This document shows positions 1-64,000 of a stretch of 64,000 nucleotides of DNA, piece by piece; the stretch's first letter is position 1; every line of letters begins with the position of its first letter. Under the pieces are notes generated by a model, which saw only the letters and a list, made by a program, of their open reading frames with translations, was not told the origin of the DNA and did no database searches. The translations under genes were made by a program, and so were the position numbers. The stretch comes from Polytrichum commune (Eukaryota > Streptophyta > Polytrichopsida > Polytrichales > Polytrichaceae). The stretch covers positions 36,089,081 through 36,153,080 of the forward strand of contig OX485809.1 in the NCBI GenBank assembly GCA_950295325.1, in the 5' to 3' direction.

Positions 1-1031
1 TCTTCCCTCACTCATCCTCTCTTTCCTTTGTGCTCCAAGGCACCCCACGAGTTATAAGTGTGGGTGTGGGAAGCCATATTGGAGCACATGTGTGTGCTTA
101 GTTTTTAGTTTGAGAGCCAAGGCTTGTTAGCCTTGAAGAGGGCTTGACCTCTTGGTAGAATTAGTGTTGACGTGAAGGATTTTAAAGTTAATTCATGATT
201 CCAATTTGTGGTACTTAAAGTTCATGTTTTGAATACACGTGGTTGCAAGTTCCATGTTTAAGAGTTGAGCACTTGATGTTGTGATGAGTGCAAAAATATA
301 CTTGTGTGGATTAGTTAGTCTTAGTGAAGTTAGGAAATTCTCTCTCCCCCTCTCCTCTAGGATTTTAGGATTTTAGGATTAGAGAAGAATTGTGTGATTA
401 GAAAGGGGTTGTTAGTAGAATTAGGGAAATTAGGTAGGAAGATTAGTTAAGGGCTTGAATAATTAGTGAGGTAGTTGGGGATTACAACTACAAAGTTGTG
501 GGTTCATGAAGGAGCTGGGTTTGTTTAGTTAGAAAGTAAAGAGCTGGGTTTATGAAGGAGCTGGGTTTGTTTAGTTAGAAGCTAAGAAGCTGGGTTTATG
601 AAGGAGCTGGGTTTATGAAGGAGCTAGGTTTATGTAATTAGAAAGTAAAGAGATGGGTTCATGAAGGAGCTTAGTAGATAGCCTACCTAATTAGCTCATA
701 GACAAGTAGTTAGTTACATTATGCTAGTTAGTGTTATGTGTGGCTTTCACAAGTAAATGTATTTGAGATTGACTATAGAGAATAGTGTTTTTTTAACACT
801 TGCATCCTCTCTTTAAAAATAAACCACGTGCACAACTTAATGGAGAATGTGGAGCACTCTCGCGATGGCAAGACAAAGGAAGCAAAGACCAAAGTTAAAT
901 CCAAGACCACTTGAAGGGTGAACCTTGCACTATGGACTCATCCAAGTCCAAATCCAATACCGCGGAGGAATGTGAGCCCAAACCCACTACTCGGACTACG
1001 GACGCTTAAGGGTGGGGGGTTTGGCCTCACA
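1..1031 (+). repeat. 5' LTR of the Ty3 element (partial)
   Basis: This stretch matches 8958-9988 at a fixed offset with no difference seen. It ends in CTCACA, the inverse of the TGTGAG that starts the 3' LTR. The first 716 bp (U3) lie outside the window. Confidence 0.95.
508..676 (+). repeat. tandem repeat inside the LTR
   Basis: About five imperfect copies of a unit reading roughly ATGAAGGAGCTGGGTTTAT, some separated by TTTAGTTAGAA spacers. The same array is present in the 3' LTR at about 9465-9633. Confidence 0.8.
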
Positions 1032-1035
1032 TAAT

Positions 1036-1054
1036 TGGTGCGTCCGCCGGGAGC
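1036..1054 (+). other. primer binding site of the Ty3 element
   Basis: The stretch starts with TGG five bases after the LTR end and continues as a GC-rich 19-mer. Its pattern (TGG-TGCG, then CCGCCGGGAGCGAA) resembles the tRNA-Asp-type primer sites of Athila-like elements, with differences. The tRNA assignment is inference. Confidence 0.6.
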
Positions 1055-1940
1055 GAAGCGGAAGGTAGTTACAAGACTTGGAGGCGACTAGGAGACTTGG
1101 AGGCAACTAGGAAAAATTGGAGACACAAACTTGAGAGAAGGGAAGGAGCACCCGAAACTCGGTAAGTATTCTCTCTTTGGGTTACATTTGAATTCATTGT
1201 ATTTCAACTATTCCTTGGAATGAATTGCATTGTCAATTACGCAAATTCATTTTTGAGGAAGGAGCGCGGCGAAGGTACGTCCTCAACCTTTTTGGGGATT
1301 TGCTAAGAACTTAAAAGGAACCTATAACCGAGTAGCTCATTAAAACATTAGAGGGTAAATTCACCTTAGGACATTGAACTTTGACACTCACCTCGGGGTG
1401 AGTCTCAAAGTTTTGGGAGTTGTCATTTCATGCTCTAGATTAAATTAATATTTCACAAAGTTTATGGTGTTGTTACATTGAGTCACGATTGAGGGGAGTG
1501 CTAACTCACAGGGGGATGCGATTGCTCAAGGTATGTTTATTTCTTCAAAGTGAACTCATTAACTAATTAAGGAATGCCTTTTGTACTCGTGATTGTTGTT
1601 ATCCGTTGTAGAGGGTAATTTCCGAATTGTGGATGGTGTGAGAAGTTGAAGGGTGAAGCCTCGACTTTTAACATAATCTACTCGGAAGGTCACCCCCTCA
1701 CAATCGGTATTGTGGTGAGTGTTAATTTGCGGGAAGGTGCGGAGGTGATGCTCCGACTTAACCAAAAAATTAACATGAACATGCCTATCCCCTATTGGGA
1801 TTCTTTCACCTAAGTGGGCTTGCAGGTTCTTTTCCTCACCTCCTAAAAAAATTATAACCACACCAAGACAAGTGAAAATATTAAGAGGAGAATTGCTAGG
1901 ATTATGTGTGGTCAAGTGAGGGTCGATCGATTCTTATGGA

Positions 1941-4900
1941 ATGCAAGGTAGGACTCGCTCACAAAAACCAAGTTTGATAGTAGGACTAGAGAAATCTACT
2001 CGAAAGAGGCGGTCCTCTAAAATCAGTGATAGATTAGAACAAGATAATGTTAGAATAGAGAGTTGTTTGAACGTCGAACCTAGGACTAGGTCAATTCTAG
2101 ACACCTTAGAACTTGGAGCTCAACTTGAAGAGGAGATCACTCCCTCCAAATTGAGTGGTGAAACTTCTTCGGAAAATTACACACTTAGAGAAGAATTCCC
2201 GGTAGAAGTTGATAGGGGATTGTTGAATAGTTCACCGGTCACCATGGCCGAGGAACGGGGGATGGATCCACCACCCATACCCCCAATTCCGCCCATACCT
2301 CCTATACCTCCAATAGACCCATTGGTTAGGCCAAGAGGCCTACCAATTGTGGTTCCACAAAATTTAGCGGCGATGGATATGCCATCTCATCTCCCTAAAT
2401 TTTATGGGACCAAGGATGAGGACCCCTCTCGGCACATGGAACGGTATATCGAACGGTTGGCTAGCTTCCTCATAACCGACCCGGGTTATTGGTTAGTGTG
2501 GTTTCCTACCACTCTAGAGGGGGAAGCCTATGAATGGTATCGGGATCATGCCGAGGGACATTTTAGGGGATGGGAACAATTACAAAGGGAGTTTCTTAAC
2601 GAATTTAGGCCGGAAGTGGGTCAAAGTACCGCATTAAGGGCATTGTCGTCATTGAAGCAAGGAAGGGAGGAAGAAATTTCGGCTTACATTAGGAGGTTTG
2701 ATTTAGTGTGCACTAGATTTGTGGGTACCATGCTCAACGACGACACGCTAAAGCAATTTTTCATTCAAGGGTTTTTTAAGTCCGGAACTATTAGGGGTGT
2801 TCTAGAAAGGAATCCCTTGACCTTGGCGGATGCCAAGCGTGCGGCTAGAGATATTGAAAACTTGGATAAAGATCACGAAAGGCTATGGAGAAGGGAGGAT
2901 GAATTGATCCCACAATTCATCCCCATACGCCCTAGGGTGGTAGCGGTAGAACCCGCTAAGTATGAGAACCAAATTCCATATGCCATTGTGGACACCGGTC
3001 CCCGACCTTTAGCGGTTAGGGAACCGGCACCTCTTTTGGCACTACCGGCCCCTAGAACGGATCCACACTTGGAGGAGGTTGAGAGAAGACTAGGTGCTAG
3101 CCAACTAGGATTCCAAGAGGCTATGATAAAACAAATGCAAAGCCTCACGGATCAAATGTCATTAATGATCCGGAGTCAACAACCGGGGCCTCCACCCCCG
3201 GTTGAGTCGGGTAGGCATTCTTCCGGATTATGGTGTGTCCAATGTGGCCAACCGGGCCACACGCGTCAATTTTGTAGAAGTGGACAAAACCGTGACCAAA
3301 GAGGAAACGGTAACCCACCTCAACAAAATCAACGAGGTCAAGCGCCACCTCACTATGGAAATGGAAGCAATAGAGGACCACAACCTAGAGGGCAAGGTGG
3401 CCAAAATTTAGAGAAGAAGGAATTTCATCCCTTTTGTGGAAGGTGGCACGCTCAAGGACAATGTTGGTCCGAAGGTCAAGAGTTTAATTGTAGCAATTGT
3501 GGAGGAAGTCATCCCTCGGATACGTGTCGCCAACCGGACAAAATAATTAATGCCCCTTATCCGGTGGCTAATCCACAACAACAAGCAAGGGATAATATGC
3601 GAGGTGCTAGGCCACAAGGAGTACCGGCCAATGAACTTAGGCCACCTAACTTATACTATGACCATAGTAATGCTAGGCAAACTTTTCATCCACCGGCGGG
3701 CTTGCAAACTACAACCGGTTACATTCCAATACAAAATAGACAAGGAGTTCCACCTAATGGTAGTAACGGGAGACAAGCGCCTCCAACGGATCCGGGACCA
3801 TCTAACTCCCAAGATGTTAGGTTCATGGATGGAGTGTTGGAGGCCACATGTGATGACATGCTTCCTCTCCCAACGAGAATTGGAGAGGAGCAAAGTCAAT
3901 GGCCTCCTCACACCAATGCTATTACATATGAGTTAGTGAAGGGTAAGGGTGTGGTTGAAGAAGCACCTGCACTAGCGGTAACTACTAGGGCTAGGAGAGG
4001 GGATGCCCCGTTGGAGGTAGGAATAGGAGAGCAAGGAAATTACTCTTCGGATGAAGAGATTAATCTCTCCGAGTTGGATAGGGTAGCTAGAAGAGCTACT
4101 AAGGATGTGGAGAGGGAAAATATAATTTTACAAGATAGGGAGAGGACTAATGCGGTACATGACTTGAATAATAGCGATGTGGGTGAATGGGAAGGACCGG
4201 GGGTTCCCGTAGACGAATTCGACGTAGTGGGTAATTCTAAGGTGGAAAGATCTACCGGGTACGACTTGTGGGCGGACCTTAGTACACTCAAGGCGGATAT
4301 TACTTTCGGCCAACTATTGGAAATTTCACCCACGGCAAGGAAAACATTAAAGGAGGGAATGCCGGTACACAAGAGGATGAGGAAGGTGAAAGCTAAAATA
4401 GCCGCTAGGATCCAATCACAAGGTGGAAGAGACGTGAAAGCTATAGAAATAGAAGTTGTTATAGTAGATAAGGTGGTTCCTAATGTGCTAGTCGACGGAG
4501 GGAGTAGTCTAAATATACTACCGGAGGATACTATGAAAAAATTGGGACTTGGACTCACGGGGCCTTCACCTTTGGTCATAAATATGGCAAATCAAAGTTC
4601 GACTACGCCTTTGGGGATGATCAAGGATTGTAGAATGACTACGGGAGGTGAGGAGTACTTGGTCACCTTCCATGTCATTAAAATGCACTCCAACAAGGAC
4701 ACCTTCCCCATTTTGCTAGGTAGGCCTTGGTTGCGGATGGCGAATGCTATGGTCAATTGGGGTGGACCTAAACCATCCATCACTTATGGTCCGGAGGGTA
4801 ATAGGGTCATAGTGTCCATTGGTTCATTAGAAGGATGGATGAAGAAGGAGATGTATTTGCCATTGGAGAAGGAAATTGATGACTTAAACGAGAATGAGAT

Positions 4901-7900
4901 TGGCAAGGCATTGGTGGGAGTCGTCCATCCCGAAGTTCAAAGGGTTGTTATAGATTCGGGCTCGGGAAGTCTAGGTCCTAATTTTTACAATTATGGGGAT
5001 AATGGGGATTATGCCCAATGGCTAAGGGAGTACCCCGAGTCCGAGGTTGATGTAATGGTTACATTTCACCAAGTAGGCTTAGGGAGTGAATTTCCTAGTG
5101 TTAGTTTAGGAGAGGGCTCATTGTTGGAGCCATGTGAGGTGCTCACCGAGGAAGAGTGGGTTAGCGGTGGGTTAACACCTTGGGTAGATGACGTGGAAGA
5201 GGGTGAGGTTAGTTTAATTCATGTAGATGGGACTCAAGAGGAGGATGTGATTATTGAGTCATCGAAATTGGAGGAGCCTTTACATTTCAAGACCACGTCT
5301 ACGGGGATAGTTGTAGGTCAAGATGTGAAAGATTATCCCAATGTGCCTTCCGATTGGTATCGGAACAAAGAGGAACAAGCACATGTGTCGGAAGCGGATT
5401 GGCGGTACGTGGATGTGAAATTAAAGAATGGAAAAACCCGACAAATGAAGATGGGCTCCAAATTGGGGGAGAAAGAGGTTAGGGAATATAGCAATTTGGT
5501 GGATGAGTTTAGTGATACTTTTGCATGGTCCTACGATGAGCTTAAGGGAATTCCTAGGGAAATGGTAGAGCACCGGATTCCTTTAATTCCGGGGGCGAGG
5601 CCAATTAGACAAAAGGAGAGGAGGATGAATCCTCAATTGCAATTGTTGGTGAAAGTGGAATTGGAAAGGTTATTGAAGGCCGGGTTTATCAAGCCGGTGG
5701 AAATCACGGATTGGGTTTCTCCTATGGTCTTAGTAAAGAAAAAAAATGGGAAATTAAGGGTTTGTGTCGACTATAGGAAATTGAATTCGTGCACACAAAA
5801 GGATCACTTCCCCTTACCTTTTATCACCTTGTTGCTTGAGGAGGTTGGAGGTCATTCGCGATATACCTTTATGGATGGGTATGCGGGTTATAATCAAATT
5901 TCCATAGCCCTCCAAGATATCCATAAAACGGCTTTTACTACACCTTGGGGTACTTTTGTGTGGGTAGTGATGCCATTTGGGTTATGTAATGCCCCGGCTA
6001 CTTTCCAACGATTAGTAATGTATATCTTCACCAACTTGTTGTTCAAATCCATGACCGTCTTTGTGGACGATTTTAGCACACAAAGTAATGTGGATGATCA
6101 CCTACATTGTGTTAGGGAGGCATTGGTTAGGTGTAGGAAGATGAGGTTAGCATTGAACCCGGATAAGACATTTTTGGGAGTGAATAAGGGAGTGTTGTTG
6201 GGTTATGTTGTTAGTGAGAAAGGTAGAGAACCCGATCCGGATAAGATTGCGGCCATAAGCGACTTGGCAACTCCAACCAATTCCAAGGGGATCTCTAAGT
6301 TGTTAGGACATGTGGGATGGTACCGGGAACTTATTCCTAATTTTTCAAAGATAGCGGTGCCCATTACCCATTTGCTCAAAAAGGATGTCAAATTCGAGTG
6401 GACGGATGCTTGTCAAAAAGCCTTTGAGGAATTGCGGGATAGGTTGAGCACCTATCCGGTGTTGATACCACCCAATTGGGGTAAACCTTTTCACGTCTAT
6501 TGTGATGCTAGTAATGTGGCAATAGGGAGTGCGCTTTGTCAAGCAACGGGAGAAAAAGAGAAGGATCAACCTATAGCTTATGCGAGTAAGCAATTGACCC
6601 CCGCCGAAAGAAACTACTCTACAACGGAGAGGGAGTGCCTAGCCATGGTGTTTTCCGTTAAAAAGTTTAGGCATTACCTCATGTGCAACCCGGTTGTATT
6701 TTTTGTTGACCACATGGTTATCAAGTATCTAATTAACAAGGCGGAGTTAAGTGGTAGGTTAGCTAGGTGGGTTTTGTTATTAGAAGAATTCGACTACACG
6801 GTGGAATATAAACCGGGTCGTATGCATTTACAAGCGGACCACTTGTCTAGGTTGTCGGAGGAGATAGGAAAAAATCCGGTAAATGATATGTTAGTAGATG
6901 ATAGCCTCTTTGTGGTCACTTCTACACCGGAGTGGTATGCGGGCATAGTGGAATTTCTAACAACCCACAAGTTGCCCAAAGAGTGGACAAAAGAAGAGAG
7001 AAGGAAGGTGAGGGTAAATAGTAGGCAATTTGTTGTAGTGGGCCATAGGTTGTTTAGAAGGGGGTCCGATGGTATTTTACGACGATGCGTGTCAAAAACG
7101 GAGGTTGAAGCGATTTTAATCGCTTGCCACGATAGCGCTTGCGGCGGTCACTTCTCGGGTCAACTCACTGGGCAAAAAATACTTAGAGCGGGCTACTTTT
7201 GGCCTACACTATTTAAGGACGCCCATGACTATGTAAGGAAATGCGACGCTTGCCAACGGTATGCCCGAAACGACCTTAGAATGGAGATGCCTTTACATGT
7301 ATCATTACCCTTAATTCCTTTCGAAAAATGGGGCATCGACTATGTGGGTGAGGTCCATCCCCAATCTTCAAAAGGAATGAAATATATTGTGGTGGCAACC
7401 GAGTACCTCACCAAGTGGGCGGAAGCCAAAGCGGTGAAGACCGACACGGCGGAACACGCGGCAACATTTATGTACGAAAACATAATTTCGCGGTTCGGGG
7501 TGCCGAAGATCCTAGTAAGCGATAGGGGTACTCACTTTTTGAATGACTTGATTCGAGAGATGACAGAGAAATTTAAAATTGATCACCGGAAGACTACTCC
7601 CTACCACCCACAAACCAATGGACAAACGGAAAGGGTTAACGGAATTTTGGTGAGTATACTACGCAAGACGGTTATAGACTCGAAGCGGGATTGGGATACG
7701 AAACTAACGGCGGCACTTTGGGCATACCGTACAACCTATAAGGTAACTACGCGTGCTACACCATTTTCCTTAGTCTATGGTCTTGAAGCGACACTACCAA
7801 TCGAATATGAAGTCGAGTCACTTAGGGTGGCCGTGAGTACGAGACTTACCGAAAGTCAATCCTTACGAAATCGACTAACCGATTTGGAAGCACTTGACGA

Positions 7901-8180
7901 AGGGAGGAGAATGGCGGCTCCACATATTGAGGCAACCCAAAGAAGGAGAAAGATTACTTTCGACAAACGACATAAGAGAAGGGCCCTAACACCGGGAATG
8001 ATGGTCATGATTCAAGACGCACGAAAGCTTGAATTTCCGGCGAAATTCAATGCGGTATGGTTAGGACCTTACCTTGTCTATGAGGTCTTTCCTAATAATT
8101 CAATTCAATTGGAAACGTTGAATGGTGAGCTCTTTCCTACCCGTACATCGGGAAGTAGATGTAAGGAGTACCGAGCTTGA
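1941..8180 (+). CDS. Gag-Pol polyprotein of the Ty3 element
   Basis: One uninterrupted frame of 2079 residues follows an ~890-base leader. Seen in order: a proline-rich stretch near residue 115 (repeated PPIPPIP); a retrotransposon Gag domain around 150-310; a CCHC zinc knuckle starting at C432, a further Cys/His stretch and a second knuckle near 515-530; an aspartic protease with DGGSS at 852-856; reverse transcriptase with FVDD at 1374-1377 (the usual YVDD with F for Y); RNase H with its first Asp near 1522; an integrase HHCC zinc-binding region from H1730; and the catalytic triad D1800, D1861, E1897 with the classical 35-residue D-E spacing. The product makes and integrates element cDNA. 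Gag and Pol are fused in frame, so no frameshift is needed. All key residues are present, so it is probably active. The Met at 1941 is the first in the open frame; other start sites are possible. Confidence 0.96.
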   Translation: MQGRTRSQKPSLIVGLEKSTRKRRSSKISDRLEQDNVRIESCLNVEPRTRSILDTLELGAQLEEEITPSKLSGETSSENYTLREEFPVEVDRGLLNSSPVTMAEERGMDPPPIPPIPPIPPIPPIDPLVRPRGLPIVVPQNLAAMDMPSHLPKFYGTKDEDPSRHMERYIERLASFLITDPGYWLVWFPTTLEGEAYEWYRDHAEGHFRGWEQLQREFLNEFRPEVGQSTALRALSSLKQGREEEISAYIRRFDLVCTRFVGTMLNDDTLKQFFIQGFFKSGTIRGVLERNPLTLADAKRAARDIENLDKDHERLWRREDELIPQFIPIRPRVVAVEPAKYENQIPYAIVDTGPRPLAVREPAPLLALPAPRTDPHLEEVERRLGASQLGFQEAMIKQMQSLTDQMSLMIRSQQPGPPPPVESGRHSSGLWCVQCGQPGHTRQFCRSGQNRDQRGNGNPPQQNQRGQAPPHYGNGSNRGPQPRGQGGQNLEKKEFHPFCGRWHAQGQCWSEGQEFNCSNCGGSHPSDTCRQPDKIINAPYPVANPQQQARDNMRGARPQGVPANELRPPNLYYDHSNARQTFHPPAGLQTTTGYIPIQNRQGVPPNGSNGRQAPPTDPGPSNSQDVRFMDGVLEATCDDMLPLPTRIGEEQSQWPPHTNAITYELVKGKGVVEEAPALAVTTRARRGDAPLEVGIGEQGNYSSDEEINLSELDRVARRATKDVERENIILQDRERTNAVHDLNNSDVGEWEGPGVPVDEFDVVGNSKVERSTGYDLWADLSTLKADITFGQLLEISPTARKTLKEGMPVHKRMRKVKAKIAARIQSQGGRDVKAIEIEVVIVDKVVPNVLVDGGSSLNILPEDTMKKLGLGLTGPSPLVINMANQSSTTPLGMIKDCRMTTGGEEYLVTFHVIKMHSNKDTFPILLGRPWLRMANAMVNWGGPKPSITYGPEGNRVIVSIGSLEGWMKKEMYLPLEKEIDDLNENEIGKALVGVVHPEVQRVVIDSGSGSLGPNFYNYGDNGDYAQWLREYPESEVDVMVTFHQVGLGSEFPSVSLGEGSLLEPCEVLTEEEWVSGGLTPWVDDVEEGEVSLIHVDGTQEEDVIIESSKLEEPLHFKTTSTGIVVGQDVKDYPNVPSDWYRNKEEQAHVSEADWRYVDVKLKNGKTRQMKMGSKLGEKEVREYSNLVDEFSDTFAWSYDELKGIPREMVEHRIPLIPGARPIRQKERRMNPQLQLLVKVELERLLKAGFIKPVEITDWVSPMVLVKKKNGKLRVCVDYRKLNSCTQKDHFPLPFITLLLEEVGGHSRYTFMDGYAGYNQISIALQDIHKTAFTTPWGTFVWVVMPFGLCNAPATFQRLVMYIFTNLLFKSMTVFVDDFSTQSNVDDHLHCVREALVRCRKMRLALNPDKTFLGVNKGVLLGYVVSEKGREPDPDKIAAISDLATPTNSKGISKLLGHVGWYRELIPNFSKIAVPITHLLKKDVKFEWTDACQKAFEELRDRLSTYPVLIPPNWGKPFHVYCDASNVAIGSALCQATGEKEKDQPIAYASKQLTPAERNYSTTERECLAMVFSVKKFRHYLMCNPVVFFVDHMVIKYLINKAELSGRLARWVLLLEEFDYTVEYKPGRMHLQADHLSRLSEEIGKNPVNDMLVDDSLFVVTSTPEWYAGIVEFLTTHKLPKEWTKEERRKVRVNSRQFVVVGHRLFRRGSDGILRRCVSKTEVEAILIACHDSACGGHFSGQLTGQKILRAGYFWPTLFKDAHDYVRKCDACQRYARNDLRMEMPLHVSLPLIPFEKWGIDYVGEVHPQSSKGMKYIVVATEYLTKWAEAKAVKTDTAEHAATFMYENIISRFGVPKILVSDRGTHFLNDLIREMTEKFKIDHRKTTPYHPQTNGQTERVNGILVSILRKTVIDSKRDWDTKLTAALWAYRTTYKVTTRATPFSLVYGLEATLPIEYEVESLRVAVSTRLTESQSLRNRLTDLEALDEGRRMAAPHIEATQRRRKITFDKRHKRRALTPGMMVMIQDARKLEFPAKFNAVWLGPYLVYEVFPNNSIQLETLNGELFPTRTSGSRCKEYRA

Positions 8181-8241
8181 CTAGGCAACTTACCCTTGGA
8201 GCAAGAGATGTTTGGATTCATCCCCCGATGGTCGCCAATTA

Positions 8242-9988
8242 TGTGAGCCCAAAAGGGTGCCCACATTTAGTCTTAGACCCTTGAAACGTTAGTTGATGCA
8301 CTTTGAAGTAGCATGTTACTTCACAAAAATATAAAAAGAGTGAAATGTTAGTCTTAGAAGTACCATGTTGTAAGAGGCTAGGATGTGAGTTGTTATTGTG
8401 TTTTTACCTTCGGAAGGATTTGAGTGAATGAGGATAGGTAAGGAGAACTTGGATTGAGTAGTTAGTGAGTAGGCTAGTACAAATGGATGGAGACAACCAA
8501 AGTGACTCAAGAGGCAAGTGCATTCGAATTGGGATGAATGGAGGATCACATGGAGCGCACAAGTGGACCACCTCATCATGGCCACTTAATGGGGAAGGCC
8601 CAAGGAAGAATGCAAGGTGGAGGATAAGCAAATTCTCAAAGCACCAATCAAATCACGAGTTAAGCATCGTGGTTTGAATTAAGTGGTGAGCGACGATTTG
8701 GGAAAGTAAGGGGAGAAAGTTATGGCGGCGGAAAGCGAAGGAGGCTAAGTTTGGGTTGAAGCATCCCAAGTTTGGTAAAGTGTGGTAGGTAGAAAGCCAA
8801 GGCTAGTTAAATGTTCGAATTAGGATCCTTGTTGATCATTTGAGGGAGGAAGGCTTAGAAGATAGGATTGGCGCCTACTAAGTAGGAGGAAATCTCAAGG
8901 GCTTATCGTGAGCCTTGAGGGTGCTCACCCCCTCAAGCTTACTATATAATCCCTCATTCTTCCCTCACTCATCCTCTCTTTCCTTTGTGCTCCAAGGCAC
9001 CCCACGAGTTATAAGTGTGGGTGTGGGAAGCCATATTGGAGCACATGTGTGTGCTTAGTTTTTAGTTTGAGAGCCAAGGCTTGTTAGCCTTGAAGAGGGC
9101 TTGACCTCTTGGTAGAATTAGTGTTGACGTGAAGGATTTTAAAGTTAATTCATGATTCCAATTTGTGGTACTTAAAGTTCATGTTTTGAATACACGTGGT
9201 TGCAAGTTCCATGTTTAAGAGTTGAGCACTTGATGTTGTGATGAGTGCAAAAATATACTTGTGTGGATTAGTTAGTCTTAGTGAAGTTAGGAAATTCTCT
9301 CTCCCCCTCTCCTCTAGGATTTTAGGATTTTAGGATTAGAGAAGAATTGTGTGATTAGAAAGGGGTTGTTAGTAGAATTAGGGAAATTAGGTAGGAAGAT
9401 TAGTTAAGGGCTTGAATAATTAGTGAGGTAGTTGGGGATTACAACTACAAAGTTGTGGGTTCATGAAGGAGCTGGGTTTGTTTAGTTAGAAAGTAAAGAG
9501 CTGGGTTTATGAAGGAGCTGGGTTTGTTTAGTTAGAAGCTAAGAAGCTGGGTTTATGAAGGAGCTGGGTTTATGAAGGAGCTAGGTTTATGTAATTAGAA
9601 AGTAAAGAGATGGGTTCATGAAGGAGCTTAGTAGATAGCCTACCTAATTAGCTCATAGACAAGTAGTTAGTTACATTATGCTAGTTAGTGTTATGTGTGG
9701 CTTTCACAAGTAAATGTATTTGAGATTGACTATAGAGAATAGTGTTTTTTTAACACTTGCATCCTCTCTTTAAAAATAAACCACGTGCACAACTTAATGG
9801 AGAATGTGGAGCACTCTCGCGATGGCAAGACAAAGGAAGCAAAGACCAAAGTTAAATCCAAGACCACTTGAAGGGTGAACCTTGCACTATGGACTCATCC
9901 AAGTCCAAATCCAATACCGCGGAGGAATGTGAGCCCAAACCCACTACTCGGACTACGGACGCTTAAGGGTGGGGGGTTTGGCCTCACA
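8242..9988 (+). repeat. 3' LTR of the Ty3 element
   Basis: A 1747-bp LTR bounded by TGTGAG and CTCACA. It contains the promoter, the tandem ATGAAGGAGCTGGG array and the 1031 bp shared with the window start. No clear polypurine tract precedes it. Instead the 12 bases at 8232-8243 are the reverse complement, with one mismatch, of the bases at the 5' LTR/internal junction (1029-1040 region). Confidence 0.9.
8942..8950 (+). promoter_or_regulatory. TATA box in the U3 of the LTR
   Basis: CTATATAAT lies about 700 bp into the LTR, in a position suited to start transcription near 8975. The equivalent position in the 5' LTR falls just outside the window, so R would begin within the first bases shown. 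Confidence 0.55.
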
Positions 9989-10296
9989 CAAGGTAAAGAA
10001 TGTTGGCCTTGACATGTGCCTAACTTCGAGGAGTTGGGTTGCAAGGTTAGTCCCTTTTTTATTGGTTAGAACTATTCATTTTCAACTCTGGTAAAAAAAA
10101 ATGGAGGTTTTGGCTCAAAACCTTTGTTTTTTTTTTAAAAAATCGGAGTTAAAGACAAACAATTTTAACCAATAAAACCTCCATTTTTTTTTCTAGAGTT
10201 GAAAACGGATAGTTTTAACCAACAAAAGAGGGACTGGCCTCGAAACCCAGTTCCTCGAAGTCAGGCACATGTCGAGGCCAACTTTCTTTCACCTTG
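9989..10296. mobile_element. fold-back/MITE-like element, interrupted by the Ty3 insertion
   Basis: The left arm (9989-10117) and right arm (about 10176-10296) are inverted copies. Both ends read AAGGT(G)AAAGAA, then a TTGGCCTYGACATGTGCC block, a TTCGAGGA block and an A-rich TGGAGGTTTT block near the centre. A central A/T-rich spacer separates the arms. There is no coding capacity. The left end abuts the 3' LTR, so the retrotransposon landed at or next to its terminus. Confidence 0.75.
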
Positions 10297-10439
10297 GCCT
10301 ACCAAACTTCATTCCAAAACTGGCGTTTTCGAACATGTGTGGCCTCCCTCGAGCCATAAACATGTAGCTAGTAGGTCTTTACAAGACCCCTAGATCAATG
10401 ATCGGGAATAACCACCAGTTCGTTACAAATGAACCCGGT

Positions 10440-10640
10440 TGAGTTTGAAAAATAACCGGTTGAAGCTCAAAACCTCAGGAAAATTACCAATCCTTTTCGA
10501 GGAATCTATAGAATATACCCCATATTAACATAGAAAAACCGAAGGATGTCATCAACATGTAACCGGTTGGACTTGCAAACACTTGGAATCTCAACCCATT
10601 AGTATGCCCAAAAACCTCCCCGATCACGGCCCTAGCCTAC
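10440..10640 (+). repeat. dispersed repeat, copy 1
   Basis: About 200 bp align by eye with 61857-62055. Shared blocks include GAACCNRTTG, AACC(A)GTTRAAGYTCAAAAC, ATGGAATATACC-like and TGTAACCRRTTGGACTTG. Its class is unknown and it has no open frame. Confidence 0.6.
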
Positions 10641-11488
10641 ATGACCACTACAAAAGTGCACACAACATTTTGACATTCTTCAATCGGTGTCAATCTAAAT
10701 GACATTCGAACATGTCAGATTTGCTGTAAACTTCCTCCACGTCGATTAAAAAAAACGTGCAATTAATTATCTCACAAATTTCGTCGCACAGGCATTGATT
10801 TGTACGAGAGGGAGGGCGGGCGGGGGTGGATTGTAAGTTAAGTTTAAGTTTAAGTATAACTTACATGTGAGTACCTTCATTCATATCACACATGAGATCG
10901 CACGTGTGTGATGCTCGCATCACGTGATATATGTTAAGGCAGCCTATAACTAGCCTGACGACCTATAGCCGAATATAGATGACGGTAGCCGCCTTCCAGA
11001 CAACTTCGAATCTGTGTCCAGGGAGTAAGATCATTGTATTCGGTAACCGGAGATTTTTTCATGATTTTGAGACTATATAAGGACGTTGTTTTTCAAATAA
11101 GCAACAAGAAAAACACAAAAAATATATATATATATTCAGTGTGACTTAATAAATTGATTTGCATGGGCGGCACTAACCAATTTTGCACAAACACATGTCA
11201 TCACAACAAGAAATTGAACTAGATATTAAACCATTTGCATTTATTTTGAGGCTTTCCAAAGTCTCTAATTAACGAATATAATGATTTGAGTTATTTTTGG
11301 GCATAATCGCTTGAGATCCTAGTAGTTCCAAGCTCAATTGCTTCCACGTTGACGTACGTCTGTCGATTTTCTTTCTTAATTTGCGGCGAATTCTCCAAGT
11401 TCGTCGACGAGGACGGGTAGTTTTTGGAAGTCTTTTGACTTCGACCAGTTTGTTTTTCCAAGCTCAACCGACTTCACCAAACGTGGTA

Positions 11489-11675
11489 TTTAGTGTGACT
11501 TACTATTTGGATTTACACGGTGCTATATCTTTCTACTATTGAAATTTTTTTGACCAAGTAAGGTTGTCAATGTTCTACAATGTCCAAACTACCAATTTAA
11601 CATTTGTTGGTAAAATATGAGATGTACAGTAAATAGATATAGCATTGCGTAATTCCAAATAGTAAGTCACACTAA
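11489..11675. mobile_element. MITE, family X, copy 1
   Basis: A hairpin of about 187 bp. The ends are inverted copies beginning TTAGTGTGACTTACTATTTG, followed by a TTACGCAATGCTATATCT-like block. It is related to the element at 14687-14877. It carries no gene. Confidence 0.7.
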
Positions 11676-12087
11676 GTATCATAGCGGCCGGTTCTCGCTG
11701 CTTGTTGCTTGGATTTGCGGTCATCAAAGTTTGTGGAGCCAGACTGAGCCCAACCAAGCCATTTTGCAGCACACTATCACTTAGGTATATATCTTAGAAC
11801 AAAATTCAAACAGAGTCAGTCAGGTGAATGTGATATTTATGGTTCGGGTCAAGAATGTTCAGTCTATTTAAGGATCGTATTCAACTTTGCATAGAGTATT
11901 GAGGCTCCCGGGATCGTCACACCCATTTTTTACACACGAGTCCTTGGAATCATAAAGCAAATGCGGATCCACAGGAATCCGCCCTCTGATGCTCATAGAA
12001 CCATACGTGAGTGTACACAAAAGGGATTTTTATAGGGACTTTGATGTATAAAATTTACTTGGTCTATGGATATTATGAGGTGTAGAT

Positions 12088-12127
12088 ATATATATATATA
12101 TAGATAGATAGATAGATAGATAGATAT
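12088..12127 (+). repeat. microsatellite (TA)n-(GATA)n
   Basis: A run of ATATAT followed by six or more GATA units. Confidence 0.9.
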
Positions 12128-14686
12128 GGGAAGGCTCAATATGCTCATGCTAATATACATAATGGTATGGTAGGGCTTAACCACCTTCACTACAAATCTT
12201 TGTAAGTGGACCAAAAAATAGACATGAAAATTTGAAGATAACAAGACATGAATTCACCAAATGATTGTCCATGACGTGCATACAAGGAGGGGGCCATTAG
12301 ATTTAGGGTTGGAGGGGTTAAAAAATCTCATATGATGTAAGGACTAACCTCCTTGTGACTACATCAAATAATTGGGCATTCCTTCAAAGCTTGCTCCACT
12401 GCCAACCCTTGCCTTGGGTCCTCCCAAAGCTTGTTATTCAAGGGGTCCTCACCGAGCTGAACCTTGGAAGACTTTGAAGATTTTTATTTATTTGAAGATG
12501 CATTTTGGTGTATGTAAGTGCATCCTTTGTGAGGGTTTGTTTCTAAGTGTTCTAAGGGCTTGTATGCATGTTTCTAGGTTGTTTGAGGTGTCCGAACCCT
12601 AGTGAGAGTTGATTTGTGGACTTTCAAAATTTGTAAGCATGAAATTAAAAATAAATTCAGGACCGCTTTATTTTCAATAATTTTTTTCACAAACCTAAAA
12701 CTGAAATTAAACATATAAATATGAATTTCATCATTGCACATTAAATAGGAAAAAATTGGATTTCCTCAATGAATAATATAAGCAATATTGTCGATGCGAC
12801 AACCTTACCTTAGACCCCCTAGAAACAAATTTTGACATTAAAGTTTAACAAACATGGGGTCAACACACATTGAACATTTGGGGCATGTCCCAAGCTTTCA
12901 TTTTTATTCCTTCTCAAGGTTCCTTTTAGATATGTTTACTAATAATTGTATAAAAACCCTATAACCACTATGAAACTCAAGTGGCTTGCCCTAGGATCCC
13001 TACATTCAAATAAAAATCTATAATTTAGTTTCTAATATCCAATTTGCCTGTAGACATAAGTTGTTTTTCATTGAATTTGTGTTTTTTGATCCTTACATGT
13101 TATGGCTTTTGAAGTATTAAGCTTTAAAGAAAATTATGTACATTAACATTTCACTATAATTCATTAGGAGTCATCAAATCCCATGCGTTATAAAATGGGA
13201 ATTACCACTTCCACCCGGGATGGAACTCTGAATCCTATTGTGGGCCCATCCTATGTGCGTTCTACATGGCACTAACAACTGACGGTCAATGACAACTAGT
13301 TGTGCAAGCATTACTGGCGAAGGCTTGATTGTGAGATGTGCCAATGTAGGCATCAATAGTGCCACTTTGTTGGTCATTCACGAGGCGAGCATATTGCCAC
13401 AATTCGTCCAAGGTGTTGGATTGGGTGAATTCTTTTCTAGTCATACACGATAATCCATGTCATGTTTATTCACTATGAGATCAAATTTCTTATTAGGGAT
13501 AGATCAAAAAATAATTGTAGTGGAAAACAAAGGTATACATATATATTTGCATAATAGGCTCACATGCACATGTGTGTATTATGAAAAATTAAAATCATTT
13601 TTCTTTTTTAACAACTCAAAATATATTTCATTATAATAAATTCTTGTGATTTTGCAAATTTTATTGGTCTATCCAACTTTTATGGTACATGCTGCATGTG
13701 TAGAATTATAGCTAATTTGAAAATTGCAATAGGTAGCCTACTTATATTTATGCACTTAGTGAGTACAATAACCCCCACCTTATGTACATTATAGACAACA
13801 ATTGCTCAAAACACCCCTTTTATACTCCCACATGGTTTGATATGTCCAAGAATGTGAAAATGGATGTGATGTTGCCTTTGGAGTACTACAACTAGGACAT
13901 TAGAAATTTTCCAAAGTTTTTGGTCAACTGTTGTAGTCAATTTCTATTAATAGTCAACTTGGAGGGAGGGGGTTTCACTTAACCATCAAATCCTTTAGCC
14001 AACTAATCTTAACATCCTTGTTTTTTTTGTGTGAAGTCGATTGCTAAGTAACAATTGATCTCAAAAATAATGAAAATTGATCTTTTTAAAATCTTGTTGG
14101 CTACAAGGTCTAGCAATAGTCAGGTTTTAGTTTTTCTTTTTTGGGGAAGTCGATTGCTAGGTGGCAATTAACTTTGCTAGTTGATCAAGGGATTGACTAT
14201 GCCATTTCATTCTTGGGTGTGACTATCAACCCATTCCCCTAATCGACGTGATGTGTCTCAATCTACTATCACAAGACGTAATGGACTCCCACATGCAATC
14301 CTTGGATACGTCTACCTTGAGTGATCAAACCCCTTATAGGCCCAAGCAAAATCCCTTCAAAATCGTCTCAAGAAGTTCATCCCTTTCAACATCTTATTAA
14401 AAAAAAATGTATGCCTCCGATGTTGCAGTTGGCTCTATCGATGACATCTTTGTGAAATTAAGATTGTTCACACCAATATTTTCATTCACTAACTAAGCGG
14501 ACGGGTTACTTTTCCAAATTCGTATTGTAGATTATCATAGTTCAAAGATAGATAAACAATTAATTCCATGGGCAAAACATTCAATGAACCATTGCACATT
14601 TATAGATGGAGTACATTATGAAGGCATTTTTGTGTATTCATTGGACATATTGTACTCAATATTGGAAGAACTACATTGATTATCCT

Positions 14687-14877
14687 AATTAGTGGGTGTT
14701 ACTATTCGAAGTTACGCAATGCTAAAACTATTTAACGAGAATGTAATATTTCACCAAACAAAGTCTTCTTTGTTCTATGATGTGTAAACAACTTATTAAA
14801 CTTTTGTTAATGAAATTTGAACTCCTGAGAAAGACGTTATTGCATTGTGTAACTTTGAATAGTAACATGCACTAATT
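14687..14877. mobile_element. MITE, family X, copy 2
   Basis: A hairpin of about 191 bp whose ends read AATTAGTG, then a GTTACTATTCRAAGTTACRCAATGC block, inverted at the right end. It is a diverged relative of the element at 11489-11675. Confidence 0.65.
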
Positions 14878-17800
14878 GAGATAATTAGTGTAGGTAATCC
14901 TTTGCACGGAAATAGGGTTTTGATTGAAGCCTTGTGCAACATTGGGGAGAAAACCACTAATGATAGGATCCAACTCGATGATAAAGTAGTAGGGTTATTG
15001 TCAGAAAATAGGGTTCTATTTTTATAAGTTACGTGAACCTTGTAGAGTCCATGAAGACATTTAGAACTTCGTAAATACGCTCACATTGAAATGCATAAGG
15101 TAGATGGGTCTTAAATGGTTACTACTTCCGACTAGGTCCACTTCACCTAGGATATGAAACACATAATTAGTACCATATGGTTCTCAAATCCAAATTGAGG
15201 TCATAGCCACTTTCTTGAAAAAAAAATTGACCTCATATGGAAATCTTGATTATTATCAAAGTGAAGATTCTCGTGCTCGTAATATGGTCGTCATATAGGT
15301 CCTCCACTATTGCCAATTGGAGCCTAGAATGGCTATCATATTTTGAACTCGCAGTTGCATCTCTTTTCAATACATGTCTTTTTGATATCCAGTTTTTGGG
15401 AGCCACACCAAACTACATACCACTCAAATTTAAGTGTCATGATAAGAAAAGTAAATGAAGAAGGATTGTCTACCTTTATGCGCATGGGGTTGTCCATTGT
15501 CGTGATATAAAGTTAAGGTGGCAAGTGACATAGTGTTAACCATCTCTAATCTACTAACATATGTCATGTCCTCATTGGACGTGAATACGCCGATCACATA
15601 CTATAACACGCTACCCTCACAACATGATCGTCGTTATGTCCAACATCATACATGTGTCACCTTGCTACATGTTGTAATGAGACTCCTCACATACAATATC
15701 TACTTCATAATCAACCGATGTATGCTAATGGCTCTCAATATGTCCACCACATTGGCTTCATACTTTAAGCAACCATTGGCACCAACACAATCCAAGATCA
15801 TTGTTGCTTACCACACCTAGAATCATAGACTTGCCATCAAAACTAGAGGGTGGTCTAGTGTTCCTATCTTCATGAGTTTTGTCACTTTTGTTCTTTGTCA
15901 CAATGTAGTTGAAAACAAGGCACAATTTGTATTGGAGTGTGCTCTATAGAACTTCATTAGAGAAGAGTTTCCATCATTATTTAAGAATTTAGTATCAAGG
16001 TGCCTCAAGTCTTTCTTTCAATTGGACAGCAAATTGAGATTAACCTCTATCTCGTGGAGGCTACCAAATTTTGTGACCATAGGGAATTAGCTATTTTGAA
16101 ACCATGTTGATGTACTTTCAATCCAATTAGCATGTTGACTTTAGGGACTTTAAGATCATTTCATTTTCATTAGAATGTAAAAATGATTCATATCTTCCCT
16201 CAAGAGTGTAAGCTTGATGATTCCCTACACTTGGAAATGGTACCATTAATTGGTGAAGCCATGACCTCCACTTATGTTAGAGCCTTCACGCACTTGTTTA
16301 TGTGACCATAGGATGAACCTACCGTGTGTGCACAAATCATATTGAAAATTGGACCTCTCCTTTTTTTAGTTATGGTTATCAGATTTACATGCTTGTTGAT
16401 TTTGTACCTTCATACATAGGTCCTCCCAATTGTGTTCATTATTGAGTGTAGAGTAGTTATTCATATTTGAAGACATAGTCCAATGTCTTTTCAACATGCG
16501 TCTTTATGGTGCTTGCTCTTTGATCCTCACCAAATCAAATACCAATCAAACCTAGGGGTCCAATTAAGAAAACAAGCCAATTAAGACCTATCTGCCTTAA
16601 AGGATCCGGGGTCTCAATATACAACCATAGACACAATTTATATGGGCTTCACCGAGTTCATAAATCATACTATCTATATCTATGTGTTTGACACTTGATT
16701 ATATACATTGTCTTATGTCATGAAGAAAATGTCGAAGTGCACCCAAGCTACATACTTGAAGTTAAAAATCTTCAATAACATCAAAGGGTTTAACATGTTC
16801 AAATAGTGCACTTGAAGGGTAAGTAGATTCTAGATGGGGTCAGTTTGGAGTTTTGACACAATGAGCTAAAAATGAAGTTATGTATCTCAAATACATTGTA
16901 TTTTTTTTAAAAAATTGCTTGGAGAGGCCAAGTTTGGGTCTCTTAGATGCTCAGGGGTTAACTTTGAAGATCACCTAGGTGTAAAAAAACCTCATACCTA
17001 CAGTGAGGTAGACATGCCTAATTAAGTTACTTATCTTAATCAGAAGGAATCATGTATTCGAATGGTATTTGGTTAGGTGTGGCTCCAAGGATGGACACCT
17101 AATGGACATTTGTTAAAAAGAGAGATTGGACTACATGCTCATGATATGATAATCATTACAATAGTCAACATAATTTATTTATTTGGGGGGGGGGGGAGAT
17201 CTAATGAACATTTATTATGAGAATCTTCACTTTGATAATGAATAAAACATTCAGATGAGATCCATAAATTATGAGGACAATGGCTATGGAGTTGATTTTA
17301 GATTTAACAACCATCTCGAACTAAGGTTTGAAAAAAAGGCAAACAATGAGAATATGTTCATCAGGCGAGAAGAGTGGCTTGAAATTTGTGCAATGTTTTC
17401 CGTAGACAGAGTAGAGAAAACGACGAGGATTGCAAGTTCTTCGTACTTTATTTGTTTGTAAATAATTTGTTACATTTTCTCCCAAAGAGGAAAGTAAGTC
17501 GAAACCCCTGCTTGTACAATAGAGTCTCCTTCATTTGAGCATCAAACTATCCCACTGTGCATACAAATGCACATAGATCGGTTAATTAACGCAATGGCAC
17601 CCAAAAGCGATCCCTAATGGTGTGAAATGTGACATATTCAGCCAACCACTGCACCCGCCCCATCCCTGCATCCTTTTTGGGCCATCACTTTTACAATTAA
17701 CCATTTTGAATCCACACACGTATCCTTTTACTCCCAGTCTAATGCACCAGCAACAATCATCCACCATTTTGCCGTTTTTCCTACCTTCATCACATGTGTG

Positions 17801-18299
17801 TTCTTCACCGCATGGGCTAGTTGGATAAAAGGAACCATCGAAGGACCCGGCTCCCTTATATACATATTATTGATGAGGGGACATGAGAATGCGGTCTCTT
17901 GAAGAAGGCAACACGAGGGCCAAGAAGAGGATAGAGATGCACCAACTTAAATTATTGATGCCACATGGCGCCCGTGGGTTGGCCGGACAGTTTTGCTTCG
18001 GAGACAATCAAGTGCCAGCTTGTCGCCCATTCCAGCTGGACCAAGGTGGGATATCAACATTCACCCTCCCGGTGGTGCTTATGTGGTCCTTCATTACAAT
18101 GCTTGTCTACATAGCTCCAGCTGCCAACAATCATTGGAGGGATGAAACCACATGTGGATGAGATTTTCAAGTTTCATTCATCCACGTATGAGCACATTCA
18201 TCTCATCTTTGACCTAATTCATCCAACTCCGATGCTTTGTTTGGTAGAGTTTTTGGGTGAATCTAGCCATGGGAAAGAGAATAGTTTGTTCTCTTTTCT

Positions 18300-18482
18300 T
18301 TCTTTTTTTCTTTTTTTTTGACAGAAGGCTGGCAGACGAATGTCAAAGCACACGAGGCGATTGACCACATGACAAGTTTTTCGTCAAGTAAAGAGATTTT
18401 ACAGTTGGGAATTGAACCGCCAACCTTTTCCTTGAGATTTGGGTATCTCTCCATCATCATCTAGTAGTTTAGGGTCGTCTCG
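18300..18482 (-). mobile_element. tRNA-derived SINE, copy 1
   Basis: On the minus strand a tRNA-like head starts near 18480. It has a box-B-like GGTTCAATTCC, preceded by GGTTGGC and by an anticodon-stem-like GATACCCAAATC. A T/C-rich tail lies toward 18300 (plus strand TTTCTTTTTTTC). The same sequence recurs at 63840-63985, where box B is the perfect GGTTCGATTCC. The head is too degenerate to be a working tRNA gene. Confidence 0.6.
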
Positions 18483-19129
18483 GACCATGTCCTCAGTTTT
18501 GAGAATAACATATACCTACATGTTCATAAATGAATAATAATTGGTGGTCACTCAAATAGATAGTTCAATCTGGTTGCAATCGTCAAGAGGGAAAAAGAAA
18601 ATAAAAAAACAAAACAAAACAAAACAATGTATAGTGACATTATTTATGGAAATGTAGTTCCAACATTTTAGGAGGATGTTATGTTTTCATCAAAACACTA
18701 CACTAAATGGTCTTATTAGTGTGGGTCACAACACTTCTTTGGAGCTTCCATTATTAAATTTTAACCCATGTCAAATCTCTGGTGTTAAGAATTGTTGGCC
18801 TTCTTATTCATTATTTATCAAGGACATCGATGTGGTGAATGTTCGTCTATGCTACTTTTGATGCAAGGTGACTATTTTATGTTATGTAAGGTGTTGGTCG
18901 AAAGTCTCAAGGAAGACTAAGTAGAAGACCGGGGGTCTTGGAGCCACATTATTTCCACCCCAACCACACAATACAAGTGGCCCATGCTAAATAGCTCCAA
19001 TTTAGTTATGCTAAGTTTTCCATGCTAATTTTTTCCACCCATACTATAGGAATATTTACTATACATCTAGTCGAAGTTGATTTAGGGTTTCTTGTGGCCC
19101 TAGGTCGTGTGTGTAAAATGGCCCTTCGT

Positions 19130-19470
19130 GAACTAAACATTCTATTTAGTGTCATGTGGTATTTTATGTCATTGTGGTAGCTTTTTTCAATGACACTTCC
19201 TACGAATAAGTTTACAATTACTGTCATCCCAAACTTACATTTTTGAAATGAAATGCTCACAAAGTTTGGTACATTTTGCATCCTAACAATGTCGTAATGA
19301 AATACTGCCATGGATGCTTTAAATTTGGAGCAAAATCCACTTAAAGATTGACAATAATTGCGACATTGCAAATCTATGATGCCCACATTATTTTTTACAA
19401 GGAATCATGAATGATGTTAGGGTTCACATTTAGTGTTGGTGACACTACACGGGCGGTCTACAAATAAAGT
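19130..19470 (+). repeat. dispersed repeat family Y, copy 1
   Basis: This stretch aligns with 30140-30450. Shared blocks are YATGTGGTATTTTATGTCATT, CTTCYTAYGAATAAG, GAAATAYTGYCATGGATG and TTTAGTGTTGGTGACACTA. It does not code. Confidence 0.65.
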
Positions 19471-19531
19471 TTAGCAAGACAAATAGGGACTAATGCCACT
19501 AAATATAGTAGTTAGTTTAAGTATGCATATA

Positions 19532-20377
19532 CAGTCCACCCTCTATAAGTGTTACCTCTATAAGTGTTAACATTTTTTCTACTCCCTACTTGGGGAGACT
19601 GCAATAACGTTAAGTGTTAACTGATTGGCTACTCCCCTCTTTGTAATTTTGCCCTCTATATCTGTTAACTTATTATTATACTATATAATACCATACAATA
19701 TACTGTAACATAGCACATGTAATATACTGTAACATACCCCCCATTTAGAAATTATTAGGGTTTAGGATATTGACTGCAAGTCCCTCCCTCGTCAACTCAG
19801 TTTACCCTAGCAGGTTGAGCTAGTCTACCAGCGTTCGAATTTCTGAGAATGTTGTTTTTGAATTTCAGACTTGTAGGGCAAATCACATACCATTAGAAAG
19901 CTATTGAGGAGACGATTCCAATGGTAGTAGTTTTGTCGAATTCCGACTTCTAACGAGTGAGTTATGGTTGGCCGAAATCTGCCTTCCAAGTCTCCCGCGG
20001 CAGCGGCGGCGAGTTTTGTCTGATTAATTTTGAGGGTGCTGTATTATTTTTTGTGGATAGGGTTTGTGTCCTTGTGGTTTAGAGTCAGTTTGCATTTGTC
20101 TTTCAATTTAATCTAGGACAGTAGAGATGGGGAAGGCTTAAGAGTTCAGACCTCTATAGATGCCTTCTTCCATCCTAGAAGGGTGGAAATGGAGGAGTGA
20201 GACTCCTCAATTGTATTTTGGAACTTCATTTGGTATTATAACAATATTTTACTTGTGTTACATTTATACGTGTTATGTTTTGATTTGTTAAACTCTATAT
20301 TTCTATAAGTGTTAACACTCTATAAGTGTTAACAATATTACCACTCCCAATTGTTAACACTTATAGAGGGTGGACTG
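19532..20377. mobile_element. Tc1/mariner (pogo-like) non-autonomous element
   Basis: The ends are perfect inverted repeats beginning CAGTCCACCCTCTATAAGTG, flanked on both sides by TA (19530-19531 and 20378-20379), the target duplication of this superfamily. CTATAAGTGTTAAC is repeated several times near each end, as in transposase-binding subterminal repeats. The interior of about 750 bp has no transposase frame. Confidence 0.82.
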
Positions 20378-20529
20378 TAGTGGACACTTACATGCAAGTG
20401 AATGACCATGTCAGTAATTATGGGGCACTCTGGAGCTTGGATGGAAGGAATCATCATACACAAACATGCTCTCATCCATCCAACATTAAAAAAACATTGA
20501 CCCCCTATACGTTTGTTCCCGATTGCCCT

Positions 20530-21995
20530 GGGGGTTGGACTCTTCATACCGTGTATAAACTAATGCAAGTGTAAGAAGGGGTAATACTTGAGGCATCAGT
20601 GTACATAGTATACACAAGGGGGGCATATTATATGTCTCTAGTGTGTACATTTAAAAAGAATGTTGAAGTAAAAGTAGATGACAAAAAGGGGCTTAGGGTA
20701 AAGAGAAAAATGACAATAGATGTGTTGGTTTCATTCAATTCATGTTCTCATCCATTTTTTGTCATATGTTAATAATCCTCAATGACAACCTTGTCCATTC
20801 TTGTCAGGGTTTGCATTTGGATTTTAGGTTTCTACAAATTGAAGGCTCGTGGGCTCCCTTGAGTTTCGCTCTTTGGGTTGTGGCTAAGTCATTGTGCTCT
20901 TGTCTTTGTTTGCTTCATGCAATGTTTGAGTTACACGATATGGATGAAAAAATGTCCAACGACTTTCTCACTGCCGGCGCCGGGGGGGGGGGGGGGGTTG
21001 TGGACTCTTCATTGAATACCTAAATGATGTGCATGGGTCGCTATGAAATGAAAACCCTATATACTGGAATTTCATGGAGAAAAACAAATGTATACGTACT
21101 AATGGTGTCCTAGAAAATGGAGTCATGTATTTATACTAATATTTTAATTGAATGTGATAAATGCCTCCACTACATATATAAAATAAAATATACAAATTAA
21201 ATAGGCCTTTATTACTTATAGAATCCACTTGTACTTTTCAATGAGAAAGCCCAACCAACCCAATAGCAGATACCGCAACTGCCACCGTTAAAACAAATAA
21301 AGCAAATAATTGACCCATCTTGAACAATTTTTCATTCACAGCATGTAACTCAACAATTGCACCAAGCAAACAAAGTTTAGAGCACAATAACTTAGCCAAG
21401 ATGTGGAGAGCGACACTCGAGGAAGCATATATTGTCCAAGAGCCTCCAATTTGTGTAAACCTAGAATCCAAATGCAAACCCTGACAACAATGGACATGGT
21501 AGTCATGAGGACTATAACCATATGACAACAATGGATGAAAACATGAATTATTTGAAATAAACACATCTCTTGTCAAATTTTCCTTTGAATCTTAGGGGCC
21601 CCTTATGTACATCTACCTTTACTTCAAAAAAATTAATAGCCTTTTTAAATATACACACTGGAAAAAAACAAATACTTCTCCCTTACACACATTATGTATG
21701 TTAATGCCTCAAATAACACCCCTACTTACACTCATGTTAGTTCGTACATGGTATGAAGAGTCCCCCCCCCTCCCCCTGGCAACATGTTTTCTCATTGGAA
21801 AGTGAAATTCTTATTTTTATTTGAGATTTTTATTTTGTATGTGAAGTGGAGGCATTTATTACATTACATTGAAAAAGCATAGTACAAATACATCTATCCA
21901 TTTTCTAGCATGATGTTAGTACATATTCATTTGTTTTACTATATAAACTTCTCGTATATCAGGGTTCCATTCATAGCCACCCACACATGTCATTT
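20530..21995. repeat. nested inverted duplications (order P, Q, P', Q')
   Basis: Block P (20530-20960) pairs in inverse orientation with P' (about 21330-21775), including a CAGGGTTTGCATTTGGATT-like core. Block Q (21015-21195) pairs in inverse orientation with Q' (about 21815-21995), sharing ATAAATGCCTCCACT. A simple palindrome would read P Q Q' P', so this is a compound structure. Q to Q' may be the termini of one element carrying P'. The open frames inside (for example 21238-21576, minus) are copies of the same block and are not recognised. Confidence 0.65.
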
Positions 21996-22427
21996 GTAGT
22001 AGAGGTGCCTATTCCCAACAAGGACCCCATGGGCAATTTATAGGGTGTTAGAATTTCGATAAGGTTGGGAGTGAATTTCAATTAGGCCAGAACCAATAGT
22101 GCCATAACACATGTCCTAGTATTGAGTATTAAAGTGAGGAGGAACGGGCATTTAAAATGAGCAGTTATGATAGACTCTAGACATTGGTAATACCTTTAGG
22201 CCAACTTATTTTTGGCTCCAAAAATTCACAAATTTTCAATTTAAGGAATAAACTTTACCAAGTTTTTGTAGTCCTCCTAATTTCTATCTTCCTACAAGGG
22301 AAAAAAAACTCACATTGCCTTATACTTCTCCAGATTTGGTGCAAATTCTCTTAAGTGTTTGGTTATGGGCGCATGTCCTCTAGGTTTCCAATGAAGAATC
22401 CACCCCTGCGCCGTTTCCTCTCACATG

Positions 22428-22453
22428 ACCTAAACCCTAAAACCCTAAACCCG
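22428..22453 (+). repeat. short interstitial telomere-like motif
   Basis: CCCTAAA-type units (CCTAAACCCTAAAACCCTAA) form about three copies of the Arabidopsis-type plant telomere repeat. Confidence 0.6.
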
Positions 22454-25400
22454 ACCCCTTAGTAGACTAATTTTGGGACTTTCAAGCTAATTCTGGTGTC
22501 AAATCTACTAAAAAGGTAACTCTGACCCGCATTCTATTCTAGGGCTTTTACATCGGATGAATGAAAGGTATGCTTGTATAAGTTATGTTTTTCCGGGCCT
22601 AAATTCATATCACTAGGCCCCATATGGGTCGGTCCCAGGGCCTCGGCTTTGGCATCGGAAGTAAATATTGGACTTCAAATTCAACAAATACTATATTTGT
22701 TCATTTGATATTTTTGGGTCATTTTGAGACATTTACATATATAAGAGACATTAAAAGATTCCATAGATAATGGGGGATGAAGAGTGAAATTCAAAGTAAG
22801 ATGGTTTTGGTACGACAACCCGGACCGGAGACAATATTGGAGGAGAGATGAGATATTCATATACGGGGAAATAGATAATACAAGACTTCGTTGACAAAAT
22901 TAAGTAGCGAGCAGGTGCCACTTAACCCTTATTGGACAAATTAACCCAAATTATGCATGCTTATGTACAATGTCTATGCTAATGTTGGCATTTATGGGTT
23001 TGGCCACCACTTTTGTTGCTCGCATCACCTCCACATTCTGGAAATCTTTGTTGCGTAGTTGTAGCCTTGGTCGGGATTAGTGCCCACCATGATACCTTAG
23101 GAGGCTGGCGGGAGCCCGAATTTTTAGGAGGACGAGTTCAAACAAGATGTCAATAGGGAAGAAGATTGCCTTTCACTTCTATGTAGGGTGTATGAAAGTT
23201 CAAATTCGATGTCTATGGTGCCCTTGGAACTGGTGTGTTTTGGATTGGACTCAATCTAGAAGGTGACAGAACAAGGGGGTTTAGTTTGAGGAAGACTAAA
23301 ACCTATGATGGACGAAAGGAATGGAGGAACAAGGGAAGGGAAGTGCAACTTGGCATAGGCTTTAGCATACCTTGAGACATGGGACGATCGGGGCATAGCC
23401 AGTACGTGCAGGCAATGCATCACATAGAAGAACGGGGACTAAGAAGGGAAGTCTCCGCCACAATCACATGCATAAGTGACCCCTTTGAGTGGTGATGGGG
23501 ATAGGGATGGTAAGGGATGGAAAATTTGCTTGGGTGGGGGGGTGTCCACAACATTGGTGTCCAACACTGGGCGTCCACAACACTGGAATATCAATTGTGG
23601 ATGGCACATTGTAGGTTGCTTCATGGAAAAGGCTTTGCAAGTTAGAGTACTTGACACTTGGATTGAGTCCTCAAAGAACTGATGGATAAGAAAGAAACCA
23701 AAACACAAGCAAGAGGGGGAGAAGAAGGGGGGGGGGGGGGATATGTGAACCAATATACAATTTGAGCATAGTTACACACAACCATACAAGTTATCTCGAA
23801 TAAGTTTTATAATATTTTGTGTGGCTGTACAAGGGTGCAAGCACGGTAGAGTGGATAGCTCTTGATCCTTGTACATGTCTACTTAATAGCTTTAGAATTA
23901 TATACTACCTTTGAATTTTGTGAGAAAATATTCGTAAACAATCCATAATCACATTGATATTCAAAGCCACGAATTTATGTTGAAGAAACAATCTAGAAAT
24001 TGTCTACACATGTTAGAAAATGGTGCAAGTAGATGTGCAATTGATGATATTGAAGAAGTGGGTATAAGCACGGTAAAGTGGATAGCTCATGATCCCTACC
24101 TAGCGTCAAGTGAAAGTGATTCAAAACTGTACATTAACTTTGAATTTTGTGAAGAAAATTCTACATATTTTAGAAAACAATGCAAGTGGTGTGCCAGTAG
24201 GTGATATTGACAAGTAACTACCTAAAAATTGTTTAAAATACGATAAAATTACATTAAATTGATGGGTATTTACAATTTTATGTGATGATGCCCTTAAGAA
24301 GATAATTAATTCAAGGAATATGAAAAGAAAATCCAATTTCAAAATATTTAAGGTCATGAAATCTACTTCCAGAATCAAATTCAACCATTTGCTTTTGAGG
24401 ATCACTTTCAATATTAAATCTTGAAGATCTAAAATTGATTTCTATATTTGAGTATTTAACACAAAAATAAAGGTCATCATGAAATAATTCCAATTTAAAC
24501 AACACTTTGCTACTACTTTTAAGCATTTGACAAAAAAAACCATTATGGATTTAGTATATTGGAGCATTTTTTGGGTCCACTTTCCATGCTTTCACGTAAG
24601 TAATTTTCAAAAACAAATTGTTTGAAATATGATAAAATTACATGGAATCAATGATTTTCAAGAAAAATAGTTGATGACGATGTCAAATGTATAAGGAATT
24701 CAAAATATATGAAAAAAAAATCAAGTTCAAAATAGTTAAGGTCATGAAATTTACGTCCAAAACTAGATCTAGCCATTGTTGAGGTCACTTTCAACCCTCA
24801 GCCTTAACTTAACCCATTATTGACCGGTTACATGAACTTCATTCCTATATGAATTAGACCTTAAAACTATCCTAAGGGCCTAGGTGATGTGAAGGTGAAA
24901 ATCGATATGTTAGTATCATAACCTAATTTCCCTCTGATTCTAGGGGTGAGGAGAAGTATCCTCTTCCAAATATACTTTGAACTCCTCCAAACTCAACTAT
25001 CCTCTAATTGGAACACTCAATTTCCCAAACTAATTATTTCTCCTTGATTAATCAAATTAGTTCTTGGAACCTCCTTAATATCTTGGATAAATTGCAAGAT
25101 ATAAGTTGTCCTCTTAGTTAATTGATTTCCGAGACTCTTAAATATGCCCTAGGATTCGGTGTCCAAGATTTTGCAAACTTATGTTCTCCCAAGACTAATG
25201 TCAAGGTTAGGTGTCTTTAGGATAAAACTAGGATTATGCCTTCCAATATTATTTTAAGGTTAAGTGATTCTTCACCCTCTTTGCAAGTTGCATGGAAAGA
25301 TCCTCTTACTTTACTTACCAATAAATTTATCCAAGGATTCATTTAAATTTCCTTCACAAGTTACCAAGTATAATTGTGGGTTTCTACTTTTATTTATTAA

Positions 25401-26338
25401 TTCTTGACTCAATTTGATTGATTGAGGACTTTCATAATGTGAAATCTTAGTTTAGAACTCGAGGATGAGATGATGGTTGATTTGGCCTACTTCACAACCT
25501 TACATGAATCACCCTCAACTCTCGAATTCTCTTTCCAAGTGATGGTTTTTGCTTGCTCCGATTAGATCTCCTATGTCATTCTCTAAGTACACTTTGTTGA
25601 TGAGGTCTAAGACATGCCACATCTCCTCAAGATATATATTTTTAGTAAGTGGCTTGTTTGAGCCCTTTTATCTTCAATTTTTGAAGTACTTATAATTTCT
25701 TCTAAGTCCGAACTTCCTTATTATTTTATATAGTTTGTTTGACCACAACTTGAGCCGAATTCTTGTGTAAATCTTTAATTTAATGACCTCGTGTCCTTGG
25801 TGAATTTTAATGTGACCTCATCCTTCTTGATTCTAAAGGATGAGCATGTGCCTTGAACTCCTTTGTCACTACCAACTTTATACACCTCGGGTGCTAAATA
25901 AAGTTGGTGCACCCACATATGCCAATTAAATGTTAGTGCACTGTGGGCGCCAATTTCCAAGGTAGCAAGGTAACATTTCCGAGGTAACAAGGTAGTAATC
26001 CCAAAGTAGCAATTGATACTCATGTAAAAACATTGGGGCAAATGAAGTGTATTAGGACCCTTAACTTGGCCTTCTTATATGTTGTTTGATATCTAGGTAT
26101 TTATCAGACATTTAAAAATGTAAACGTGGCTAAAAAATCAATGTATCTAATTATAGACTTGATTAAAAAGTTTGATTCTAAATACCTGAATCTAAATTAC
26201 TCAAAATATTCTTCCTATCTACATACCTTTTGGGTATCAAAATTCATCTAGTGGCTGGATTCCCATTTAAGGCTCATTCATCCATTGTTCCATCTAATCA
26301 TATGTTCCTATAAATAAAAGTTCTCAATCCTTATTTAC
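22454..26338. other. gene-free spacer
   Basis: AT-rich sequence without recognisable genes. It contains a diverged tandem duplication in which a unit with AAGCACGGTARAGTGGATAGCTC occurs at about 23849 and again at about 24066, each followed by a TTTGAATTTTGTGA block. A 14-base poly-G run lies at 23727-23740. Confidence 0.55.
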
Positions 26339-26364
26339 ATGTCTCTTGGATTTCGAGCCTTGTG

Positions 26365-26472
26365 CTTCGTTCCCATGGTCTCACAGGCGTTTCCGATGCC
26401 TAGCTGCATTCCCATGGTCTTACGGGTGTTCCCAATGGCTAGTTGCGTTCCCATGGTCTTCACATTCCCGAA
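26365..26472 (+). repeat. 36-bp tandem repeat, about three copies
   Basis: Units begin CGTTCCCATGGTCT and continue through a CGTTCCCAATGGCTAG-like half. The copies are imperfect. The frames crossing it (26339-26630) encode only this repetition. Confidence 0.7.
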
Positions 26473-26618
26473 TCGTGGCTCTGTTCCCGAGCAAGTTCCA
26501 TCTTTCCGAGCTTCTCCCTCTCTCTCTTTTGGCGGCGGCTACCTACCATGAGGTTTCTTCTATGGCCGCAGTTGTCTCATTGTTCCACAATTGTCTTCTC
26601 TTCAATTCTCGTCCTTGG

Positions 26619-27203
26619 ATGGCTCTATAGCACGGGTAGGTCACTCTAAGGCATTTTTGTGCACCACGTGCGGCTGGGGTTTTTTTTGTTTTGGGGCTAT
26701 TTACCTTCAAGGGTTGAATTAAAGCCTCCCTATAATTACTTAAATTTCAAAAATGGCCCATTTGTTTGCACCCTTCCATTACTTATATTGTCCAAGTCAC
26801 TCCAATTTTTTGTACTCTATATTCCTTTTAAGTAATAAAAGCTAATCTACTTCCTAACGCATTGACGAGTGTTAAGGGAAACCATGGAAACAAAGAAGGG
26901 TGCAAACAGTAATATCATTGCAAACAAAGTTATGAAGAAAACACATAGGAGACCATAGCAAACATACTAAACATACCTTCTAGGATCCTTATCTTCAGCC
27001 CCTATATTAATTTTACAAAAAAATAATGGCCCACATTTTATGTCCATCTAACTTACTTATAATGGGATTGTCTATATTTAATGGCCCCTTCATTATTTGG
27101 AATTCCTTTATAATTTTTATTTCAAATGATTTTAATCCTCTCTATATTTTGCCGCACGTCGTTTTTAAAATGCACTAAGTGACCTACCCATGCTCTACAG
27201 CCA
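26619..27203. mobile_element. non-autonomous DNA element with ~75-bp inverted termini
   Basis: The left end reads ATGGCTCTATAGCACGGGTA, then GGTCACT and, ~25 bases later, CACGTGCGGC. The right end is its inverse with a few mismatches (CCGCACGTCG, AGTGACCTACCCATGCTCTA). The interior has no gene. The target duplication is unclear. Confidence 0.6.
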
Positions 27204-27499
27204 TATGCTTTTGAGTATTATTTTTCATGATAAGTCTTAAGGATCTCATCTTGGTATTCTACATTTGAGCACTTAACACAACATCGAGGTTGCAGCTGAC
27301 CATGAAATAATATTTAATTAAGACAACAATTTGCTACTACTTTTAAGCAATTGACCAAAAAAACTATGTTTTTGAGATATCGTAGCATTTTTTTGTCCAA
27401 TTTTCTATGCTTGCACCCACAACTCTCTATACATGTAGACCTTCGGATTCATGTATCTATCTCCAATCCGATTATTCCATACGTAGTGGGAGATGGGGA

Positions 27500-28120
27500 A
27501 CTTGCTCCCAACGAGCGCCTAACAATATTTGACAAGGTCCATCAAAAATCGAACCTGGACCTTCTGACCATCCCTGTAGAGCACACTATGTTGTTGGAGA
27601 TGAGGTTCAAAATGTCCTTGGAGGGGTTGTTGTCCACCATGAGGGTGTTCTCACAGGTAGGCCGCAAATCGTAGGGACACCCTATCATGATAGGGCGTTG
27701 GTCCTAGAATATGGGTTTCAACACCTTCAAGTATTGGTTGATGGCGAGGTTTTTGGGCTCCTTAACATGTCTCCCATCCAGGGTCAACAACATCCTACAC
27801 GACTCTTGCCCTAGGGCCATGCAAAGGGGGTCAGTTCCCTTGAAGATGAACTCTATGACGACATGGGTGTTCTTCGAATTCATGGAGCTCCATATGGTTA
27901 CCCACCATTTGGATTGGGCAATTTGAAAGGAATGGTAAAGTCTGGGCTGCATGTAGATGAGCTTGTTCTTTATGTATATTGGGAGCTTGTTGTAGTCCAT
28001 GTTATTGGGCAGAGAGAAGGGAACTATTGGGGCCAAGGGACAATGCACACATTGGACCAAGATCCCGTTGAGGTCTAGAATCAAGAACCATCGTTTGACA
28101 TCAACGCTAAGGGTATGCTA
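27500..28120 (-). pseudogene. FCP1/NIF-like HAD phosphatase pseudogene
   Basis: Read on the minus strand, a continuous frame begins with a HAD-like first motif LDLNGILV. It then has WSSMNSKNTHVVIEF, a downstream QESC motif, DGRHVKEPKNL, and NTLMVDNNPSK. This order matches the FCP1/NIF (TFIIF-interacting CTD phosphatase-like) family of plants, including the second acidic motif in VDNNPSK; functional members usually have VDDNPSK. A TAG stop (about 27704) and a TGA near 27545 interrupt the frame, and the N-terminal half is missing. No introns are visible, so it could be a retrocopy or a captured exon. The family call rests on motif memory, not on a search. Confidence 0.55.
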
Positions 28121-28281
28121 AATTAGGGGAGCAACCACGCCATGCTCAATGTGCTAGGGAGACAGTCAAAGGGACAATTGTGTCATGCAATGTCCATTTC
28201 ACACATTATTCAAGGAATAAAAAACCAAAATCGTGCCACAAATTGAGAGAAAATTGTTCATGAATGGAAAACAAACGCATA

Positions 28282-29230
28282 CCGTAGTTTACTAGCAGGT
28301 TAGGCAACTTGCTGCCTAATATTTAATTAAAGTTCAAAAAGTAGGTTCGGCACCTAAAAATAGTATACTCATATTTTCGGCAATTTTCTCTTTTAATTTT
28401 TAAAAATTCGGCTTACATTCATTTTTAATTTTCTATTTCAACTTATATCTTGTACATCTCTCTTGCATTGAATGACAAGTAAGATGTGAGTGAAGAGTTG
28501 AGAATGCCCTATGCTTTATGCAAGTAGAGTGGAGTTGTGTTCAACAATGCATATGGGATATGTAAACTTTGAGGTGAAGCACCTAGTTAGACGTCATTTT
28601 TATAACACGCATAACTTTTGCATAGAGTCTTCAAATGACATAAAATTTGTTGGAGGTGAAATATTACTTGATTTCTAAACTTTTCTTAGACCAACAAAAT
28701 TCCAAAAAAGTTGATCTTCTATGCACAAATGAGCTCCAAAAAACTGTTATGAACGCATTTTAATTTTTTGATCTTTACACGGCTGCAATGTTTTGTCCAT
28801 ATCTTTTGCATAAAGACTTATTTTGACACAAAACTTGTTGGAGGTGGAAGAAGGATTGATTTCTCAACTTTTGTTAGTTGGACAAAATTCTATAAAACTT
28901 CATCTTCTATGCTCAATTGGACTCCAAAAATTTGTGTACAACACATTTGAAAAGCCTCGCCTAGAGTCTTGCTACTTCTTAACCCATATTCTTTGTGGAC
29001 TAATGTACGTGAGCTTGATTACAAAAGGAGCACCTTCTCTCCTTCAAAATTCACATATGCTTCCACTGTAAGTAAAGCTCTAGTGAGAAGTAAAAATTTC
29101 TTACTTTTAGGCAATTTTGAAAAATAATTAATTTTATATTGGGCAAAAAATGCCAATAATATTCCAAAATTTTAGGCATCTATTTTTAGAATTATTTTGT
29201 GCCGAATCAGCTATTAAACTACGGTATTGG
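28282..29230. mobile_element. non-autonomous DNA element with short inverted termini
   Basis: TACCGTAGTTTACTAGC at 28282 is the inverse of GCTATTAAACTACGGTA ending near 29228, with one mismatch. Inside each end lie further inverted matches (TTCGGCAC, AGGCAACTT/AGGCAATTTT). No transposase frame is present. The interior holds a tandem duplication (28600-28950). Confidence 0.6.
28600..28950 (+). repeat. ~175-bp tandem duplication
   Basis: Two diverged copies, each with CTTTTGCATARAG, ACACAAAACTTGTTGGAGGT, then TGATTTCT and CATCTTCTATGC. The second open frame (28768-28950) is not recognised. Confidence 0.7.
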
Positions 29231-29761
29231 AAACCATTCAAGGGAGGAAAGAAGCCAAGTTTCATAAATGGCATTTGAAAACATGCAATCTAAATAACTG
29301 TATTTATATTTGCGCGCACACCCACACACATACACGCACACACATATAAGAGAAGGAAAAATGAAAATTTATTTAATTTATCATTATTATCTATACTTAG
29401 TCCAAAATCCATTTTGAACAAGCAATTCAAAAGCTCCTAAGTCGGGTCCTACAAAATTGATTTCTTTTGGCAAAGGTAACTTGAGCCTAGCCTCACGGAG
29501 GAGAATCTTAGCAGTGGACGTTGGGGGGTTGAGGTGAGAGAAAATATTTTACAACCATACACTGACTAGACATGACCAAAGAGGTTTCGGGCAACCAACC
29601 GAAATTATGAGTACCCATGGAATTACCTTGTCATGGTCATGTCCAACAACTGCAGCGGCATGGGTACACAAATATATGATATGCTAATTTGGTAAGACGA
29701 CGTCACAGATGTGCAAACTCAATTTCATGAAGGTTCCAAGCTACACTAAATATGATATTTA

Positions 29762-30135
29762 GGGCCGGTTTACACTACGGTGGAGAAGTCCACCGGTCAT
29801 GAAAAAAAGGGCGTTTCTCAATTGTGATTGGTCGAAAATGCAACTCTTGACCGGTGGGTGTTTACACTAGGTGAAGAAAACAATGGTGGTGAACTTTTCT
29901 CATGGATGATAAAATGACATGGCCGCCTACATGGCGGCACTTTTTGGAGTTGGGCTTCTCTGGAGGAGGAGTTTCTTGTCCAGCCTCAAGAGGCCGGAGA
30001 AGCCCAACTCAATAAAAATATTTTATTGCCTTTAATTCTTCTCTGGCACATCCACCATTTGCCTCATATAACCATGTCTTGGCCAAGCATTCTTGACCGA
30101 CCGGAGGCCTTCTCCACCGTAGTGTAAACCGACCC
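29762..30135. mobile_element. PIF/Harbinger (Tourist-like) MITE
   Basis: 374 bp with inverted ends GGGYCGGTTTACACTACGGT followed by GGAGAAG. It is flanked by TTA on both sides (29759-29761 and 30136-30138), the typical target duplication of this superfamily. It lies inside a copy of dispersed family Y, whose homologous site at 19130 is uninterrupted. The interior has no gene. Confidence 0.82.
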
Positions 30136-30139
30136 TTAG

Positions 30140-30450
30140 TCTCATATGGTATTTTATGTCATTACGGTAACTTTTTGGATAACGCTTCTTATGAATAAGT
30201 GAACTTAATTGTCATGAATGATAAGTGAGTTCATCCATTGGCCAAAACTCTACTTTCTCTTGTCAACAACCTGTGATGAAATATTGTCATGGATGATTGA
30301 AATTTGGATAAAAAAATCACTTGGTGACCATTTGGTAAGTGACAGTAATTGCAACACTGAAATTCTACAATCCCCCCAAAAAGTTACAAGGAATGACAAA
30401 TAATGATGGGTTAACGTTTAGTGTTGGTGACACTAGACTGTGGTTTACAA
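30140..30450 (+). repeat. dispersed repeat family Y, copy 2
   Basis: Homologous to 19130-19470. The Harbinger MITE is inserted at its left side. Confidence 0.65.
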
Positions 30451-30840
30451 TTATTATTAAGCAACACAATTAGAATTGGTGACACTAAATAATAATGTTT
30501 AGTGTAGTTCATGAACCTTCCAACCAATGTTATTAGAGTGTTCTACCAATTTCATCAACCTTCTAAATAAGTTCATGATTCTTCTAAACCAACGTGACAT
30601 GTTGCACACATCAATTTCATGATAGTGGACCTTTACCTCAAACAATTTCATGAAACTTCCCAACCAATTTCTTAAACTCTTTTCATACTCTATGATTTTG
30701 TATTCTCAACTTCTCGCCTCCTCATTTCATAATCTTTGCCTTCTCGTTGTTCATTGCCTCCTCTTTGTATTGTGTTTACTTGGAAGCCTCTAGCCCTTAC
30801 GTTGATTTTTCTTTGGTCTTCAATACCTCAAAGTTGGACC

Positions 30841-31023
30841 TGTTGTGCGGAATGCAAAGCTACAAGAAGTTGAAGATGTGTGTCATATTAATAATGATAT
30901 GTGTACAAGAGAGAAGCCTTCTTATGAAGGAGAGAGACACCGTTTGGTATAACTAATAGGTGTGACTGTTCGAACACCGAACGGTGTGAGTCTAAGACTC
31001 TAAGCTAACTGATTGGTCTAACA
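30841..31023 (-). repeat. 3' LTR of the copia element
   Basis: On the plus strand it starts TGTTGTGCGGAATGC and ends GGTCTAACA, so on the coding strand it runs from TGTTAGACC to CAACA. It contains an inverted repeat around the ACCGTTTGG and CGAACGGTG stretches. Confidence 0.95.
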
Positions 31024-31033
31024 CGCCCCCTTC
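31024..31033 (-). other. polypurine tract of the copia element
   Basis: On the minus strand GAAGGGGGCG ends directly at the 3' LTR. A second purine-rich stretch of the same kind lies at about 31134-31147. Confidence 0.8.
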
Positions 31034-31147
31034 AGCTGCATAGCTGAAACAATGTAATTCCTAACTTAACTTAAGTTGTAAAAATCGCCTCCTCTTCCCG
31101 TGAAGCTGCTGAAGAAGAAGTAATATGTGGTTGGTCGCCCCCTTTCT

Positions 31148-34129
31148 TCACAGCGAAGGAAGCGGCTTGGTAAGAGCTTGAATGCAGGTATGATGTTTAT
31201 CTTTTGGAAGAGACTTGGTCAAGATGTTGGCCCACATAGTGGAAGTTGAAGTAAATTGTAGTTTCAAAATCTTGGCCTGAACTTTCTCACGGAGAAAATG
31301 GAATCGCAGGTCAATATGTTTAGATCGATCATGATACTTTGGATTCGCACTTAAGGTAATACATGACTGATTGTCACAGTAAATGATGCCGGGGAAAGTC
31401 AGAGAGTAACCAAGTTCTTGTAGAAGAGCTTGCAACCAAAGTAGTTCTTTGGTGGCAGTGGCGGTGGCAATATATTCAGCTTCCGTGGACGAGAGAGCGA
31501 CGATAGTTTGCTTGCGGCTTTGCCAGGATAGAAGACATGATGAGTCAAGTTGAAAAATATAACCCGAAGTAGACCGACGGGTGTCAATATCACCTGCCCA
31601 ATCAACGTCACTCCAACCAGTTAACTGGTGGAGAGAAGGGGGAGCTGAAAGAGAACTAGAATAGACAAGTCCTTGTTTCGAAGTGCCACGTAGATAGCGA
31701 AAGATGCGTTTGACTCCAAGCCAATGAGCTGGAGTTGGGTCCTGCATGAATTGAGCAAGATGATTGACGGAGAAAGCTAGATCCCAACGTGTGCACGTAA
31801 CAAGATATTGAAGACTCCCGATAGCTTGTTTGTACGGGACCTTGTCCATTAGGTGTTGTTCGGAAGATGGAGGATTATCAGGTTGGTGGCGTGAGTATCG
31901 AATACCAGCTTCGAGAGGCGTTGCAACTGAATGAGAAGTGGCCATATTAAATTTAGTTAAGAGATCATTGATGTATTTTTCTTGTGACAATAATAATGTC
32001 TTATGAAAACGATCCCGTTGGATTTGGATGCCAAGAATATAGCCAATCTCGTTGTTATCTGTCATGGAAAAACGTTGATTGAATATGGCTTTTGTAACAG
32101 TTAAAAACTGAAAGTTGTCGGAGATGAGAACTAGATCATCGATATAAAGACCCAAGAGTAGAATGGAATTGTGTGATCGCTTAATGTAAACGTTTGGATC
32201 TGAGGCACATTTAAGAAAGCCCTGACTTAATAAGAATGTGTCAAAAGTTTCGTACTAGACTCGGGATGCCTGTTTGAGACCATAGAGGGATTTTAAGAGG
32301 CGGCATACTTGATGTGCAGTGCCAGGTTTGATATAACCCTCAGGTTGCGTTATGTAAATTTCCTCATGTAAGGTTCCGTTTAAAAAGGCTGTGATCACAT
32401 CCATTTGATGGATGTGATAGTTGTAAATAGTGGCCAAGGCTAAAAGAAGTCGCAATGATGTCATTCGAATAACAGGAGAAAAAGTTTCAGTAAAATCAAT
32501 TCATTCTTGTTGAGAGAAACCACGAGCGACAAATCTTGCCTTAAAACGCGATAAAGAACCATCAGAGTTGTATTTTCGTCGAAAAATCCATTTGGTGCTG
32601 ATGATAGATCGATTTGGCAGCGGATCAACAAGATCCCAAGTGCGATTGTTAATGAGAGAATTATATTCCTTGTCCATAGCGTCTTTCCAATCTTGAGAGT
32701 GAGCACTGGAAAGTGCTTCATGGACGGTGAGAGGTTCAGCGAGCTCAGCTAAGAAGCCAAAGCTGTAGAGGTTAGTGTCATGAAATCGCGGAGTATATCG
32801 TTGTCCTTTAGTGGAACGTGTGGATCTCCGAAGGTGAGGAGGAGAACTAGATTGGGCTTGACGGAGATGAGAACGCTGATGTGCGGAAGTTGGAGGTAAA
32901 GTGATTGGATCGTCATCATCAGGAGGGGGTGGGGTCTTGGGTGGGTCCTGGTTTGGTGGTTCCGGTGGAGTATGGGTAGAGTTGTCCGTTTTGAAGTTTG
33001 ATGGCTGATTCAGTGGTAGTGAGTGGGTAGGTCCTGGTTGAGGAGAAGAGGACGCAGGTTCAGGGAAATAAAATTCACCAGGATCAAGAGGGGGTGAATG
33101 AAATTTTCCAGTTGAAGAAGTTGAAGAAGAACTGCCATCAGATAATAACATATTTTCTGAAAAAATAACATCACGATTTGTAAAAGCAAGTCGGGATTCT
33201 GGATTATACAAGTGATAGCCCTTTGTACTTGATGAATAGCCGATAAAAATACATTTCATGGCCTTGGAGTCTAATTTCTTGCGGCGTTCTTTTACAATGT
33301 GAGAGTAAGCCGGACAACCAAAAATTCGCAAATCAGTAAGATCAGGTCGTAACCCTGTCCAAAGTTCGTATGGGGTTATGTTGTTTAAAGAGGTAGTATA
33401 AGAACGATTTTGCAAATAGCAGGCAGTGGCCACAGCTTCGGCCCAGAAATGTTTGCTCAGATGAGCAACTTGAAGCATACTTCGTGCAGCTTCAATCAGG
33501 GTACGGTTCTTCCTTTCGGCAACCCCATTTTGAGCAGGATGGTATGGATTGGTAAGGTGATGTTGAATTCCATGATCTTGACAAAATTTTGTAAAATTGT
33601 TGGATGTATATTCGCCACCGTTATCCGAGCGGAGAATAAGTATTTTGTGTTTGTCATGGTGATTTTCTACTAATGTCTTATAAGTTTGGAAATAAGACAA
33701 AGTAGAAGATTTCTTCTTTAAGAAATATACATGGGTAAAACGAGAGTAATCATTAATGAATGAGAGGAAATAAAGAGCACCACCTAATGAAGGTGTACTC
33801 ATAGGGCCACACAAATCTGTGTGGATTAAAGCCAATGGGGCAAGGGCTCTTGTAGAAGGAGATGTTGGGTAAGAATTTTGGGTTTGTTTACCAAACACAC
33901 AACCCTCACATAGAGAGAGAGTGTTTTTTAATGTAGGAAGTCCATTAACCATGTTGTGTTTTTGCATAAGGTTAATGGAACGTACATTAAGGTGACCTAA
34001 GCGGTAGTGCCACTTAAGTGTTTCTGAGGCAGATTTAGGCAAAGTTGTAGAGATATAGTTGGATTCTGATGGGAGAATACCAATGCCAAAAGAGAATAAA
34101 TTACCTTCTTTTGGAATTCGAAATATCAT
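31148..34129 (-). pseudogene. copia pol: integrase, reverse transcriptase, RNase H (broken)
   Basis: Three segments lie in one frame: 34129-32501, 32464-32255 and 32155-31148. The first has a GAG-pre-integrase HHCC region (HYRLGHLNVRSI, CEGCVFGKQ), the integrase core (HTDLCGPM, RSDNGGEY, NGVAERKNRT), a proline-rich linker, and the start of reverse transcriptase (TKWIFRRKYNSDGSL). The next has LNGTLHEEIYITQPEGY. The last has the YIDD active site, SDVDWAGD and STEAEYIA of RNase H, and the usual copia end. A TGA at 32498-32500 and a TAG at 32252-32254 interrupt it; the latter stands where Trp is usual. It begins in the -1 frame relative to gag, just overlapping its stop, where a base seems to have been lost from an A-rich run. 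Confidence 0.93.
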
Positions 34130-35337
34130 TGTTTAGTTGAGTCTGGTGACTTGGTTTTAATGAGACATTGAGTCTGAGTAAATGTAATGATTGTGTTGCC
34201 TGTGGTCATAATTTGACTTACAGACAATAAGTTCTTGGCAAGGCCAGGGACATGTAACACATCAGGAATCAATAAACATTCTCCAGTGGGTACTTTTAAC
34301 ATGATAGAACCATAGCCAAGAGCATTATGCGAGCGATTATCGCCGAGAATTATCTTTCTCGGGGTTTCGAGAAGTTGGTAATCTCGAAAGAGTTCCTTTT
34401 GAGGAGACATATGTTGGCTAGCACCCGAATCTAGATACCATGACGAGGAAGGGCCAGAATTATCACATATTGTCGAAAAAAGATAATCTGGTGTGTCAGT
34501 AGTAAGGATACGACTAGTTTGAGTAATAAGAACATTATTAGCTTGGTTGTGCTCATTCTTAGCTTGGTCGCGCTTTTTCTTACGACACTCAGGAGATTTA
34601 TGCCCTGGGATCCCACAATAATGATAAACAATAGTCCTTCGAGTAGATGAGTTAGTATGTTGATCAGTTGGTTTTTGTCTAGACCAATTCTTTTCATTGT
34701 TCCGAAATTGTGAGCGGTAGCTTTGCTTGTTGTTCTTAGGAAATTGTCTAGAGAAATTGAACTGATTTGAAGATGGCTTGATAAATTTGCCCTTAACATA
34801 GAAAGCACTGGATTTTGATGTCTCAGGCTTAGAAATATTGATGGAATTTTGTTGGAGTATATTGGAGAGTAGAGTCGAAAATGTCAGATTGGCAATACCA
34901 CCTTGCGTGGTTATAAATGCACTCCAAGAATCCGGTAAAGCAGCGAGTAGCAAATTAACTTGCTGGTCTTCTGTGAAAACACATCCGGCAATTGCAGCTT
35001 CGTTAAGAAGCGACTGCCATGTTTCCAAGAAGGACATAATGTCGTCAGAATCTGACATAGTCAAGCGGCAGAGTTGCTTATGCAAATTTACCTGCGACGC
35101 TTTGTTAGATTTCTCGTAGATTTGTTTCAAACGATCCCAAACCTGCTTAGAGGTTGTGAGAGAACGTAAAGAAAGGAGCTGCTTCTCATTACAATGGAGC
35201 AAAAGCTCTGATCGAGCCTTGACATCACGTAATCTCCAGGCTGCCAAGCCTACTATGTCACTTGCAGCAGGGGCTACATCGCTACCATCCACGACGCCCC
35301 ATATTTCAGAGCGAATCAATAATAACTCAAGTTTCAT
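34126..35337 (-). pseudogene. copia gag and protease
   Basis: 403 residues are open. The frame extends upstream of the first Met, since DNYATWSMKLELLLIRSEIW, the usual Gag start region, is partly before it; an in-frame TGA then appears near 35390. It has the UBN2-type Gag domain (residues ~10-170), one zinc knuckle whose first Cys is replaced (YHYCGIPGHKSPEC, Tyr for Cys), and the protease with DSGASQHM. It ends in a TGA overlapping the start of pol by four bases. In intact relatives gag and pol are one frame, so this junction is a mutation, not programmed recoding. Confidence 0.9.
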
Positions 35338-35472
35338 ACTCCAAGTCGCATAATTGTCTGCGCTTAGGATTGGAATTACGTAAGCTCAGTTTGCTGAAGT
35401 TAATCCAACATTGGCCATTCTGCTATTGCTTAAATTTATACTTCCTAAGGAGTGAATGGGAAGTATTGAAGT

Positions 35473-35733
35473 TTAAAGTTCTTGGTGTAGATGAGAAGGT
35501 ACAATGTCATCGGAATCGTTCTCGAAGAACTGTGGATTTCTCTCATCAAATTGTAAGAATCCGTCTTGGATGTGATGTTGTTGAAAGAATCCATCTTGGA
35601 TGTGATGTTGTTGAAAGAATCCTTCTTGGATTTGATGTTGATTTTCATTTTCAACTCTTTCTTCCTCTCGGACTAGTGTGTTGAAAGCATTTTCGTTGGA
35701 ACACTCTTGTGGAGGATTTGGAGCGACACACAT
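35473..35733 (-). other. short leader frame with 10-residue repeats in the copia element
   Basis: An 86-residue frame begins just after the primer site. It holds three copies of QDGFFQQHHI-like units, encoded by a 30-bp tandem repeat at about 35565-35645. It may be an upstream exon or N-terminal extension of Gag, or simply a repeat. Translation is unproven. Confidence 0.35.
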
Positions 35734-35751
35734 GGTGAAGTTTTAAGTTTT

Positions 35752-35765
35752 CTGCTCTGATACCA
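35752..35765 (-). other. primer binding site of the copia element
   Basis: On the minus strand TGGTATCAGAGCAG directly follows the 5' LTR. It is the standard site complementary to plant initiator tRNA-Met. Confidence 0.95.
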
Positions 35766-35948
35766 TGTTGTGCGGAATGCAAAGCTACAAGAAGTTGAAG
35801 ATGTGTGTCATATTAATAATGATATGTGTACAAGAGAGAAGCCTTCTTATGAAGGAGAGAGACACCGTTTGGTATAACTAATAGGTGTGACTGTTCGAAC
35901 ACCGAACGGTGTGAGTCTAAGACTCTAAGCTAATTGATTGGTCTAACA
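35766..35948 (-). repeat. 5' LTR of the copia element
   Basis: 183 bp, matching 30841-31023 with one visible difference (T for C near 35933). The GGACC target duplication follows. Confidence 0.95.
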
Positions 35949-36769
35949 GGACCAAGCAACTATGGTTCGTCTCTAGTCTTTGGATATTTGTACATCAAAG
36001 CAAGCAACACAAACTCAATGGTCAGAGTGTAGTGTGGTTGTAAATTTGATCGTGGGAAGAGTGTTGGCCATGTGAGCAAAGCGCAAACCACGTTTGGAGT
36101 GTAATCACTGCAAACATGGTCCAATGTTGGATAAGAGAGGCCAATCGAAATTATGGCCGAGCTAGTCGTGGAGAGCAATCAATCATATGTATAATGTACC
36201 ATTCTTTCTGAAATAAAGTTATATAGTTCATGGCATTGAATTTGTGAAGTTGTGAATATGGGTACCAAATCATGAAATTGCTCACAACATGTAGTGAAAT
36301 CAGTTGAAAGTTCAAGTTAAATTGGTTTGTCTATATAGTGCATTAGGTTCATGATTCCAATGAATTTGGTAGAACCTATTGCTAAATTGGTTTGTAAAAT
36401 CATGATATTTAGTTTGCACGTCTGTGAAATCATCTTACCAAAGGTGTGATTGTAAGGGGAATTTCTCAAAAGCATCTTGGAAACAAACTTTATTCACCAA
36501 AACCCTATCCATGAAGCATCCAGTGAGGACACATAGCTGACACTCCCCAAAAAATTAGAAACTACGTATGGCCAAAGATAGTGTGTTTGTTATGACGGTA
36601 TCAAAAAAAATTGAATTGGTTTGAAAATAAATTAGGCCCCACACAATATGTGATTGTGAGTTCAAAATAATGTGGGGTGTTATAAACTCCATGAAATTAG
36701 GTTTATTTTAATTCTAAGATATCATGGTGTAAAAAACTACAAATGGGTCATACCATATACATTCTCATG

Positions 36770-37140
36770 TCGTGCTCATAGCCTCGCGGGGGGGGGGGGG
36801 GTAGTCATTGGTTGGAGTAGCAATATACGTGCGAACAAATGATAGGGTATTTTAAAAACATGGGGGCTAAAAATTATAAATGGACTTAAGAGTAATATAG
36901 GGTATGAAAAATGGCACTGGACATCTTTAAAGTACTATAGGGTATGGAATAATAGGTACTTTGGAATTATAAGTAATGCAAGCCATTTTTCTATTAACCC
37001 AAAGTAGAAATTTACATAATGATAGCATGTGAAAAAAATAAAAGAATTGAAAGTAATACCCCCCTATAAAATAGTGGTTGTTCGCACCTATATCCTTAAC
37101 TTTTTAACACACTGCCCCCCCCCCCCGAGCTCATAGTGGA
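36770..37140. mobile_element. non-autonomous element with poly-G termini (tentative)
   Basis: Near the left end a CATAGCCTCG block precedes a 14-base G run (36788-36801), followed by GTGCGAACAA at about 36829. At the right end GTTCGCAC (about 37080) precedes a 12-base C run (37115-37126) followed by CGAGCTCATAG. Each motif is the inverse of its partner and in mirrored order. The interior is AT-rich and non-coding. Confidence 0.5.
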
Positions 37141-38036
37141 TGAAAATTTCTCAATGAATAAAAAAATTGGTTGAAGAACATTGGATGACGGGTTTAGGTA
37201 AGCAACATGAAAGACATTGGTTTAGGTCATGGCATTGCATTATGAGAGTCTGGTGTTTTGTTGGCATGTACAACCTATATACCTTCTAGTAGTTTGGTGT
37301 TGGCACATTTATTTCTTGTTTTTTCACATGAATAAAAATGTAGTAGAATTTCCATCACTTTGCTTGGGGATGTCATCAGTCATGCTTCCATAATAAATGT
37401 ATTTCTTGTTGCTCTTAAGTGTGTAACAATATTGTGTATGTATGTTTTGTATTGTGGCTTTATGAAATTACTTTGAGGCTAAACCGCATTGCAATGAATT
37501 ATTGGCTTTACTTTTGAGATGATTTTTGAAATGAGCCAATGTTTGGCCTTAGTCAGACAACCAAATAGAATTGGTTGTGTGTGAGAAATAATCATAGGAC
37601 ATAGCACTCTTCTGATCAAGCACTTGTTGATTTATAATAAACTTATGGTACATGAAAATGACTAACCCCATCCTTTCAAAGTAATTGAAAGGTACTACAA
37701 GATGCGCATTATTAGAAAACTACCTAATTGAATGGGTCATTTAATTGCTCGTGAGCAAGATAATACCCACAAAACAATTATACCCTTGCCGCACATGGTT
37801 CATGTAAATCGTACTAAGTGTCAACCATGTGAATGAGGAAGCCAAGGAATCCTAAGGATGCTAGAGACTCCTCGGAGCAACATAAATGGTTGCCTCCCCC
37901 AAAAAATTGGCCATTTTTGGTTTTCTCCTCTTTGAGCTCTTGGAGCATCTTCTCACCGAGAGGTGTAAACACAGGTGCATGTACACTCTGTGTTCACGCC
38001 CTTCTATTTTGCCGTATATTCCACTAGAATATATGG

Positions 38037-38398
38037 AGGGTTTTGGTCGATTGACCAAAACTCTAAATCAAAGTACTAGGTATGTAGGTTTTCAGTCGAC
38101 CCGACCATTACTCTAAACCAAAGTATTTGGTATGCAAGTTTTAGTTGGTGAATTGAAACTCTGAACCCAAATAATTTGTATGTAGGATTCGGTTGGTGGA
38201 CTAAATCCTTAGCCCCTAATACTTGGTGTGCATGTTTCGATTAGTCAATTAAAACCCTAAACCCAAAAACTTGGTTTGTTGGCTTCAATTGGTTGACCGG
38301 AACCATGGTCCATAATTTAGGTTTAGTAGGTTTTGGTTAGTTGACTGAAACATCACAGGTCGGTTTTTGGGTACTAAGTTTCGGTCAATTAACTGTCA
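38037..38398 (+). repeat. ~58-bp minisatellite, about six diverged copies
   Basis: Each unit contains a TTTYGGTYRRTTGACY-like half (compare TGGTCGATTGACCAAAAC) and a CTAAACCAAAGTACTTGGTATG-like half. The copies are 70-80% alike by eye. There is no coding role. Confidence 0.65.
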
Positions 38399-39532
38399 TC
38401 CTTCACTATTGTTCATGTCAACCGACCCAAAGTAATACTCATAAACGAGTTTAGATGATGACATTGATGGTTCATTCTCTTCATGTGTGAATGGTCCAAA
38501 ACCTTTCATATGTATTTGGATTAATTGCATATCATGGAAATTTTATTTTCTAAGTATCTTAATCAAATTTGAATTCAACATTACACCTAGAGGAATAGCT
38601 TGAAGTAAAGATCTTTTATACTCGATTCAATAAGCACCAACAATTGTGTTGTCTATATCTATGAGGTTGATGTATGCCCATGCATTTGGGTCACTTCACT
38701 AGATATACTTCTTTGTTTTGGTCAATTGCCCCAAATACTCCGTGCTTGTATTTTTAAGTTTAAATTTCTTCGTGCTAGTTGTGTGTGGTCATTCCATTGA
38801 TTGAGGGAGCCCATGGGAGTGTATATTGGTCCTCAAGGGAAATGGGGACATGTTCACTTATTTTGAGGATGAATTTGACATTGTTGGGGAGGGAGAGATT
38901 AACAATGTTGAAGAGGAGCCGCATTTGGGGACTCATTTTCCTCCTATACATGTGGAGCCCATTGCCGATTGTTCTAGGCTTTCAATATCGGAATGGGTGA
39001 ATTTAGAAGTGGTCTTCCTTAGTGAGAGTTGAGTTCTCATTGTGGAGGGTGTTTGTTGTAATGCCCACCCGCATAATTGTGTTGACCAATATCCACTTGG
39101 CGATGAGCACAGTCCGGGGAGTTTTATACAAAAATCAATACATTTCCAATCTTTTATAAAGACATTCGGATTTTTATTTTTTTTGCTCGGAAGCTACCTA
39201 AATCCAATTTTTATTCTCGGTTAAAAACCGATATTTAACTTTACCATTCGGTAATTTTCCAACTTTCTGAATTTCATTTCGGTATGTTTTCGAAGATTTG
39301 TATTGTATGTCGGATTTGTTTTTTTTAAATATTGTAAAAAAAAATTGGTGTTATGCTTTTAAAGGGGTGAATTTGTGTTGATAGAAAATCCAAGTATCCT
39401 TGGAAGGATTTGAACCTTGCCAAGCCCCCACCAACTTGGGGCCAAGGATTTAGCCTTTAAAAATATAAATAAATCCAAAAAGGGTTCATACATTTATTAT
39501 GAGGCTAGTTAGTACAACAATACATGCAACTT

Positions 39533-39775
39533 TTAAACATCCGTATCCTCATAATTAGAAAACATAGTTGAACTTACTGAACAAGATGCATCACTTGCAG
39601 AAGACACATAACGTGAAGGATTAGCATATAAAAACCGGTATTTGGTTCCAGTTTTCCACAAAGGAATTGCCTCTTCAATAATATTATAAAAGTTTTCATC
39701 TGATCCCTCTAAAGCAATTCTAAGCATAGCTTCCAAAATTTTACTTCCAAGTATGTTTCTCACTCGTGTTTTCAT
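39533..39775 (-). other. 80-residue coding-like fragment, unknown
   Basis: On the minus strand the frame contains SKILEAMLRIALEGSDENFY followed by an LWKTGTKYRFLYANPSRY stretch and a serine-rich tail. The composition looks like the C-terminal end of a real protein, perhaps a decayed transposase or nuclear zinc-finger protein, but I do not recognise the family. Confidence 0.3.
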
Positions 39776-39987
39776 CCCATGCTCTGTACTTCACGGCGCC
39801 ATGCACAAGACGGAGAAGAGAAGCTCTGAACTTCATGGCGCCATGCACAAAACTGCAATGTGATGTCACGGTGAAGTCTCAAAATCGCTGTGAGAGATTC
39901 AAGAGATCCAGGAGACAAGCATTGGTTCCGCACAAGTTTGTTTCCTACTCTTCAAGACTTATCTACATGATTTCAAGAGATTCATGA

Positions 39988-40310
39988 CCTCCGAAACAGA
40001 TGTCTCCGACTAGATTGCAGTGGATCGCCGCACCAAATTGGACCTCCGAACTAGACCTTCACCCTGGACCTCCGAAACAGATGTCACCAACTAGATCGCA
40101 GTGGATCGCCGCACCGAACTAGACCTTCACCCTGGACCTCCGAAACAAATGTCACCAACTAGATCGCAGTGGATCGCCGCACCGAACTAGACCTTCACCC
40201 TGGACCTCCGAAACAAATGTCACCAACTGGATTGCAGGTGGATCGCCGCACCGAACTAGACCTCCGAAACAAATGTCTCCAACTAGATCGCAGGTGGATG
40301 CAGAAACAAA
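39988..40310 (+). repeat. 68-bp tandem repeat, about four copies plus part-copies
   Basis: The unit begins GACCTCCGAAACARATGTCA and contains AGATCGCAGTGGATCGCCGC and AGACCTTCACCCTG. The copies are very similar, so the array is young. It is GC-richer than its surroundings. Confidence 0.85.
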
Positions 40311-40649
40311 CATAAGCAGAAGAGCACATAGAGAAATCCCAGTAGAGGAGTGAGAGGAGTGAAATACTTTGCACAAGGGACTCAAACTCATACTCGTGAG
40401 AGAGGGTCCTTGGGTGCTTAGAGCCTCAAAACCCTAATCGGCCCAGTGAACGGAACCAACCCTAAATTAATTAACCTCCATGGTTCTTGACCTTATGAGT
40501 CATGACTCTAGTATTACCCTAGTAGAAATTTCCGCCCTATCCCTAGTCCCTTCGGCTACTTGCCTAAAATTTAAAAATTGGCTCGGTAAATATCCTAAAA
40601 TATGATGCCTCAACCGGCCATATTGCCGATCTTTTCTCATTTGAAACGG

Positions 40650-40836
40650 TCAATTTCCGACCTTAACAATTTTAAGTCGGTACCTCGTCTGAATCATTGC
40701 GAACTCATTTGGAAATCTCCAAAAAAATTCGGCTAGCTCGTAACTAAAGTTCGGTACTCCCCGTTCATTGGCGATGAGGATGTTGCGGTTGTCATCTTTG
40801 AGTCGCTTGGACATTGCGAAGAGAATCTCACTCAAA
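40650..40836 (-). other. coding-like fragment flanking the methyltransferase retroelement
   Basis: On the minus strand the open frame has PLSEILFAMSKRLKDDNRNI followed by a FFWRFPNEFAMIQTRYRLK stretch. It reads like real protein but I do not recognise it. The retroelement begins inside this open stretch, so it may have broken an older gene or element. Confidence 0.3.
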
Positions 40837-40841
40837 GGTTT

Positions 40842-41283
40842 TGTCACGTGAGGTGACATCGGGGGCTAAGTTACGTCAATTTAGGAGTAAATGGACTCCA
40901 TTAGGAGTCCATGTGTGTTGGGATGAGTAACGGACTCCATTGGGAGTCCTAGTTAGTTGTTCATCCACTCCATAGATGAACTCCACATAGGATTGGGGTT
41001 GTATGGAGAGGAAGGCCTCTTGACTTGCCATTGTTGTCAAGTCAAGTCTTGTGAGTGTGTTTTGAGAGAGAGAGAGAGAGCTTGTTGTTGCTTTCTCATG
41101 GCTATCGTGTAGTAGATTATGAGTAAAGCCTTTGCATTCTTTCTCCACCACTTGCACTCTTGGATTCTCCCTTCGTGGAGTGAGAGATAGCTTGACTCTT
41201 GTGTGTGAATTTCAGAGTTTCTTAAGCTTTGTAAGAAGACATTTTAGTTTCTTAAGCTTGGAGAGAGAAACCCTCATACTTGA
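40842..41283 (+). repeat. left terminal repeat (block B)
   Basis: 442 bp matching 50019-50460 at a constant offset of 9177. The only difference seen is G versus A near 41261/50438. It starts TGTCACGTGAGGTGACA, itself partly palindromic, and holds a (GA)n run. Unlike the right side, block A does not follow it; internal sequence begins at once. I find no TGG-initiated primer site next to it. Confidence 0.92.
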
Positions 41284-41613
41284 CAACAATTGTGACTCAA
41301 ATTTTTCATTTTTGGTTGTATTTCTGAGCTAGAATGGCCCAGTTATGAGAGCAAATGAGTGATACAAGTGTTTGAAAGCTTAGTTTGTCATTTCTTGCAA
41401 CCCTCAAGAAGATTTTGAGAGAAATCTTCCCATTTTTCTTTTGTTGTCTCTTTGTGTTTTCTTCAATTGTTGATGCTTGAATCTTGAGATTCCATTTGGT
41501 CTCAAGATTCTCAAGTCATATTTTTCTTGCTTGAAAATTGTGGAAGCAAAGTTTAATTTTTTAAACACAAACACAAACCAAATTCAAAATCCGATTTAGT
41601 TTTTTATTTTTTT

Positions 41614-41840
41614 TTGAGCTCCGGACGGATCCGGAGCTCACCGGACCCTCCTGGAGCTCCGGTTTTGGACACTGCGGCAGAAACCCGGGCCGGGGCGGGC
41701 GTGCGCAGGCCGGGCCGGGGGCGGGCGGGCGCAGGCCGGGCCCAGGCGGCAATGGAGCGGGCCAGGCGAGCGGGCGTCGGCCGGGCCCCACCGGCGGGCG
41801 GACGCCAGCCAAGCCTGGCTGGCTTGGCATTAAGGTAAGC
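41614..41840 (+). other. GC- and CpG-rich island in the leader
   Basis: A stretch of about 225 bp is mostly G and C, with repeats of GCGCAGGCCGGGCC and GGGCGGGCG. It stands between AT-rich flanks and before Gag. Frames exist on both strands only because of its composition; I do not call a gene. It could be a promoter-like or captured host segment. Confidence 0.7.
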
Positions 41841-42017
41841 TTAGCTTACCTTTGTTTTTTTATTTTTTATTTTTTTATTTTTTTATTTAAACAAAAAAAT
41901 AAAACACTTATTTTTACTTTTTACTTTTACTTTTTTTACTTTTTAATATTTTTTTCACATTTTTACTTTCACCTTTCAAACTTGGCATCCAATTCTCACA
42001 AACTTTGAGGGTGAAAT

Positions 42018-42300
42018 TTGGGGGCATACTAACTCCGAACGGAGTGAAATTTGAGCCTATCTTGTGTGAAATTTGCCAAGGAATCCAATGGTGTAATTGG
42101 ATTGTTGATTGGAATTCAAAATCATTGCTGAAATTATTAATTTCAACGCTGATTTTTGTTTTTGGGAGCAAATTAACTCCGAATGGAGTGAAATTTGAGC
42201 CTAATTTGTGTGAAATCTTCCTAGGAGTCCATTGGTGCACTTAGTTTGTTGATTGGAGTCCATAATCACCTTGGAAATGAGCCTTTTCAACGCTGATTTT
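42018..42300 (+). repeat. ~145-bp tandem duplication in the leader
   Basis: Two copies each contain ACTCCGAAYGGAGTGAAATT, TTTGAGCCTA, then GTTGATTGGA and TTTCAACGCTGATTTTT. They differ at perhaps 15-20% of positions. Confidence 0.8.
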
Positions 42301-42456
42301 TCATTTTAATTACCAATCTCAAACCTTTGCACAATTTTGGAATTCTGGGGGCATAAACACTTGGCATTTGGCAAGGGATTGCCATTTAGATAGCCCGCAA
42401 CAGGTGCAGATTGCCATTACCTTGTAGATAGTTGCAGGTACTCAAGTGATTATTTT

Positions 42457-44676
42457 ATGGTGCAAACTAGGAGCCGATATTATCGATCTCCATCACCAGA
42501 TTACTTGGAGGACGTGCATACCACAAATCTTGAGCCAGAGGTAGATACCAACGAGGCTTTTGAGCCTATTTCGGCGTTGGACACTACTAGTAGGCTTCGG
42601 ATTTGGAGTGTCGGCACGTTCGACGAAATGGAGGACGATCGCCACAATTCAGTACGTGATCGGTTTTCAGGTCGAGCTGGGGGCATTTCCTTGCCCGATT
42701 GGAAACTCCGGTTTCGTACCTGGATTAAGGAGAAACGCCAAAGGTCTTCCAATTTCAATGATTGGTATGCCTTTGAACTTCTGCCTCAACATTTGGAGTA
42801 TGAGGGACTCCAAACTTATGAACGCTGGACAGAGGGTCATCAGCGACAACTTCGGGAGGTGGAGCAGTATTGGGAGGCTCGGGTTGAGCTCATTTCAGCC
42901 CTTAAGGATGGGGCGGTTGCTACCTTAGCTCCACCCACCTTAAAGGAGGAGGAATCGCCGGCGGAGTCTAAGGACACGGAACTGGCACTTGGGCCAATGG
43001 TGGCTAGCAGTAGCACGGCAACCCTTTCACGGGTGGCACGTGCTACACAGGCAGCATTGACGGTTGTTGGTCCACCACCTCCGTTTAATCCCCTTACTGA
43101 ATTTGTCGCACATTTGGAAGTGGAGTATGGTGGGTTTCGGCGAGACCAGATGCAGCGCATCCAGGATTTCCACCGAGAGAAGGATGATACTCCACGGACC
43201 ATGTATACGCGACTCGCGCGATTTGCTGTGGAGTCGGGAGGTGTTTTTGCTGAGAGTCAGCTTGTTAAAATCTTTTTGTCTAAGATTGACAAGCGGCTAC
43301 TTGAGTTGGCATCACCTCGGATTATCCTCGACTACGAGGGCCGAGCTACGCTTGCACAAGCGTTTGCCGTGGTTGAGAGATGTGATCGGGCTTTTTGCCA
43401 ACATGATGCCACGGATATGGTATCTTGGATGACAGAGAGTCCGAAACCAAGAAGAATTGTCACAGCTACTAGTAGTTTAGCTGAGACTCAACCCGTCAAG
43501 GAGCAAAAGATTTTGCATTGTTGGGGTTGTGGAGAAGCTGGTCATTCGAAGAATGATCCTTATTGTCCTAAGAAGAAGAAAACTCAGCCTTTGGGAAAAT
43601 TAAAACAAAAGATGGAACCAGTAAAGGCAGGGGACCATTCTAAGAAGAGACAATTGAAATGTAACCATTGTGGTGGCACTAATCACGATGTGGATCATTG
43701 TTTCCAACTTCATCCTGAGATGCGGCCTGCCAGTTATGTCACTGGAAAGTCTCCAAGGGAGCAAAGTCTTGAGGCTAAGGTGGCAGAGCTTGAGCAAAAG
43801 CTCAAATCTTCTGCATCTTTTGCTCAAATTTCTGAGCCGCATGTGGGTGGTGGCACCTCGGGTTCGGACATGTATATGTTTGGAGCAGCTGGAGAGGTGG
43901 TGGCGGCGGCGGCTTCTACTCGCTCACAAACATTGGCAGATGCGGTAGCTTCCACGAGTGGTGGTAGCAACGAGGTGCTACATCCTCGCCATGCCGGACC
44001 AGCTGATCAAATTGGTCAAGCACGTTTACCTCTTTTATTTGGATTGGTAGACACCACTGTTGTTGGGGCTAAAAACCCTGTACCTTTGAGAGATGGGGAT
44101 TCCATCTCGAAGGATGTTACGCAGGCATTGGCATATAAAATTCTCCATATGCCAATTTTCTCGGGTTCGGAGTTTATGGCTTCGGATTTCAAGCCTGCTG
44201 CAGTTTTTCATTTAGCTGGGAGAATGTTAGAAGGTAAGGCGGATTTGCCATCCCTTCAAGTATCCCAAGCTGTGGTTGACGTACCTGTGGCTGAGGAGGT
44301 GGAGGACTTAGCCAATTTGCGAGTGAGTCTTGCGGATGCGGCGATCATTGCTTTTGGTAAGCAAACTGATATTCCTCCAGCATCAATTTCAGCAGTGGAT
44401 ACGTCATTTTCGAATTATGCGTTGGAAGCGGCATATCTTGCAGATATTTTTGCAAGGCCTGCTCGCGAACGGCATAATTTGCAACCTGGAGTTGTACGGC
44501 TGATGAACGACAAATCTTTGTTTGTCATTTCACGCACGGATATGCCCACTATCCGTGCTACACCACTGAGAGTTATGATGGATTCCGGTGCTCAACCGGT
44601 TATGATTGGCAAAGGACTTGCTAACAATCTTGGATCCTTGTCCATTCACTATTGTGACTTCAGTAGGGGGCACTGA
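42457..44676 (+). CDS. Gag and start of protease (methyltransferase retroelement)
   Basis: 739 residues. A charged, serine-rich N-terminus (MVQTRSRYYRSPSPDYLED) is followed by a Gag-like helical domain around 190-320. Two zinc knuckles follow: CWGCGEAGHSKNDPYC (CCHC with one extra residue) and CNHCGGTNHDVDHC near residue 400. A long linker leads to the protease motif MDSGAQPVMIG (DSG codons at 44581-44589). The frame then shifts around 44620-44640, and the rest of the protease continues in the +1 frame. Since the break falls inside the protease domain, it is a mutation rather than a programmed site. Start: the first Met after the AT-rich leader. Confidence 0.85.
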   Translation: MVQTRSRYYRSPSPDYLEDVHTTNLEPEVDTNEAFEPISALDTTSRLRIWSVGTFDEMEDDRHNSVRDRFSGRAGGISLPDWKLRFRTWIKEKRQRSSNFNDWYAFELLPQHLEYEGLQTYERWTEGHQRQLREVEQYWEARVELISALKDGAVATLAPPTLKEEESPAESKDTELALGPMVASSSTATLSRVARATQAALTVVGPPPPFNPLTEFVAHLEVEYGGFRRDQMQRIQDFHREKDDTPRTMYTRLARFAVESGGVFAESQLVKIFLSKIDKRLLELASPRIILDYEGRATLAQAFAVVERCDRAFCQHDATDMVSWMTESPKPRRIVTATSSLAETQPVKEQKILHCWGCGEAGHSKNDPYCPKKKKTQPLGKLKQKMEPVKAGDHSKKRQLKCNHCGGTNHDVDHCFQLHPEMRPASYVTGKSPREQSLEAKVAELEQKLKSSASFAQISEPHVGGGTSGSDMYMFGAAGEVVAAAASTRSQTLADAVASTSGGSNEVLHPRHAGPADQIGQARLPLLFGLVDTTVVGAKNPVPLRDGDSISKDVTQALAYKILHMPIFSGSEFMASDFKPAAVFHLAGRMLEGKADLPSLQVSQAVVDVPVAEEVEDLANLRVSLADAAIIAFGKQTDIPPASISAVDTSFSNYALEAAYLADIFARPARERHNLQPGVVRLMNDKSLFVISRTDMPTIRATPLRVMMDSGAQPVMIGKGLANNLGSLSIHYCDFSRGH

Positions 44677-45151
44677 ACGTGCAACAGGTTATACCAAGGC
44701 ACCTTTACGTTTGATTTTTCATGTGGGGGCAGGGCCTACTTACACTCATTTGTCAATGAAGTGTGTTGTTACTAATGCTACCAACTATGATATACTTGTT
44801 GGTCAGCAAGCTCTTTACCCACTTGGCTTTGGTTTGGATAATTGAACGGAAGAGGCATGGATTAGACCGGGATGGTCCACTGGAGATGGCAGGAAGGTAT
44901 TTATTCCCGTCACATTTGCAGCCACTGCTATGACTATGGTTGCGGAGGCAATGTTTGGTTGCAGCGGTTCAGTTGCAGATTTGCCTTGTGCTCCAGTTTT
45001 ATTGGAGGAAACAATGGACTACACTTGTAATGCGGCAGAACAACAATTTTTACCATCTTTTCAAATTCCTGCTTGACATTTCAAGGATCCACCTCCACCA
45101 TGGCGAACTCCTAAGGAGTTATCCGACCATTGTCAACACATTGTAGCGGAT
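44606..45151 (+). pseudogene. rest of protease and linker (broken)
   Basis: In the frame shared with the methyltransferase, the protease continues (TGYTKAPLRLIF, NYDILVGQQALYPLGF). TGA stops fall at 44843-44845 and 45074-45076. The sequence between and after them is still coding-like (WIRPGWSTGDGRKVFIPV, DPPPPWRTPKEL), which shows one original frame running into the methyltransferase. Confidence 0.75.
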
Positions 45152-46279
45152 TTGGAGCTTGGAGAGGCACCTCCTACTTCATCCTCATTTTCTTTTGCTC
45201 AACCCATTCGTTGGCAACCATCACCTGAAGGTATTGTCCTTGTGGAGATCTTTGGAGGCATTGGCACAGGTTTGGCGGCAGTGTTGGAAGTTGGAATTAC
45301 AGTTTGGCGATATATTCATGTGGACAATGGGTATGCAGCCAACAGAGCCGTCTGACACCACATCCAACAATTGTTGTTGAGATACCCCACACAATTGTCA
45401 GCCTCTGCCATTCATGGATGTTGTGATCAACTTCCTCAAGATGTCACTATGATTAGTGATGAGGATTTGAGAAGGTTGGGCCACGTGGATTTGATTATTG
45501 CAGGATGGCCTTGTCAAGGCCATTCGCGGGCAAGAACTGGCCAGGGATTGGATGATCATAGGTCTAGTTTGTTTGCGGATTTGATGCGATTGACGCAATG
45601 GTGGTTTACCCACCAATCAACTCCGCCATGGTACATTTTCGAAAATGTACCATTATTGGGTGATACCCGGCACAAAGTGGTAAAGGATGGTGAGTACATT
45701 AACCAAATTCTGGGTACTCCAACATTTCTGGATGCTGCATCTTTGGGATCCTTTGCTCATCGGCCTCGTTGGTTTTGGACCAACTTGGTATCACCTCGGG
45801 TGCTTTCAGCGGCGATTGCCCGCATTCCCCGCCTTATGGATCGCAAGGTGGATGACATTTTAGACGATCATCGTGTTTCCTTGGCAGTTACCAATGATGA
45901 CACCTTGCCATTTGCATTAATTAACAAGGTGGGCATTCCGAGAGGTGTACTACCTACTTTTGTGACATATCCACAGTCTTTTGCATTTCGATCTCGTGGA
46001 CTTGGCATGGTTTGGGATTCAAAATCCCAAACTTATGAGGAGCCTACTGCAGATGAGCGGGAACGCGCCATGGGTTTTCTTACAGGTACCACGGCTGCTC
46101 ACGGGCTTCAGGAAGGTCAGAGACGTTTCCTATTGGTGCAACCTATGGATCTTAATAGCATTGTGTGGATAATTGGAATTTGTCTTGCTGCTCAACAACG
46201 TATGGATGACCAATTGCTTACTCTGAGGGCAGAGAACAATGGTCAGGGGGCAATGGAGCCGCATCCAAGGATCACATGA
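45152..46279 (+). pseudogene. C5-cytosine DNA methyltransferase domain in the retroelement
   Basis: The domain runs from about 45225 to 46190 in the same frame as the pol segments. Visible motifs: motif I VLVEIFGGIGTGLAAVLEVG (AdoMet binding); a motif II-like YIHVDNG; motif IV DLIIAGWPCQGHSRA with the catalytic Cys of PCQ at 45509-45517; motif VI FENVP at about 45641; motif VIII-like HRPRWFWTN at about 45761, close in form to the HRARYFWGN type of DNMT3/DRM enzymes; motif IX/X region ERERAMGFLTG and MDLNSIVWIIGICLA. The family transfers methyl groups to carbon 5 of cytosine. A target-recognition stretch lies between VIII and IX. One TGA at 45353-45355 separates motif II from the rest. All catalytic motifs are otherwise present, so the ancestor was probably active. 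It lies between protease and reverse transcriptase and would be made as part of the polyprotein. Confidence 0.87.
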
Positions 46280-46600
46280 GGGATTATTTCCTTTGAAACT
46301 TCATGTTGCGGAAGAGCTTTGAGCCCAACGTGTTTTTTCGGCTTTGGCCCAAGAGTTTGGGAAGTTGGAAGCCCATAAAATGTTTCCACTTCTATTTCTT
46401 GGTGATACTTCATATGTGGGTAGCTATTTAGCTACACAAACCGATTGTAGTGGAGAGGATACGCATTTGGATTCAAGTGCAGATGATGGGGGCAAAGGTG
46501 TTGCCCTCTCCACGGACTAGCAATCACAGGCTGTGCTGGCACCAAGTGGCAATCCTTCTATGAAGAAGGAAACCACGGAGTTGACGATTGGCCAATTGAA
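46280..46600 (+). pseudogene. linker between methyltransferase and reverse transcriptase (broken)
   Basis: Coding-like pieces (HVAEEL, RVFSALAQEFGKLEAHKMFP, LLFLGDTSYVGSYLATQTD) lie in a frame other than the domains on both sides. A TGA follows EEL and a TAG lies near 46518. Function unknown. Confidence 0.5.
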
Positions 46601-49057
46601 GTGGGGCCAAAGCTTACTGGTGCCGAAGCACGAAAGGTACGGGCATTTATTCGCTCTTACCGTAATTGTTTTGCCTTTAGTCTTCATGATCTTGAAGGAT
46701 ATAAAGGTAAACATGTTCGTATTCAACTCGAGGACGACCACCCTATTTTCAGACGGCCGTACAGACTTAGTACCTCTGAAAGGTTGGGTGTTCAAACTCG
46801 ATGTCAAGAGTTATTGGCAGCGGAATTGATTGAACTCTCCAATGGAGAATATGTTTGTGCCACGGTTATGCCGTCAAAGAAGGATATCTTTGGCAACTGG
46901 ACGGAAAAACGGATGTATGGTGATTATCGTCCAGTCAACCGCAAGACCAAGTCGGATTGATATCCAATGCCGATGCCGGAGGAGTTGTTTGATGCACTGG
47001 GATTTTCTAGAATCTTTAGCACTCTGGATTTGAGGTCTGGTTATCACCAATTACCTTTGTTGTTGGGTAATCGGGTGAAGACTGTATTTTGGGGAAATGA
47101 TAAAGATGGCAAGGATCAACTTTATCATTGGAAATTTCTGCCATTTGGTCTCAAGAATGCACCAGCTGAATTTCAGCGGGTGATGGATCAATTATTGGTT
47201 GGTTTGCCGTTTGTTAGATGTTACATTGATGATGTTATCATCTTTAGTAATAGTCCACATGATCATGTGAGACATTTGCAAGCGGTATTTGAACGACTTC
47301 AACGGTGGGGACTCCGTTTACATCATGGAAAATGTAAGTTTTTCCATGATGAATTGCCCTATTTAGGCCACATGATTGTTCATGGCGGTCTTGGTGTGCA
47401 ACAGGCGAAGGTGGATGTTTTGCACAAAATTCCTGCACCTAGTGATGTACCACGTCTTCGTGCATTTCTAAGATTGGCAAATTATTATATGAGGTTTGTC
47501 AAAAACTTTAGTTTGATTTCCAAACCTCTTACCATTCTCACGGGGAAAGACCAACCATGGATTTGGAGTCGGGAACAACAACATGCATTTGATACATTGA
47601 AGCAGAGGCTCGGTTCAGCGCCAGTGCTTCGACGCCCGGATGTGTCTAGAGCTTTTAAATTGCACACGGATTGGAGTGCAGTGGGATTGGGAGCGGTATT
47701 GACACAGAAAGATGAAGAGGGAAAGGAATATGTGGTGACTTATGCACATTTTCGACCTTATTTGTATGGGCAAAAGTTTACTTTGGTGACTGATCATCAG
47801 CCTTTAAAATGGCTTATGGAATCAGATAAGCTCACCGGGAAACTTGCTAGGTGGGCATTGTTACTTCAGGAATATGATTTTGAAGTTGTTCACCGAGCAG
47901 GAATTGCCAACTTGGATGCAGACGGATTGTCTCGCAATCCAAGTCCTTCGGATGAGGATTTAACTGGAGCCATGTGGCATGGAGATTGTGATCGTGAGGC
48001 AGTGTCGGGTTGGCATGCTGCCACATATCTCACAATGATGTCGGGATTGGCTGCTGAGATTCTTGTAGAGGAACAAGATGAGGAGGTTGATAAATCTCTC
48101 GTTGTTAGTGATGTGTGGGAAGACCAGGCGGTCTTGTACAAACTTCAACAAGGGATATTTCCTCTTGGATTATCTGCTATGGAGCGAGATAGAGTTAGTC
48201 ACCGGATAACAAGGTTTCGTTGGGCAAACAGCTTGTTATTTCGTGTGTGGCCGAACGGAACGAGGCGCATCGTTCCAAGGCCAGATCAAAGAGCTTCTTT
48301 GGTGCGGCAAGTGCACGAGGAGCTTGGACATTTTGGAGTGCGAAGGACGCACTCTATGTTGCGCAACCAATATTGGTGGACTGGTATGTATCAACAGGTT
48401 GCCACTTATGTTTCTCAGTGTGAAGTATGTGACCGGGTCAGGTCAAGTTTTAATACTTTGTCACCTCAACTTCAGCCTTTACCTATTATGGGCTTGGGAT
48501 ATCGTTGGTCTTTGGATTTTGCCGGACCGCTTACTATCACTCCACGTGGTTCCAAGTATGTGTTTGTGATGGTGGAGCATTTTAGTAAGTGGATTGAACT
48601 CGTGGCTCTTCCCCAAAATTCCTCAGAATTGGCGGCTATGGCATTTCTTGATCGAGTTTTGGCACGGTTTGGAGCACCTGCAGAGGTGTTGACGGATCAA
48701 GGAAGAGAATTCCTTCGATCTTTCGAGGCTTTATGTACCAAGGCTTTGATTGATCATCGGACAACTTCCAGAGATCACCCTGAGGCAGATGGCTTAGCTG
48801 AACGAGTTGTTCAGACGGTTAAGCGCGGTTTGCATAAGTATGGATTGCTTCATGGCAACCATCGCGATTGGGACTTGATGTTACCATGGATAGCAATGAG
48901 TTATCGTTTCAGCAGGCAAGCATCTTTGGCATTCTATAGTCCTTACCAACTCTTGTATGGACGGGAACCAATTTTACCTAGCTTGGTGCGAGAGAAATTG
49001 GCTCCCGTAGTAAACTTGGATGATCCAGATGTTTGGGCTCAATGTCTTCATGACTGA
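46601..49057 (+). pseudogene. reverse transcriptase, RNase H and integrase (methyltransferase retroelement)
   Basis: Two segments lie in one frame (46601-46960 and 46967-49057), split by a TGA at 46958-46960 inside the conserved start of the palm (KTKSD, stop, YPMPMPEELFDAL). Reverse transcriptase has DLRSGYHQL, FLPFGLKNAPAEFQ and the active-site YIDD at 47222-47233. RNase H has HTDWSAVGLGAVL and TDHQPLKW; the usual stretch between them is short, so part may be deleted. Integrase has the HHCC region (HEELGHFGVRRTH, CEVCDRV) and the DDE residues at 48515, 48695 and 48800 (34 residues between the last two). A TGA at 49055-49057 ends the frame, but coding continues. The ordering and motifs are clearly Ty3/gypsy. 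Confidence 0.93.
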
Positions 49058-49297
49058 GCAGCGTTCTTCCAAAAGGCCATGCCTATGGCTATGGAGAACT
49101 TAAATATTGCTCAACATTGTGATACATTACGGTATGCCCGGATCCGCAGTGGAGCTTATCGACCTCAGGTTCGTAGATTTTCCAAGGGGAATTATGTTTA
49201 CTTGCAACGGGAGGCGCCTACGACATTGGATGTCAAGGCTGGGCGCACGATTTTACGGGTAAAAGATTGTCTTGCCAAGTGGTATATTATTGCTTGA
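49058..49297 (+). pseudogene. integrase C-terminal part (broken)
   Basis: The same frame as the integrase continues with AAFFQKAMPMAMENLNIAQH, then VRRFSKGNYVYLQRE, typical of the DNA-binding GPY/F-like C-terminal module (KGNYVYL). The frame shifts near 49262, where VKD should lead on into LPSGILLLEGKDG of the next frame. Confidence 0.75.
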
Positions 49298-49616
49298 AGG
49301 CAAGGATGGACGGGAATGTCGTGAGCATTCAAAGAATTGTGCTCCATGTCACCTTCCCATCGACGGCTCTGTGCATCCCGAGTTGGCGGTTGTACCACAG
49401 GGTCTGCCTTGTTATGTTTGTGGAGAGAAGAAAGGAGCTGCAACAATGTTATTGTGCGACCAATGTCAACGTGGATGGCACATGGCATGTTTGACACCTC
49501 CCCTTTTATTCTTCCTTCTGGCAATTGGGTTTGTCCTCGTTGTCGGAAAGCCTCTAATTCCGTGGCCGTTAATGGTCATGATTGAGAATTTTGTGGATGT
49601 TTACCACATGTTTTAG
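49272..49616 (+). pseudogene. PHD finger at the end of the retroelement polyprotein
   Basis: After a basic/Cys-rich linker (ECREHSKNCAPCHLP) comes CYVCGEKKGAATMLLCDQCQ, then RGWHMACLTPPL, and, one frame further, LPSGNWVCPRCRK. Together these give the C2-C2-HC-C2 zinc ligands of a PHD finger from 49410 to 49543, a fold that in chromatin proteins reads histone H3 tails. The shift (near 49515) sits in a C/T-rich run. The finger occupies the place where chromoviruses carry a chromodomain, so a role in choosing integration sites is a reasonable inference. Confidence 0.82.
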
Positions 49617-49908
49617 TGGTGAAGTTGTTATTTAGTTGGTTGGAAATTTTATGGAATTAAGACCACATTGAAAGAGTTATCCAAGAATTCAACATTAATT
49701 GTTGAAGGCGATTAAGGATGGGGCTCACATTGCACCCAGCCTACAGTTCTTGGATTACTTTGTCAATCACGAGTTTAATTCCTTCGATTACTACTACCCA
49801 ATTAAATATGTATAGATGTAGCAACAACTTCATCATGTTCAACAACTCTACCGATGAGTGTGTTTGTTCCTAGCCGATTGGAGGGGCTCCTTATCTGCTA
49901 GTGGGGGC

Positions 49909-50017
49909 ACTTGAAGAGGTGGTTGTTTAGCATTTTAGTTTGCTATTTTATTTTGCTAATTGATGTTGACAACGACACTCAATCTGTTGTGTTTAACGAT
50001 CTTAGTTTACACGACAG
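49909..50017 (+). repeat. block A, first copy
   Basis: 109 bp identical to 50455-50563. It begins right after a purine-rich GTGGGGGCAC (49901-49910), a plausible polypurine tract, with TGAAGAGG at 49912. It ends in ACGACAG and is joined through C to TGTCACG of block B, making the palindrome GACAGCTGTC. Confidence 0.9.
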
Positions 50018-50018
50018 C

Positions 50019-50460
50019 TGTCACGTGAGGTGACATCGGGGGCTAAGTTACGTCAATTTAGGAGTAAATGGACTCCATTAGGAGTCCATGTGTGTTGGGA
50101 TGAGTAACGGACTCCATTGGGAGTCCTAGTTAGTTGTTCATCCACTCCATAGATGAACTCCACATAGGATTGGGGTTGTATGGAGAGGAAGGCCTCTTGA
50201 CTTGCCATTGTTGTCAAGTCAAGTCTTGTGAGTGTGTTTTGAGAGAGAGAGAGAGAGCTTGTTGTTGCTTTCTCATGGCTATCGTGTAGTAGATTATGAG
50301 TAAAGCCTTTGCATTCTTTCTCCACCACTTGCACTCTTGGATTCTCCCTTCGTGGAGTGAGAGATAGCTTGACTCTTGTGTGTGAATTTCAGAGTTTCTT
50401 AAGCTTTGTAAGAAGACATTTTAGTTTCTTAAGCTTGAAGAGAGAAACCCTCATACTTGA
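50019..50460 (+). repeat. block B, right copy
   Basis: Matches the left terminal repeat. Counting from TGAAGAGG (49912) to CCCTCA (50453), blocks A+B form a 542-bp LTR-like unit. TACT then separates it from the start of a further copy (TGAAGAGG at 50458). Confidence 0.92.
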
Positions 50461-50563
50461 AGAGGTGGTTGTTTAGCATTTTAGTTTGCTATTTTATTTT
50501 GCTAATTGATGTTGACAACGACACTCAATCTGTTGTGTTTAACGATCTTAGTTTACACGACAG
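50455..50563 (+). repeat. block A, second copy, at the right end of the element
   Basis: 109 bp identical to 49909-50017 (overlapping the end of B by the shared ACTTGA). It ends in GACA, then GTTT of the putative target duplication. Confidence 0.9.
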
Positions 50564-50839
50564 TTTTTACTTTGTAGGTGACTACTCCGGAATGTTATGA
50601 TTGAGGGAGTTAGCTCGCGTGATCATGAGCGACACCATATGTAGCTTCAGGAGGAACTCCAAGCCAATAAGTGACCATGCAAAGGCTTGTGGAAGCATGA
50701 TTCATTGTGTGTTCCTTGCATTGGGAATGAGTGCAAGCATCAAAACTTGCTTACAAAAAAGTTTATTAGAGAAGTGGCCACAAAGGATTGTTGAATTCAT
50801 TGTTATTGGCAATTGGTGTTATAAAAGAAGATAAAAGTA

Positions 50840-52840
50840 TTGAGAAGAAATGTGGCTTGGAGATTTCCACCTTAGATTCTCAAAAAAACTTGATGTTTAC
50901 CAGGAAATACATGTGAATGAGACGGGACGAAATGTGATCACGCTTGAGAGCATAGATGTGTGATGTACGGCCTAGTACATTATCCATAGTGTGTCTAAAG
51001 TGGAATTTTATAGACAAGCAACTTATGTTAAGAAAAGCCACCGGTGCCATAACCAAGAGAATTTGGGTTCAAAAAAACCTAGAAAACCATCATGACAAGC
51101 GATTGCTATTCTAGCAACCATCATTGTGCCTCTTGTTGATGCAATACCGTACAAAACATGTACACTCCAAACAAGGGAGAAGATCATTGAAAGGTTTTTC
51201 TCACGAGAACGAAATAACAATATTCTTGAAAGGTTCTTGTTGGATGTAAATGCGATTGGTGAAAGGTCGGTTTGGAGCCAAATTTTGTTGTTCAAATTGA
51301 ACACAATTAGGAAAGCAAACTTCAACAACTATATTATAGAAAGACATAGTGACAAGTTTGCTTGGTGTTCCAGATGCGAGACGTTAAAGCGCCCTCGAGA
51401 CGCACTTACAATTGGGACCAAGACTTACACTTCACATCAATTGAACTTTCAAAAGATGTGAACATGCAAGAGGTGCATTGTAATGATTATTACACAAATA
51501 GACCATTGTCCATCTCTAGGGTGTTGGAGGTCCTCACAATCATTCATGATGCCAAAATGGACCATGCCAAAACAACCTCATCATGTTTTGCACATCAAAT
51601 CAAGGCTACATATGGTTTCTTTAAGCTATTTGACTTTGTTACATGTGATATGATTCTCTCCAACATCTTCTAGCTAGTTTTTTGTTTTGTGGGGTTCCAC
51701 ACCTCTATTTCTTTGATTTAGTACTTAGGAGCATAGGCATGATTGATTTGGATTTCCTACTCAACAATAAGTCTTTGGGTTGTTCTTGTAGGGATGATTG
51801 TTCATGGCCATAGTAATGTCAAGTTTGCCCATTATGCTCTTGATTTATATCCAGTGGATTCAAACCACACCATTGGGTCATTTGCAAAGCTTTGTTAGAT
51901 CTTGAGAAAATGTCTATATACTCTTCAAAGTATTATGACGAACGACGGGTCAACACCTCTATATGAAGCGGTGTTGGATGGAAAAGATGTATGCTTGGAT
52001 TTATTGCCAAAATCTCCCAATGAGCCTTTATTTGTTAAAGAATTGTCTGTACTATGCAAGTCCAACTGGACAACTACACCTTGGACAATAAAAAGATTTG
52101 TGTTCGCCTATTTGTGTTTGTTGGTTGTGATGCAGGCATTTTCAAGGATGTGTTTATAATATTTCTTCTAGTAGGCCGCATGCACAATGATATTGACGCA
52201 TCTTTTTGGCAGGGGAGCATGAAGTTACATGAGGAGGATTTCCCACCAATCCCATTCTAAATGAAGTCATACATGGATTTGGACAATGTTCCCGCCATCC
52301 TAGATGTGATTAAGGAAGTGTTTGACTTCAAAACATTTATAGAACCATATCTTCAGAGTGGAGCTCATTGTTTGATTGGACATACAAAGGCTCAAACAAT
52401 TTTGATTTTATATGCGTGTTGATGGTATTCTAGCCATGCAATACAAGCTTTTGTGTGCGACGCAAGATTGGAACCTGCTAGAAGGTGTTCTTGTTTGGCA
52501 CGTTCACAACAAGGGTCAGACGATGATACTAGATGGGGAACCTAAACCCTGCAAACCAATACCTATGAAGAATGTGTAAGATATTATAAGCGTTATCAAT
52601 CTTTATACAATATTGGGGATATTTGCGGGTTGCAAATGTTGTTGGATCGTTTTGCCACCAATATGGAACTTGGGTAGGCTATTGGACTCATGCACGTTCT
52701 GCTTTGACGGCCTTCATCAAGATAGTCCCCTACTTTGAGACATGGTTTTTGGCCACAAAGTTATATGGATGTTTTTGCTTTTGAGGCTAGGCTTTTGGAT
52801 AATGGGGAGTTCGACAAGGATGACCATTACATTGGGCATG
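50840..52840 (+). pseudogene. DUF7869-like protein pseudogene, left part
   Basis: Degenerate coding in shifting frames. Pieces include TREKIIERFF, KFAWCSRCETLKRPRDALT, ALSISR-like RPLSISRVLEVLTIIHDAK, MDHAKTTSSCFAHQIKAT, GMIVHGHSNVKFAHYALDLY, VQLDNYTLDNKK, and FLLVGRMHNDIDASF (the usual form is FLMVGHTHEDIDA). This set and order match the DUF7869 family, found in plant and animal multicopy genes often linked to mobile DNA; the biochemical role is unknown. Stops and shifts are frequent. The 8-kb DNA transposon sits in it, and coding resumes at 60879. Confidence 0.65.
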
Positions 52841-52950
52841 AGGGAAGCTATCTTATGAGCGATGAGCAATGAGCGGTGAGCGGTGAGCAGTAACACATGA
52901 GCAATGAGCAGTAACACATGAGCAATGAGCAGTAACATATGAGCAATGAT
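52841..52950 (+). repeat. left inverted terminus and GAGCAATGAGC repeats
   Basis: After the terminal ~20 bp come GAGCGATGAGCAATGAGC, GGTGAGC units, then three copies of a unit like AGCAGTAACACATGAGCAAT. These direct repeats may be transposase-binding sites (inference). Confidence 0.75.
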
Positions 52951-53095
52951 TCCAAATTTAGTAAAGACATACGGGTTTAGGGTACACAACCAAAATTTTG
53001 ACAAATTAATTGCATATTTTCAATTGTAAATTGCCAATATTTTAAATGAAGCACAAGTGAAAGGGCCCTATTTCCATAGATCATTTAAAACACTT

Positions 53096-53330
53096 TCAAT
53101 TCATTGCTGATTTTTATTATAATAATCCAAACCAATACATGTCATTTATTGACATCCTTATACATGTAGTTACAACCAACACTTGCACAACTACTCACAT
53201 TCCACAACACCATCAAGCTCAAGTAGGTGCATAACCTCATTATACGTACATGTAGGTGCCATAATTGTGAGCCACTCAAACTGCTCACGGGTTGAATTAA
53301 GGCCCAGAATCTACAAATGAAAGGAAATTA
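53096..53330 (-). repeat. duplicate of the end of the SWIM-type gene
   Basis: CATTGCTGATTTTTATTATA and the following ~165 bp recur at 53672-53840, covering the last codons (NEVM-LLEL-G-VECE type) of the minus-strand gene and its 3' flank. A further match (CAAACYGCTCACGG) joins 53280 and 53610. The gene end has been tandemly duplicated with a unit of about 575 bp. Confidence 0.7.
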
Positions 53331-53369
53331 GATATTAGAAATAGTCAATACGTAGGTAACTACTAGGTT

Positions 53370-53565
53370 TTGAGACATCCGCCTGTGGATGCGAGTTGTG
53401 TAAGAGACTGGTATTACATCTGTATCAACCCGGGTTCGAATCCGGTTGGTTACATTGACTGGTGCTATCCCAAATTGAGCTAATGATAAAGCAGGAATAA
53501 TTTATAGGCGGATACCAAGAAGACATTACTACGCGGATGTGCGTAGAATCTTCTCAATTATTTTT
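53370..53565 (+). mobile_element. tRNA-derived SINE-like insert
   Basis: A perfect pol III box B GGTTCGAATCC (53432-53442) is preceded by GCGAGTTGTGTAAGAGACTGG, a box-A-like stretch about 45 bases upstream. A tail ends in TTATTTTTTATTTTTAG. It lies between the two copies of the duplicated gene end. It has no complete cloverleaf, so it is not a tRNA gene. Confidence 0.5.
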
Positions 53566-53766
53566 TATTTTTAGAAACTTGTTATTATTTATCCATGTCA
53601 ATCAATCAAACCGCTCACGGTTGGGTCGTAGTCTAAATAGAAATGAAGTTACTGAATCATTTGAAATACTTCCAGCCCATTGCTGATTTTTATTATAAAA
53701 ATCCAAACAAAAACATGTCATATTTTGACATTCAAATATATGGTACTTAATAAACCATTTGCAATA

Positions 53767-55131
53767 CTACTCACACTCTACAATACCAGCAAGTTCAAGT
53801 AGTCGCATGACCTCGTTATAGGTATATGTAGGTGCATGAATGAACTTGTCACTCTCGTAATCCACCTTGCACAAAAATCTAAATACATAATAAAGATGTC
53901 TACAATACACCCATTTTCCTTTCTTTCCCAATGCATGAGAGGACATTTTCGTGAAATCCGGGCATGTCCAATGCGGGATGTCGCCAATTGTGACATGGTA
54001 GGTGATATCCTGCTTGGAGACAATGTTGATTATCACTCCAAAGCCCGGATATGGAATGGCAGTGACTCCAACCACATAGTAACCCTCTATGAGTCCGGCG
54101 CTCTCCCATTTGTTTTTGTGAACCGCTAGCGGTGCTGTTGGATTACGACGCACTGTCTTCTCAAACCTGAATGTAGGGTGGGCGTCCGGGTTTGGTGGCA
54201 TAGAAAAATGCGAGCGAAGGATGGGGAGAGTTGCGATTGTTGAAAGCCTACGACGAAGGGACAATGCCTCCCTCTGCTGTAGTTGAAATCCAACATCTTC
54301 AAGTGCCAAAACCTCCTCTCGCAATAGATTGGTACCTATCTTCACCGGCCACGTGTTGGGTACTATAGGCCAGTCCAACACATATTTCTTCTTACTGCCA
54401 CTCACACAACGTTTCATGTCGTCAGGGCAAAACCAAAATTCATACTCCACATTGTTGGGAGAGCGAAATTCCTTCCTGAGCCCTTTGTATGTTGGAGCAG
54501 GTGTGCCATGTTTCCCAGTCCCGACTTTGGCATTGCACATAGTCCATGTGATGGCCTGCAGTGCCCAACATCGTTTGGCTGAGTTGGGTGGTAATCTTAC
54601 AATGTGCCAGTTAGAAGCAAGACAATCTGTCTCTAACACGGATGTAGTATGAGCCACACCATGAATTGCAGAATTCAACGATTCCTCTATGCGTTGACGA
54701 GTTGCTCGGGTGTTGGGATGAGGAATGGAATAGTTCACTTTGTCGGGTCGATGAGAATCACAATCAGCACCCGGTGGTAGGTTGAGTTTGCGTTTGGTGG
54801 AACTAAAGAGCTCTGACCCTTCCAATGCACAATCTCTAGTGTTGACGTCTTCTGGCCCTGGATAAGACTTCATGGCATCGGCCAACATTTTTGGATCTCC
54901 ACACATGGCAGCCGCTTTGAGTTTCAAGTATGCCGAATCAGGACCTTTACCATCAGACCCCCCTTTCAACCATGTCCGGTAATTTGCAATTTGCATGAAG
55001 GCACGGATCATGTCGTCCACTGTAGCTTCATATAAACAAGTCATCTTGTTGCCGGACTGTTGGAGCCATTTGTTGTGTACAGTCTCTGCAAGATTGCATG
55101 TTGGCATTTCCGCACGCTCTTCTATTGTCAT
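53767..55131 (-). CDS. SWIM-type transposase-like protein, C-terminal half
   Basis: An open frame of 454 residues. Near the N-terminus is MPTCNLAETVHNKWLQQ. Such N-x-AE-x-x-[HN] motifs hold the last catalytic Glu in Mutator-type DDE transposases, so the first two Asp residues would lie upstream and are missing here. The middle has SNWHIVRLPP and YEFWFCPDDMKRCV. The C-terminus, DIPHWTCPDFTKM followed by WVYCRHLYYVFRFL, fits a SWIM zinc finger (CxC...CxH) with the first Cys replaced by Trp. The ATG is preceded on the minus strand by TTGTTCATAG, a good 3' splice site at about 55137. The frame is therefore probably a last exon whose upstream exons were lost or replaced by the palindrome arrays. 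It could be a captured gene fragment rather than this element's own transposase. It points away from the second gene. Confidence 0.6.
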   Translation of the reverse strand: MTIEERAEMPTCNLAETVHNKWLQQSGNKMTCLYEATVDDMIRAFMQIANYRTWLKGGSDGKGPDSAYLKLKAAAMCGDPKMLADAMKSYPGPEDVNTRDCALEGSELFSSTKRKLNLPPGADCDSHRPDKVNYSIPHPNTRATRQRIEESLNSAIHGVAHTTSVLETDCLASNWHIVRLPPNSAKRCWALQAITWTMCNAKVGTGKHGTPAPTYKGLRKEFRSPNNVEYEFWFCPDDMKRCVSGSKKKYVLDWPIVPNTWPVKIGTNLLREEVLALEDVGFQLQQREALSLRRRLSTIATLPILRSHFSMPPNPDAHPTFRFEKTVRRNPTAPLAVHKNKWESAGLIEGYYVVGVTAIPYPGFGVIINIVSKQDITYHVTIGDIPHWTCPDFTKMSSHALGKKGKWVYCRHLYYVFRFLCKVDYESDKFIHAPTYTYNEVMRLLELAGIVECE

Positions 55132-55192
55132 ATCCTATGAACAACACACAAATACAAGGATAAGACAAACATAAGATAGATTATATATCTAG

Positions 55193-55245
55193 GTTTGGGT
55201 CGTTCAACCCAAAATGGCTCCACGTTTGGGTCGAACGACCCAAAC
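55193..55245 (+). repeat. two TTTGGGTCG-NN-CGACCCAAA palindromes
   Basis: GTTTGGGTCGTTCAACCCAA and GTTTGGGTCGAACGACCCAA. The same module forms an array at 56531-56686. Confidence 0.9.
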
Positions 55246-55256
55246 TGCCTACTTGG

Positions 55257-55735
55257 GAGGCGAGAAGTTGGGAGGTAAAACCCTGTACGTTAACGCACAG
55301 GGTTTATAAGAACAACTTAGGAGGCAAAAAGTTGGAAGGCGAAACCCTGTGCGTTAACGCACAGGGTTTGTAAGAACAACTTAGGAAGGCCAAAGTTGGG
55401 AGGAGAAACCCTGTGCGTTAACGCATAGGGTTTGTAAGCGCAACTTAGTAAGGCCAAAAGTTGGGAGGAGAAACCCTGTGCGTTAACGCACAGGGTTTAT
55501 AAACGCAACTTAGGAAGGCCAAAGTTGGGAGGCGAAACCATGTGCGTTAACGCACAGGGTTGGTAAGCGCAACTTAGGAAGCCCAAAGTTGGGAGGAGAA
55601 ACCCTGTGCGTTAACGCACAGGCTTTGTAAGCGCAACTTAGGAAGGCCAAAGTTGGGAGGTAAAACCCTGTGCGTTAACGCACAGGGTTTGTAAGAGCAA
55701 TTTAGGAAGGCCAAAATTTGGGAAGTAAAATGACT
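55257..55735 (+). repeat. 64-bp tandem array with the CCTGTGCGTTAACGCACAGG palindrome
   Basis: Seven copies plus a partial eighth of a 64-bp unit. Each holds a perfect or near-perfect palindrome centred on GTTAAC and spacer text like CTTAGGAAGGCCAAAGTTGG. The palindrome is better conserved than the spacer. The array sits just 5' of the SWIM-type gene, where its missing exons should be. Confidence 0.93.
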
Positions 55736-56159
55736 AGGAGAGCCTAAAATTAAAACAAATATCTATTGTATAAATTTAAATCGATGTTCAGAACATAGGA
55801 GCAAAAAAACTATTGAAAACGAGGTTAGAATGCAAGAAATGAGAAATATGACTACTCAAGTATTCATGCAATACGTTATAGGAGCTAGAAAATGACACAA
55901 AATAGCATAAATTTTTTTTTGCCCCGAAACCCAAAATCTACGAGGTGGCCCAAAACAAGGAAATAGATAGAAGAATGAGAAAAGAAAATCATTTCAAACC
56001 AAAACAAAATATGAGAAGAATTTGTAGCTACGGAGATTTAGATAATATAGCATATTTTTGTTTTGTTTTTAGACCCCATTAGCATTTTGTCCAGATTTTA
56101 CAAGTTTTGGCAAATCTACAAATTCCAGACAAAAAAAAAAGTTTTTTTTCAAATTCACG

Positions 56160-56330
56160 TCTTGGCCCTATGCGTTAACGCACAGGGCCTATGCGCTAAC
56201 GCACAGGCCTTATGCGCTAACGCACAGGGTCTATGCGCTAACGCATAGTGGCTAGAAAGTTGCCAGCGCAAACCCTGTGCGTTAACGCACAAGGTCTGCA
56301 CTGGCAACTTTCTAGCCACTATGCGGGGCC
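56160..56330 (+). repeat. second palindrome cluster inside a 25-bp-arm hairpin
   Basis: Four TGCGYTAACGCA palindromes follow one another at ~20-bp spacing (56168-56247). A fifth (56277-56291) lies in the loop of a perfect inverted repeat with 25-bp arms, 56242-56266 and 56301-56325 (CGCATAGTGGCTAGAAAGTT and inverse). Confidence 0.9.
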
Positions 56331-56530
56331 ACGAAGAGCCACGCTAAATATGGTTGCAGGGACAAGTAATATAAATTGCCACAACCCCAAAGCATTCAGT
56401 CTTTTTTCTCTCCTCCGTCGGATCTGAGCTCATCGCTGCAAGCTCTCTCATTTACAGGTGTAGTACAAGGTTTGTTTGCACTTTCGTGATGACTGGGTAA
56501 TTGCGCATAATCAGGCGTAAATTGCGGACA

Positions 56531-56686
56531 GTTTGGGTCGTTCGACCCAAACTGTGAGCATGGTTTGGGTCGAACGACCCAAACTGTGTGCATGGTTTGG
56601 GTCGACCGACCCAAACTGTGTGCCTGGTTTGGCTCGAACGACCCAAACTGTGTGCATGGTTTGGGTCGTTCGAGCCAAACGTCGCG
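56531..56686 (+). repeat. ~40-bp tandem array of TTTGGGTCG palindromes
   Basis: Five copies of GTTTGGGTCG-two bases-CGACCCAAAC separated by TGTGTGCATG. Changes in one arm (GGCTCG) are matched in the other arm in the last copy only, so most copies keep their symmetry. Confidence 0.9.
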
Positions 56687-56764
56687 TCCAACTTTGTTAG
56701 ACCTGTAGTTGGACGCACAGGGTCTGGCCTTGTAATTTTGGGGTGAGCGGCCACCCTAATCGTA

Positions 56765-56800
56765 CACTATTTAAAGGTGCAAATGGCTGTGTCTAGAATA
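56765..56800 (+). promoter_or_regulatory. possible promoter of the ParB/methyltransferase-like gene
   Basis: CTATTTAAAGG at about 56766 resembles a TATA box. It lies ~180 bp before the first ATG and just downstream of the palindrome array. A donor-like GTAATG near 56868 and an acceptor TTTGTTTTAG ending at 56936 suggest a 5' UTR intron. Confidence 0.35.
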
Positions 56801-56936
56801 AATTTTGTCATTCTTCCCTGTGTTCGTGGTATTCTGTTGTTTTTGTTGTTGCTATTGCTGTTGTTTTTGTAATGTTATTGCTAATGTGTTGCTACTTATT
56901 TTGAAATATTTATGAAACTTATTTCATTTGTTTTAG

Positions 56937-59900
56937 GACCAATCAATGGATTTGGAAAGAACGACTCCTATTTCTACTGATAATGATTCTACAATGCATT
57001 AACTTAAGTTTGTCCATCTCAACAAGTTCATCATCATCATGACATATTGTCAAATCTTCATAATAAGAAAAAGAAAAAAATAAATGAATCCCTTGATGAT
57101 TTTGACTCGGATGAAAATAATGATGGTGACAATAAAAACTTATCAAGAGAAAGTGTGGGAGCTTACGAACAAACGAAAGGTCAATTCCACTTTCACAATT
57201 TCTTCAATCCGTGCTGGACCTAATGCTCGCTTGCGTGTACCTTTATGTCGCATGGTTCCTATGCCGATTGTGCGTCCTGCTTTGAATGGTGACATTACTA
57301 AATTGGAGGCTGGTTTTTTCAATGGTTATCGTGATGGTGACCGTGTGTTTTATATATCGGCTACCGATTCTAAGGGAAACTTTCAATTCGTGGATGATGA
57401 GGTTCGCGCATCTTGGAGCCCAAACTGGGCTCAAGCCAATGCCCTGTTTGAATTTCAATTGGATACAGATTTGTCATTGACGTCATACAGAAACAAGATG
57501 TTTTTTATATGGGATGGAAATCACAGATTTCTTGCTTGGGAAAATTATATTGACCGCGTATATACCGAAGATTATGAACGTCATGTCTTTGTGGATTCTA
57601 TCATTTTGGCGCCCGAGCCTGACGACATTCCAAGTTTGTTGACTGCTATGCATGACATCAACAAGTAATGTTCTTACCTATTTTTTTACACTTATTTCTA
57701 ATTTATATTTGTTTTCCAAATTATATCATCATGAATCTAATTAATTTAATATTTCTTTTAGGTCAACCGAAAATTCTCACGTATCCACCAATTTGGTGCA
57801 TACTTTATATCGGATGCAAAGTATTGGCACCAAGCCTTTGACTTCCTTCAGAAAGCAACTGGATCCAAAGAGTTATAAACGATGTGAGGAGAAGTCCGTC
57901 GAAACTTGGTATTCTTTGACACGACCAATTTTTTTGGATTACATGTACAGTGTAGGTTTTTCTACGATTGCTAATATGTGCCTTATGTTTATTCACCTCT
58001 ATTTTACATTACACTTATATGAACTTATAAATATTGACTTTTGTTTGATTTTTCAGCAAGAACTTGCTGAGGCTAGCGATATTGCTCTCAACCAATATAA
58101 TGAAACTCATCCTCTTGAACGGACATCAAACGGAGTTTCAAAAGCAATGTCCGCAGCTGTCAACAAAAAACGTGCAATGTTATCTTCTAGTTTTACGAAA
58201 CAACTAGCGATTGCCGATATCAACCTTACCTCTGTTTTCCTTGAAGAAGTTAAGCACCATTGGGGTTCATTTTCGGTGCCTGAAATGCTACAAGAGAAAC
58301 TTCATCGTGTTGCTGTCAATAATGTGGATGCAGAAGTCAAAGTTGGATGGCTCAAGCTTTGGAATGGCAATAGATTTGACAAAGATGCATTGCATTTCCC
58401 GAAATCGCCCCTCTTTGATTCTGCACTTGATGATTGGTTATCAAAGTCTACATATTGGGCACAGTTGGAAAAAAAGACTATCGAAGAGCTTCAAAATATT
58501 CTTTCATCTCCTCTTCAGTTGCCTGCAGATGTGCTTACTCTCTCCGAGTATATCCAAACCTGGAAGTTTGCGGCTTTCAATTCAATATTCTATCGTGAAT
58601 TCCAAAGCGGAAAACTTAAAAAACACAACGGTTGGGATGAGCAACCTAATATTGATCTTGCTATGAAACGTGTATTATACAGGTATTACCTAATCTTATT
58701 ATTTTTTTGATTTTTTTGATTCTATTTGTCAAATTGTCATGGAATATTTGACTTACAATATTTTTGTGTGTAGGTATTTTCGATATGTTTTGATTCCACA
58801 TAAATGCGTTATAGGGGAACCTCGTTTTTTCCCAAATTGGCGTGACACTGGTGCAGGAGATTCATGCATGTTCACTACTGAGATTTGTTTGGATTGGTCA
58901 CTCCCACACTATGAGGATTGTGGTTGGTATTTTGATTGTCCTAAGGATGCATGTCCGTCAAGTGAGAAGATAATATGTCAGATAAATGATGCTAAAAATG
59001 TGGATCCTCGTGATACTGCAATTTTGCAAGCATAAATTGTGCAGCTTAAACTTAGAGAGCCAGAACCAAAAGAGAGAAAACGTCGTAAGAGGAAACATGT
59101 TCCTGAAACCAAAATACAAGATCAATCTTGCGCCAACGAATGAATCACCTATGACGCTATTCATCGTGCGCCAACGAATGTTTTAAGAAAATAGTTATTC
59201 ATACTGAATAACTTTCTCACGCTCTCTTTTGCTCGATCTACTGCTGTCAAGAACAAGTCTGAAGGGGTTGAAGTAGGCCCTCCTGAGTGGATCCAATGGC
59301 TGACATTTCTTGAAAACGTAAGTATTATTGTGTTTGGTATTTTCTGTAATGTTCTTACTTTCATTTGGATTTTATTTTGTGTCTTATATTGTGATATGTT
59401 GTGGTATTTCAGTTCAAAGACAATCGCGAATTTCATGTCATGGGAAGTCCGACTCCATTTGCCGTTGACTTGGTTTTTTTGCAATTTCCCGACGGTCTTG
59501 ACTTCAACCTCTCCAATAGACCTGCTGAAATTCCTCTTTGGAATAAATATGACAAGAACTGGATGGTTGCAACAATGTCCTTGTGCAAGTCCATCTTGTC
59601 TGATGATGGCGTCCTCATAGTATTTTGTGTTATCGATATGCAAACCAAGAAGGTTTTGAATTCAACCTTACACAACGGTAACATGAAAGGTCTTAGGACT
59701 TTTATTTGCCTCAATTCGTACATGGTGTTCAAGGATCCAGAGTCTCCAACCTACACCGTAAGTATAACACATCACAATTGTTTCTATTTAATTATTTTGG
59801 TGTTATTTGCATTGTATATAGTTTTAATACAATTTATATTTTTTTGTAGACTCCGGCATTTATGGCTCATGTCTTGGTAAGGGATTTTACTACCACAAAA

Positions 59901-60670
59901 TCTACGAGACAACCAAACTCCACTTTTTTTGGCACTGGATTGAAAAGCAAAAATTTGCTTTTCAATTTTGTGGATGAAAAAACCATGCTTCTTCAAAAAT
60001 CGGGAAGACCTTAGAGGGGGCCATATAAAAAATCGCCGCGTTTTTTTTTCAAGATCTTATTGAATTGTTTATACCATCGAATGGACGCGTTGTTGATTTG
60101 ACATGTTCCACTGGAGCTTCTATCCTAGCAACATGCGCATGTGGCAGACATCTTCTTGCATTTGAGGGTGATAATGACATGTTTGAGCACATATTGAAAC
60201 CGCTTTTGGAAAACGTTTTGAAAGAGGGGTCATCTAAGGAGAATATACAAGATCTCACAAAAGAAGATGATAATCTCTCAGATGAGGAGATGCTTGAATT
60301 TGAGTGTGAGTAAGTTTTAATACAATAAATTTTTATTCAATTCATTCGTTTCATTCAATTCATTGGTTCATTTTGATTTCTTCACATTATTTACATGTTT
60401 CATCGATTTGATTTCAGGAATACGATTGGAAAGAGGACATGTCTCCCGTTTTGGGCACATAGACAATTCCTACGAAGTCCAAGCCGTAGCCCGCGTCTCC
60501 CATCATATGCCGAGAATGTTGCAATTGCAATGTTGAATCTTGAAGATTCGGATCCAAATGAAGAATCTTGCTATATTTCCAAAATCAATTCGCAATGCAA
60601 AGGTGCTCGAATATATATAGATGACGAGGCAAAAGATAGTTTCATGTCTAGTGCTACTACTGATGAATAA
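56937..60670 (+). pseudogene. seven-exon gene: ParB-like N-terminus, beta-class DNA methyltransferase-like C-terminus
   Basis: Exons by GT-AG borders that keep frame: 56937-57664, 57762-57951, 58057-58682, 58774-59317, 59413-59757, 59850-60309, 60418-60670. The first exon holds MPIVRPALNGDITKLEAGF and WDGNHRFLAWENY, resembling ParB/Srx domains (RP.. and DG-HR). Exons 3-4 hold ~300 residues I do not recognise, with a Cys-rich YEDCGWYFDCPKDACPS. Exon 5 has VDLVFLQFPDGLDF, a motif IV (DPPY) position that is degenerate, and ILSDDGVLIVF. Exon 6 has a motif X-like stretch, then IPSNGRVVDLTCSTGASILA and CGRHLLAFEGDNDMF, which fits the AdoMet-binding motif I placed last, as in beta-class N4/N6 methyltransferases. 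Bacterial and phage methyltransferases also fuse ParB to such domains. Breaks: a stop near 56999, TAA at 59033-59035, TGA near 59141, a stop and shifts near 60013 and 60044. It is dead or nearly so. Confidence 0.5.
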
Positions 60671-60799
60671 ATTTTTGGACTTCATGTTGTTTATCCTTCT
60701 CAACCCTCTTATTACTAAACCCTAAAATCATCATTTTTAAGGCCACAATTCCACGGTTATAGGATATTGGTGGCCCTATTACCAAAATTTTCATCTTCC

Positions 60800-60868
60800 T
60801 CACTGCTCATAAGTTACCGCTCATCGCTCACCGCTCATTGCTCACCGCTCATAAGATAGCACTCCCCC
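60800..60868 (-). repeat. right inverted terminus of the DNA transposon
   Basis: On the minus strand it reads GGGGGAGTGCTATCTTATGA, then GCGGTGAGCAATGAGCGG and GAGCGATGAGCGG units. It pairs with 52841-52905. ATTGGGCATG follows on the plus strand. Confidence 0.85.
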
Positions 60869-60878
60869 ATTGGGCATG

Positions 60879-61020
60879 CTAGTTTTTGTCCCTTGTATTC
60901 TTTTGTGTTGGAGTGGATTGTCATGAAGGTTATATGATCATTTTGAGATTCAAAGATGAGACATATGCTAAACTAGTTTGGGTGGCAAGAGCTTTGTCTC
61001 AACCAATTTTTTTTTTAACT
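60879..61020 (+). pseudogene. DUF7869-like pseudogene, right part
   Basis: Coding-like GYMIILRFKDETYAKLVWVA, then RALSQP, resembles the C-terminal FVLVK...PFWVARALS part of DUF7869-type proteins. It is the continuation of the gene broken by the transposon. Confidence 0.5.
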
Positions 61021-63840
61021 TCTAGTCCTCATTACGACAAATTCAAGTGAATACTACCGACCAACGACACAGGATGAAGATGTGATTTGTCATTACATAT
61101 GTTGGGATACAAATCATAAATTTTGTTGGAGGGTGGATTATGAGCATGGTTCAAGTTAGATAGACACAGTTTCCATATTTATAGCCATAGGATCCACTGA
61201 AAAATCGTAGTGGGTCACTATCCATCTCTCAAATGTACATAACATTTGCAAAAGACAACCTTGCTCTCCTCACAGGTGAATTAGGCCAATGAGAACTTGG
61301 TAGAAGTTAAGTTGTTTGGATGTGAATAACCACTAAAAATATCCAACATTTCTATGTTTAATATAATTATATTATATTAAGAAATTTATATTGTAGCAGA
61401 CTATTAGGAAATCTATAGGCATTATGGGTTCAATACAATTGGGCTAGATTATGAGTTACTTAGGAATCCTATTATGTTTGGGTTTGGATGAATATCAATA
61501 TATAATATCCAATATATGTACTATCATTTTATTTGGTAGAATTTCCTATGTTGGAATCAATATGCATTTATTACACAATGGTTTTGTAGATTGAGGGATG
61601 TAGGGTTTATTCTATATGATATAAATAGACATATTCCTTTGATTTTTATGTTGAAGTAGGTTTTAAGTGCTTTACCCAATGTGCTTATATTGGCCAATCA
61701 TTAACTTTGGGATTGAGCTATATATTTCTTGTTGATATATCATAGCCTATGTTTAGGGTGACTCCATGTTGTTGTCATGCATATATTAATTTGAGAGATT
61801 GAAAAGTCTCAAATTACTTAATATAGTGTTGGAAGTACAAATTAGTGGATGGAGAGAACCAATTGCTAGTTACAGATGAATTGGTCGAACCAGTTAAAGT
61901 TCAAAACTTTAGGAGAACTACCGATCACATTAGATGAATTTATGGAATATACCTCTTATTAATCAAGAAAAACCAAAAGATCATGACATGTAACCAATTG
62001 GACTTGGAAACACCAGAATTTAGAGTAATTATGCCCAAAATCTCTCTGGAGATGAGTACAAATTAGAATAAGCACCTAACGGCGGTTGGGAAGTACACTA
62101 GATGGTCCTCGTACTATGGGCCACACTAATTTTCTAGAGCCCGCACTAATTCTCACATTGAGAATTAATGTGGGCCACATGACTTTCCAACCCACGCTAA
62201 ATTTCTAGTAGACAATCAACATGGACTATAATAGTTGCTTTACTAAAATGGTAATGTGAGTGATTATTTGATTTTGTGCTACTTTTGTCCTATAACTAAC
62301 ATTCAATGTGTTATTCAAAAATCTTTATGAAGACGCAGGGGAAGATGCAGGGCGTTGGACCCACGTTAGTTCCATCTTAACTAGAAAATTTTGGTGGCCC
62401 ACACTAATTATTTCCATGCAAAATTTCCACCCATGTACTAATAGACCTATTTAGTGTAGTGGACTTGGAATCACTCAAAATCATATACAATTTTTTGGGT
62501 GAAGGAGATTAGGCTATAATGCCACTTTCTGGGTGGATGATAACACTCATTTTATCTTCCCAATTTTGGAAGGTCACTCGTGGCTCTTTGGATGAAAAAC
62601 ATTTTTTAATCTTTATTTATCATCCTTCATCCAATAATATGGATATAAATAGCTTCTTCTCTGCTGAGAAGATTGCTTTCTGCACTCCCTATCTATAAAA
62701 AGGAAAATTCCCATGCTTGGAATTACACCGGTGTGTTTAACTAGTGTGGGTTATCATTTGGTGTTAGATGTTGCTATAAATGTATGCTAAGAATATCATT
62801 TCTCACCCATGTAACATAACTAGCTACAATGAATATTTGATTTAGTGTGTCATGTAAGTTAAGTGAGAGTTCAATGGTCTTCGTGATTTGTCATGTAGTA
62901 TCAAGTGTTATGTGACACCTTTTTTAGTTAATGCAAACCACATAGTGGGGATTTGGGGGGGGGGGGGGGGGCAACGTTGACCTACTTGTAGTTTAAGTGG
63001 TCACATGCGATAGATTGGGTATTTTTACATGGGCTATGAGGTAATGCGCACATTCATGAGACGTTCTGTATATTTGGTGAACATTCTTGAAATATACTTA
63101 TTGTATTTTCAAAATGTATATCTAATACGGTACCCTAAATTTTTACATTTTTAGTTTTATAATTGCCACTTTGAAACTATTTCTTAACACCACGTTGTCT
63201 ACTAGGATGTCAGTTAACTCCCCTCAATGCAACCAAGCTTCTATGAGCTTGTTGTCAAAATTGCAAGTCGTGGGGACTTAGGGGTTACCGTCCAACTTGG
63301 ATTTACAATGGATGACTAATCCCAGTGCACCAAACTAAGAGTAGAATGATTCTTGTGTGGACCCAAAATGGCTAATTGTAAAAGTGGTGGCCAAAATTGG
63401 CTGGATAGATCATGTTTCACACCACTTGGGACCACTTTTGAGTTCAGTGAGTCAATTGTTTTGTGTGCATTCATATGAATAGTAGGATATTTTGATGCTC
63501 AGATTATGGAAACATTATTGTACAAGTAATAGGCTTACTTGCCTCTTTGAAAGAACGTAACTAATTATTCACGTGGAATCAAAATTACAAAACAACTCGC
63601 ATTCCTTGTCATTTCTCTACTCCACCACTAAAAAATATTGCACAAATTTCAAGCCACTATTTCTAGCCAAATCAACTTATTTTCACCATTCTCCGAAATT
63701 CTAACCTTAGGTGTCCACTCTGCACTTACAATAATAATAATAATACACGACGTCGGGCAATTCAACGTGAATTTGAGCCCGTTGGCCCTAGCTTACTCAA
63801 GGTTCCCCTTGGTGAAAGGTGGGGTTTACTACCCACCTTA
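61021..63840. other. gene-free spacer with dispersed repeats
   Basis: No recognisable gene. It holds the second copy of the dispersed repeat at 61857-62055. Stretches rich in GTGGGCCACACTAATT-like words (62110-62460) also occur around 18700-19060, and a 17-base poly-G run lies at 62955-62971. Confidence 0.55.
61857..62055 (+). repeat. dispersed repeat, copy 2
   Basis: Homologous to 10440-10640, about 75% alike by eye. Confidence 0.6.
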
Positions 63841-63985
63841 CTGTGGGTGGGCTCTTGGTTTTTCCATCAAGTAGAGAGAAGATTTCATAGTTGGGAATCG
63901 AACCGCCAACCCCTTCATTTGGATCCGGGTACCTCTCCATTGTCATATGATAGTTTAGGATCATCTCAGACTACACTTATAAAAA
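63840..63985 (-). mobile_element. tRNA-derived SINE, copy 2
   Basis: On the minus strand: GGTACCCGGATCC, then GGTTGGCGGTTCGATTCCCA with a perfect box B, then a tail. Same family as 18300-18482. The tRNA-like head begins near 63975. Confidence 0.6.
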
Positions 63986-64000
63986 GGACATGGGTCGTCT

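Follow-up and report, generated by a model that had tools for sequence, protein, structure and literature searches.

A split-repeat Ty3/gypsy retrotransposon of Polytrichum commune with a DNMT3-type cytosine-5 methyltransferase encoded 5' of a conserved UAG

Positions 40842-50562 of the 64,000-nucleotide stretch of Polytrichum commune DNA analysed here (the window) are occupied by a Ty3/gypsy retrotransposon with GTTT on either side, a 4-bp target duplication (Table 1). Protease (PR), reverse transcriptase (RT), RNase H and an integrase (INT) with an rve core follow one another in Ty3/gypsy order. A cytosine-5 methyltransferase (MT) domain lies between protease and RT, as an earlier note on this DNA had claimed: its stop-free part, 45371-46276, matches PF00145 at 4.3e-12 (score 46.6 bits, cut-off 22) in the HMM search which that note had proposed, and a Pfam scan places RVT_1, RNase H, H2C2 and rve domains 3' of it. 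The window copy is broken. The reading frame shifts around 44630-44664, at 46270-46278 and again at 46583, and stops stand in 44630-46270 (three, including the TGA at 45353 within the MT domain), in 46278-46517 (one) and in 46583-49582 (four). The bounds of the MT domain were set by comparison with an open copy of the element, L010. In open copies ORF1 has 1386 codons and ORF2 1047, stop to stop; the protease matches in L010 (PF13650/PF13975) are weak and under the Pfam cut-offs. Just 5' of Gag, the leader contains a 144-nt tandem duplication of about 80% identity (window 42017-42304), listed in at least 16 of 20 copies with up to six repeats listed per copy. About 580 bases 5' of the element there is a tandem array of a 68-bp unit in 3.2 copies (window 40046-40263).

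Table 1. Features of the element, in window positions.
Feature	Position	Strand	Basis or remark
Left target-site duplication GTTT	40838..40841	.	same as 50563-50566
Repeat A1, promoter side, putative R + U5, starts TGTC	40842..41277	+	1 mismatch in 442 nt against A2; end placed at CCCTCAT via the A2/B2 joint
Putative self-primer segment ATTGTTGTCAAGT, within A1	41030..41042	+	perfectly complementary to 41278-41290
Putative primer-binding site ACTTGACAACAAT	41278..41290	+	site present in 16 of the 17 copies tested
Gag and first protease part (ORF1 as far as the frame change)	42457..44676	+	93% identity with L010 ORF1 residues 21-758; DSGA at 44581
DNMT3-type cytosine-5 methyltransferase (MT) domain, TGA at 45353	45227..46198	+	PF00145 4.3e-12; 25-relative profile vs PDB: DNMT3A top, 1.4e-22
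TAG CAATCA, fits type I readthrough motif UAG-CARYYA, MT/RT boundary	46518..46526	+	also in 42 other copies
ORF2: reverse transcriptase, RNase H, integrase; broken in window copy	46521..49582	+	PF00078, PF17917, PF17921, PF00665
PHD finger 3' of integrase, approximate	49411..49545	+	projected from L010 ORF2 residues 990-1034; PF00628 2e-10 in L010
G-rich polypurine-like tract GTGGGGGCA, directly 5' of B1	49901..49909	+	sequence
Repeat B1	49910..50016	+	109 nt around B1 same as B2
B1/A2 joint, palindrome GACAGCTGTC	50013..50022	.	GACAGCTGTC in 16 of 17 copies with joint
Repeat A2	50019..50454	+	match to A1
Repeat B2, ending GACA	50455..50562	+	A2/B2 joint CCCTCAT/A/CTTGAAG in window copy
Right target-site duplication GTTT	50563..50566	.	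same as 40838-40841

The motifs of the MT, I (VEIFGGIGTG), IV (GWPCQG), VI (FENV), VIII (AHRPRWFWTN) and X (LVQPMDLNSIVW), stand in the canonical order, as had been read from the DNA before; the order in DRM enzymes departs from it. When a profile of 25 relatives was compared with PDB chains, DNMT3A/B/C came first (1.4e-22 to 2.2e-18), followed at lower ranks by 4onj (2e-11), which we take to be tobacco DRM, DRM2 (4e-9), DNMT2 (1e-8) and HhaI (1.6e-7), and no chain named DNMT1 or CMT appeared up to E 1. On the strength of its profile scores and motif order the MT is DNMT3-type, its position within DNMT3 being taken from the profile scores. In the alignment to DNMT3A, FENV is identical, HRPRWFWTNL lies opposite HRARYFWGNL, and PCQ lies opposite PCN, which is typical of DNMT3 motif IV. 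Some relatives have ECQ (protein records P0028, P0030 and P0140) or ECA (Chlamydomonas eustigma) instead of PCQ, and at motif VI the Klebsormidium group has EHV where this element has ENV. The catalytic Cys is retained in all 12 aligned rows, and motifs VIII and X are separated by a long conserved stretch, the expected place of the target-recognition region; the Klebsormidium gene model is without the stretch from motif I to the DIR/DIS segment preceding motif IV. The suggestion that PCQ within DNMT3-like sequence marks a distinct branch is supported by the DNMT3A alignment, the PDB profile and the relatives, which together argue for a separate DNMT3-type group.

We searched the P. commune genome (407.8 Mb in 64 contigs, seven of which were seen to measure 42-78 Mb) with the MT as the query, so that counts cover MT-bearing relatives only. 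All 130 places scored gave a match, with 62-100% identity, and as they were taken from 557 first-look candidates the genome holds at least 130 copies. Besides the window copy, 42 distinct copies were read closely (2 + 20 + 20). Their choice was not random: one batch of 20 comprised 16 near copies and four divergent ones, the other the next near copies by rank. The MT domain is without stops in 31 of the 42. Gap-free alignment over at least 97% of the MT was obtained for 41 copies, namely 40 of the near family (29 of them stop-free) and the divergent L026, likewise without stops. A host gene inserted by chance is ruled out by the 130 scored copies and by the domain being retained in the divergent subfamily of L026. 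A1 and A2 are 98.4-99.8% identical in 14 of the 16 copies compared, a sign of youth, and the recent activity of this LTR retrotransposon family belongs to an explanation that we consider fairly probable as a whole. The near-identity of A1 and A2 in the broken window copy implies that this copy may have moved in trans after breakage, or that its repeats were homogenised.

How firmly the MT is held can be judged from substitution rates. Because young copies carry unpurged changes, the following ratios are upper values: pN/pS among stop-free near copies is 0.47 for the MT (29 copies), 0.27 for the Gag part (12), 0.50 for PR (19), 0.15 for RT (14), 0.17 for RNase H (14), 0.21 for INT (14) and 0.41 for the PHD finger (16), and dN/dS for the 20-copy set plus the window copy, broken copies counted, is 0.42, 0.29, 0.54, 0.23, 0.29, 0.20 and 0.58, respectively. 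Between L010 and L026, dS is saturated (PR, MT, RT) or 1.6-2.7, and dN is 0.34 for PR, 0.27 for the MT, 0.16 for the PHD finger, 0.09 for RNase H and 0.07 for both RT and INT. The MT of these two copies aligns over 323 residues with no gap and no stop, at a dN about 3.7 times that of RT. By these measures the MT is kept, less tightly than the replication enzymes. As for traces of methylation, the CpG observed/expected ratio is 0.66 in the element, 0.68-0.69 in five open copies and 0.78 in L026; the value for the element is not under the window mean (0.61) and is slightly under those of two MT-free elements (0.75 and 0.76), and TG+CA is somewhat raised (1.23-1.27 versus 0.97 and 1.15). The trace in base composition is weak and could stem from the host. 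CpG depletion is at best a weak sign of self-methylation.

The earlier note had put the MT in the frame of RT and integrase. The shared frame stands, since the stretches 44630-46270 and 46583-49582 of the window are in the same one, as are ORF1 and ORF2 of open copies, but continuity does not: a single TAG separates the ORFs in open copies, and the TAG at 46518-46520 lies between the two stretches in the window. Between MT and RT, the motif UAG-CARYYA was found in all 43 copies read, window included. A TAG-anchored pattern picks up TAG followed by CA in 41 of 42 copies, all but L026, and among these 41 the hexamer varies at one site in one copy. Three hexamers occur after the TAG, CAATCA, CAACCA (L016) and CAATTA (L026, at the same place despite differing flanks), and all fit CARYYA. 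The second codon after the stop thereby encodes different amino acids (Ser, Pro or Leu), yet the motif is preserved, a pattern pointing to selection at the RNA level. As near copies are not independent, the weight of this conservation rests on L026, whose subfamily is saturated at synonymous sites relative to L010 in MT and RT. L026 also rules out that the TAG is a nonsense mutation of one source copy. The sequence is that of the tobamovirus-type, or type I, readthrough signal UAG-CAR-YYA as given in PMC3542737, and we infer that the TAG may be read through into ORF2. An additional TAG between the MT and the readthrough site of L026 counts against this model. With the motif placed 3' of the MT and 5' of RT, the MT is part of the Gag-protease ORF and not of Pol. 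Beyond the part that aligns to ORF1, each of the 15 metagenome relatives (P0003-P0017) continues for 0-49 residues before it ends, at a stop or a contig edge.

ORF2 ends with a PHD finger (PF00628, 2e-10, residues 990-1034 of L010). The domain is also present in P0141 and P0142 of C. eustigma and in P0140, and it was not found in P0132, a partial model, or in P0028. Being common to P0140-P0142, it is probably old in the group. Chromodomains of other gypsy integrases hold a similar position, and by analogy the PHD finger might help to choose insertion sites. Among the literature matches, no on-subject paper linking a PHD finger with a gypsy integrase was found.

The repeats of the element are split. 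The layout is A-internal-B-A-B in 17 of 21 copies (the window copy and L009-L028) and A-internal-B in two (L018 and L023), and it was not readable in L015 and L026. Instead of the two full bounding LTRs of Ty3/gypsy elements we thus find an A/B layout that rules out ordinary LTRs. The order of the repeats is the A-coding-B-A-B order of DIRS elements, which to our knowledge have neither a DDE integrase nor a target duplication. Here, no tyrosine recombinase match was obtained with either ORF of L010 in a Pfam scan up to E 1, and rve and H2C2 are present. The ends, TGTC...GACA, are of the integrase type (TG...CA with a short target duplication), and the 4-bp duplications of copies with both ends found are perfect in 16 of 18 and agree at 3 of 4 bases in the other two.

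Two joints characterise the repeats. At the B1/A2 joint, 16 of the 17 copies that have it read GACAGCTGTC and one reads GACAACTGTC. The A2/B2 joint is CCCTCAT/CTTGAAG (up to two substitutions a side allowed) in 15 of the 17 copies with A2, L028 having one substitution; in L016 it was not found, and in the window it holds an extra A, the base that stands at this place in B1. A1 ends with the same CCCTCAT, followed by ACTTGACAACAAT. A segment of A at about position 186-201 is complementary to this putative primer-binding site over 13-16 nt in 15 of the 16 copies with the site. In L021 the match is 9 nt, under its own shuffle maximum of 11. Shuffling A (200 trials per copy) gave maxima of 9-13, and 13 was reached in two of the 16 controls (L010 and L013). 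As the copies are related, the self-primer match is in effect one observation, and the stronger argument for it is that pairing starts exactly at the end of A set by the other joint. As for tRNA priming, no TGG-starting site was seen by eye directly 3' of A1. Priming by the element's own RNA is known from Tf1/Tf2 of fission yeast; here the putative primer segment is about 186 nt into A, so that an RNA start would be needed near there. GTGGGGGCA lies directly 5' of B1 in most copies, and the position of the A2/B2 joint, with the self-primer site to one side and this polypurine-like tract to the other, is exactly that expected of fused cDNA ends. The A/B joint thus looks like fused cDNA ends, with the ends of the integrated element at the internal palindrome, and the layout would reflect integration from circles by a DDE integrase. 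For the A-internal-B forms, recombination between B1 and B2 is another possible source. In L019, the A repeat at each end contains an additional partial duplication, which looks as though it had been copied from one end to the other during replication.

Starting from the observed domains and their order, the conserved motif, the repeats, the joints and the duplications, we propose a model in which readthrough, self-priming, a circle as the integrase substrate, DNA as the MT target and a purpose for methylation would be linked. ORF1 would yield Gag, protease and the DNMT3-type MT, and a small share of ribosomes would read through UAG-CARYYA to add RT, RNase H, integrase and the PHD finger. Encoded 5' of the readthrough site, the MT would be made at the level of Gag and packaged in each particle. 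A piece of the element's own RNA would prime reverse transcription at the end of A, and with a polypurine start 5' of B the cDNA would be [B A]-internal-[B A]. Joining of its ends into a circle would create the A/B joint; the integrase would then open the circle at the palindrome GACAGCTGTC inside the repeat and insert it with a 4-bp duplication, giving A-internal-B-A-B, or A-internal-B from a one-repeat circle. Most likely the packaged MT would methylate the cDNA circle ahead of its integration, and the new copy would thus be marked from the moment of insertion; self-methylation of the element, an older idea, is plausible. We regard the whole model as somewhat better than even in probability. 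It is tempting to speculate further that a gypsy lineage extending from green algae to bryophytes gave up integration by linear LTR ends, its DDE integrase opening fused 2-LTR circles at an internal palindrome while a Gag-level DNMT3-type MT marks them, and that split-repeat elements (DIRS, SymbioDIRS, KnitGypsy and this one) repeatedly captured cytosine or adenine methyltransferases because a long-lived nuclear circle needs a mark. This extension is put forward tentatively, as a conjecture that may well fail.

Other readings of the same data deserve consideration. The A-internal-B-A-B layout might result from template switching onto the B1-A2 stretch, with a linear cDNA that has TGTC/GACA ends and no circle to be opened. 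Template switching is a proposed source of the split repeats of DIRS elements, and here B1 and A2 would adjoin in the presumed RNA and so could serve as template for the end that is missing. That PMC5890265 equates the repeat structure of its Klebsormidium nitens element with that of DIRS also speaks for this route. The position of the A2/B2 joint exactly between self-primer site and polypurine-like tract speaks against it, as does the one-base difference of the window joint, the base there being that of B1, and we see template switching as possible, if on the unlikely side. The TAG might also merely end ORF1, ORF2 being expressed by reinitiation, by splicing or from its own RNA. The RNA folding 3' of the TAG is indeed unremarkable (z -1.77; 11 of 200 shuffles equally good), but the frame is the same on either side, L026 has kept UAG-CARYYA among differing flanks, and the protein records P0028, P0030 and P0132, the last a partial gene model, run unbroken through MT and RT, which makes a plain end of ORF1 decidedly improbable.

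Two further alternatives concern the MT itself. Its target could be host chromatin or RNA rather than the element's own cDNA, the enzyme silencing competing elements or methylating packaged RNA, with packaging being incidental. A position 5' of the TAG would suit an RNA or host target equally, the trace of methylation in the base composition is only weak, and an RNA target is suggested for SymbioLINE in PMC5890265; nevertheless, the profile affinity to the DNA-acting DNMT3 is far above that to DNMT2, and the stretch between motifs VIII and X is conserved where the target-recognition region would lie. We find such a target unlikely. Alternatively, the MT might be carried along without catalytic activity, or in a structural role, by a gypsy element that is ordinary in other respects, a reading that would agree with the pN/pS of the MT in young copies and with the departures in motifs IV (P0028, P0030, P0140, C. 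eustigma) and VI (Klebsormidium group). It is harder to reconcile with a gapless, stop-free domain retained across synonymous saturation within one genome, with its occurrence in named hosts from Marchantia to Klebsormidium and with a catalytic Cys kept throughout the 12 aligned rows, and we hold it to be improbable.

The kind of element is already known: KnitGypsy-Dnmt3 of Klebsormidium nitens (de Mendoza 2018, PMC5890265) is, as described there, a Gypsy element with a DNMT3-type MT in its coding region and a repeat order like that of DIRS, in keeping with the earlier mention of relatives in a charophyte. It apparently extends from algae to land plants with the present element. The record P0132 (KFL_009030040), in the order PR-MT-RT-RNase H-INT, would be one of the published copies. 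Its MT is 43.5% identical to that of the present element over 255 residues, with EHV instead of ENV in motif VI, and no PHD finger was found in this partial model. PMC5890265 places the MT of KnitGypsy-Dnmt3 in the Pol ORF, whereas it lies 5' of the conserved UAG-CARYYA here. According to the same paper, one Gypsy MT of K. nitens gave no methylation in yeast, a result which its authors call inconclusive. SymbioDIRS-Dnmt3 and SymbioLINE-Dnmt of dinoflagellates are likewise retroelements with a cytosine-5 MT, and SymbioDIRS shares the A-coding-B-A-B repeats; as described in PMC5890265, they are set apart by a tyrosine recombinase or LINE machinery in place of the DDE integrase found here. Cleavage of 2-LTR circles or palindromes has been reported for retroviral integrases (PMC1180852, PMC1905944), likewise a case of DDE integrases acting on a palindromic joint; the palindrome of the present element differs in being internal to the repeat, and its integrated copies contain the fused ends in their interior. 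No title on a split-repeat gypsy element was among the literature matches listed.

Among the open-access literature matches listed, we found no report of such elements in land plants, subscription papers being mostly outside this scope. A statement in PMC6338049 has DNA-methylase-encoding transposons absent from land plants such as tracheophytes, and PMC12344493, in the part concerned, names streptophytes and dinoflagellates. Five Marchantia DNMTs, of MET, CMT and DRM type, are given in PMC5784723, and PMC9985172, on liverwort repeats, nowhere mentions methyltransferase or DNMT. Three traits were not found described: a Gag-level MT 5' of a conserved readthrough motif, the PHD finger, and the signature of a circle together with a DDE integrase. 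At the level of sequence, the repeat anatomy argues for integration from circles by a DDE integrase.

Cytosine methylation is a main defence of plants against retrotransposons, and despite this the element carries and keeps a methyltransferase, placed with Gag. Young open copies exist, and MT-bearing relatives are annotated in Marchantia, a model plant in which the published idea of self-methylation could be tested genetically.

MT homologues occur in a Pol-like protein of Klebsormidium and in proteins of Marchantia, Calypogeia, Sphagnum and a chlorophyte. The closest among named sources are those of Marchantia polymorpha (49%, P0019), Calypogeia fissa (46%, P0079) and Sphagnum fallax (35%, P0035), and matches closer than Marchantia are without a named source or from a bacterial MAG. 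The latter, P0036, filed under a Candidatus Obscuribacterales MAG, is 75% identical to the MT of the element and is probably plant DNA binned into the MAG. No relatives were present in the viral or prokaryote contigs scanned. Three proteins of C. eustigma (P0141-P0143) have an MT of about 31% identity, with a C-terminal PHD finger in P0141 and P0142 as here. Their MT follows RNase H and precedes the integrase (P0143) or lies in the gap between RT and integrase (P0142), as against the protease/RT gap here, and its position in P0143 requires either that the MT relocated within the element or that it was captured a second time.

A tree of 38 rows, built from element MTs and their database relatives, contains a bryophyte-type clade (98/96; 24 rows, including members from P. 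commune, Marchantia, Calypogeia and Sphagnum), a Klebsormidium group (100/100; five rows) and a group with C. eustigma (100/99; six rows). Support is weak for its deepest forks (43/20), and a warning of long branches that meet was issued by the program. RT and integrase trees, with one outgroup and with 5 of 11 and 1 of 8 forks well supported, do not contradict the MT tree. PMC5890265 treats the K. nitens event as a local one of that lineage, independent of those in dinoflagellates. The MT ancestry common to Klebsormidium and bryophyte elements puts such a local capture in question and suggests, as a lead, an older capture or transfer between hosts. The window also contains a 454-codon ORF without a significant Pfam match (53767-55131, minus strand), a Copia-like element, named by eye, of three ORFs with gag, integrase and RT/RNase H features (31148-35337, minus strand), and a second gypsy element (1941-8180), which served as the tree outgroup and whose single 2079-codon ORF encodes Gag, PR, RT, RNase H and INT, with no PF00145 match.
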